Shown piece by piece: positions 1 through 36,509 of a stretch of 36,509 nucleotides of DNA. The notes under the pieces were generated by a model, which did not search any database, had not been told where the DNA came from, and saw nothing but the letters and a program-made list of their open reading frames with translations. Position numbers and translations under genes: made by a program. Every line of letters begins with the position of its first letter. Within the stretch, counting starts at the first letter, position 1. The stretch is from a virus, in the IMG/VR virus record IMGVR_UViG_3300046777_001790, positions 1 through 36,509 of that record; one strand, 5' to 3'.

Positions 1-1
1 A

Positions 2-91
2 ATAGATTGCGATACATGTTATGGACATGGCTACATTTTCTTTGGTGACAATGATAACTATCATGTCGAACCTTGCGAGTGTGTGTTATAG
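2..91 (+). CDS. C-terminal fragment of a Cys-rich (zinc-ribbon-like) protein
   Basis: The reading frame is open from the left edge and stops at TAG 89-91, so only the last 29 residues are present. They contain an early C-x2-C followed by Y-G-H-G and a late C-x3/4-C-x-C near the end, a spacing that resembles small zinc-binding knuckles such as those of DnaJ-type proteins. The stop overlaps a GTG that could start the next small gene (TAGTG), which suggests translational coupling. The identity of the full protein cannot be told from this fragment. Confidence 0.5.
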   Translation: MDCDTCYGHGYIFFGDNDNYHVEPCECVL

Positions 92-246
92 TGGCAGGGT
101 ATAGCGAGGAGCAACTAAGGAGAAAGGATCACCTCATGAGAGGTGGCACTCTTGCTAACTATGATCGCTCACATTATAAGCAAATAAATGATAGAATAGA
201 ATTAGGAGAAAATAACAATGATACAAGTAAAACTAACAACGACTAA
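91..246 (+). CDS. Small hypothetical protein, 51 aa, GTG start
   Basis: This frame begins at GTG 91, overlapping the upstream TAG, and ends at TAA 244-246. The peptide is charged and hydrophilic, with an RRK stretch near residue 11 and a DRSHYKQINDRIELG segment that reads like real protein. No clear Shine-Dalgarno precedes the GTG, so it would rely on coupling to the upstream stop; ATG 136 is an alternative start. It overlaps the next gene by 29 nt in another frame. No family is recognised. Confidence 0.4.
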   Translation: MAGYSEEQLRRKDHLMRGGTLANYDRSHYKQINDRIELGENNNDTSKTNND

Positions 247-439
247 CGGGGAAACTAAGACTATCCCTTTCTATAACAAGCAAGCAGTAGAAAACTTTAT
301 AGGTTTCTTTCCTGCTAAATTGCCTCTTGGTGTTGCGGTTTGTATAGACGCACCCCTTATCGGAATTCACAACGGGTGGATAGTCGGAAAAGGGCAGGCA
401 GTGGATCTCGCAACAAATACGGGTGTAGTATCTAAATAA
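218..439 (+). CDS. Hypothetical protein, 73 aa
   Basis: The start at ATG 218 is supported by the Shine-Dalgarno-like sequence TTAGGAGAAA a few bases upstream. The product is a small soluble protein without membrane segment or signal peptide. It alternates beta-prone stretches (VKLTTTNGETKTIPF, GVAVCIDAPLIGI) and has several Gly residues, suggesting a compact beta fold. It lies in a run of very small genes typical of phage accessory regions. I do not recognise a family or function. Confidence 0.7.
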   Translation: MIQVKLTTTNGETKTIPFYNKQAVENFIGFFPAKLPLGVAVCIDAPLIGIHNGWIVGKGQAVDLATNTGVVSK

Positions 440-536
440 AATAATTAGTTAGTCCAAAAACGTGCTCACTATTATTTTTAGTATTACATTTTTATTTCTC
501 GTATCATACATCTTAGCAAAAAATTCAGATTTTTGG

Positions 537-542
537 TATAAT
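537..542 (+). promoter_or_regulatory. Extended -10 promoter, leaderless transcript
   Basis: The sequence TTGGTATAAT gives a TGnTATAAT extended -10 element. The last T of the box is 6 nt from ATG 549, so transcription should begin at or next to the start codon. No convincing -35 box is seen. Confidence 0.6.
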
Positions 543-548
543 GGTTTT

Positions 549-704
549 ATGCCTTGCCTACATGTCTACCAAGAAATGGAATCAGAGATCTGTGATCTTT
601 GTGGCGGGTACACACATAAAACTGACTGGCTTTATCAGCACCAACTACATAGAGAGTGGGTTGCATCAGGTAAGGCAGAATTACAGGGATGGACCTCTAT
701 ATGA
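549..704 (+). CDS. Small zinc-finger-like protein, 51 aa, leaderless
   Basis: I place the start at ATG 549 and not at the in-frame GTG 462. The extended -10 box at 537-542 sits 6 nt before this ATG, and the region between 462 and 549 is simple AT-rich sequence that would encode an unrelated hydrophobic tail. The protein has a C-x2-C-G knuckle (CDLCGG, near residues 15-20) followed by a His/Trp-rich helix (THKTDWLYQHQLHREW) and ends GWTSI. Cys and His spacing suggests one bound zinc. The stop overlaps the next start as ATGA (701-704). The precise role is unknown. Confidence 0.6.
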   Translation: MPCLHVYQEMESEICDLCGGYTHKTDWLYQHQLHREWVASGKAELQGWTSI

Positions 705-847
705 CAGAATCAGAAAAAATTTCAGAAATTGACAATATGGGACGAGAGAAGTTCTGGGAAGACTTGGGTAGACCAGAAAACGATGGTTTGGCACTAAAAC
801 TCTTCAAGGAGGAGTGTTGCCAGAACTGTACCTGCAAGTCTGAATAG
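701..847 (+). CDS. Small acidic protein with C-terminal CC-x2-C-T-C motif, 48 aa
   Basis: ATG 701 overlaps the upstream TGA in an ATGA junction, which argues for this start over the in-frame ATG 689; a purine-rich GGGATGGA lies just upstream. The protein is acidic and helical, and its last residues hold E-C-C-Q-N-C-T-C-K, four Cys in a tight cluster. The same CC-x2-C-T-C pattern recurs in the peptide at 898-984, so the cluster is probably functional (metal binding or redox). No known family is recognised. Confidence 0.6.
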   Translation: MTESEKISEIDNMGREKFWEDLGRPENDGLALKLFKEECCQNCTCKSE

Positions 848-885
848 TGGCGGGTACAAAAATTTTCAGATTTCAATAGATAGGC

Positions 886-891
886 TATAAT
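886..891 (+). promoter_or_regulatory. -10 promoter box, leaderless transcript
   Basis: TATAAT at 886-891 is followed by 6 nt and then ATG 898, the same geometry as at many other genes in the window. The TG of the extended -10 is absent here (GGC precedes the box). Confidence 0.55.
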
Positions 892-897
892 AATTCA

Positions 898-984
898 ATG
901 ACAGAAAACACATCAACAAGTCCTGAAAAGTGCTGCGACGCATGCACATGCACTAATCCACATAGATCAACTCCAGAAGAATAA
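898..984 (+). CDS. 28-aa Cys-rich peptide with CC-x2-C-T-C motif, leaderless
   Basis: A short frame from ATG 898 to TAA 982-984. It is hydrophilic, with K-C-C-D-A-C-T-C-T-N in the middle, matching the C-terminal Cys cluster of the protein at 701-847. Two features make it more than a chance ORF: the -10 box exactly 6 nt before the start, and the motif shared with its neighbour. It may bind a metal or act as a small redox or regulatory peptide; function is unknown. Confidence 0.45.
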   Translation: MTENTSTSPEKCCDACTCTNPHRSTPEE

Positions 985-1025
985 TTGGTTTGATATTTAA
1001 GGTCTAAGATCTTAAAAACATCAAG

Positions 1026-1031
1026 TATAAT
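1026..1031 (+). promoter_or_regulatory. -10 box upstream of the peroxidase-like gene
   Basis: TATAAT at 1026-1031 would start transcription near 1038. That leaves a short leader containing the Shine-Dalgarno-like AGGGGGT before ATG 1056. No clear -35 box is visible. Confidence 0.45.
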
Positions 1032-1055
1032 TATCAGCATAGGGGGTCATCAAAT

Positions 1056-1847
1056 ATGACATTAAAATCTATATACGATATAGCATTAGACTCATCAGAG
1101 GGTACATCAGACTTTTTGGCACAGTTCAAGGGTAAGGCTACTCTAGTTGTTAATACAACAGTTGGATGCGGTAATGCAAATCAGATGGAAGTTTTACAGT
1201 GGTTGCAAGATAAGTACGGTGGAGAACACTTCCAGGTAGTTGCAATCCCAACACAAGATTATTGTGGACCAGGAGTTACACATGGTAAGTGGTCTCAAGG
1301 TATTACTTGTGGTGCTGATTCAGCAAATTACGGAAAAGATGTTTATGGTACAACATTCCAATTCTCAGAAATGGTTGCATCTATTCCACATCCAGATACA
1401 TCAATAGCATTTGGTGGAGAAAGAGGTCATAATGGTTTGGGACAACCTTACGGTGAACCACACGAACTTTATGCAACAATTAAAGAACACCAACAGGCTG
1501 CACAAGATGTAATCAAGGCAAATGGTTTAAGCCACCAAGATATTGCAAAAGACAAGTATCACTCATGGTGGTTAAATAGAGGTTTCTACGGCGGTACTGC
1601 AATGGGTGGAAACTTTGAAAAGTATCTTGTTGACAAAGATGGATATGTAGACAAGCACTATACATGCACAATTCTTAACTGGGACTCTGAAAAGGGCGTT
1701 AAGGAAGCAGCAGAAAAAGAAGGCAAGATAATCGATATTGGTTTGGGACGCTCTAAGAAGATCTTCGAAGAAGAGTGGACAGTAGTTTGCCAGAATATCG
1801 AAGAATTAATTGCTGGTCGTAAGTCAATAATTAATCCTAAAAACTAA
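1056..1847 (+). CDS. Glutathione-peroxidase-like thioredoxin-fold protein, 263 aa
   Basis: The N-terminal third reads like a glutathione peroxidase: FKGKATLVVNTTVGCG places a peroxidatic-type Cys at residue 38 after a beta strand. It is followed by a helix (NQMEVLQWLQDKYG), then FQVVAIPTQDYC where GPx enzymes have the FPCNQF region. Later, GNFEKYLVDKDGYV matches the GPx WNFxKFLVDRDG segment, but the Trp of the catalytic tetrad is Gly. The protein is longer than typical GPx (about 160-180 aa), with an insertion in the middle and an extra C-terminal stretch. A role in peroxide detoxification or thiol redox control in the infected cell is inferred. The gene has its own -10 box and Shine-Dalgarno and ends in a terminator. 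Confidence 0.7.
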   Translation: MTLKSIYDIALDSSEGTSDFLAQFKGKATLVVNTTVGCGNANQMEVLQWLQDKYGGEHFQVVAIPTQDYCGPGVTHGKWSQGITCGADSANYGKDVYGTTFQFSEMVASIPHPDTSIAFGGERGHNGLGQPYGEPHELYATIKEHQQAAQDVIKANGLSHQDIAKDKYHSWWLNRGFYGGTAMGGNFEKYLVDKDGYVDKHYTCTILNWDSEKGVKEAAEKEGKIIDIGLGRSKKIFEEEWTVVCQNIEELIAGRKSIINPKN

Positions 1848-1853
1848 ATAAAT

Positions 1854-1907
1854 ATACTCCAGTAGTACTAGACTTTAAATCTAATATTGCTGGAGTATTT
1901 TTTTATT
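1854..1907 (+). terminator. Intrinsic terminator between convergent genes
   Basis: The arms ATACTCCAG (1854-1862) and CTGGAGTAT (1890-1898) form a perfect 9-bp stem, followed by a T-rich run (TTTTTTATTTT). It ends the peroxidase-like transcript. It lies against the end of the convergent minus-strand gene, so it may serve both directions, though the opposite side is less T-rich. Confidence 0.8.
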
Positions 1908-2145
1908 TTGAGTGTTCAGTACCACAACTACCAGGTACTTCATACATTGTGGTTTTGCTAGTTTCTTGTAAATCAAAATTTCTTTTATCTAAAACCATAT
2001 CTAACGTATTTTCAGCATCAGCATATGTTTCTGAAAACACAGATATGAGAATATTAGGAGAATGGTGTGAATGATCTACACCAGTGTTGGCAAGTTGCCA
2101 TTCACGCCATCTACCTACATTTAGTTTAAAGTTAAACTTAGGCAA
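1903..2145 (-). CDS. Hypothetical protein, 80 aa
   Basis: Last gene of a four-gene minus-strand run; its start overlaps the end of the gene at 2138-2323 by a few bases, indicating coupled translation. The protein begins with a beta-prone stretch (FNFKLNVGRWREW) and has a His-rich DHSHH patch near residue 24, then a helix (YADAENTLDMVLDKRNF). There is no signal peptide or membrane segment. I do not recognise a family. Confidence 0.6.
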   Translation of the reverse strand: MPKFNFKLNVGRWREWQLANTGVDHSHHSPNILISVFSETYADAENTLDMVLDKRNFDLQETSKTTMYEVPGSCGTEHSK

Positions 2146-2323
2146 TTGCGCCTGCAGCCTTTAACTTATCGTACACATTACCCATGATGAATCCAAGGCT
2201 TGGCTGAGACTGTGCAATTTGAGCATCTGCATCTGCATCACTCAAACCAGCCTTCTTGCATAACTCTCTGTTATCAGCGTTAATGCTTTCCATCATAATG
2301 TTTAGTGCTTCTTCCTTATTCAT
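2138..2323 (-). CDS. Hypothetical small helical protein, 61 aa
   Basis: A compact, mostly helical protein on the minus strand with start MNKEEALNIMMESINADN. It lies 3 nt after the zinc-ribbon gene (2327-2530) and overlaps the downstream gene. The sequence is acidic, with repeated Ala/Asp (SDADADAQIAQ). Nothing in it points to an enzymatic function; tight packing suggests expression as part of one transcript with its neighbours. Confidence 0.6.
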   Translation of the reverse strand: MNKEEALNIMMESINADNRELCKKAGLSDADADAQIAQSQPSLGFIMGNVYDKLKAAGAIA

Positions 2324-2326
2324 ATT

Positions 2327-2530
2327 TCACCACTTTCCTATAGGACATGTTGCTAGTTTTAAAGTTGTCTTAAGTTTCATAAAACAACCACATTTCTTGC
2401 ATTTTACCAATCTCTTATTAAAAAATTGGCAGGTATTGCAAATTTCAAGGCGGGATTCAATTAAATCTCTATCACTTCTTGGCTGAGAAGGATCAAACAA
2501 ATCAGAGAACTTAACATCATCACTCACCAT
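2327..2530 (-). CDS. Zinc-ribbon protein (CKKCGCFM...CPIGKW family), 67 aa
   Basis: The C-terminal half carries two Cys pairs and a final motif: C-x2-C (ICNTC), then CKKCGCFM, then ATCPIGKW at the very end. A second member is encoded at 11524-11763, with nearly the same C-terminal 25 residues. The pattern resembles the small DUF6171-type zinc-ribbon proteins common in phages (my recollection, not searched). A structural zinc site is likely; function is unknown. Its ATG overlaps the stop of the upstream gene (2524-3291). Confidence 0.75.
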   Translation of the reverse strand: MVSDDVKFSDLFDPSQPRSDRDLIESRLEICNTCQFFNKRLVKCKKCGCFMKLKTTLKLATCPIGKW

Positions 2531-3291
2531 TCCATTCTATCATAATACGTAACAGAGTACTCTCCACCAAATATCTCAGCATATGAGAAAATATCACACA
2601 TATACTTCTTAGTAGTGGTCAAACCAACTTTATCGGTTTGGTACTTATATCCCCTATTGAGAATATCATGGGATAGCCCCTCTTGGACAAATGCCTCATT
2701 AAGGGTTTGTATATACCGTTCCTTGCCATATCTCTTGGACGTAAAGGATTGGTTTGGATATTTGATTCGTATACCGTCGTCGATTTGTCTGGCATACTCG
2801 GTTTCATAAATAACATACTCGACTGCAGGACAATTCATCCTATCAGACCATGTTCGCATGTTATCGCTGTAATTATCCATATTGCGTAGTGTAGAGTCAG
2901 CGTAGGCCATGCGTATTATCTCTGTCGCCGATGTTTGTATTCCTGTTGCGAACGCAATTAAATATGCGGTTGCGAATGGAAACTTGTCGCTGTACTTAGT
3001 TATGCCGAAATGAATATTGGGGTTAAAACTTTTCGACGACATATTATCATTTGCCAAACGCATGTGATTGCCAATCGAAACATAATCTGGGTGATTTATA
3101 TCGCAATCAACAAACAAACAATCTCTGGGGCTAATACCGTCCGAAAGACAAAGAATGTTTTTGTCATACGTGCCGACGACTTTAGAACCGTTATAGCGAT
3201 TTAGTAACTGCGCCGAAACGAAACCATCCATATCGGGGGAGATTATTAAATTTGTAGAGTACTCCAGTGTGCGTAGTATCTCAGTTTTCAT
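2524..3291 (-). CDS. Possible DHH-superfamily phosphoesterase-like protein, 255 aa
   Basis: The N-terminus has a hydrophobic strand leading to SPDMDGFVSAQLL (D20, D22), which resembles motif I of DHH/RecJ-type phosphoesterases (DxDG followed by a helix). FVDCDI near residues 60-65 could be the second Asp motif, and GNH at 74-76 occupies the place where DHH would be expected. The match is partial because canonical DHH is absent, so catalysis is uncertain. The start is supported by AGGGGAA on the minus strand, about 10 nt upstream. It is the first gene of the minus-strand group and diverges from the gene at 3325. Alternatively it is a phage-specific protein of unknown fold. Confidence 0.55.
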   Translation of the reverse strand: MKTEILRTLEYSTNLIISPDMDGFVSAQLLNRYNGSKVVGTYDKNILCLSDGISPRDCLFVDCDINHPDYVSIGNHMRLANDNMSSKSFNPNIHFGITKYSDKFPFATAYLIAFATGIQTSATEIIRMAYADSTLRNMDNYSDNMRTWSDRMNCPAVEYVIYETEYARQIDDGIRIKYPNQSFTSKRYGKERYIQTLNEAFVQEGLSHDILNRGYKYQTDKVGLTTTKKYMCDIFSYAEIFGGEYSVTYYDRMEW

Positions 3292-3308
3292 TTTTATAAA
3301 ATTCCCCT

Positions 3309-3314
3309 TATAAT
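3309..3314 (+). promoter_or_regulatory. -10 box upstream of the holin-like gene
   Basis: TATAAT at 3309-3314 lies 10 nt before ATG 3325, so the transcript would have a leader of a few bases at most. No ribosome-binding sequence fits between. It lies in the 33-nt gap between divergent genes. Confidence 0.45.
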
Positions 3315-3324
3315 ATGTTTTATC

Positions 3325-3579
3325 ATGTCAATTGAATCTTGGGCAGCGCTAATTGTTTCAATATGTACCATTGTAGCATTTGCTGCAGGAAGTATCAAGT
3401 GGATGGTAAAACATTATTTAGATGAACTTAAGCCCAATTCAGGATCTTCAATAAAAGATCAAATTACACGTTTAGAACAAACATCAAAAATTGCTGAAGA
3501 GGATAGAAAAGAACTTCACAGAAAAATAGATAGAATGTTTGATGTTTTGCTAGATCATATATCTAAAACCACTAAGTAA
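3325..3579 (+). CDS. Small membrane protein with coiled coil, holin-like, 84 aa
   Basis: Residues 6-27 form one hydrophobic membrane segment (AALIVSICTIVAFAAGSIKW). The rest is a charged heptad-like helix, with D-Q-I-T-R-L-E-Q-T around residues 45-52 and a basic/acidic C-terminus. One membrane helix followed by a cytoplasmic coiled coil is a frequent layout for actinophage holins and for other small phage membrane proteins. It precedes the tail-fibre array. The lytic enzyme is far away at 11805-12365 on the other strand, so a lysis role is only a suggestion. Confidence 0.6.
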   Translation: MSIESWAALIVSICTIVAFAAGSIKWMVKHYLDELKPNSGSSIKDQITRLEQTSKIAEEDRKELHRKIDRMFDVLLDHISKTTK

Positions 3580-3607
3580 TATATAAGAGTTTATCTTTTA
3601 GGGAAAG

Positions 3608-3621
3608 CCCCCCCTCCCCCC
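3608..3621. repeat. Near-homopolymeric C tract in a 271-bp gene-free gap
   Basis: Seven C, one T, then six C form a strongly biased tract in otherwise AT-rich DNA, and a shorter AAAGCCCCCT echo occurs near 3675. The gap 3580-3850 has no supportable ORF. Besides this tract it holds a promoter and hairpin (3766-3823) and the promoter of the first fibre gene. Confidence 0.6.
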
Positions 3622-3765
3622 ATAGATTTTTTGTTACATCTAATGGTGGAAGTAAGATAGCATCTCTCAGTGCAAAGCCCCCTACAAACCCTATAAACAC
3701 TATACCATAAACTTTGTTCTGCTGCAATTAATATAAAATACTAATGTCCGTTTTGCACTATATGA

Positions 3766-3771
3766 TATAAT
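3766..3771 (+). promoter_or_regulatory. Extended -10 promoter in front of a hairpin
   Basis: TGATATAAT is an extended -10 element; transcription should begin near 3778. The ATG at 3776 reaches a stop after four codons, so this promoter does not serve an ORF at its start, unlike the leaderless ones nearby. Confidence 0.5.
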
Positions 3772-3778
3772 TTTAATG

Positions 3779-3823
3779 CTTACCCCCTGATCTGTCTCTC
3801 ATACCCACCGATCTTGGGGTAAG
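3779..3823 (+). ncRNA. Candidate small structured RNA or leader hairpin
   Basis: The arms CTTACCCC (3779-3786) and GGGGTAAG (3816-3823) are perfectly complementary. Inside them two GATC tetranucleotides (3789-3792 and 3810-3813) can extend the stem across a 2x2 internal loop, leaving a 17-nt loop. The hairpin begins within a base or two of the start predicted from the 3766-3771 promoter. The run TCTATTTTC follows, a poor terminator tail. It could be a short RNA, a 5' stem of a leader, or a terminator of upstream transcription. Confidence 0.4.
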
Positions 3824-3836
3824 TCTATTTTCATGG

Positions 3837-3842
3837 TATAAT
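3837..3842 (+). promoter_or_regulatory. Extended -10 promoter of the first fibre operon
   Basis: ATGGTATAAT gives TGnTATAAT, ending 8 nt before ATG 3851; a TTGGGG sits at -35 distance (17-nt spacer). The transcript is expected to be leaderless or nearly so. Confidence 0.6.
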
Positions 3843-3850
3843 TCAGTATT

Positions 3851-4234
3851 ATGGTAAATTCTTGTGGTCCAGAAATTTTTGGTGCTGATCCAGCAAATAT
3901 AAAGTGGAATGTGGTTAGAGGTGATACCGCAACACTAAAGGTAGAGTTTTGGGAAAATGATGAAGTAACTGCATATGATACTTCTAATTGGGAATATAAG
4001 TCAAGCACATACGATTCTATTGGCGATGTTATTGATTCGCTTGAAGTTACACCTGGAACTGGGTATGTGGAAATTACTGCAACACCAGAAATAACATCAC
4101 TGTGGGGAAATGGTTGGAGCGGAACAGTTGCTGAATTATCTTTTGATTTACAAGTAACTATTGACGATGTTGTTTGGACTCCAGTTATAGGTACAATTTC
4201 TGTTATTGCTGATATAACTAGAGGTAGTTTGTAA
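3851..4234 (+). CDS. Small beta-sandwich tail protein of the 'GDT' type, 127 aa
   Basis: The protein carries [18 protein letters not shown] near its N-terminus and ends with a strand like [13 protein letters not shown]. This layout (WxVxRGDT...F.V...G.i.V..DvT) recurs in the proteins at 13006-13410 and, less closely, 7072-7491. It resembles the N-terminal Ig-like domain of phage baseplate upper proteins (BppU_N type), which connects receptor-binding fibres to the virion. Its TAA overlaps the ATG of the collagen-like fibre gene (TAATG), so the two are made together, consistent with an adaptor and its fibre. Confidence 0.7.
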
Positions 4235-6324
4235 TGGCTGTAGTTAAGATTGTTACAGTTCCTTTTAGTACCCCCGCTATAAAATTTGTTGCTGGTATTC
4301 CAGGTTCTGCTATGGGACCAGAAGGTCCTCAAGGTCCAGCAGGACCAAAAGGTGATAGTGGAGAACAAGGTCCTCAAGGTATTCAAGGAGAAACTGGTCC
4401 TCAAGGTTTAACTGGTGCAACAGGTGCAACTGGACCAAAGGGTGATAAGGGCGATACAGGTTTAACTGGCCCACAAGGAATTCAAGGAGTACAGGGTTTA
4501 AAAGGTGACACTGGAGAACAGGGTTTACAGGGTATTCAGGGTGAACAAGGAATACAGGGAGAACAAGGACCAAAAGGTGATACTGGTGAACAAGGTTTGC
4601 CAGGCGAACAAGGAATTCAAGGTGAACAAGGGCAACAGGGAGAACAGGGTATTCAGGGTCCCAAGGGTGACACTGGAGAACAGGGTCCACAAGGAATTCA
4701 AGGAATTCAGGGTGAGCAAGGTATTCAGGGCGAACAAGGTCCCGTAGGACCGCAAGGTACATCAATAACTTTAAAGGGTAGCGTTAATACGATTATAGAG
4801 TTGCCAGAATTAGGAAATAGCGTTGGAGACTCATACATAGATCAAGGAACTGGAAATCTTTTTGTTTGGGATGGAACATCTTGGTTTGATGCAGGACAAA
4901 TTGTTGGACCACAAGGACCACAAGGAGTTCAGGGTGAACAAGGTTTACAAGGAATACAAGGCGAACAAGGACCTAAAGGTGATCAAGGCGATCAAGGAAT
5001 TCAAGGTGAACAGGGAATCCAAGGTGAACAGGGCATTCAAGGTTTGCAAGGTATTCAAGGAGAAAAAGGTGATCCAGGAGATCAAGGACCTCAAGGAATC
5101 CAAGGCGAACAAGGTATTCAAGGCTTACAAGGTGAAAAGGGCGATACTGGAGATCAAGGACCGCAGGGTATCCAAGGAGAACAAGGATTACCAGGAAATG
5201 ATGGAGCAGATGCTCTTTGGAATTTCCTTGGAGCATATAATTTAGGAGCATCTTATGCAATTGGAGATGTTGTAACATATGAAGGACAAACTTGGTATCG
5301 CATTAATGCAAATGGTGGAAATGTTGGAGACACCCCATACGAAGGAACATTCTGGACTTTAATTGCACAAAAAGGTGAACAAGGACCTCAAGGTTTGCCA
5401 GGTACTGGATCAACATCTGCATCTATTTTGCAACATCAAGTTAAAGCAGGAGAAGCGCTAACTAAAGGTCAAGCAGTTTATGTAAGTTCATCCGATGGAA
5501 CAAACATGATTGTTACAAAAGCATCTAATGCATCTGAAACAACATCTTCAAAAACAATGGGATTGGTTACAACATCTCTTGCATATAATGATTTTGGTAT
5601 CGTTATTACAGAAGGTTTGCTTGCAGGATTAGACACTTCTACTGCTACCGCTGGAGATCCAGTTTGGCTTGGTACAAATGGTAACTTAATTTATGGTTTA
5701 GCAAATAAACCATCTGCTCCACAACATTTAGTATTTATTGGTATTGTAACAAGAGTTCAACAAAATAATGGTGAAATATTTGTTAAGGTACAAAATGGTT
5801 TTGAATTACAAGAATTACATAATGTATTATTAGAGAATAATGGTTCTATTACTGATAATGAAATTCTTGCTTACGATACCGCTTCGGGTTTGTGGATAAA
5901 TCAAACTAAATCAGAGGCTGGTTTTGCAACAGTAGCAACAAGTGGATCTTATAATGATCTTACAAATAAACCAATACTTGCAACAGCAGCAACATCTGGA
6001 TCTTATACAGATTTAACTAATAAACCAACTATTCCAACAAATCTTGATTCATTAACAGATGTTACTATTTCTGGAACACCAACAAATTCACAATTATTAG
6101 TTTATGACGCTGCTACAAGTCAATGGAAAAACCAAGACCCTATTGTTGCATCTGGTTTGGCATATAAGGCTGGCTTCCCAGCATCAAAAACATCAACTGG
6201 TGCATTAGGACAAATTTGTATTGACGGAACAAACGGAACTATGTATATCTGTACAGCAACAAATACCTGGCAAAAAATTTCCCTTAACTCTGCTAACTTT
6301 ACTAATGCTGGCGGATTTGCTTAA
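4234..6324 (+). CDS. Collagen-like tail fibre protein, 696 aa
   Basis: Two long Gly-X-Y blocks occupy residues about 28-175 and 225-324, with a short third one near 381-390; they should fold as collagen triple helices in a trimeric fibre. Pro is mostly at X (GPQ, GPK), with only a few Y-position Pro (GLPG, GDPG, GIPG). Lys at Y recurs about nine times (GPKGD, GEKGD). The blocks are split by a small domain (about 176-224, ending [10 protein letters not shown]) and a Trp/Tyr-rich CBM5/12-like segment (about 329-377, [15 protein letters not shown]). The C-terminal 300 residues are a fibre head with [10 protein letters not shown] repeats and a domain shared with the protein at 12473. Synonymous codons vary between repeats. 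It likely binds the host surface. Confidence 0.9.
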
Positions 6325-6332
6325 TATAATGA

Positions 6333-6338
6333 GATAAT
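6333..6338 (+). promoter_or_regulatory. -10 box, leaderless transcript
   Basis: GATAAT ends 6 nt before ATG 6345, matching the leaderless geometry seen elsewhere; a second TATAAT lies at 6325-6330. Confidence 0.5.
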
Positions 6339-6344
6339 ACAGCC

Positions 6345-7064
6345 ATGGCCGTTTCTAAATCCATGGACTTTCCATCAAGCAAAAAATCAAGTTATGCTGC
6401 ACAGGTTGTAGAAACTCAAAATACTAATACTGAGGTTTTAGTTAATTATGTTCCAGTACCTGGTCCAGTTGGACCTCAAGGATTACAGGGTGTGCCTGGA
6501 CCTCAGGGACCAGCAGGAAAAGACGGCAGCCAGGGTCCTAGGGGTGAAAAGGGGTCATCTGGCAAAGATGGACTAAGTTCTCTTTCTTCTTCTGGACAGC
6601 AAGCAGGTTGGGGAGCATATTTTAATAAAAATAGACAAGACATAAGATTAGGTGTAAACCAAGGTGATGATGGGTGGGTTAGCGTTTGGGTAGATTCTAA
6701 GGGTAGTAATACAAATGAAAAATATCTACCACAAGGGTGTACCAGTCTATGGAATGAACATCAGAGAATGCTTAATTTTCACGGGTTAAAAGTAGGCTCT
6801 CAAGTGTTTGTAACCTATAACTTTGAACTTACTACTTATAGTAATAATACAGAGGTTTGGATTAGGACATTTTTTCCTAAATCTACCACCGAAATTTCTC
6901 AGTTTGTAGCCTCATTAAAATATCAGTATGTTTATAATATGTATGTTACGCAGCACTTTTTTATAGAGGATGAATCTATGTGGGCATCTGGAGCATTGCC
7001 ACAAATTAGAACTGATTATGACTCATCCGTATTAATGAATTCAATATACGTCAGCGTGGTATAA
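6345..7064 (+). CDS. Short collagen-like adhesin with globular C-terminal head, 239 aa
   Basis: Residues about 40-78 are Gly-X-Y triplets (GPQGLQGVPG, GPRGEKG) after a 39-residue N-terminus that probably attaches to the virion. The rest is a beta-rich head (about 85-239) without Gly repeats, laid out like trimeric collagen-stalk proteins with a jelly-roll head (C1q-like arrangement, by analogy only). It ends NSIYVSVV, similar to the LHISVV end of the protein at 7493-8065. A -10 box 6 nt before ATG implies a leaderless mRNA. A receptor-binding role is likely but the ligand is unknown. Confidence 0.8.
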   Translation: MAVSKSMDFPSSKKSSYAAQVVETQNTNTEVLVNYVPVPGPVGPQGLQGVPGPQGPAGKDGSQGPRGEKGSSGKDGLSSLSSSGQQAGWGAYFNKNRQDIRLGVNQGDDGWVSVWVDSKGSNTNEKYLPQGCTSLWNEHQRMLNFHGLKVGSQVFVTYNFELTTYSNNTEVWIRTFFPKSTTEISQFVASLKYQYVYNMYVTQHFFIEDESMWASGALPQIRTDYDSSVLMNSIYVSVV

Positions 7065-7065
7065 T
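7060..7065 (+). promoter_or_regulatory. Extended -10 promoter, leaderless transcript
   Basis: GTGGTATAAT, extended -10, ending exactly 6 nt before ATG 7072. The box overlaps the stop codon of the preceding gene. Confidence 0.65.
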
Positions 7066-7071
7066 AAAACC

Positions 7072-7491
7072 ATGGCATTTCCAGGAACCTACAATATAAC
7101 ATATTATAAGGGCGATACCTATGAGTTTAGGATATACCCAAAGACAGCAAGCGGAGACGTTTATTCTCTTTCTCCATTTGTTTATGATCATGATGATAAT
7201 TTAACAACTGCAGACTTTGATAGTGCTGTTTTTGCTTTTGCAGAAACAAGAGGTGGAGACTCTGCAACTGGATATCACAAATGCTATGCCAAAATTTCTG
7301 ATGACAAAACTTATATAACATGTGCTATTAGACCAGCAGATGCTACATATTTAGATCCAACAAAAACTTATGTTTATGACGTTCAGGTAAGCAAGCCAGC
7401 AGGTGGTGGAGATTACCCAGTTGTCGTTACATTAATGACTGGAAGTATAACTGTAACAGATCAGGTTACAAGTTCTACTAATTTAGGATAA
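7072..7491 (+). CDS. Small tail protein, 'GDT' beta-sandwich type, 139 aa
   Basis: It starts with a strand ending YYKGDTYEFRIYPKTASGD and ends with TLMTGSITVTDQVT, the same order of elements as the small proteins at 3851 and 13006. This suggests an Ig-like adaptor domain (BppU_N-like). It has a longer middle section than the other two, with an acidic loop (DHDDNLTTADFD). It begins at its own leaderless promoter, and its stop is one base from the ATG of the next gene, so the pair is expressed together. Confidence 0.65.
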   Translation: MAFPGTYNITYYKGDTYEFRIYPKTASGDVYSLSPFVYDHDDNLTTADFDSAVFAFAETRGGDSATGYHKCYAKISDDKTYITCAIRPADATYLDPTKTYVYDVQVSKPAGGGDYPVVVTLMTGSITVTDQVTSSTNLG

Positions 7492-7492
7492 A

Positions 7493-8065
7493 ATGGCAGA
7501 GGTTAATTTAAGTACACCAGATTTATTAGTACTTGGTGGCCCTGAGACAATTAACTTAGAGGTTGATTTTGGATCACAAGGTGATCGTGGAAGCAGAATC
7601 TATGTAGGAAATGGAAAACCAGATTTAGTTGATATAGGACAAGAGCCAAGTTTATTTGATGTTTATATTAATCTATTAACAACAGATGATGAATACTTAA
7701 TGATGTATCAGTATGTAGAAACATTAGGAAGTCTTCAATGGGTAACTTTATCAAAATTAGGACTAAATACTTATAGTGAAAATATTAGTATAGATTTTTC
7801 AACACAAAACTTTTGCAGAATACCAATATCAAAAATAGTTAGCCCATCTTATATAGGAAATGTTGATGCATCCAACCTTAGTGTCAGTGTAACATTTGGA
7901 ACCTCTGCAGGATACCCAATAGTAAGTTCTATTAAGACTGAAATTGTAACTATAGACGGTGTTCAAAATTTAAAAATAACATTCTATGCCAAGGAATTTG
8001 ACGGTACCCAATGGACAGACATCTCTGGATCTAGAACGGCTAACCTTCACATTTCGGTGGTATAA
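7493..8065 (+). CDS. Minor tail/fibre-associated protein, 190 aa
   Basis: The N-terminus contains GGPETINLEVDFGSQGDRGSRIYVG followed closely by FDVYINL and MMYQYV, a pattern I associate with minor tail proteins of actinobacteriophages (recollection only). The remainder is beta-rich and ends in an LHISVV strand like the end of the adhesin at 6345-7064. The start has AGGA about 7 nt upstream and the gene follows the GDT protein directly. Short GSQGDRGS hints at a vestigial collagen-like triplet turn. Probably a structural component linking fibre parts. Confidence 0.65.
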   Translation: MAEVNLSTPDLLVLGGPETINLEVDFGSQGDRGSRIYVGNGKPDLVDIGQEPSLFDVYINLLTTDDEYLMMYQYVETLGSLQWVTLSKLGLNTYSENISIDFSTQNFCRIPISKIVSPSYIGNVDASNLSVSVTFGTSAGYPIVSSIKTEIVTIDGVQNLKITFYAKEFDGTQWTDISGSRTANLHISVV

Positions 8066-8066
8066 T
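8061..8066 (+). promoter_or_regulatory. Extended -10 promoter
   Basis: GTGGTATAAT lies 16 nt before ATG 8083. Unlike most others here, the resulting short leader holds GGGGTGAT, a Shine-Dalgarno-like stretch. Confidence 0.55.
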
Positions 8067-8082
8067 CGACGGGGTGATATAA

Positions 8083-9105
8083 ATGTCAGTTGAAAATATT
8101 GGTGGTCTATACAATACAAAGCAGCCAGGTTATGATGACACGGCTGATATTCAGGCAGCCCTAAAAGCATTTCTGTATGGTAGTTATGATTATGACACTA
8201 CAAGCACAGACCCAACACAGTTACCAAACCCATCTTTGGCGCATCATCTACAGGGTTTAAAAGATAGAATTGCAGCACAAGAAGCATTAGGTATAGGTTC
8301 TGATTATTTAACCCTTTCACAAATTTCAGCAATCACATCCCCAACGGATGGTTATATTGCAATGGCATCAGATTCAACTGGTGCTGCAGTACAGTCTACC
8401 TACGGTATTGCTTTATATCAAAATGAAGAGCCAACAGAAAATCTAATTAATGGAATGCTTTGGGTTGATAAAGATGCAACACCCCAAAGAGCCTATATTT
8501 ATGATGAAGGTACAGAATCCTGGTCTGCAATTACAGAAATACCAGGAATTGTTGATGCTGCTGGAGATTTGATTATTGGTGCGGGACAAGATGATATATC
8601 TGTACTCCCAATAGGTTCAAACGGACAGATACTAACAGTTTCATCTGGTTTACCTTCATGGCAAGATCATGAAACAAAGATATGGGTTAAGAAGTCCTCA
8701 GGATCTTTATCTGGATCTAGTCTTAGTGTTTCTGGATTAGATGGAGAAAGATTATTTATTGTTTTGCATAACTGGAGTCATAACGACGCTACAGATACTG
8801 CAATGCTTTCAGTTACTTTTAACAATAACTCTGGCCCAAATTATATAAACACTGGAGGACTTGTAACAGCAAGCGCATTACATTCACCAACTTTTAATGA
8901 TTCTTCAATTCATGACATAACAATATCAGTTGATCTTGCAAATACATCTTCAATTTTAAAACCAGTATCCACAATTGCAGATAACTCTGCAGGACAATAT
9001 TTTGGATATTTTAGAGATAATGCACCAATATCTTCTGTACAGGTAACCCTTTCACCAACAGGTACATTTGATAGTGGAACATACGAAGTTTGGAGTTATG
9101 AATAA
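8083..9105 (+). CDS. Tail fibre protein, 340 aa
   Basis: The N-terminal 80 residues hold helical, virion-anchor-like sequence (DDTADIQAALKAFLYG, LAHHLQGLKDRIAAQEAL). The middle contains GMLWVDKDATPQRAYIYDEGTESW and AAGDLIIGAGQDDISVLPIGSNGQ, widespread building blocks of phage fibres. The C-terminal about 140 residues form a beta-rich tip, ending TYEVWSYE. The stop overlaps the next ATG (TAATG), which couples it to the small downstream gene. A role in host attachment is inferred from these motifs and the array around it. Confidence 0.75.
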   Translation: MSVENIGGLYNTKQPGYDDTADIQAALKAFLYGSYDYDTTSTDPTQLPNPSLAHHLQGLKDRIAAQEALGIGSDYLTLSQISAITSPTDGYIAMASDSTGAAVQSTYGIALYQNEEPTENLINGMLWVDKDATPQRAYIYDEGTESWSAITEIPGIVDAAGDLIIGAGQDDISVLPIGSNGQILTVSSGLPSWQDHETKIWVKKSSGSLSGSSLSVSGLDGERLFIVLHNWSHNDATDTAMLSVTFNNNSGPNYINTGGLVTASALHSPTFNDSSIHDITISVDLANTSSILKPVSTIADNSAGQYFGYFRDNAPISSVQVTLSPTGTFDSGTYEVWSYE

Positions 9106-9296
9106 TGAGAATAATTGATAATGGAGTAGAGCGTGATATGACAAAAGATGAACTTGAGTCATATCATAAAGTAACTGAAGAGGCATCCATGTTAATTCAA
9201 GCAGAAAAAGATGCTGCTGTAGCAAAAGAAATTGCAGTCGCAAAACTTATTGCATTGGGATTAACAGAATCTGATATAAGGGCGGTGAACTCTTAA
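9105..9296 (+). CDS. Small helical protein following a fibre gene, 63 aa
   Basis: Coupled on both sides by TAATG overlaps (9105 and 9296). It opens with IIDNGVERDMTKDELESYHK, then an Ala/Lys-rich helix (AEKDAAVAKEIAVAKLIALG) and ends LTESDIRAVNS. Small helical proteins of this form, ending with an 'AKLxALGLTExD' segment, are often found next to tail-fibre genes in phages and may assist fibre folding or assembly. That role is inferred from position; the sequence alone does not prove it. Confidence 0.65.
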   Translation: MRIIDNGVERDMTKDELESYHKVTEEASMLIQAEKDAAVAKEIAVAKLIALGLTESDIRAVNS

Positions 9297-9925
9297 TGAC
9301 AGCAGTTAGTTCAAATAGCAAAGTAGCATACATGTATGACCAGGCATCAGATACCTGGTATGCTATTGCTGGTGTTGCAAATACAAATGTTCCATATACA
9401 TGGACACAAACTCATACACATGGGTCTATAGTAACTTTTAATGACGTTATTCGTGCCAAGGCTGGAGTTAATAGATTTCAAAATCCTTCTGCCAGAAATT
9501 CTATAATTCCTTCACCTGTTAAAGGTACTGTTTGTTTTGTTGAACAAACTAACGGTGGAATTGATATAAACCAGGTTCAAATCTATAATGGTTCATCATG
9601 GGTAGGTATGTTAGATACTGCATACTTAGCAACAAAAAGCAGTGACTACACCATAGGTCTTGGGGATGCAGGACAAACTTTATTAATTGATTCTACTAGT
9701 GATAGAACTATAACAGTTCCACTTGATTCTTCTGTACCGTTCGCAATTGGACAAAGGCTTGATGTTGTTAGACTAAATACTGGAAATGTAACTTTTGCTG
9801 GTGTAGTTGGTGTAACAATTAATAGCAAAAATTCAAACAAGAAAATTGCTGCAAGGTATTCTGGCGCAACTCTTATCAAGTATGATACGAATACCTGGGT
9901 CCTTATTGGCGATTTGACGGCGTAG
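9296..9925 (+). CDS. Tail/fibre protein ending in a 'GDLTA' domain, 209 aa
   Basis: The N-terminal part has MYDQASDTWYAIAGVA and VQIYNGSSWVGM, short 'D(G)xxW' fibre motifs. The C-terminal 90 residues, from YTIGLGDAGQTLLI to WVLIGDLTA, are homologous to the end of the 802-aa fibre at 16713-19121 (YTLSALTERDNFIEV to WVVMGDLSA). Both genes are followed directly by a PFFPP-repeat gene, so this domain may be where the PFFPP protein docks. Start and stop are tightly packed with the neighbours. Confidence 0.75.
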   Translation: MTAVSSNSKVAYMYDQASDTWYAIAGVANTNVPYTWTQTHTHGSIVTFNDVIRAKAGVNRFQNPSARNSIIPSPVKGTVCFVEQTNGGIDINQVQIYNGSSWVGMLDTAYLATKSSDYTIGLGDAGQTLLIDSTSDRTITVPLDSSVPFAIGQRLDVVRLNTGNVTFAGVVGVTINSKNSNKKIAARYSGATLIKYDTNTWVLIGDLTA

Positions 9926-9931
9926 GTCCAA

Positions 9932-11446
9932 ATGCTTGGATGGATAGGCAAATGGGCAAGTTCCAAAGGAATGGGAAGAATCCCAAGCCTTGTAGGCCTA
10001 TCCAGAACAAATGCAAGAACAGCAATTACAAATGCTGGGTTTAACTTAGGTACAGAGACACCACTTGGCAATGCTCAAGGTGCTACTGCATTAAATAATG
10101 GAACTGTTAAAGACAGATCAGATGTCAACCAATTATTAAACTATGAAGAGGTTTTAGGCTTTGAATATTATGAGTATGTAGCGCCTCCATTCTTCCCACC
10201 ATCATTTGTTTCTCCATTCTTCCCACCATCATTTGTTATATCTCCATTCTTCCCTCCATTTTTCCCACCATTCTTCCCGTTCTTCCCATTCTTCCCACCA
10301 TTCTTCCCTCCATTCTTCCCTCCATCATTTGTTTCTCCATTCTTCCCACCATTCTTCCCTCCATTCTTCCCTCCATCATTTGTGGCACCAACTTATACAA
10401 ACTATTACGGATATTGTGATCTAAGTAATAACCCAGCAGGACCTTTTGGGCCATACAATATTGATTGTATGACTTTGTTCCAGACACAAGAAAGTGGAAA
10501 TGGATATCCACCAATTGGATGGGTTTGTGGACCAACACCAGAAGAAGGAACTCCTGCGTGTAATGTTTCTCCATTCTTCCCTCCTGCGTTTAACCCATTC
10601 TTCCCACCATTCTTCCCACCTTCATTTGTGACACCTACAACAACATATTATTTCTGCTGTAATGATGGAGGAGGCGGTTCTGTTGAGGCAACCAGTTCTG
10701 GAACAGCAGTTGCTTTAGCATCCTCATATTGTTCTGGACAAGGATCAACAGGACCAGCAGGTGGAGTTTACTTAACACCTCAAAGTTGTAATGTAAGCCC
10801 ATTCTTCCCTCCTTCATTTGTTGCTCCATTCTTTCCACCTTCATTTGTTGCTCCATTCTTCCCTCCTGCGTTTAACCCATTCTTCCCACCATTCTTCCCA
10901 CCATTCTTCCCTCCTACATTTAATGCACCCGCAAGTCTTTACAGAGCATCATTCTGCGGTGATGGTGTAGCACAGACGTGGGTAAGCAGTGTTTCTTGTT
11001 CAGATGCATTTAATGAAGCATTAGGAAACTTCACTACAATTACAAACTGGAATTGTGTTTTAGGAACATCATATCCAGCAGCACCTACCTGTTCTGCACC
11101 ACCATTCTTCCCACCATTCTTCCCACCTGCATTTACAGCATCACCGTTCTTCCCACCTTCATTCGTTGCTCCATTCTTCCCACCTTCATTCGTTGCTCCA
11201 TTCTTCCCTCCTTCATTCGTTGCTCCATTCTTCCCTCCTTCATTTGTTGCTCCATTCTTCCCACCTACTTTTACGGCATCACCGTTCTTCCCACCTACTT
11301 TTACAGCATCACCGTTCTTCCCACCTACCTTTGTTGCTCCATTCTTCCCACCTACATTTAATAGTGGTGGATGTGGTGATCCATGCTATGCACCATTCTG
11401 GGAGTGCCCAGTAGCGGCTCCATGCTGTGGAAACTGTTATTACTAA
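9932..11446 (+). CDS. PASTA-domain protein with PFFPP repeats and Cys-rich caps, 504 aa
   Basis: Residues about 15-82 read as a PASTA domain (IPSLVGLSRTNARTAITNAGFNLG), a fold that binds peptidoglycan fragments in Gram-positive kinases and penicillin-binding proteins. After residue 84 come about 29 FFPP units, as tandem tetrapeptides or spaced by SFVA, AFN or TFTAS. Three inserts with four Cys each interrupt them (about 154-212, 236-288 and 334-388). The last 26 residues form a six-Cys tail with the pattern CYxPxWxCPxxAPCCxxCYY, shared with the protein at 19147. I know no family for the PFFPP part. It is probably an external, disulfide-stabilised fibre or cell-wall-binding protein. Only a weak AGGT precedes ATG 9932. 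Confidence 0.85.
   Translation: MLGWIGKWASSKGMGRIPSLVGLSRTNARTAITNAGFNLGTETPLGNAQGATALNNGTVKDRSDVNQLLNYEEVLGFEYYEYVAPPFFPPSFVSPFFPPSFVISPFFPPFFPPFFPFFPFFPPFFPPFFPPSFVSPFFPPFFPPFFPPSFVAPTYTNYYGYCDLSNNPAGPFGPYNIDCMTLFQTQESGNGYPPIGWVCGPTPEEGTPACNVSPFFPPAFNPFFPPFFPPSFVTPTTTYYFCCNDGGGGSVEATSSGTAVALASSYCSGQGSTGPAGGVYLTPQSCNVSPFFPPSFVAPFFPPSFVAPFFPPAFNPFFPPFFPPFFPPTFNAPASLYRASFCGDGVAQTWVSSVSCSDAFNEALGNFTTITNWNCVLGTSYPAAPTCSAPPFFPPFFPPAFTASPFFPPSFVAPFFPPSFVAPFFPPSFVAPFFPPSFVAPFFPPTFTASPFFPPTFTASPFFPPTFVAPFFPPTFNSGGCGDPCYAPFWECPVAAPCCGNCYY
10180..11365 (+). repeat. DNA repeats encoding PFFPP units
   Basis: Many near-identical copies of CCATTCTTCCCACC and CCATTCTTCCCTCC, interrupted by three unique segments. 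The same unit recurs at about 19766-19886 in the second PFFPP gene. Synonymous variation (CCA/CCT/CCG, TTC/TTT) is limited, so homologous recombination between copies or between the two genes is possible. Confidence 0.85.
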
Positions 11447-11451
11447 TTACT

Positions 11452-11480
11452 TTGTAAAGTATTGCTTAATGAGGTATAAT
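11452..11480 (+). promoter_or_regulatory. -35/-10 promoter for the second zinc-ribbon gene
   Basis: TTGTAA (11452-11457), a 17-nt spacer, and TATAAT (11475-11480). The leader to ATG 11524 is about 37 nt and contains AAAGGAATAA as ribosome-binding sequence. Confidence 0.65.
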
Positions 11481-11523
11481 TATTAAAGAAATTAATGGTA
11501 AATAAAGGCTAAAGGAATAATAC

Positions 11524-11763
11524 ATGGAAGAACAAAAAAGTGCATGGCAAAAATATAAAGAAAGTCTTGGAGAGACAAGACCTTGGGATTTAGTAAACCC
11601 GAATATTCCACGGGCTAGTGAAGATGAGGCAGAAAAAAGATTTGAAATATGTAAGGCATGCCCAGAATTAATTAAACTAACCAGTCAATGTAAGAAATGC
11701 GGTTGTTTTATGGCTGCAAAAACAAAATTACTTGCAGCAACCTGCCCTATTGGAAAATGGTAA
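11524..11763 (+). CDS. Zinc-ribbon protein (CKKCGCFM...CPIGKW family), 79 aa
   Basis: Paralogue of the minus-strand protein at 2327-2530. It keeps CKACPE, then CKKCGCFMAAKTKLLAATCPIGKW-type ending, with five Cys positioned to bind zinc. The N-terminal 40 residues are different (WQKYKESLGETRPWDLVNPN). It stands as a single-gene unit with its own -35/-10 promoter and a terminator right after the stop, so it is expressed independently of the fibre genes on either side. Function unknown. Confidence 0.8.
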   Translation: MEEQKSAWQKYKESLGETRPWDLVNPNIPRASEDEAEKRFEICKACPELIKLTSQCKKCGCFMAAKTKLLAATCPIGKW

Positions 11764-11766
11764 AAA

Positions 11767-11806
11767 AATAGGGGACCAATTAAGGCCCCCTATTCTTATG
11801 TTTTTT
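11767..11806 (+). terminator. Intrinsic terminator
   Basis: The arms AATAGGGG (11767-11774) and CCCCTATT (11787-11794) enclose a 12-nt loop; CTTATG and a six-T run follow. It sits between the zinc-ribbon gene and the convergent lytic enzyme gene. Confidence 0.8.
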
Positions 11807-12365
11807 ATTTAGGAAAATCAAGCATTAGATGCTTTGTTCTTGGAGTAATGCCTTTCCAGGCAATCCAATTTTCACCGCCATTTGACATGTGAAATGCAAC
11901 TTGAGCATTTAATACTGGATTAAATAACTCATAGTTTGACTCTAAATTAAACTTATCTCTACGGTCAGGACCAAGGTCGCCAATCATATTTATTTGAAAT
12001 AAGCCATAAGAACTATCTCCAGTTCTTTTGCTAAGGTTTAGTGCCATAGGTCTACCGCCAGATTCTTTTTTAGCAATAGCCCAAGCCTCCCTTAGTTTTT
12101 GACCTTCAAAACCTACCAAGTGTAGTAGATTTTTAAGATCTTTGTCAGATAGATTTACAGCGTTTTTGTATTTTTCTAACTGATCTTCTTTAGCCTCAGA
12201 AACACTTTTGGCCACTTTCGTGGCCTCTATTGTCTCTTGTAGCACGATATTACTATCGTCTAATCGGTTTTCAGAAGCATTCGCAAAGTTTGTAGAAACA
12301 ACAAACATTGCCAATATGCTGAGTGTACCAATGATGTTCTTATTATTATTCATAAAAGTAATCAT
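11805..12365 (-). CDS. Secreted lytic transglycosylase/lysozyme-like enzyme, 186 aa
   Basis: The start at 12365 follows AAGGAGGAAACT, a near-perfect ribosome-binding site; the frame stays open further upstream, but that part overlaps the leader hairpin. Residues 1-30 form a signal peptide (hydrophobic IIGTLSILAMFVVS, likely cut after ANA). The catalytic domain follows a helical linker: AWAIAKKESGG gives the acid Glu at 101, and SSYGLFQIN (118-126) is the typical lytic transglycosylase substrate-site motif. It should cleave the glycan backbone of peptidoglycan after export. It is the only gene on the minus strand among the virion genes, with its own promoter. It may serve lysis or, less likely, entry. 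Confidence 0.85.
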   Translation of the reverse strand: MITFMNNNKNIIGTLSILAMFVVSTNFANASENRLDDSNIVLQETIEATKVAKSVSEAKEDQLEKYKNAVNLSDKDLKNLLHLVGFEGQKLREAWAIAKKESGGRPMALNLSKRTGDSSYGLFQINMIGDLGPDRRDKFNLESNYELFNPVLNAQVAFHMSNGGENWIAWKGITPRTKHLMLDFPK

Positions 12366-12383
12366 AGTTTCCTCCTTAGAAAC

Positions 12384-12416
12384 GTAATGACACCTTGTTA
12401 AGGGGTGCCATGTTAC
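12384..12416 (-). promoter_or_regulatory. 5' leader hairpin of the lytic enzyme mRNA
   Basis: On the minus strand GTAACATGGCACC pairs, with one bulge and one mismatch, with GGTGTCATTAC around a 9-nt loop. It starts at about the first transcribed base given by the promoter at 12422-12451 and ends shortly before the ribosome-binding site. It could stabilise the mRNA or be a protein-binding operator. Confidence 0.5.
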
Positions 12417-12421
12417 TTCCA

Positions 12422-12451
12422 AGTATAACACAATTTAGACCATGTAGTCAA
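12422..12451 (-). promoter_or_regulatory. -35/-10 promoter of the lytic enzyme
   Basis: Minus strand: TTGACT (12451-12446), an 18-nt spacer, then TATACT (12427-12422) preceded by TGT, so both -35 and extended -10 elements are present. It lies back to back with the forward promoter at 12459-12464. Confidence 0.7.
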
Positions 12452-12458
12452 ATAATGC

Positions 12459-12464
12459 TATAAT
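12459..12464 (+). promoter_or_regulatory. Extended -10 promoter, leaderless transcript
   Basis: ATGCTATAAT, extended -10, ending 8 nt before ATG 12473. It diverges from the promoter of the lytic enzyme. Confidence 0.6.
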
Positions 12465-12472
12465 TGATCTCT

Positions 12473-12988
12473 ATGGCAGATATAACTAATAACTATGGTC
12501 TAACATTTCCAGAATCAACAGACTCTGTAAACGTGCATAATGATATAAAAAAATTAGCAGATGATGTTGATGATGCTATTTCTTCGCTTGATGCCTCAAA
12601 TGTGCGGGTAAAGGTAATAAATAACTCAGGCTCAACTATAGGTTCAGCAAAACCAGTATACGCTGTAGGACATGCTAACAATAAAACACAAATAGCAGCA
12701 TTTACATCAACACTTTCAGATAATTACCCATTTCTTGGTTTGACAAAAACATCATTAGCAGATGGTGCTAGTGGAGAAGTTGTTGTTGCTGGAGTATTAA
12801 CAAATGTAAATACAAGTAGTTTTTCTGTTGGTCAATTACTATACGTAGACTCTTCTGGATCCCTTACAACTACCGTTTTTGGTGGGGCAATTGGAATTGT
12901 TGCTGTAGCAAATCCAACTATGGGTGTAATTGTTATTCAGGCAAAAGGTAATGGAACATGGGGAGCATTGAAGGCTGGCTTAGCCTAA
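12473..12988 (+). CDS. Tail fibre protein, 171 aa
   Basis: I take ATG 12473, 8 nt after the -10 box, not the in-frame TTG three codons upstream. The N-terminus NNYGLTFPESTDSVNVHNDIKKLADDVD is a typical phage fibre opening. The rest (about residues 45-160) matches a domain also found in the 696-aa collagen-like fibre (about 395-520), with shared elements such as [28 protein letters not shown] and LTNVNTSSFSVGQLLYV. This shows exchange or duplication of modules between the two fibre arrays. Confidence 0.75.
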   Translation: MADITNNYGLTFPESTDSVNVHNDIKKLADDVDDAISSLDASNVRVKVINNSGSTIGSAKPVYAVGHANNKTQIAAFTSTLSDNYPFLGLTKTSLADGASGEVVVAGVLTNVNTSSFSVGQLLYVDSSGSLTTTVFGGAIGIVAVANPTMGVIVIQAKGNGTWGALKAGLA

Positions 12989-12993
12989 TATGA

Positions 12994-12999
12994 TATAAT
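12994..12999 (+). promoter_or_regulatory. Extended -10 promoter, leaderless transcript
   Basis: TGATATAAT, extended -10, ending exactly 6 nt before ATG 13006. Confidence 0.65.
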
Positions 13000-13005
13000 C
13001 GACAC

Positions 13006-13410
13006 ATGGCAACATATCGTGGATCCGCTTCTTCTTATGACATAGGTGAAAAACCACCAACAGTTATTTGGACTGTTGTTCGTGGAGACACATCTGGGTT
13101 TAAGGTTTATGTTGTAGATGATGCAGGACAACCTTTAATTATTCCAGATTGGAATATTAATATGAAAATTAAGCGTCCAAACAATACAGCAGATCTTGGA
13201 ATTATTACAGATGATGCCAGCCTAATTATGGATTTATATCCAGCAGCAGATGCAGATGATTTAGTTGGAGAGTTTACTGTTTGGTTAACTTCTTCAGAAT
13301 CTTTTATTTTACAAACTGGAGACATCTTTGATATTCAGTTATCAGATGCTACAAGAGTATGGACAGTTGCTCAGGGTAGCATGAAGATTCTTGAAGATGT
13401 AACAGATTAA
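13006..13410 (+). CDS. 'GDT' beta-sandwich tail protein, 134 aa
   Basis: VIWTVVRGDTSGFKVYVVDDAGQP near the N-terminus aligns with [18 protein letters not shown] of the protein at 3851. The C-terminal VAQGSMKILEDVTD matches its closing strand. An Ig-like adaptor of the BppU_N type is the best guess. It begins with a leaderless promoter and its TAA overlaps the next ATG (13410), so it heads a small operon just as its paralogue heads the collagen-like fibre operon. Confidence 0.7.
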   Translation: MATYRGSASSYDIGEKPPTVIWTVVRGDTSGFKVYVVDDAGQPLIIPDWNINMKIKRPNNTADLGIITDDASLIMDLYPAADADDLVGEFTVWLTSSESFILQTGDIFDIQLSDATRVWTVAQGSMKILEDVTD

Positions 13411-13631
13411 TGGCAAGAGCAACATTATCAAACCTAAAGCATCAAACAAAATATGTTAAGCCAATAGATTATTCTGTTAAACAAATAAAAGTTCTTGCAC
13501 CAGTAGCAACAATAAATTATGACTTACCATTTAGGGTAAGATTCAAATCTATACAAATTGAAGGATACAGCGCTTCTAATCCACCCCCAATTCCACTACA
13601 AGTGATTGGCTTTAGTAACTGGATTCTTTAA
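13410..13631 (+). CDS. Small tail-associated protein, 73 aa
   Basis: Coupled to the upstream GDT protein by TAATG. The N-terminus is basic (NLKHQTKYVKPIDYSVKQIKV). The C-terminal half contains FRVRFKSIQIEGYS and NPPPIPLQVIGFSNW, which look like two beta strands around a proline-rich loop. No enzymatic motif is seen. Being made together with an Ig-like adaptor and placed in a fibre array suggests a connector or tail-tip protein. I cannot name a family. Confidence 0.6.
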   Translation: MARATLSNLKHQTKYVKPIDYSVKQIKVLAPVATINYDLPFRVRFKSIQIEGYSASNPPPIPLQVIGFSNWIL

Positions 13632-13648
13632 AAATATAAAAAAGGAGT

Positions 13649-13654
13649 TATAAT
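13649..13654 (+). promoter_or_regulatory. -10 box, leaderless transcript
   Basis: TATAAT ends 6 nt before ATG 13661. An AAAGGAG just upstream of the box would be lost from a leaderless transcript but could serve read-through mRNA, so both modes are possible. Confidence 0.5.
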
Positions 13655-13660
13655 AAGGTC

Positions 13661-14107
13661 ATGGCAAAAATCTCAGTCCCAACACTAAAAACCAAATTTC
13701 AAACTGGTGATCGTCCTACGCAACAGGACTACGAAGATTTAATTGATTCAACCTCAGCCCGTTCCACAGATCTTGGAACAATGGGTAATAATGAAAACAC
13801 AATTACTGGTATTGAGAATGCCACGGTAATTGATAATTTTGATGCCACAGAGTGGCGCATGGTTAAGTATATTGTTTCTATTGCTAAGACAACAGCAGGA
13901 GACAATAAGTTTTACGCAACAGAGTTGACCATCTTGGTAGACGGTACAAATGTAAACGTCTCTGAGTATGGCACGATAGACAATGATGGGAATATTGGCA
14001 CCATTAGCGTCTCTAGGGTAGGAAATACAGTTTCATTGACTGTTACTCCAGACCCTGCAATTAAGCCAGTCACAGTTCGTTATGCACGAATTGGACTTAA
14101 GGCATAA
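13661..14107 (+). CDS. Tail fibre protein, 148 aa
   Basis: The N-terminus KISVPTLKTKFQTGDRPTQQDYEDLIDS is a common fibre opening. From about residue 57, WRMVKYIVSIAKTTAGDNKFYATELTILVD through to TVSLTVTPDP is a beta domain that recurs at the C-terminus of the next, 681-aa, fibre (YRTAKFLVKTAYGTHTDVAEVLLTLD). This protein is thus almost only that tip domain. It may be an alternative short fibre or a cap sharing the partner's binding or trimerisation module. Confidence 0.7.
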   Translation: MAKISVPTLKTKFQTGDRPTQQDYEDLIDSTSARSTDLGTMGNNENTITGIENATVIDNFDATEWRMVKYIVSIAKTTAGDNKFYATELTILVDGTNVNVSEYGTIDNDGNIGTISVSRVGNTVSLTVTPDPAIKPVTVRYARIGLKA

Positions 14108-14122
14108 ACAAGGAGATAAAAA

Positions 14123-16168
14123 ATGGCAACAGTAACAAAAGACTTTAAGGTAAAGAATGGTCTTATTGTTGAAGGCACAACAGGTACCATCGACGGTCAA
14201 GACATTCTTACAAAGAAGCAAGACGATCAAGACTATATCGTTAGTCTTATTGGTGGAACTTCAACATCGAATAACACACCAAACACAGTTGTAAAGCGTG
14301 ATGGTTCAGGCAACTTTGCTGCTGGAGAAATCACAGCAGACATCGTTGGTGATGTAACTGGTCAAGTATCAGATATTTCAAACCATGACACAGATGACCT
14401 TTCAGAAGGTACAACAAATAAGTATTTCACAAACCAAAGAGCACTTGATGCTACATCAGCAGCATATGATCCAGCAGGTGCAGCAACAGATGCATACAAT
14501 GATGCAGTTCTTGCAGCACAGCAATATACAGATGGAGAAATTTCTGATGAAGTAACTGCTCGTAACCTTGCAGTACAAGGTGCTTATAATGATGCAGTTG
14601 CAGATGCAGCAGCAGATGCTACAACAAAGGCTAATGCAGCACTTACAGATGCCAACGATTACACAGATGGAAAGATTTCTGATGAGGTAACTCGTTCAAA
14701 TAATTACGCTGACAGTGCAGCAACAAATGCACTTAACGATGCAAATGATTACACAGATGCTCGTGAAATAGCGATTACAACTGCTTATGAAACATATGCA
14801 TCAAATGCTGCAACAACAGCAGAAAATAATGCTAAGGCATATGCAGACGGACTTTCATCTGGACTTAATTGGAAGCAGGCAGTAAATGTTCTTGCAACAT
14901 CAAATGTTGCTTTATCTGGCTCTACACCACTTACAGTAGATGGACATACATTATCTGATGGATACCGTGTACTTTTGAAGGGACAGTCAACTGACTCTGA
15001 GAATGGTATTTATGAGTTAGCAATTTCTGGTGGCTCATACACACTTTCACGCCCAACAGATTCAGATGCTTATTCTGAACTAGTCGGTGCAGCAGTATTC
15101 GTAATGGAAGGCGATAATTACGCTTCAACAGCATGGGTACAGGCTGATCACTACCTATCTTCATTTGCTGGACAAGATTGGACACAGTTCTCAGGTCAAG
15201 GTACATATCTTGCTGGAAATGGTTTAACCCTTGATGGTTCAACATTTGAAATTGATGAAACAATTACAGCAACTCGTTTATTTGCATCATCTGAAGCAAC
15301 TGATGCAGAAAATGCAGCAAAGACTTATACAGATAATCGTGAAACTGCAATTACAACTGCTTATCAGAATTATGCAGATCAAGCAGAATTAGATGCAATT
15401 GCTTCAGCAAATTCATATACAGATATTCGTGAAACTGCAATTACAAATGCATATGAAAATTATGCAGATGGAGTTGCTCTTTCAGCAGAGAATGCTGCAA
15501 AGGCTTATGCTGATGGATTAGTTTCTGATGAAGTAACTGACCGCAATAATGCAATTAATAATGCAATCAATGCTCTTACAACATCTGACATTGAAGAGGG
15601 TACAAACCTTTATTACACTGCAGCCCGTGCAAAGGCAGAAGCAGCAACTCTTCTTGCAAATGCTACTAAGACAAATATTATAATTACAAAGGATGGATCA
15701 GATAATCTTACAATTACAGCAGAAAATGGTGTAGCAGATTCTAATACTGATCAACTTGCAGAAGGCTCAACAAACCTTTACTTCACAGATGCTCGTGCAG
15801 TATCTGCTCTTGAGGCAGTAGTTCCAAACTTTGAAGCAGTTGAGATTGACTCACTCGCAAAGCAGGTAGCAGCAACAACTGAAGTTGCAACTGCATCAAC
15901 AGTTACCGCATACTCATGGGCAAAGTCTTCATATAGAACTGCAAAGTTCCTTGTCAAGACCGCTTATGGTACACATACAGATGTAGCAGAAGTTCTTTTG
16001 ACTCTTGATACATCAGATAATATTGCTATAACAGAATACGCTATGGTTGGAACCAATGGATCTGCAATGACAATTTCTGCAGATGTCAGTGGTGCTGATG
16101 TAAGACTTCGTGTAGCAACCGTCAACAATAACTCAACAGTTAATGTTGTAGGTACACTTTTAGCATAA
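14123..16168 (+). CDS. Large tail fibre protein with coiled-coil shaft, 681 aa
   Basis: Preceded by AAGGAG. It starts MATVTKDFKVKNGLIVEGT, an N-terminal block shared with the protein at 16199, probably the attachment module. Ala/Thr-rich repeats (AYNDAVLAAQQYTDGEISDEVT, ENAAKAYADGL) form coiled-coil shaft segments. A central domain (about residues 255-355, GLNWKQAVNVLATSN...GYRVLLKGQ...ENGIYEL) is a widespread phage fibre module. The C-terminal domain is shared with the 148-aa protein upstream. The layout is that of a long trimeric receptor-binding fibre. Confidence 0.8.
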   Translation: MATVTKDFKVKNGLIVEGTTGTIDGQDILTKKQDDQDYIVSLIGGTSTSNNTPNTVVKRDGSGNFAAGEITADIVGDVTGQVSDISNHDTDDLSEGTTNKYFTNQRALDATSAAYDPAGAATDAYNDAVLAAQQYTDGEISDEVTARNLAVQGAYNDAVADAAADATTKANAALTDANDYTDGKISDEVTRSNNYADSAATNALNDANDYTDAREIAITTAYETYASNAATTAENNAKAYADGLSSGLNWKQAVNVLATSNVALSGSTPLTVDGHTLSDGYRVLLKGQSTDSENGIYELAISGGSYTLSRPTDSDAYSELVGAAVFVMEGDNYASTAWVQADHYLSSFAGQDWTQFSGQGTYLAGNGLTLDGSTFEIDETITATRLFASSEATDAENAAKTYTDNRETAITTAYQNYADQAELDAIASANSYTDIRETAITNAYENYADGVALSAENAAKAYADGLVSDEVTDRNNAINNAINALTTSDIEEGTNLYYTAARAKAEAATLLANATKTNIIITKDGSDNLTITAENGVADSNTDQLAEGSTNLYFTDARAVSALEAVVPNFEAVEIDSLAKQVAATTEVATASTVTAYSWAKSSYRTAKFLVKTAYGTHTDVAEVLLTLDTSDNIAITEYAMVGTNGSAMTISADVSGADVRLRVATVNNNSTVNVVGTLLA

Positions 16169-16198
16169 CAAAATAAATAAAAGAAGGAGTGGTAGATC

Positions 16199-16654
16199 TT
16201 GGCAACAGTAGACAAAGATTTTAGGGTCAAGAATGGACTAGTCGTCGCTAACGGCGGTAGTTTTGGAGGATCTGTAGTCGTAGGAGAACCTACACTTAAT
16301 GAACATGCTGCTACAAAGGCTTATGTTGATTCATTGGCTGGAAGCATGGTTGTCGGATCTACCGCTCCCCTATCACCAGAAAATGGTGATTTATGGTTTG
16401 ATACATTAACATCAAGAGTTAATGTTTATTATTCTGGCTCATGGATGACCATGGCTACAATTGATGATACATTAAATCTTCCACAACATATTCACGATAC
16501 TGCCATCGATGGAAGCGGACTTATCGTATCTCAGTTTGTAAGTGGTGGAAGTTTCAGCGATCCACAAGGCTCACCAATAGATGGCGGTGCCTACAATCAA
16601 TCATCTTGGACAGTAGTCTATGATGGCGGGGTAGCAATTGATAACTTCAATTAA
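16199..16654 (+). CDS. Tail fibre protein, 151 aa, TTG start
   Basis: The start is TTG at 16199, supported by AAGGAGTGG at the right distance and by protein sequence: MATVDKDFRVKNGLVV matches the N-terminus of the 681-aa fibre (MATVTKDFKVKNGLIV). It continues with NEHAATKAYVDSLAGS and GDLWFDTLTSRVNVYYSGSWM, frequent fibre motifs. The C-terminus (GGAYNQSSWTVVYDGGVAIDNFN) appears to be a short tip. Both this and its paralogue would attach through the same N-terminal block, giving alternative fibres. Confidence 0.7.
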   Translation: MATVDKDFRVKNGLVVANGGSFGGSVVVGEPTLNEHAATKAYVDSLAGSMVVGSTAPLSPENGDLWFDTLTSRVNVYYSGSWMTMATIDDTLNLPQHIHDTAIDGSGLIVSQFVSGGSFSDPQGSPIDGGAYNQSSWTVVYDGGVAIDNFN

Positions 16655-16663
16655 AACTGATGT

Positions 16664-16669
16664 TATAAT
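16664..16669 (+). promoter_or_regulatory. Extended -10 promoter with leader
   Basis: TGTTATAAT, an extended -10 element. The leader of about 36 nt to ATG 16713 contains CAAGGAGAG as ribosome-binding site, so this transcript is not leaderless. Confidence 0.55.
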
Positions 16670-16712
16670 AAGCACAGAAATAAACGGTAGAAATACCACA
16701 AGGAGAGTATAA

Positions 16713-19121
16713 ATGGCAACAAGAATGCAACAGCGCAGAGGAACTGCAGCACAATGGACATCTGCTAACCCTATACTAGCAGCAGGTGAAATTGGTTTTG
16801 AAACAGACACAGGTAAGTTTAAGGTCGGTAACGGATCTTCTACATGGTCAAGTTTAAAGTACTTTACAGATGCTGAGTCAGTCCTAGGTGGACTCTCTGG
16901 AGTTGATCTACCTGCCACACTAGATACTCTCAACGAACTAGCAGCAGCATTGGGAGATAATCCAAACTTCCTTTCAGACATTGCATCAAACCTTGATGAT
17001 CACGCTTCAGAAACAGAAAATATTCATGGTATTGCAAACACAGCAGATCTAGCAACACAAGATTATGTGATTAGTGCAATAACAAACTCAGCAGTAGATC
17101 AGTCAGAACTTGCTGGTACTGGAATTGACTGGAACTCTGGAACATCACAATTTGATATCGATAACACAGTAGTAACACTTGATGGTTCACAGACACTAAC
17201 AAACAAGTCACTTACATCTCCTACTCTTACAGGAACCCCAGTAGCACCTACTGCTGATGTAGCAACAAATACAACTCAAGTTGCAACAACTGCCTATGTA
17301 CAAAATGCTATAGCAAATGTTATTGATAATGCTCCTGGTGCAATTGATACTCTTAATGAACTAGCAGCAGCACTTGGCGAAGATCCAAATTTTGCTACAA
17401 CAGTAACTAATGAACTTGCTACAAAAGCAACTATTACACAACTAACAGATCACTCTGCAGACACAACATCTGTACACGGTATTGCTAATACAGCAGATCT
17501 TGCCGTACATTCTGATATTACAACTGCTATATCAGATCACGCTGGAGACACAACATCTGTACATGGTATCGCTAATACAGCAGACCTAGTTTATGCTTCA
17601 GATCTTTCAAACCATGCTTCAGATACAACATCTATTCATGGTATTGCAAATACAGCAGATCTTGCTGTACACTCAGATATTTCAACTGCTATAACAAATC
17701 ACAATTCTGATGAAACAAATGTTCACGGTATTGCAGACACAGCGCAATTGGCTACAAAGAATTATGCTGATACTGCTGTGAGCACACACTCATCAGATAC
17801 AACAAATGTTCACGGTATTCTTGATACAGCAGACCTTGCTTTAACATCAGATGTTACTGACGCTATAAGCACTCATAATAGCGAGACACTAAACGTACAT
17901 GGTATTGGTAATACTGCAAATCTTGCTACAAAAACTTATGCTGACGATGCAGTAAGTACACACTCTAGCGATACAACATCTGTACACGGAATTGCAGATA
18001 CTGCAAATCTTGTATTAACAGATGATGCACGTCTATCTGACACAAGAACACCAACAGATAACACAGTATCAACAGAAAAGATTATTAACTCTGCTGTAAC
18101 TGCAGATAAGATTGCTGGAGATGCTGTAACAACAGCAAAGATCCTAGACGGTGCTGTAACATCTGGAAAGATTGCAGACGGCACAATTGTAAATGCTGAT
18201 ATTAACGCTTCAGCAGCAATTGCACAATCTAAGATCTCAGGACTAACATCAGATCTTGCTGCAAAGGCTCCTCTTGCAGACCCAACATTTACAGGTACTG
18301 TTTCAGGTATCACAAAGTCAATGGTTGGTCTTGGCAATGTAGATAATACATCTGATGCTAATAAGCCAGTCTCAACTGCTACACAAACAGCACTTGATCT
18401 AAAGGCTCCAAAGGCAGCACCTACATTCACAGGAACATTAACAGCAGCAGATGTAACAGTTACTGGAAACCTAACAGTTTCTGGAACAACTACAACAGTT
18501 TCTGCAGCAAACCTTGTTGTTTCAGATCCACTTATTTATCTTGGTGATGGAAACACAGGAAATACAGTAGACCTTGGTTTTGTTGGTTCATATAATGATG
18601 GAACTTATGCTCACCAGGGTCTTGTTAAGGACTCCTCTGATGGAAAGTGGAAGTTGTTCAAGGGTGTAACAGATGAACCTACTACAACAGTTAACTTTGC
18701 ACAGGGTTCACTTGATGCACTTAAGGTTGGTGCTTTTGAAGCAACAACAGTAACACCATCTTCTGGTGTCGTATTCTCAGACGGTACACAGACAAAGGAA
18801 GGCGTACCTTCACGTACAACAATTGTACAGAAGACAGATTCCTACACTCTTTCAGCACTTACAGAAAGAGATAACTTTATCGAAGTAAATAAGGCAACAG
18901 CAACAACAATTACAATCCCAACAAATGCAACAGTAGCATATCCAGTAGGAACATCTATTGATATTCTTCAGGTTGGTGCTGGACAGGTAACAATTGCTGG
19001 TGCAGCAGGCGTAACAGTAAACGCTACACCTGGTTTGAAATTGAGAACTCAGTGGTCATCTGCAACTCTCTTCAAGAGAGCAACAGATACTTGGGTTGTC
19101 ATGGGCGATCTTTCAGCATAA
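16713..19121 (+). CDS. Large tail fibre with His-Gly-Ile repeats, 802 aa
   Basis: The N-terminus MATRMQQRRGTAAQWTSANPILAAGEIGFETDTGKFKVGNGS is a well-known phage tail-fibre opening. A shaft follows, with eight copies of a roughly 20-40 residue repeat around HxSDTTSVHGIANTADLA. Next come DGAVTSGKIADGTI and FTGTVSGITKSMVGLGNVDNTSD segments typical of fibres ending in knobs. The last 90 residues (YTLSALTERDNF to WVVMGDLSA) match the end of the protein at 9296-9925. The conserved His in each repeat could line a metal-binding axis in a trimer, as in some phage fibres; that is inference. A PFFPP gene follows, as after its paralogue. Confidence 0.8.
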   Translation: MATRMQQRRGTAAQWTSANPILAAGEIGFETDTGKFKVGNGSSTWSSLKYFTDAESVLGGLSGVDLPATLDTLNELAAALGDNPNFLSDIASNLDDHASETENIHGIANTADLATQDYVISAITNSAVDQSELAGTGIDWNSGTSQFDIDNTVVTLDGSQTLTNKSLTSPTLTGTPVAPTADVATNTTQVATTAYVQNAIANVIDNAPGAIDTLNELAAALGEDPNFATTVTNELATKATITQLTDHSADTTSVHGIANTADLAVHSDITTAISDHAGDTTSVHGIANTADLVYASDLSNHASDTTSIHGIANTADLAVHSDISTAITNHNSDETNVHGIADTAQLATKNYADTAVSTHSSDTTNVHGILDTADLALTSDVTDAISTHNSETLNVHGIGNTANLATKTYADDAVSTHSSDTTSVHGIADTANLVLTDDARLSDTRTPTDNTVSTEKIINSAVTADKIAGDAVTTAKILDGAVTSGKIADGTIVNADINASAAIAQSKISGLTSDLAAKAPLADPTFTGTVSGITKSMVGLGNVDNTSDANKPVSTATQTALDLKAPKAAPTFTGTLTAADVTVTGNLTVSGTTTTVSAANLVVSDPLIYLGDGNTGNTVDLGFVGSYNDGTYAHQGLVKDSSDGKWKLFKGVTDEPTTTVNFAQGSLDALKVGAFEATTVTPSSGVVFSDGTQTKEGVPSRTTIVQKTDSYTLSALTERDNFIEVNKATATTITIPTNATVAYPVGTSIDILQVGAGQVTIAGAAGVTVNATPGLKLRTQWSSATLFKRATDTWVVMGDLSA
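16996..18015 (+). repeat. Eight tandem coding repeats with core VHGIANTA
   Basis: The encoded motif H-x2-D/E-T-x2-V/I-H-G-I-x-N/D-T-A-x-L occurs eight times with variable linkers. The DNA copies are diverged, so these are old protein repeats and not recent duplications. Confidence 0.75.
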
Positions 19122-19146
19122 TTTAGTATAGAAATAGGAGAATAAG

Positions 19147-19977
19147 ATGGCAGCAGGTAAGAAAAAGGGAATTAAGTCCTCAGCACAGGATAACTTCTTA
19201 CAACCAGACGCAGTAACAGGTTTATCTGGTACAGACGTTGGAACAGGAAGAGGTTTTGATAACGGTGCAGTTAACTTATCCTGGACCTTACCTGCTAACT
19301 CTCCAGCAGCGACATCTTATACGATTACAACAACACCAGCAACAACAACATTAGTTACTGGTAATGCAAATACAACTGCCACATTTACTGGTCTATCAGG
19401 TGGAACATCATATACATTTACTGTTGTTGGTACAAATGCTGCTGGTACAGCAAATCCTACGACAAGTGCTTCGGTTGCTGTTACAACTGTTCCAGGAACA
19501 CCAACAAGCGTAAATGCTAATGCACAATCAGCAAACGTAAATAGAATTTCTTGGACTGCCCCAGCAACTGGCGGAAAAGCCATATCTTCATATACAATTA
19601 CTGGTTCTGACGGAACAAGTTACACTGGTATTACTTCTTCTCCATATGATGCTACAGATAATACTCCATCTTCTACATCTCCAGGATCACAGACTTATAC
19701 TATTGTTGCTATAAATGCTAACGGAACAGGTGCAGGAGCAACAACAGGATCTGTTAATACAACTCCTCCGTTCTTCCCATTCTTCCCGCCGTTTTTCCCT
19801 CCATTCTTCCCATTCTTCCCTCCATTCTTCCCACCATTCTTCCCGTTCTTCCCGTTCTTCCCTCCATTCTTCCCACCTTCATTCGTAGGCGGTGGTGGTA
19901 GCGCTTGTACTGGATGCTATAGACCATATTGGAATTGCCCAGCATCAGCACCATGCTGTAGCATGTGTTACTACTAA
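19147..19977 (+). CDS. Fibronectin III protein with PFFPP repeat and six-Cys tail, 276 aa
   Basis: Preceded by AGGAGAATAAG. Residues about 21-114 and 117-206 are two fibronectin type III domains (NLSWTLPA...TSYTFTVVGTNAAG and RISWTAPATGGKAISSYTITG). Residues about 207-247 are PFFPP repeats with six FFPP and several FFPF units. A short Gly linker leads to a six-Cys tail with the same pattern, CYxPxWxCPxxAPCCxxCYY, as the PASTA-PFFPP protein at 9932. The two proteins thus share their C-terminal half but carry different N-terminal binding domains. It probably decorates the virion or contacts the host envelope. Confidence 0.85.
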   Translation: MAAGKKKGIKSSAQDNFLQPDAVTGLSGTDVGTGRGFDNGAVNLSWTLPANSPAATSYTITTTPATTTLVTGNANTTATFTGLSGGTSYTFTVVGTNAAGTANPTTSASVAVTTVPGTPTSVNANAQSANVNRISWTAPATGGKAISSYTITGSDGTSYTGITSSPYDATDNTPSSTSPGSQTYTIVAINANGTGAGATTGSVNTTPPFFPFFPPFFPPFFPFFPPFFPPFFPFFPFFPPFFPPSFVGGGGSACTGCYRPYWNCPASAPCCSMCYY

Positions 19978-19986
19978 GAGATATGC

Positions 19987-19992
19987 TATACT
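19987..19992 (+). promoter_or_regulatory. Extended -10 promoter
   Basis: ATGCTATACT gives TGnTATACT. The short leader contains AAAAGGAGAAA before ATG 20015. Confidence 0.55.
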
Positions 19993-20014
19993 TTAATAAA
20001 AGGAGAAATATTAT

Positions 20015-20452
20015 ATGTACGTTGTATTAACAAAAAATGACGACAACACTTGGGATGCAATTAGAGATGTCATTCTTAAAGATGAGTTAGCAACTGCTAT
20101 AGAAGATGCGTTAGCAAACGAACTTCCAATAATTGGAATGAATGCAACAGCCTACAAATCATCAGCAGCGAAAAACGCAGTATGGAATGGAACATCATTC
20201 TCTGGTGGAAATATTAATCCAGACATGCCATCAGATGACAATGAAATCTGGGATACATTTAATAGATATGTCTTTTTGTCTGATAATAAAGTAATTCTTT
20301 CTTTTACAGTAGGAAAAGATGACGCTAACTCAGCAATGTATGAAGCAGCCTTTGCGGGAGAAACAATCTTGGTTAAAAGCACATCTGAGCCAAGAATGAA
20401 AGTTGGAAAAACCTTTAATTGGGACGGAACTAATCTAGTCTTAGTTTCATAA
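20015..20452 (+). CDS. Virion-associated hypothetical protein, 145 aa
   Basis: Good ribosome-binding site (AAGGAGAAA). The protein starts with a strand-turn-strand YVVLTKNDDNTWDAIRD, has a helix (ILKDELATAIEDALANEL) and ends with PRMKVGKTFNWDGTNLVLVS, a short motif like the 'vGxxyDGxxf' ends of several phage tail and fibre-associated proteins. It is the last gene of the second fibre array and is followed by an inverted repeat. No specific family can be named. Confidence 0.65.
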   Translation: MYVVLTKNDDNTWDAIRDVILKDELATAIEDALANELPIIGMNATAYKSSAAKNAVWNGTSFSGGNINPDMPSDDNEIWDTFNRYVFLSDNKVILSFTVGKDDANSAMYEAAFAGETILVKSTSEPRMKVGKTFNWDGTNLVLVS

Positions 20453-20472
20453 TAAACAATATTTGTTTATTA
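20450..20472 (+). terminator. AT-rich inverted repeat, probable terminator
   Basis: Perfect 10-bp arms TAATAAACAA and TTGTTTATTA with a 3-nt loop; the first arm overlaps the stop codon region, and a T-rich stretch (GTAGTTTTCTCTTT) follows. The stem is AT-rich, so termination may be partial. Confidence 0.5.
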
Positions 20473-20487
20473 GTAGTTTTCTCTTTA

Positions 20488-20516
20488 TTGCTGTTCTTTT
20501 CTGAACATGGTATAAT
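20488..20516 (+). promoter_or_regulatory. Promoter of the dioxygenase operon
   Basis: TTGCTG (20488-20493), a 17-nt spacer and TATAAT (20511-20516) preceded by TGG: both -35 and extended -10 elements. The leader carries AAAAGGAAG before ATG 20543. It is the best forward promoter in the window and precedes twelve closely packed genes. Confidence 0.7.
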
Positions 20517-20542
20517 GGATTTACAACAGAAAAGGAAGCCGT

Positions 20543-21265
20543 ATGGAAATATATGACGAAAACTCTAACCCATGGTTTACTAAAGATAGATCAGAAACAG
20601 CATCTAATAGAGTTCAACCAAAAATAATTGGAAACAACATTTCAGTAGAAAATCCAGGGCTTGGGTTAAATATTTATAGAAATGTTTTTTCATTAGATGA
20701 TGCCAATAGATATATAAATATTCTTGAATCTAATCTATCAACTGGTACCAAATATAAGTGGTCTGAGGCACAAGTAACAAACTCTACAGTGCCAATTAAA
20801 AAGGCTAGAGATGCTGTAGACTTTAAGTATAAGCAAGAAAACTTAGGACCAAGAGATGAGCATAATTCTGAACTTATTGATTTGCATCAAGAGATATATG
20901 AAAAGTTAAAATTTTGCATAGACGACTATGCACACTATTGGGGTATTAATGTAATTTATTATGAAGCCTTTAATTTTGTAAAGTATGAAGGTGAAGGCAA
21001 GCACTTTAATATCCATGCAGATCACGGCCCAGCATATAATGCTACAGTTTCTGCAGTTATTTATATTAATGATGATTATGATGGTGGCGAAATTAAGTTC
21101 CCAAGATTAGATGGATACGTTCATAAACCAAGAGTTGGAGACATTGCAGTTTTTCCATCTAACTATATTTATGAACATGCTTCTTTGCCTATGAAAAGCG
21201 GTACAAAGTATTGCGTAGTTATTATGACTGACATTAATGAGTTAGGCCATAAGAATGGATACTGA
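20543..21265 (+). CDS. 2-oxoglutarate/Fe(II) dioxygenase, P4H-like, 240 aa
   Basis: The double-stranded beta-helix core is clear: HFNIHADHG gives iron ligands H158 and D160, VIYINDDYDGGEIKFP is the family's central strand-turn, and YEHASLPMKSGTKY gives H212 and the 2-oxoglutarate-binding K222. The N-terminal 140 residues are the variable, substrate-shaping part. Enzymes of this prolyl-4-hydroxylase-like group hydroxylate proteins, peptides or small molecules using O2 and 2-oxoglutarate. It is the first gene of the operon, directly after the fibre array, and overlaps the next gene by 11 nt. Substrate unknown. Confidence 0.88.
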   Translation: MEIYDENSNPWFTKDRSETASNRVQPKIIGNNISVENPGLGLNIYRNVFSLDDANRYINILESNLSTGTKYKWSEAQVTNSTVPIKKARDAVDFKYKQENLGPRDEHNSELIDLHQEIYEKLKFCIDDYAHYWGINVIYYEAFNFVKYEGEGKHFNIHADHGPAYNATVSAVIYINDDYDGGEIKFPRLDGYVHKPRVGDIAVFPSNYIYEHASLPMKSGTKYCVVIMTDINELGHKNGY

Positions 21266-22034
21266 GTATAACTCTTTAACGTTTAAATCATATAGACCTT
21301 GGTTAAGCAAAGAAAGTAATTCTGTACCAGCACCAACACAAAATGCAATACCACAATGGTATAAGGATGCAGATAGGTTTGCTAAAAATCCGTTTAATGG
21401 AGAATACTATAAAGCACCTAAAGAGGTTTGTCCATTTCCTAAAGAAGGAACGACAGATGATTACGGAAAGATTCCAACATGGAAGGCTTGTCCAGCAATC
21501 ATGGATGCATTTATGACTGGGTATGTCTTTAAAACTCCTTGCGATATAACATTTTTTAAAAATGATAGGGGAAGTATAGATGTTAAAGTTAGTGATCCTA
21601 AGTGTCAAGACTTTGTTTCTTCTAGACCACCAATGCCACAATTTGAACACCCAAAAGGATTTTACAAAGATCATTTTGCTTGGATGCCAGACTGGGGATT
21701 AGAACTGCCAGATGGATATAGTGCTCTATTTATGACACCAATGAATCGATTTGACTTGCCTTTCATTAATACAACTGGCGTTGTAGATTCTGACAAGGTA
21801 CATATATTAGGAAGTTTTCCATTTTTTATTGCAGAAGGATGGGAAGGAACAATCCCAGCAGGAACACCATATTTACAGGTTTTTCCTTTTAAAAGAGAAA
21901 ATTGGGAACACAATATTGAGATTTTAGATCAATCTCAGATATATGCTAAAATAGTAGATAACGCAAACTTTTATCGTCAACCAGACGGCGGTATATACAA
22001 AAGTAAAGTATGGACAAGAAGAGAGTATAAATAG
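21255..22034 (+). CDS. DUF6065-like or related phage protein, 259 aa
   Basis: Key segments are AIPQWYKDADRF near the N-terminus, CPAIMDAFMTGYVFKTPCDI, then GYSALFMTPMNRFDLPF, and AEGWEGTIPAGTPYLQVFPFKREW-like text. Proteins with this order (IPxWxK...NRxDLPF...GTPxxQxxPFKRxxW) are common near 2-oxoglutarate dioxygenases in marine and freshwater phages (recollection). The pattern also resembles the protein at 22726 in its AGTP segment, so the two may share a beta-barrel fold. There is no iron-binding HxD motif, so it is not one of the dioxygenases. Function unknown; it overlaps the first dioxygenase gene. Confidence 0.6.
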   Translation: MDTEYNSLTFKSYRPWLSKESNSVPAPTQNAIPQWYKDADRFAKNPFNGEYYKAPKEVCPFPKEGTTDDYGKIPTWKACPAIMDAFMTGYVFKTPCDITFFKNDRGSIDVKVSDPKCQDFVSSRPPMPQFEHPKGFYKDHFAWMPDWGLELPDGYSALFMTPMNRFDLPFINTTGVVDSDKVHILGSFPFFIAEGWEGTIPAGTPYLQVFPFKRENWEHNIEILDQSQIYAKIVDNANFYRQPDGGIYKSKVWTRREYK

Positions 22035-22042
22035 GAGATCTT

Positions 22043-22726
22043 ATGACAACTTGGACAAGTAAAGAAGTTCTTGGTAACGGTATTGTTGTTTACAGAAATG
22101 TTATTAAAAAAGAAATAGATGTAATCAATAGACTAGAAAATGTTTTAGGAGAAGTTGCTCCATACGGAGAACTATCCCCAGATGGCAAAAGATACCACTG
22201 GATGCCAGCATATGTGGGTTATCAGCAACTTATGCCTGATTACAGAGACTGTGCAGATTTTAAGTTTAAGAAAACTGATATTGAAGGTGACACTAGCGAA
22301 GAGTCTCTTAAGTTGCAGTCTTTGTGGCAAGATGTTTATAACGCACAGGCTCCAGCAGTAGAGGATTATAGAAGAGACTACAACATAATGGACCTAAAGT
22401 ACTGGGAAGCATTTAACTTTATTAAGTATGGCCCAGGTCAACACTTTATGGAGCATCATGATCATGGTTACTCTTACAACTGCACAGTTTCATTGGTTGC
22501 ATACCCTAATGATGATTACGAAGGTGGAGAACTTTATTTTAGACTTCAAGATTTAAATATAAAGCCACAGGCTGGAGATCTTTATATTTTCCCATCTAAC
22601 TTTATGTATCCACATCGTGCTATGCCAGTACACTCTGGTAGAAAGTACTCTATTGTTACTATGTTGGATTATAGCAAAAAATATCACACGCCAGATATGT
22701 ATGATCCTAAGTGGGATAATGAATAA
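22043..22726 (+). CDS. 2-oxoglutarate/Fe(II) dioxygenase, 227 aa
   Basis: AGGAGAT precedes ATG 22043. Iron ligands are H138 and D140 in FMEHHDHG, and H191 in YPHRAMPVHSGRKY, with R200 in position to bind 2-oxoglutarate. VAYPNDDYEGGELYFR is the family strand, and KPQAGDLYIFPSNF the one before the distal His. It is the closest in form to the first dioxygenase (both have WEAFNFIKY/YEAFNFVKY before the HxD and HGxxYNxTVS after it), so these two may be duplicates with related substrates. The stop overlaps the next ATG (TAATG). Confidence 0.88.
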   Translation: MTTWTSKEVLGNGIVVYRNVIKKEIDVINRLENVLGEVAPYGELSPDGKRYHWMPAYVGYQQLMPDYRDCADFKFKKTDIEGDTSEESLKLQSLWQDVYNAQAPAVEDYRRDYNIMDLKYWEAFNFIKYGPGQHFMEHHDHGYSYNCTVSLVAYPNDDYEGGELYFRLQDLNIKPQAGDLYIFPSNFMYPHRAMPVHSGRKYSIVTMLDYSKKYHTPDMYDPKWDNE

Positions 22727-23433
22727 TGTTTAATATATCTGTTGAAAAAATGCACGGTGCTTTATTTAATATTGAACCAATGTCAATTAAAAGAGACTGG
22801 ATGGATGCTACATCCGAAAACCATGCATATAGATGTTTTCCAGTAACTCAAGCAAATGTAATTGGATGGAGTCTTTCTTGTACAGAAGATATCATATTTA
22901 CTTGGGATGGAATAAATGATCAAACAGATAAACATGTAGAAATAGAAAATCCTATAGGGTCTTATGCTGGAAGAGGGCAATCATCAATAAGTTTGAATAC
23001 TGGTTTAGTATTTAGAACAGATAAAGATGTTAGTATTTTAACAATTAATCCAGTAAATTATTTTAGTGATGACTTTGAAACAATGTCTAACTTAATAACT
23101 ACATCTTTTTATGATAATCCACTACCATTAGCAATTAAGGCTAAGAAGGCAAATGAAAAAACAATTATTAAGGCTGGTACACCAATAGCAACAATAATTC
23201 CAATATCACTAACAAATCTAAATAATACATCTATTGATATTATAGATTATGAAGATCTTAATAATGAAAGATCTAATGCTAATAGGTCATATGGGGAAGC
23301 AGCGCAAGTAGTTAACTCATCTGGAGAATGGACCGATTGGTATAGAGATGCTGTAAATGAAAAGAGTGAGTCTTTGGGATCTCACGAGGTAAAGACTCTA
23401 AGACTATCTGTTAATGATAAGACAAGAAAGTGA
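22726..23433 (+). CDS. DUF6065-like protein, 235 aa
   Basis: AYRCFPVTQANVIGWSLSC near residues 34-52, TWDGIN, then GLVFRTDKDVSILTINPVNYF, and IKAGTPIATIIPISL follow the order I associate with the DUF6065 family (RCLPLxxANxxGW...GP.N...GEPI), which is found in bacteria and phages without known activity. No catalytic motif can be named. It lies between two dioxygenase genes, sharing TAATG with the one upstream, so it probably works with them, for instance in presenting or modifying the same substrate. Confidence 0.6.
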   Translation: MFNISVEKMHGALFNIEPMSIKRDWMDATSENHAYRCFPVTQANVIGWSLSCTEDIIFTWDGINDQTDKHVEIENPIGSYAGRGQSSISLNTGLVFRTDKDVSILTINPVNYFSDDFETMSNLITTSFYDNPLPLAIKAKKANEKTIIKAGTPIATIIPISLTNLNNTSIDIIDYEDLNNERSNANRSYGEAAQVVNSSGEWTDWYRDAVNEKSESLGSHEVKTLRLSVNDKTRK

Positions 23434-23439
23434 TATAAT
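23434..23439 (+). promoter_or_regulatory. Internal extended -10 promoter
   Basis: TGATATAAT lies directly after the preceding stop, and the box ends 3 nt before ATG 23443 and 6 nt before ATG 23446. It would give a leaderless transcript for the third dioxygenase and genes beyond. Confidence 0.55.
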
Positions 23440-23442
23440 AAT

Positions 23443-24198
23443 ATGATGATGTCAAATGATGCAATTGAGGTAGTTAGAAAGCCATCAATGACCCCCTCTG
23501 GGTTTTTTGGTCATGGTCCAGAAAATATTATAGAGTTAGAAAATTTTATGACAGCAGAAGAAGTAGATTTTCTAGACAATGCAGCAAGAAATATTAAAAT
23601 TTGGGACGTAACAGAAAGTCATAAAAATGAAAATGGAACTGTTATATATGATGCAAGTTATTGGAAAGATAGAGTTGCTAGTGCCCCATCATTAAATCAA
23701 AATGACCCAAATATTGTTCCAGTAATTGTAGGACTGTTTAATAGATTGCAGCCAATCATTGAAGACTTTTTTAAAGTTAAGGTACAACCAACTGGTCAGA
23801 CAATTGTTAAATGGAATCCTGGTCAATTTCAAAAGCCACATGCAGATAAGGAACTACATAGTGGCCCAGATGCAGGAATGCCAAACGATTTTCCTTATTA
23901 TGACATAGCAAGTTTGTTTTATATTAATGATGACTATGAAGGCGGAGAGTTATACTTTCCTAACCAAGGAATTCAGTTTAAGCCAAAAAGAGGTTCTGCA
24001 TATTTCTTCCCAGGCGACATGAACTATGTTCACGGTGTTACAGAAATTAAAGATTCTTATAGATATACATGCCCATTCTTTTGGGAAATACTAGAACACA
24101 CTGGAGATGTTAAGCCAGATCTAAATAAAGAATATTATAGAATTTTCCCTACAGAAGAAGAAATTTCTAAATGGGACCCAAAAAGAGGTATTAAATAA
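23443..24198 (+). CDS. 2-oxoglutarate/Fe(II) dioxygenase, 251 aa
   Basis: Three ATG codons stand in a row at the start; the second (23446) is at ideal leaderless distance from the -10 box. Iron ligands are H133 and D135 in KPHADKE, and H197 in YVHGVTEIKDSYRYT, with R207 as the 2-oxoglutarate anchor. LFYINDDYEGGELYFPNQG is a textbook P4H-like strand pair. The N-terminal half shows the ELENFMTAEEVDFLDN helix common to prolyl-hydroxylase-like proteins. The C-terminus has an extra 40-residue tail. Substrate unknown. Confidence 0.88.
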   Translation: MMMSNDAIEVVRKPSMTPSGFFGHGPENIIELENFMTAEEVDFLDNAARNIKIWDVTESHKNENGTVIYDASYWKDRVASAPSLNQNDPNIVPVIVGLFNRLQPIIEDFFKVKVQPTGQTIVKWNPGQFQKPHADKELHSGPDAGMPNDFPYYDIASLFYINDDYEGGELYFPNQGIQFKPKRGSAYFFPGDMNYVHGVTEIKDSYRYTCPFFWEILEHTGDVKPDLNKEYYRIFPTEEEISKWDPKRGIK

Positions 24199-24200
24199 TT

Positions 24201-25109
24201 ATGATTGATAGTTCAGTTGAAGTAATCGAGATATATCCAAGAATCCTTGTGTATAGAAATATGTTTAAAGATCCTAAAAAAATCTATGAAACATTAAAAG
24301 AGTCTACAGAAGGTAATGAGGACAGACTCTTAAGTCAATGGACTCAATGGTCTATCTTTGGAGATTACCTAAACCCAACTGCACCATCAATTACACCAAG
24401 ATTAAGTCTTGAAGAGGTTGATGCTTTAAATGCGGACACTGAAATTAAACAAAATCAAAAAGACTTTTTAAGAGAATTATTTGAAGGTTTTTATAAAGTA
24501 AGCGAATACTATACACAAAAATTTTCAGACGAACTTAATTTTGATCTAAATGAGGTTTCTGAGGTCAAAGATGAGCAAGGAAATAATATACCAAGATGGC
24601 AACCTTACGGACCATCAATAGCAAAATATCACAAAGACACTGAGATGTTTTCTAATGGCCATGGAAATAACAGCGGTATGGCAATGACATATCATTCTGA
24701 TTATATAAGAGAGCCTATTATTAGTCCAGGTTATAAGTTTGCTATAACAGTTCTTGCATACTTTAATGATGACTATCTTGGAGGAGAGATTGACTTTGCT
24801 ATAGGAAAAGAACTTTACTCTTACAAGCCACAAGCAGGAGACTGGTTAGTTTTCCCATCTGGACACCCAGATGTTTTAAATAAAGATGGACAGGTTTACC
24901 TCCATGGAGTCTTAGAGCCATCAGAAGAACATAAGTATTTTGCAAGAATGTATTGGAGACGATACAGCGAAGGCGATCAAGAATGGTTTGATAAAGAAGC
25001 AGAATTTGGAAGAGATGTTTGGCTATCTATGCAAGATGCAATTATGGAACAGTATAGAATGGATCATCCTCAAAGATATCAGATACCAGAAGGAGTTAGA
25101 GTAAAATGA
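24201..25109 (+). CDS. 2-oxoglutarate/Fe(II) dioxygenase, 302 aa
   Basis: The largest of the eight. Iron ligands are H165 and D167 in TYHSDYIRE, and H235 in YLHGVLEPSEEHKYF, with K245 as the probable 2-oxoglutarate ligand. LAYFNDDYLGGEIDFA is the family strand, followed by KPQAGDWLVFPSGHPD. An N-terminal extension of about 60 residues and a C-terminal helix of about 40 residues distinguish it from the others, so its substrate may be bigger or different. The stop overlaps the next start as ATGA (25106-25109). Confidence 0.87.
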   Translation: MIDSSVEVIEIYPRILVYRNMFKDPKKIYETLKESTEGNEDRLLSQWTQWSIFGDYLNPTAPSITPRLSLEEVDALNADTEIKQNQKDFLRELFEGFYKVSEYYTQKFSDELNFDLNEVSEVKDEQGNNIPRWQPYGPSIAKYHKDTEMFSNGHGNNSGMAMTYHSDYIREPIISPGYKFAITVLAYFNDDYLGGEIDFAIGKELYSYKPQAGDWLVFPSGHPDVLNKDGQVYLHGVLEPSEEHKYFARMYWRRYSEGDQEWFDKEAEFGRDVWLSMQDAIMEQYRMDHPQRYQIPEGVRVK

Positions 25110-25861
25110 ACCTAGAAAATAAAAATAGATTGACAAAAGATATAGTTATCTATGAAAACTTTATTAATCCAGAAACTGCTGCAAAACTTGTTAAGGTTTT
25201 AGATAAGCATGCAGAGGCTGGAACCATAACCTGGATGCCGATATCCTTTTATGAATCCTACTCGTCTGTTTTACCACAAGATGATGATGAGATTGTTTTA
25301 CAAGAAGGACTACCTGGCAGCATATTCACAGATATGAAAAGTGGAATTATAGATGCTGTTGCTTCAGTTCATGATATCGATAGAGCAATAGTTTCGCAAA
25401 TTGGATACCACACACAAAAGTGGGAGCCAGGTGCCTACGCAAGAGTTCACTCAGATAATACAGATGAACATGGAAACTCTGGTGCATTTACAAGAAGTAG
25501 ATATGCAGCATTTTTGTATTTAAATGATGACTTTGAGGGAGGACTGTTACAGTTCCCATCACAAAACATAAGTATTAAACCAAAAGTTGGAACCCTTGCA
25601 GCCTTTGATGGCGGTTTTAATAATATGCATGAGGTAACTCTTATAACAAGCGGAGTAAGATACACACTAGGTTCCTTTTGGGATGATAGAGAAGAGTCTG
25701 CATACCCACAAGAATTAAGAGATGCTTGGGCAGAAGAGATGAAAGAAACAAGAGCAAAGCAAGAAATTGAAAGAGCGGAATGGCAAGAATTGCTTAAGCA
25801 AGGTTGGAAATTAGATAAGGATGGAAATAAGTATAAAATCGATGAGGTCGATAATGCTTAA
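25106..25861 (+). CDS. 2-oxoglutarate/Fe(II) dioxygenase with charged C-terminal helix, 251 aa
   Basis: Starts in an ATGA overlap. Iron ligands are H115 and D117 in ARVHSDNTDEHG, and H175 in NMHEVTLITSGVRYT, with R185 as 2-oxoglutarate anchor. LYLNDDFEGGLLQFPSQN is the family strand. After the catalytic domain comes a highly charged helix (about residues 195-235, rich in E, K and R), absent from the neighbours and possibly a protein-binding arm or coiled coil. The next gene starts inside its final codons. Confidence 0.87.
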   Translation: MNLENKNRLTKDIVIYENFINPETAAKLVKVLDKHAEAGTITWMPISFYESYSSVLPQDDDEIVLQEGLPGSIFTDMKSGIIDAVASVHDIDRAIVSQIGYHTQKWEPGAYARVHSDNTDEHGNSGAFTRSRYAAFLYLNDDFEGGLLQFPSQNISIKPKVGTLAAFDGGFNNMHEVTLITSGVRYTLGSFWDDREESAYPQELRDAWAEEMKETRAKQEIERAEWQELLKQGWKLDKDGNKYKIDEVDNA

Positions 25862-26513
25862 AGGTTTTAAAGAAAAACTTATAGAAAACAATCTTGAATT
25901 TACAGAAGTAACAGAAGATATCCTATGGGTTAAAAATTTTTTAACACAAGAAGAAATTAATTTTATTTTGGATGTTATTAGTAAGGCATCTCAGGCAGAC
26001 TGGGAAGTAGAATACATGGGTAATCTAAAAAACTTTTGTTTAGAAAAGTTCGGCAGAGAGGATGTAGATAACCTTGTGGCCGAAGGAAAGTTTGAAATTA
26101 CACAAAATTGGGTAGATAAGAATTTAAATATTAAACATCATCCAGAACAAAACATATTCTATGAAAGACTGTCCAGTATTATAGATAAGTGTGACTCAAG
26201 TCTAATGCTTAGCGGACTTGCAACAATTCAAAGAATGCAACCAAAGGTAGAGTTAAAGTCACATACTGATCAGCATACTGATCCATCAATTCAATATGCA
26301 ACTATTATCTATATCAATGATGATTATGTAGATGGAGAATTATTTTTCCACAATCTAGATATATCTTTACGTCCAAAACCAGGAGATCTACTATTTTTTC
26401 CAGGGGATGAAAAGCACGAACATGGAGTAAGACATGTAGGAGAAGGCCCAATAAGATATGTTATAGTTGGTTTTGTAAAAGAAAGAGATCATTATGAAAG
26501 AAATAGGTACTAG
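25854..26513 (+). CDS. 2-oxoglutarate/Fe(II) dioxygenase, 219 aa
   Basis: I choose ATG 25854, which has GAGG upstream and overlaps the previous gene by 8 nt, over in-frame starts further upstream. Iron ligands are H137 and D139 in SHTDQHTD, and H190 in HEHGVRHVGEGPIRY, with R201 binding 2-oxoglutarate. IIYINDDYVDGELFFHN is the family strand; one Gly of the usual GG is Asp. An ENNLEFTEVTEDILWVKNFLTQEE start is typical for the fold. It ends 8 nt before the next gene, whose ribosome-binding site is AGGAGG. Confidence 0.87.
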   Translation: MLKGFKEKLIENNLEFTEVTEDILWVKNFLTQEEINFILDVISKASQADWEVEYMGNLKNFCLEKFGREDVDNLVAEGKFEITQNWVDKNLNIKHHPEQNIFYERLSSIIDKCDSSLMLSGLATIQRMQPKVELKSHTDQHTDPSIQYATIIYINDDYVDGELFFHNLDISLRPKPGDLLFFPGDEKHEHGVRHVGEGPIRYVIVGFVKERDHYERNRY

Positions 26514-26521
26514 GAGGAATA

Positions 26522-27253
26522 ATGAATAGAGAAATACTTGATCCAAAAGTTTATTATTACACAGATGCAATTGATAATTTTGACATCTTTCAGCAAACTT
26601 TAAATGAATTAGATCAACTAGAGTCACCTAATGAATTAAATGTAAACATCTGGAATAAGTGGACATCATCTAACGATAAGGACTTTATCTATGGAGAAAC
26701 AAAAACATTTGATCCTGGTGCTATAGAAAGATTAGGTGGAGAGGTAGGAGAAAAAAGTAAATATATTTATGATGCAGTTATAGATACATTTACAAAAGTT
26801 TGCAAAGACTATGCCTCATCATTAGGAGATTTTGATGAGCCAAGACTTTTTCCAACATTTAATATTAAAAAGTATTACACTGGTATGGCAATGGGTGCAC
26901 ATTTTGATCAGTTAGATGGAGATCAAACACTAAGATACTCGCTGGTGATGTATTTAAATGATGACTGTGAAGGCGGAGAGATATCGTTCCAGTTAAAGGA
27001 TTATGATGGTGGATGGAACAGCAAAGATGGTTGGGTACATGGTGCTCCACCAGTTAATCTAGATTATGCAGTTGCAGTTGAGAATAATGCAATTGATTTT
27101 GGAGTAAAGCCAAAAGCAAATAGTGTTATTATATTTCCAGCAAATGCACCATACTTTCATACAGCACACACAGTTAAGTCTGGGGTAAAGTATATGGTTC
27201 CTGGACATTGGATTCATAACAATATGGATCTGAATCGTGCTGAAAGCATGTAA
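26522..27253 (+). CDS. 2-oxoglutarate/Fe(II) dioxygenase, 243 aa
   Basis: Strong ribosome-binding site (AGGAGGAATA). Iron ligands are H127 and D129 in GAHFDQLDGD, and H213 in YFHTAHTVKSGVKY, with K223 as 2-oxoglutarate anchor. LVMYLNDDCEGGEISFQ is the family strand. A 25-residue insertion (about 160-190, GGWNSKDGWVHGAPP) separates it from the KPKANSVIIFPAN strand; such loops often cover the active site. Next to the dehydrogenase gene, which begins with no gap after its stop. Confidence 0.87.
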   Translation: MNREILDPKVYYYTDAIDNFDIFQQTLNELDQLESPNELNVNIWNKWTSSNDKDFIYGETKTFDPGAIERLGGEVGEKSKYIYDAVIDTFTKVCKDYASSLGDFDEPRLFPTFNIKKYYTGMAMGAHFDQLDGDQTLRYSLVMYLNDDCEGGEISFQLKDYDGGWNSKDGWVHGAPPVNLDYAVAVENNAIDFGVKPKANSVIIFPANAPYFHTAHTVKSGVKYMVPGHWIHNNMDLNRAESM

Positions 27254-27922
27254 ATGAAAACAGCAATAGTCACAGGGGCAAGCAAGGGTGTAGGTTATGC
27301 CACTGTTAAACTATTATCTGAAAACGGATATAAAGTTATAGCAGTATCAAGAGATCTTAGTAAGGTTTCTAATTTAATTTCTGAAAATGTAGAAGTTTAT
27401 CAATTAGATATAACTAAAGAAAATGAAATAGAATCATTTTTTCATAAATATAAAGATATAACTCTAGATCTTCTTGTTAACAATGCTGGAGGTGGATCAG
27501 GTCCAACATTTATTATTAATGAAACCATGGATAATTTTAGAAGAGCATACGACATAAATGTTTCTGGCCCAATGTACCTATCACAATTATTTGTGCCATG
27601 TATGAAAAAGTCAGAATCTGCTACAATTATATTCATAACATCTTTATGTGGTAAGATACCGTTTAGAGGTGGCGGTAATTATAGTAATGCAAAAAGAGGC
27701 GAAATGGCTTTAGTAGATACAATGAGAATGGAATTTCCAGAGTATGGGATTAAAGTAACAGAAATTTGTCCAGGTACTATAGATACTCAAATTGAAAAAA
27801 AGGATAATGCATTGACAGCAGAAGATATGGCAGAGTCAATTCGTTGGGTAGCCTCATTACCAAAACATTTTAACGTTAATCATTTAGAGGTTAGCCATAT
27901 TTCAAATAGTAAGTATATGTAG
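27254..27922 (+). CDS. Short-chain dehydrogenase/reductase, 222 aa
   Basis: A classical SDR: nucleotide-binding TGASKGVG at residues 7-14, NNAG at 76-79, the catalytic Ser in ITSLCG (S130) and YSNAK (Y143, K147), then CPGTIDT. An Arg at 33 (VSRD) suggests preference for NADP(H). Length is on the short side but all catalytic parts are there. It sits between two dioxygenase genes and begins directly after a stop codon, so it should act in the same pathway, perhaps oxidising a hydroxyl group introduced by a dioxygenase or reducing a carbonyl. Substrate unknown. Confidence 0.88.
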   Translation: MKTAIVTGASKGVGYATVKLLSENGYKVIAVSRDLSKVSNLISENVEVYQLDITKENEIESFFHKYKDITLDLLVNNAGGGSGPTFIINETMDNFRRAYDINVSGPMYLSQLFVPCMKKSESATIIFITSLCGKIPFRGGGNYSNAKRGEMALVDTMRMEFPEYGIKVTEICPGTIDTQIEKKDNALTAEDMAESIRWVASLPKHFNVNHLEVSHISNSKYM

Positions 27923-27928
27923 GTGAAT

Positions 27929-28495
27929 ATGAATATCAATAAATTATATGATGACTTGTATGAAGTTGAAAATTTTTTAACTGACGAAGAACTTAATGAA
28001 GTTTTTAGAATAATCAACAACACACCAGAAGAAGCATGGTTTGACGAAGAGATGAGAGAAAAGCATAACGTCTCCGACTTCTGGTTTGGTAAAAACCTAT
28101 ACTTTAATGAACCAACAATATTTGATACTGTCAATGATAAACTCAGAGATTTATTTGAATCCTATTCATTTTATCCAGACAAGATGCACCTACAAAGATA
28201 TAAAAAGGGTGACTTTATAAAGCATCATGCTGATCAGTGGATTCCAGACTTACCATACTATATTGGTTATGGATTCTGTTTATATTTTAATAATGACTAT
28301 GCTGGAGGAGAGTTAGACTATCCAGATATTGATATTAGGGTTAAGCCAAAGGCTAACTCTTTATATATACATGGGGGACACATAGTGCACGGTTCGCTTC
28401 CAGTATTAGATGACAAAATAAGATATTTTTCAACTGTTTTTATACACGGAACAGAAGAAAAGCCAACTAGATTAAGGAAAGATTTATTCAAATGA
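27929..28495 (+). CDS. 2-oxoglutarate/Fe(II) dioxygenase, 188 aa
   Basis: ATG 27929 is preferred because AGGTGA lies 5 nt upstream; GTG 27923 is an in-frame alternative. The smallest of the eight, nearly only the catalytic core: H100 and D102 in KHHADQW, H154 in IVHGSLPVLDDKIRY, and R165. LYFNNDYAGGELDYP is the family strand. Its stop overlaps the methyltransferase start (ATGA, 28492-28495). Confidence 0.86.
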   Translation: MNINKLYDDLYEVENFLTDEELNEVFRIINNTPEEAWFDEEMREKHNVSDFWFGKNLYFNEPTIFDTVNDKLRDLFESYSFYPDKMHLQRYKKGDFIKHHADQWIPDLPYYIGYGFCLYFNNDYAGGELDYPDIDIRVKPKANSLYIHGGHIVHGSLPVLDDKIRYFSTVFIHGTEEKPTRLRKDLFK

Positions 28496-29073
28496 CACAT
28501 ATGATGACAGATCAAGAAGAATTTATTATTAATATTTTAAATGGTAAAAAAAATGGATACTACGTCGAACTTGGTGCAGCACACTATAGCAATGGAAATA
28601 ACACATACCTATTAGAAAAAGAATATGACTGGACTGGGGTATCCTTTGAAATTGTAGATTCCATGAGGGACGAGTTTAATGCTAATCGTAAAAATCCATG
28701 CATGGGAGATGCTCTTTCTTTTAACTATATTGATTATTTTGAAAAGAATAACTTTCCAAAACAAATTGATTATTTGCAGTTAGATATCGATGCTGGCTAT
28801 GACTTGCACGGTAGACCAGTAGGAAACAGCCACTGGACTTTGCAAGGATTAATTGCAGTACCATTAAATACATACAGATTTACTCTGATTACATTTGAGC
28901 ATGACGCAAACATGTATTGGAGAAATGCATCAATTAGAGATGCACAAAGAGAGATATTAGACTCTTATGGATATTCGTTGGTTCAGAGATCCTATCATGA
29001 AGATTGGTGGGTTGATTCTAATCTTATACACCATGGAGATTATAGAGATTATCTAAAGTGGCAAACTCTATAA
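28492..29073 (+). CDS. FkbM-like SAM-dependent methyltransferase, 193 aa
   Basis: NGYYVELGAAHYSNGNNTYLLEKEYDW matches the start of FkbM-type methyltransferases (G-x-YVELGA...NT..LE...W.G), where the first strand and Gly bind S-adenosylmethionine. SFEIVDS follows as the acidic strand, and IDYLQLDIDAG as motif IV. FkbM proteins generally O-methylate sugars or other hydroxyl groups. As the last gene of the operon, coupled to the eighth dioxygenase, it could methylate a hydroxyl group introduced upstream. Starts at 28501 or 28504 are also possible. Substrate unknown. Confidence 0.75.
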   Translation: MTHMMTDQEEFIINILNGKKNGYYVELGAAHYSNGNNTYLLEKEYDWTGVSFEIVDSMRDEFNANRKNPCMGDALSFNYIDYFEKNNFPKQIDYLQLDIDAGYDLHGRPVGNSHWTLQGLIAVPLNTYRFTLITFEHDANMYWRNASIRDAQREILDSYGYSLVQRSYHEDWWVDSNLIHHGDYRDYLKWQTL

Positions 29074-29097
29074 AGAGTAAGTCTATACAATACATAT

Positions 29098-29122
29098 AGA
29101 GTTTTTGTTTTTATAAAACTCT
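29098..29122 (+). terminator. Weak inverted repeat at the end of the dioxygenase operon
   Basis: The arms AGAGTTTT (29098-29105) and AAAACTCT (29115-29122) pair around a 9-nt loop; a second, overlapping AT-rich hairpin (TCTATA/TATAGA) just upstream is followed by a T-rich run. The latter is the more terminator-like of the two alternatives. Confidence 0.45.
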
Positions 29123-29124
29123 GA

Positions 29125-29130
29125 TATACT
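29125..29130 (+). promoter_or_regulatory. Extended -10 promoter of the reductase gene
   Basis: CTGATATACT gives TGnTATACT. The leader to ATG 29164 carries TTAGGAGAAA as ribosome-binding site. Confidence 0.55.
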
Positions 29131-29163
29131 TAGTCAATAACCGTTTTCAATTAGGAGAAACAC

Positions 29164-31197
29164 ATGTCTGATTTTTTTAGTTTTCATTTGTCTGAAGAGT
29201 TCGTAAATGAGTATAAAACAAAGGAACCACCATTCGGCTTTGCTGATGCAGGCGGTAATTCTTTAGGAGAGATTACTTTTATTAGAACCTACTCACGTAT
29301 GAAAGAGGATGGGACTAAGGAAAGATGGTATGAGGTTTGTCGTCGTGTAATCGAGGGTATGTATTCAGCACAAAAGAATCATGCTAAAGAAAACAGACTA
29401 CCTTGGAATGACTATAAGGCACAGTCATCAGCAAAAGAAGCGTTTGATAGATTATTTAATTTGAAGTGGACCCCACCAGGACGAGGCCTATGGTCTTTTG
29501 GAACAGCCTTGACTATGGAAAAGCATAACTCAGCAGCGCTACAAAATTGCGCTATGGTCTCTACAAAAGACATTGACCGTAATGATCCTGGAACATTATT
29601 TGGATGGGTCATGGATGCTTTAATGATGGGTGTTGGTGTAGGGTTTGACACAGTGGGAGCAGATAAGAAGTTGCCCATTTATAGCCCAACAGAGCCACCA
29701 CAGGTGTATGAAATACCAGATACTCGTGAAGGCTGGGTAGAGTCTGTTAGGTTGCTTATTAACTCATACCTAAAGCCTAACATGTATATCCAAGAGTTTA
29801 ACTATGACCTCATTAGGCCTTTAGGTGCCCCTATCAAGGGCTTTGGCGGTACAGCAAGCGGTCCTGCACCACTTATACAGTTGCACAAGCAGATCAAGGC
29901 TGTAATCGGCGGTAGAGCAGGAGAAACCCTTGACTCAAGAGCAATAGTAGATATTGTAAACCTAATTGGTACTTGCGTGGTATCAGGAAATGTTAGAAGA
30001 TCTGCAACACTTGCATTGGGTGGAGCAGAAGATCAAGACTTTATGAATTTGAAGAATGCTGAGGTTTTCCCAGATCGCAATTCATTTGATCCAGAAAAAC
30101 CAGGCTGGGCATGGATGTCTAATAACTCTATCTCAGCAGAGGTAGGAACAAAGTATGAAGATTATGTAGATCTTATTGTTGATAACGGAGAGCCAGGGTT
30201 TATCTGGCTTGATGTTGCCCGTAACTACGGCAGACTGAAGGATGCGCCAGATGGAAAAGACTATCGTGTGATGGGCTTTAATCCATGTGCTGAGCAGCCA
30301 TTGGAGTCATACGAACTTTGTACACTTGTAGAGGTGCACCTAAATCGTCATGAATCTAAGGAAGACTTCTTGCGTACCCTGAAGTTTGCATACTTGTACG
30401 GAAAAACTGTTACATTAATTCCAACACACTGGCAACAGACAAATGGAATTATGCAACGTAATCGTCGCATTGGTACATCACTTACAGGAATTGCATCATT
30501 CTCAGACAAGTTTGGTTTGCCTGTTGTGCGTGAATGGATGGACGAAGGATATAACACTATTCGCAAATATGATCATCAATATTCTGAATGGTTGTGTGTT
30601 CGTGATTCCATTAGAGTCACAACTGTTAAACCATCAGGGTCTGTATCAATTCTTTCTGGGGCAACTCCAGGAGTTCACTGGGCACCAGGCGGAAACTATT
30701 TCTTAAGAGCAATTCGCTTTGGAAATACTGATCCAATGATTCATTTGTTTAAGGCTGCGGGATATAAGATGGAGGCAGACTTAGTATCTGCAAATACAAC
30801 TGTTGTATATTTCCCAGTTCATTCAGGTCATTCAAGATCTGAAAAGGATGTAACATTATTTGAGAAGATTGCACTTGCAGCAACTGCTCAAAAGTACTGG
30901 TCAGATAATGGTGTTTCTGTAACACTTTCATTTGATAAGGAAACAGAGTCAAAACATATTGCACCTGCTCTTCACATGTATGAAGGACAACTGAAAGCAG
31001 TTTCTTTCTTGCCTATGGGAAATAAGGTTTATCCTCAACAGCCTTATACAGAGATTACTGAAGAAGAATATAATGAATATATTGGTAAGGTCAAAAAAAT
31101 TGATTGGTCTGCCATATATGATGGGGCTGAAAATCTAGAGGCACAGGGAGAAATGTACTGTACTACAGATGCCTGTGAGATAAAAATATCTTCGTAG
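29164..31197 (+). CDS. nrdJ: Adenosylcobalamin-dependent ribonucleotide reductase (class II, monomeric), 677 aa
   Basis: Reduces ribonucleotides to deoxyribonucleotides with a cobalamin-generated thiyl radical, feeding phage DNA synthesis and needing no oxygen. All five expected Cys are present: C129 (LQNCAM), the radical C375 with E377 in NPCAE, C386 (YELCTL), and the C-terminal pair C666-x4-C671 (CTTDAC) that re-reduces the site. The order and spacing match the Lactobacillus-type ribonucleoside-triphosphate reductase (C408/E410/C419 and C731/C736), although it is about 60 residues shorter. It has its own promoter and ribosome-binding site. Its location next to virion genes and not among replication genes is unusual. 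Confidence 0.95.
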   Translation: MSDFFSFHLSEEFVNEYKTKEPPFGFADAGGNSLGEITFIRTYSRMKEDGTKERWYEVCRRVIEGMYSAQKNHAKENRLPWNDYKAQSSAKEAFDRLFNLKWTPPGRGLWSFGTALTMEKHNSAALQNCAMVSTKDIDRNDPGTLFGWVMDALMMGVGVGFDTVGADKKLPIYSPTEPPQVYEIPDTREGWVESVRLLINSYLKPNMYIQEFNYDLIRPLGAPIKGFGGTASGPAPLIQLHKQIKAVIGGRAGETLDSRAIVDIVNLIGTCVVSGNVRRSATLALGGAEDQDFMNLKNAEVFPDRNSFDPEKPGWAWMSNNSISAEVGTKYEDYVDLIVDNGEPGFIWLDVARNYGRLKDAPDGKDYRVMGFNPCAEQPLESYELCTLVEVHLNRHESKEDFLRTLKFAYLYGKTVTLIPTHWQQTNGIMQRNRRIGTSLTGIASFSDKFGLPVVREWMDEGYNTIRKYDHQYSEWLCVRDSIRVTTVKPSGSVSILSGATPGVHWAPGGNYFLRAIRFGNTDPMIHLFKAAGYKMEADLVSANTTVVYFPVHSGHSRSEKDVTLFEKIALAATAQKYWSDNGVSVTLSFDKETESKHIAPALHMYEGQLKAVSFLPMGNKVYPQQPYTEITEEEYNEYIGKVKKIDWSAIYDGAENLEAQGEMYCTTDACEIKISS

Positions 31198-31202
31198 TAT
31201 GA

Positions 31203-31208
31203 TAAAAT
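31203..31208 (+). promoter_or_regulatory. -10 box, leaderless transcript
   Basis: TGATAAAAT (extended -10 form) ends 8 nt before ATG 31217; no ribosome-binding site lies between. Confidence 0.5.
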
Positions 31209-31216
31209 AGACTCAT

Positions 31217-34200
31217 ATGTCTAGCCCTTCTAATCTATATGCAGAAAAAATATTTGCGGAACATCCGCAGTTTCTTTGGGCTTTAGACGATAAGGCAGAC
31301 TATGTTTCTATCATTTCGGAACTACAAAGAGATACAGCCTCTTGGACTTTAGATAATTGTTCTTCAGAGATAACAGAGCAGTTTTTAGATGCTCCATTTC
31401 CAGATAGTGTAATTAATAAAGTCACTGCTTCTTCTTTAGGACAAGAAAGATTTTCTGTTACATTAGTAAGTCCAGAAATGGTTACTACAGAAGAACTTAG
31501 TGATGTATTAAAAACATTTTCTATAGGTTCTTATTTTTATACAGCAAGTCCATACGCTCTTGGTATTGAGATAGGATATAGGTACTATGATGATGTGCAA
31601 GAAGATTATCTTGATGTCTTAAAATCTTATGACGCATCACTTGCTGGCAGATGGTACTTTTTATCTGAAACCTTTGCACCAGAATCAAGCAGCAAGCCAT
31701 TAAAGTTAGTTATCAAGATAAACTTTTTAGGACAGTCATCAAATACATCAGATTATATTTTTTATATTAACGGAATCACTTTTGGACAATGGTCAGAAGA
31801 ATTTCAGTCTAACTCTCTTGGAGTTACAACACAAAGTCTACCATCAGAAATATCTCTTTCTACATCTAAAGTAATTGAGGCAAAGGCCTACGGATTATCA
31901 GATAATCCTGGGTATTACTTTGTAAATAAAAATTCTCTAATGGCCAAAAACTTTGGCATACCTATGGTTTTTGGATCACAGTCAATCACTAAACTTTATA
32001 GCAATGAGGGTAATCCATCTTTAATTATTCCTTCAGATGGAATGATGTCAGATGGCGGTAAGTATAAAGATTTCACCTTAGAGTTTTGGCTAAGAACAAA
32101 CAATTCATCAACAGAATCAAAAAGAATTGTAGGGCCAATATCATCAACCGACGGAATTTATTTAGATGGTCCATTCTTAATATTAAAGATTAATGACACC
32201 TACTCTTCCTATTATGTGGGTCATTGGGAAAGGCCAATGCTCATACATTGGAGATATTCTTCTAACTTATCAACCGTTCTTTTAAATGGAGAAGAAGTTC
32301 TTTCGGTTGAGATTAATGCAAATTCTATATCTCTACCAGACTCTTCTTATGAAGATGATTGGATTGGGTTCTATGCTCATGAAAATATAGAGCCAATTGA
32401 GATAGATTGCGTTGCACTATACACCTACTTAGTACCATTGCTTGTAGCAAAAAGAAGATTTATCTATGGTCAAGGGGTACAGTATCCAGAAAACCTAAAT
32501 GCAGCATATGGAGGAAACTCTGTAGTCTTTGATTATTCTTTTGCTGATTACACAAAGAATTATAATTACCCAGACCTCGGCTCTTGGTCACAAGGTTCAT
32601 TAGATAATCTTATTGTTGAAGAAAATTATTTAACCGTTCCAAACTTTGCATTGCCAGAAATTGTTGTAAACAGCACAACAAAGAATGAAACTGGAATGCT
32701 TTCAGACTGTAAGTTATTACAAAATGAAGATAATTTATTTATAAACCTAAGACCAAACTCTTCTTGGAACTCAGTAAACTCTTATTTATATTTTGATAAT
32801 TTTGCAATGTTTGGACAGAGGGCATACGCTATCTATGGCCTGTTCAAAAAAACATCTGCTAACACTGGCTCAAAAGTTTTAATAAGAATTGAAGACCAAA
32901 ACTTTAATTATTTATCAATAGAGTGTGTAGACAATAATATTAAGTATATCTTTAAGTATCAGGCAAACACAGAGGAGGTTTTATATGAAGCGTTGTCAGT
33001 TCCAAATAATGAAATCTTTGCTGTAGGAATTGAAATAGATAAATTTAGAGATTACTTCGGAAATAATATATTATCATTTTTTAATAATCAAGCGTCACTT
33101 AAGATGTATGTCGGCGGTACAAAAGAGTTTACAAAAACTTTCACTGGCAATATCTATAAGGTAGGTATATGCTCTGAAAAGAATGTTAAGAATATAGATA
33201 CCCTATTCAACGAAATAGGTGTTCCAAAAGACTATGAAAATATATTTAATCTGTATGGACCTTATGTCGACTATGATGGAGGAATTGCAGATCAAGATTT
33301 TTGGAATTATTATATAGGACAAACACAACTAAATGAAGACCAATATGATCAAACACCAGAGATCTTAGAAAATTTTTCATTCTCTCCATCATCATTTATT
33401 CCTTTTACATTGCAGGACCATACTCCAAGCCTGGGTATTTCACCAAAAAATTATTTTGATACTTTTTATTTAGATGTAGATGTAAAGGGATCTTGGAGAG
33501 ACTATATTCCACTATCCTACTTTGGTAAATATATAACTGATGAATCTGGAGATTCTAAGTTTGGATTAGATTTTATTCAGTTTAATATTAATTATCCAGC
33601 ACCAGCGAAGTTTAAAGAAACAGAAGTTATAGATCCAGATGGTTGGACTTATCAGGAACTAAGCACTCAGTATTCATATCCACAACAAAGAACCTATGAG
33701 TCGTTAGATAATTATTTATATACTGGCTATGTCGATTATCAAGATTTAGCAGAAAAGTCTGTAAAAACGTATTCTTATGACACAGCAGGAGCCACATTAA
33801 AGACTTATATCACTTTTGAATATTTAGAGACAGACGCAAATGCATCAGATGGTTTCTTTGTTAATACAGAAGATGTTCCTAAAAATGGAGTTATATCACC
33901 TGGAGATAATTGGGTAAACACTAAGTATGAAGTTGTAGATAATGTAGTCGTGTATCCACCAAAGAATGTTGACTTTAATGATTTAGCAATTGTGTTACAT
34001 CTTGAGTTTTATGTAGATGGAATAAGACATAAACCAATTAAGGTTAAAAGTTTACAACTAGCATCACAAGCATTTAATTATAATACTGTAAATAATATAG
34101 GTACAAGATTTGGAACAAGCGTTTATCCTTACCTAAACACAGGATATTATTATAATTATAAAGCAAAGAATCCGATGACAATATATAAGGGGTCATCTCC

Positions 34201-34954
34201 TTATTTGTATTTAACAAAATATTCTGGATTAGAATTAAGAGGAGATTACGATCCACTAATTAATCGTGGCGTTGCAATTCCAATAAATTCTAACCAGGCA
34301 GAAAATTATGAAGTTATGGCTATGCAATCTCTTGTTAGATTTAATAGAGATTTTTTCCCTTATGCACCAACACAAATTATGCAAATAAACTCTAAGGGCA
34401 AAACAATAAAATTATATATGGTTGCAAATCATCCTACTGGTAAAAGAGCAAAGATATATGCAATAGATGGAAACACTGGTGCCCTATATGATGGAATATC
34501 GTTTTATATTAATGGCAACATTGTAAAAGAACCTATACTTAATGTAAACGAATGGGCTATGCTTGGAGTAGGCTTCCCAGAAGTTTTAAACTTTAAATCG
34601 TACACTGGATCAATAATGATTAATGGCCCAATCATATTTGATAGTTTATCTTATTATCAAACAACAAGTCTGCAGGGTATTCAGACCGTGGCCAAGAGAC
34701 CTTGGGCAAGAGTAAAGTTTGCAGCCGATGGATTCTTTGATTGGGAGTATTGGAATAACTTTTATTTATGGCAGGGTGTCTTAGTTCAATCTTCTATCAG
34801 TTATTATGGAGTTAACCCCTCTGATCTTTATAAAGCCTACACTGGAACCAATAAGATAATAATTGACGATACTCGTCCACTTAGTTTTAAAAATTACGAG
34901 TATTCGGTATTTAAGGGTATAACCTGGCAATCTCAAGTGTCTGACGCAGTATAG
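31217..34954 (+). CDS. Large LamG-type tail protein, 1245 aa
   Basis: Starts at a leaderless promoter. The N-terminus (NLYAEKIFAEHPQFLWALDDKADY) is followed by beta-rich sequence throughout, without signal peptide or membrane helix. A segment at about residues 275-410 reads as a concanavalin/LamG jelly roll (DFTLEFWLRT...PFLILKIND...STVLLNGEEVLSVEIN). A second similar part (about residues 525-660) has YAIYGLFKKT...VLIRIEDQN...LKMYVGG. Phage proteins of this size and make-up are tail or baseplate components that bind host surface sugars. No catalytic motif is seen. It precedes the portal region, an unusual place for such a tail gene. Confidence 0.7.
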   Translation: MSSPSNLYAEKIFAEHPQFLWALDDKADYVSIISELQRDTASWTLDNCSSEITEQFLDAPFPDSVINKVTASSLGQERFSVTLVSPEMVTTEELSDVLKTFSIGSYFYTASPYALGIEIGYRYYDDVQEDYLDVLKSYDASLAGRWYFLSETFAPESSSKPLKLVIKINFLGQSSNTSDYIFYINGITFGQWSEEFQSNSLGVTTQSLPSEISLSTSKVIEAKAYGLSDNPGYYFVNKNSLMAKNFGIPMVFGSQSITKLYSNEGNPSLIIPSDGMMSDGGKYKDFTLEFWLRTNNSSTESKRIVGPISSTDGIYLDGPFLILKINDTYSSYYVGHWERPMLIHWRYSSNLSTVLLNGEEVLSVEINANSISLPDSSYEDDWIGFYAHENIEPIEIDCVALYTYLVPLLVAKRRFIYGQGVQYPENLNAAYGGNSVVFDYSFADYTKNYNYPDLGSWSQGSLDNLIVEENYLTVPNFALPEIVVNSTTKNETGMLSDCKLLQNEDNLFINLRPNSSWNSVNSYLYFDNFAMFGQRAYAIYGLFKKTSANTGSKVLIRIEDQNFNYLSIECVDNNIKYIFKYQANTEEVLYEALSVPNNEIFAVGIEIDKFRDYFGNNILSFFNNQASLKMYVGGTKEFTKTFTGNIYKVGICSEKNVKNIDTLFNEIGVPKDYENIFNLYGPYVDYDGGIADQDFWNYYIGQTQLNEDQYDQTPEILENFSFSPSSFIPFTLQDHTPSLGISPKNYFDTFYLDVDVKGSWRDYIPLSYFGKYITDESGDSKFGLDFIQFNINYPAPAKFKETEVIDPDGWTYQELSTQYSYPQQRTYESLDNYLYTGYVDYQDLAEKSVKTYSYDTAGATLKTYITFEYLETDANASDGFFVNTEDVPKNGVISPGDNWVNTKYEVVDNVVVYPPKNVDFNDLAIVLHLEFYVDGIRHKPIKVKSLQLASQAFNYNTVNNIGTRFGTSVYPYLNTGYYYNYKAKNPMTIYKGSSPYLYLTKYSGLELRGDYDPLINRGVAIPINSNQAENYEVMAMQSLVRFNRDFFPYAPTQIMQINSKGKTIKLYMVANHPTGKRAKIYAIDGNTGALYDGISFYINGNIVKEPILNVNEWAMLGVGFPEVLNFKSYTGSIMINGPIIFDSLSYYQTTSLQGIQTVAKRPWARVKFAADGFFDWEYWNNFYLWQGVLVQSSISYYGVNPSDLYKAYTGTNKIIIDDTRPLSFKNYEYSVFKGITWQSQVSDAV

Positions 34955-34959
34955 TATGG

Positions 34960-34965
34960 TATACT
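34960..34965 (+). promoter_or_regulatory. Extended -10 promoter, leaderless transcript
   Basis: ATGGTATACT, extended -10. It is 1 nt from ATG 34967, too close, but 7 nt from ATG 34973, which supports the latter as the start. Confidence 0.5.
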
Positions 34966-34972
34966 GATGGTT

Positions 34973-35377
34973 ATGAAAAACAAAAATCAGGCACCTTTTG
35001 GTAAAGATGGCAAGCCACGTATGCCTGGTCAAATAGGCGATACAAAAGTTACAATGATCGAAAAGAAATATGACTGGGGACTTTATGTATGGAAGAAATC
35101 AAATGGAAAATGGTTTACTGACGGCAACGGAAACATTCTGAACATACCTTCTATGAAGGGTGATATTTCAAAGATTGCAGAATTAAAAAAGGCAGCAGCA
35201 TATTATGGAGAGCCAGAAGGAGAACCACATTTCTTTCCTGGACTTGCAAGAGTAACAGACGAAGAATACTCTGAGCAAAAGCAAAGAATGATGGAAGGCT
35301 GGCTTCCAAACCTTAATGACCTTGGGTCAGTTTATGACGCACAGCAGACTATTAAAAAGTATGGAGCACAAGACTAA
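34973..35377 (+). CDS. Conserved hypothetical protein upstream of the portal, 134 aa
   Basis: ATG 34973 fits the leaderless promoter better than ATG 34967, two codons earlier. The protein is hydrophilic, with a basic start (KNKNQAPFGKDGKPRMPGQ), then YDWGLYVWKKSNGKWFTDGNGN, and a helical C-terminus ending AQQTIKKYGAQD. Its stop overlaps the portal start (TAATG), so the two are translated together and it may assist head assembly. I do not recognise a defined domain. Confidence 0.65.
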   Translation: MKNKNQAPFGKDGKPRMPGQIGDTKVTMIEKKYDWGLYVWKKSNGKWFTDGNGNILNIPSMKGDISKIAELKKAAAYYGEPEGEPHFFPGLARVTDEEYSEQKQRMMEGWLPNLNDLGSVYDAQQTIKKYGAQD

Positions 35378-36509
35378 TGTCAGAAGAACAAGAATTTATT
35401 ATTGGTGCCAAAATTGATAATCCAAGTGATATTCTTCAGCAATTTAAAGTAGAAGATCCTTTTAATAAGTCTTGGAATGAAGTCAAGAACTTGATGGGTC
35501 TTGATAATAACTTTAAGCGCAGAGCAAATAGATTAGCAGAAAAAGCAGTTGCTCCAGAAAATATGACGGGGTATTTAAATAATGCTAAAGCACAACCAAC
35601 AGGTGTAGACGGAGCACAGTCAAAAGAAATCAATCCTGGCTCTGTATATAGAAATGCATATGGTTTGTTCGATGTTATTACCCCACCTTGGAACCTTTAT
35701 GAGTTAGCAAACTATTACGATACATCATTTGCTAACCATGCTGCTATTGATGCTAAGGTTGAAAACATCGTAGGGCTTGGCTATGACTTTGAGGTTTCAT
35801 CTTCAACAATGCTACGTCTTGAATCAAATCAAGACAAAGAGCAGGTTTCAAGAGCAAGAAATCGTATCGAAAGAGCAAAGATTGAGTTACATAACTGGAT
35901 AGAGTCATTAAATGATAACGATTCATTTACAACCACTATGGTTAAAGTTTATACAGATATGCAGGCAACAGGAAATGGATATCTAGAAATTGGTAGAACT
36001 ACTCGTGGGGAGATTGGATATGTTGGACACATACCATCAACTACAATGCGTGTTCGCAGATTACGTGACGGATATGTTCAGATCATTGGTCAAAAGGTTG
36101 TTTACTTCCGTAATTTCGGTGCAAAGAATGCAAATCCAATAACAGCAGATTCAAGACCAAACGAGATTATTCACTTTAAGCAATACTCCCCATTAAATAC
36201 ATTCTATGGCGTTCCAGATATTTTGTCTGCAATAAACTCGCTTCACGGAGATCAGTTAGCCTCACAATACAACATCGATTATTTTAGCAACAAGGCTGTT
36301 CCTCGTTATGTTGTTACATTAAAGGGTGCACGTCTTTCTGCAGATGCAGAAGACAAGATGTTTAGATTCTTACAGACAAACCTAAAGGGACAGTCCCATA
36401 GAACTCTGTACATCCCACTTCCTGGTGATAGTGACACAAATAAGGTTGAGTTTAAGATGGATCCAATTGAGAACGGTGTTCAAGAAGGATCTTTTGAAAA
36501 GTATCGGAA
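35377..36509 (+). CDS. Phage portal protein, N-terminal 377 residues (cut by window edge)
   Basis: Portal proteins form the ring through which DNA enters and leaves the head. Typical sequence here is PWNLYELANYYDTSFANHAAIDAKVENIVGLGYDF, then IEIG/LEIGRTTRGEIGYVGHIP, and RPNEIIHFKQYSPLNTFYGVPDILSAINS, followed by NIDYFSNKAVPRYVV. The last two are strong marks of the PBSX/SPP1-type portal family in Gram-positive phages. The frame is still open at the right edge. It is coupled to the previous gene by TAATG. The capsid genes would be expected just beyond the window. Confidence 0.9.
   Translation, partial: MSEEQEFIIGAKIDNPSDILQQFKVEDPFNKSWNEVKNLMGLDNNFKRRANRLAEKAVAPENMTGYLNNAKAQPTGVDGAQSKEINPGSVYRNAYGLFDVITPPWNLYELANYYDTSFANHAAIDAKVENIVGLGYDFEVSSSTMLRLESNQDKEQVSRARNRIERAKIELHNWIESLNDNDSFTTTMVKVYTDMQATGNGYLEIGRTTRGEIGYVGHIPSTTMRVRRLRDGYVQIIGQKVVYFRNFGAKNANPITADSRPNEIIHFKQYSPLNTFYGVPDILSAINSLHGDQLASQYNIDYFSNKAVPRYVVTLKGARLSADAEDKMFRFLQTNLKGQSHRTLYIPLPGDSDTNKVEFKMDPIENGVQEGSFEKYR

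Follow-up and report, generated by a model that had tools for sequence, protein, structure and literature searches.

To our knowledge, the receptor-binding proteins of phages that infect freshwater actinobacteria are largely unknown. In E7 and F5, two Nanopelagicales phages that have been isolated, a variable island extends over tail fibre and collagen-like genes and is thought to be involved in host recognition (PMC10202952). Actinomycetia phage DSL-LC01, whose source is Dishui Lake (PMC10611076), has collagen-like genes together with WhiB, a marker of actinophages (PMC6802176). Here, we analysed a virus sequence of 36,509 nucleotides (IMG/VR record IMGVR_UViG_3300046777_001790, hereafter the window), whose RNR has DSL-LC01 as its closest annotated relative (64% identity). 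No FFPP or PT tracts were found in DSL-LC01 within positions 1-20000 and 85000-129469. An earlier note, drawn from the letters of the window alone, had described the product of 9932-11446 (gene A) as an unfamiliar aromatic/proline fibre with a PASTA anchor.

Gene A lies on the plus strand (9932..11446), starts with ATG and encodes 504 amino acids, including 18 Cys. Its translation contains exactly 29 FFPP and 31 FFP strings, in agreement with the roughly 29 units counted before, and the spacers SFVA(P), AFN and TFTAS separate the units as had been stated. Pro and Phe account for 20.2 and 17.9% of the residues, and when these were shuffled 10,000 times, FFPP occurred 0.67 times on average and five times at most. 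Across the 29 units, FFPP codons are invariant at positions 1 and 2, whereas the third positions vary, indicating that the protein sequence is under selection and that the frame is real. Moreover, the N-terminus, the modules and the synteny are kept in at least eight relatives (orthologues taken: L112, L175, L176, L177, L180, L181, L186 and L187). The codon-position pattern and this conservation confirm the coding frame assumed previously, and they rule out a frame artefact or an antisense reading (minus-strand ORFs at 10236-10574, and TTG ORFs in other plus frames).

The protein begins with a conserved leader (MLGWIGKWxxSKGMG), followed on the same strand by a PASTA-fold domain (aa 15-80, 9974..10171), a first FFPP tract (aa 86-151, 10187..10384), a YYGYC-type module with four Cys (aa 152-212, 10385..10567), a second tract (10571..10633), a YFCC-type module, also with four Cys (aa 235-288, 10634..10795), a third tract (10796..10927), a third four-Cys module (aa 333-389, 10928..11098), a fourth tract composed chiefly of 9-residue FFPPSFVAP units (11099..11365) and a Cys-rich tail with six Cys (11366..11443), which resembles the tail of a second FFPP gene of the same virus (gene B). 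In the module clustering, the YYGYC-type module belongs to a cluster of eight, common to L112, L175 and L180, and the YFCC-type module to a cluster of 11, common to L112, L175, L176, L186 and L408; no cluster partner was found for the third module at E 1e-3. The Cys modules are predicted to form disulphides. AlphaFold modelled no secondary structure in the FFPP tracts (pLDDT about 50-60), and the model of the whole protein is poor (pLDDT 51); for low-complexity tracts, a monomer model is a poor guide to assemblies. The description as an aromatic/proline fibre is right in that an unusual Phe/Pro-rich protein is encoded among fibre genes, but the repeats form four tracts between Cys-rich modules and not a continuous fibre. 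The three four-Cys modules, the six-Cys tail, the second FFPP gene and the interchangeability of the repeats did not figure in the earlier note.

The PASTA profile PF03793 matches the window copy weakly (E = 0.0077, 16.6 bits, against a curated cut-off of 23.2), and its cut-off is passed by four relatives (L112, L013, L039 and L181). The modelled domain has a pLDDT of 77-90 over most of its length, and each of its best eight PDB matches in Foldseek is a PASTA domain from PknB or PrkC (probability 0.97-1.00, target TM up to 0.78), with M. tuberculosis PknB among the fold matches. The N-terminal PASTA domain recognized earlier therefore has a PASTA fold by model. Its use as a general anchor is not supported, since an N-terminal PASTA domain alternates with Fn3 across the wider family. 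In tail proteins, the N-terminus is often the end nearer to the virion, and with this alternation, peptidoglycan binding is not the default reading for the PASTA domain of gene A.

Comparison of the gene A locus between viruses revealed that the linkers are replaceable. FFPP linkers are found in the window and in L112; they are largely replaced by (PT)n, with some FFPP left, in L176, L177, L180 and L186, and (PVTP)n stands in their place in L175. In forms fused to the tip protein (see later), T-rich tracts are present in L408 and APVAP tracts in L405 and L409. Modules of the YFCC and YYGYC families have FFPP, PT, PVTP or T-tracts at their flanks, the YFCC-type cluster occurring next to four different linker types. 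Since the N-terminus and the modules persist whichever tract, FFPP, PT, PVTP, T-rich or APVAP, occupies this locus, FFPP would act as a spacer, a role that is well supported by these comparisons. Thrombospondin-type-1-like Cys/Trp repeats (WSxWSxCSxGxxxRxR) were also observed in the gene A relatives L412 and L181, with a Pfam TSP_1 match at only E=0.067, in L412.

Gene A itself has no PHROG match. Directly upstream lies a gene for a tail-fibre/tip protein (9296..9925, plus strand; phrog_8780 minor tail protein, E=3.4e-15, and others), whose C-terminal domain is common to phage tail proteins and recurs in the 802-aa tail fibre protein encoded immediately before gene B (16713..19121, plus strand; phrog_2631 and phrog_8780). 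Both FFPP genes are thus placed directly behind tail fibre/tip genes, and this arrangement is conserved across relatives. Two collagen-repeat tail fibre genes are present on the plus strand at 4234-6324 and 6345-7064 (Pfam Collagen, E=2.9e-43 and 2.7e-6; PHROG tail fibre). Downstream of gene A, a small DUF6171 protein with Cys pairs (11524-11763) is conserved beside it in many relatives. Elsewhere in the window, a glutathione-peroxidase-like N-terminal match is found at 1056-1847 (PF00255, E=3.4e-7). The tip domain of 9296-9925 also matches inside long frames of G001, G003, G054, G055 and G056, where one frame joins it to module strings and Pro-rich linkers; in L106, a single long frame comprises tip domain, FFPP, Cys modules and Hint. 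Adjacency and fusions together suggest that the gene A product is located at the tip of the tail fibre. Synteny is kept in the relatives, most neighbours being 70-95% identical. Compared with its nearest relative, L112, the window is 95% identical in 13661-14107 and 85% in the gene immediately before gene A, but gene A itself falls to 42% over 280 aa. Judged from these alignments, the variable member of the cassette is gene A, and by analogy the variable island of E7 and F5 would fit a host-recognition theme for this cassette.

Gene B (19147..19977, plus strand) encodes 276 amino acids, with a basic N-terminus, two Fn3-like domains, an FFPP tract and a six-Cys tail. The Fn3-like part was modelled as two beta-sandwiches with a pLDDT above 90 and the FFPP tract as unstructured (about 54-60); a PHROG tail-protein match is weak (E=4e-4). 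At the gene B position of other viruses, FFPP is replaced by aromatic low-complexity tracts, (GAF)n in L404 (1114-2724) and L406 (725-2503) and GFSHY repeats in L410 (3337-4395). These substitutes being aromatic as well, the aromatic residues may matter beyond spacing. Among 10 viruses that have both A and B, the C-terminal tails of the two proteins are more alike within than between viruses (p = 1.4e-4 by permutation, and 3.5e-5 for the tail only), with the signal carried by about half of the 10 pairs and related viruses not being independent. Such matching fits either of two causes, a partner that A and B have in common or recombination by way of the repeats, and the two tails of the window differ at many bases, which indicates that there was no recent conversion.

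A search for the repeat unit across viruses, proposed in the earlier note, was performed as a scan of viral contigs and prokaryote genomes with a degenerate DNA pattern for PFFPPFFPP. At least 120 stretches were obtained from viral contigs, and 51 from 257 Gb of prokaryote genomes. Of these 51, 45 do not reach four units in any frame; only L138, L147, L163 and L166 resemble family members, and these come from MAG contigs that are possibly viral. At the level of sequence, the repeat thus appears to be widespread and almost exclusively viral. Members of the family share a common form, in which one or more N-terminal PASTA or Fn3-like domains precede [F/Y/H/W]FPP units spaced by 4 or 3 residues and a variable end, which may be a short -FK, a Cys-rich tail, an intein/Hint-like domain or an S74 chaperone domain. 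Intein/Hint-like ends were seen in L070, L079, L106, L085 and L423, some with a first Cys and a terminal His-Asn; the C-terminal region is similar in L404, L406 and L410 but lacks the final His-Asn, and L404 has no Hint profile match. In the protein of L055, AFK runs on into an S74 chaperone domain (E=7.6e-12), and many others, among them the short proteins of L061, L068 and L086, stop exactly at -FK, where the S74 self-cleaving domain would start. No family covering the repeat was found in Pfam or PHROG (also queried with pure tracts) or by sequence search of the PDB, and a literature search for the repeat strings found no paper, in line with the earlier note, which could place the protein in no named family. 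INPHARED gave no match, or none significant, with the whole gene A protein, the PASTA end, an Fn3 end or the repeat DNA; this is weak evidence of absence because BLAST masks such repeats. Finally, WhiB is present in 15 of the 26 long records that bear FFPP or are relatives of gene A. The window virus is a lake-type virus whose hosts are probably actinobacteria.

Just downstream of gene B, eight paralogous 2OG-Fe(II) oxygenase genes, with other genes interspersed, occupy 20543..28495 on the plus strand (starts 20543, 22043, 23443, 24201, 25106, 25821, 26522 and 27923). Six of them are matched by PHROGs/Pfam, and the HxD...H iron triad is invariant in all eight. Among solved structures, prolyl 4-hydroxylases and prolyl 3-hydroxylase 1 are their nearest relatives, the best PDB match being the prolyl 4-hydroxylase 3itq (E=2e-11). 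The oxygenase family is found in all 26 long records, which had been picked for FFPP or as gene A relatives, with 4-13 copies in most and one copy in two, and in one of 27 random viral contigs. G002, which holds L175, is among the 26 as a gene A relative; it has PVTP and GFSHY and, in the parts read, no FFPP. Contigs of the WhiB lineage were considered as an FFPP-negative control for this link, but the enzymes occur there too, in eight of nine records, just one of which has a detected FFPP tract, so that the link is not specific. Because the oxygenases are common in records of this lineage without detected FFPP, the association may reflect lineage and not function. Accordingly tentative, and in our estimation rather unlikely, is the proposal that the virus hydroxylates its own FFPP, PT-type and/or collagen-like tail tracts by means of these putative prolyl hydroxylases, giving hydroxyproline-bearing fibres.

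The explanation that we favour, and hold to be reasonably probable, is that gene A encodes a beads-on-a-string, rapidly shuffled and tail-fibre-tip-associated host-recognition protein of a freshwater actinophage, in which FFPP is a stiff aromatic/proline spacer. The N-terminal domain would dock the protein to the tip, the FFPP tracts, extended and non-beta, would keep the modules apart and away from the tip, and the disulphide-bonded Cys modules would contact the host surface. The aromatic residues of FFPP might add surface or self-adhesion, and the repeat DNA might also aid recombination of modules and tails. Alternatively, the tract could be an active adhesive, its aromatic/proline hydrophobic surface sticking to the host envelope or bundling proteins A and B. 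This would agree with the likewise aromatic GAF and GFSHY substitutes of gene B, with the retention of F, Y, H or W at the aromatic position of the unit and with tails that match, in about half of the 10 pairs, as if A and B had the same partner. However, the PT, PVTP and T tracts that substitute for FFPP in gene A are non-aromatic, and we see an adhesive as possible, though of lesser probability. That the repeats are chiefly DNA-level platforms for the shuffling of modules and tails, with the protein sequence secondary, would agree with the shuffled modules and with the tails matched within viruses; this is very improbable given the selection on the protein that the codon positions of the 29 units reveal and the lack of recent conversion between the two window tails.

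In line with the earlier note, the gene A protein could be a PASTA-anchored, putative peptidoglycan-binding factor, which would fix the particle to the cell wall as the virus enters; its PASTA fold is close to that of actinobacterial PknB, and a lysozyme-like SLT gene is located nearby (11805-12431, downstream of gene A on the opposite strand). The PASTA domain is N-terminal, however, and PASTA and Fn3 stand in for each other across the wider family, even at the gene B position (L410); moreover, many PASTA domains do not bind muropeptides, and such a factor seems quite unlikely to us. A decoration of the capsid by FFPP proteins would be consistent with the cement/head-decoration matches of the neighbours 12464-12988 and 14123-16168 in Pfam/PHROG profile searches, and capsids commonly carry Fn3/Ig-like domains. 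Yet the adjacent and fused partners of the FFPP genes are tail fibre/tip genes, and a place on the capsid is decidedly improbable.

The FFPP repeat is a genuine feature that is spread widely among virus contigs and seems not to have been described: an aromatic/proline tetrapeptide repeat common in freshwater virus contigs is absent from the family libraries, solved structures and papers searched. The repeat is new, and its probable job, spacing and displaying modules in tail-tip recognition proteins of phages, is one already known. As a spacer, FFPP would constitute a new low-complexity protein material, and if it were also hydroxylated by phage enzymes, the virus would chemically mature its own receptor-binding fibres. 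Gene A also marks the host-recognition cassettes of phages whose likely hosts are freshwater actinobacteria that are abundant and hard to culture.

Several known systems share features with this locus. The N-terminal domain of gene A has the fold of the PASTA domains of PknB/PrkC kinases, but it is a single copy with a weak profile score, and neither a kinase nor a membrane anchor accompanies it. Like collagen-like phage tail fibres, of which the window itself has two genes, FFPP proteins bring Pro-rich repeats to phage fibres; the claim of the earlier note that gene A is not collagen stands, as it has no Pfam Collagen match and its FFPP units follow each other at 4 or 3 residues without Gly and without Gly-X-Y periodicity. 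By gene position only, A and B are analogous to the T-even gp38-type distal adhesins, being small, variable, directly downstream of a fibre gene and likely to act in recognition at the tip, whereas they differ from these in carrying PASTA/Fn3 domains, FFPP and Cys modules, and Gly-rich motifs like those of gp38 were not noticed in them. Finally, the cellulase-type PT linkers of modular secreted enzymes are likewise low-complexity, Pro-rich spacers between small folded modules, and FFPP and PT interchange between the same modules here. In contrast to these soluble, O-glycosylated linkers, FFPP is strongly hydrophobic and aromatic, and it is seen here in virus-like sequences only.
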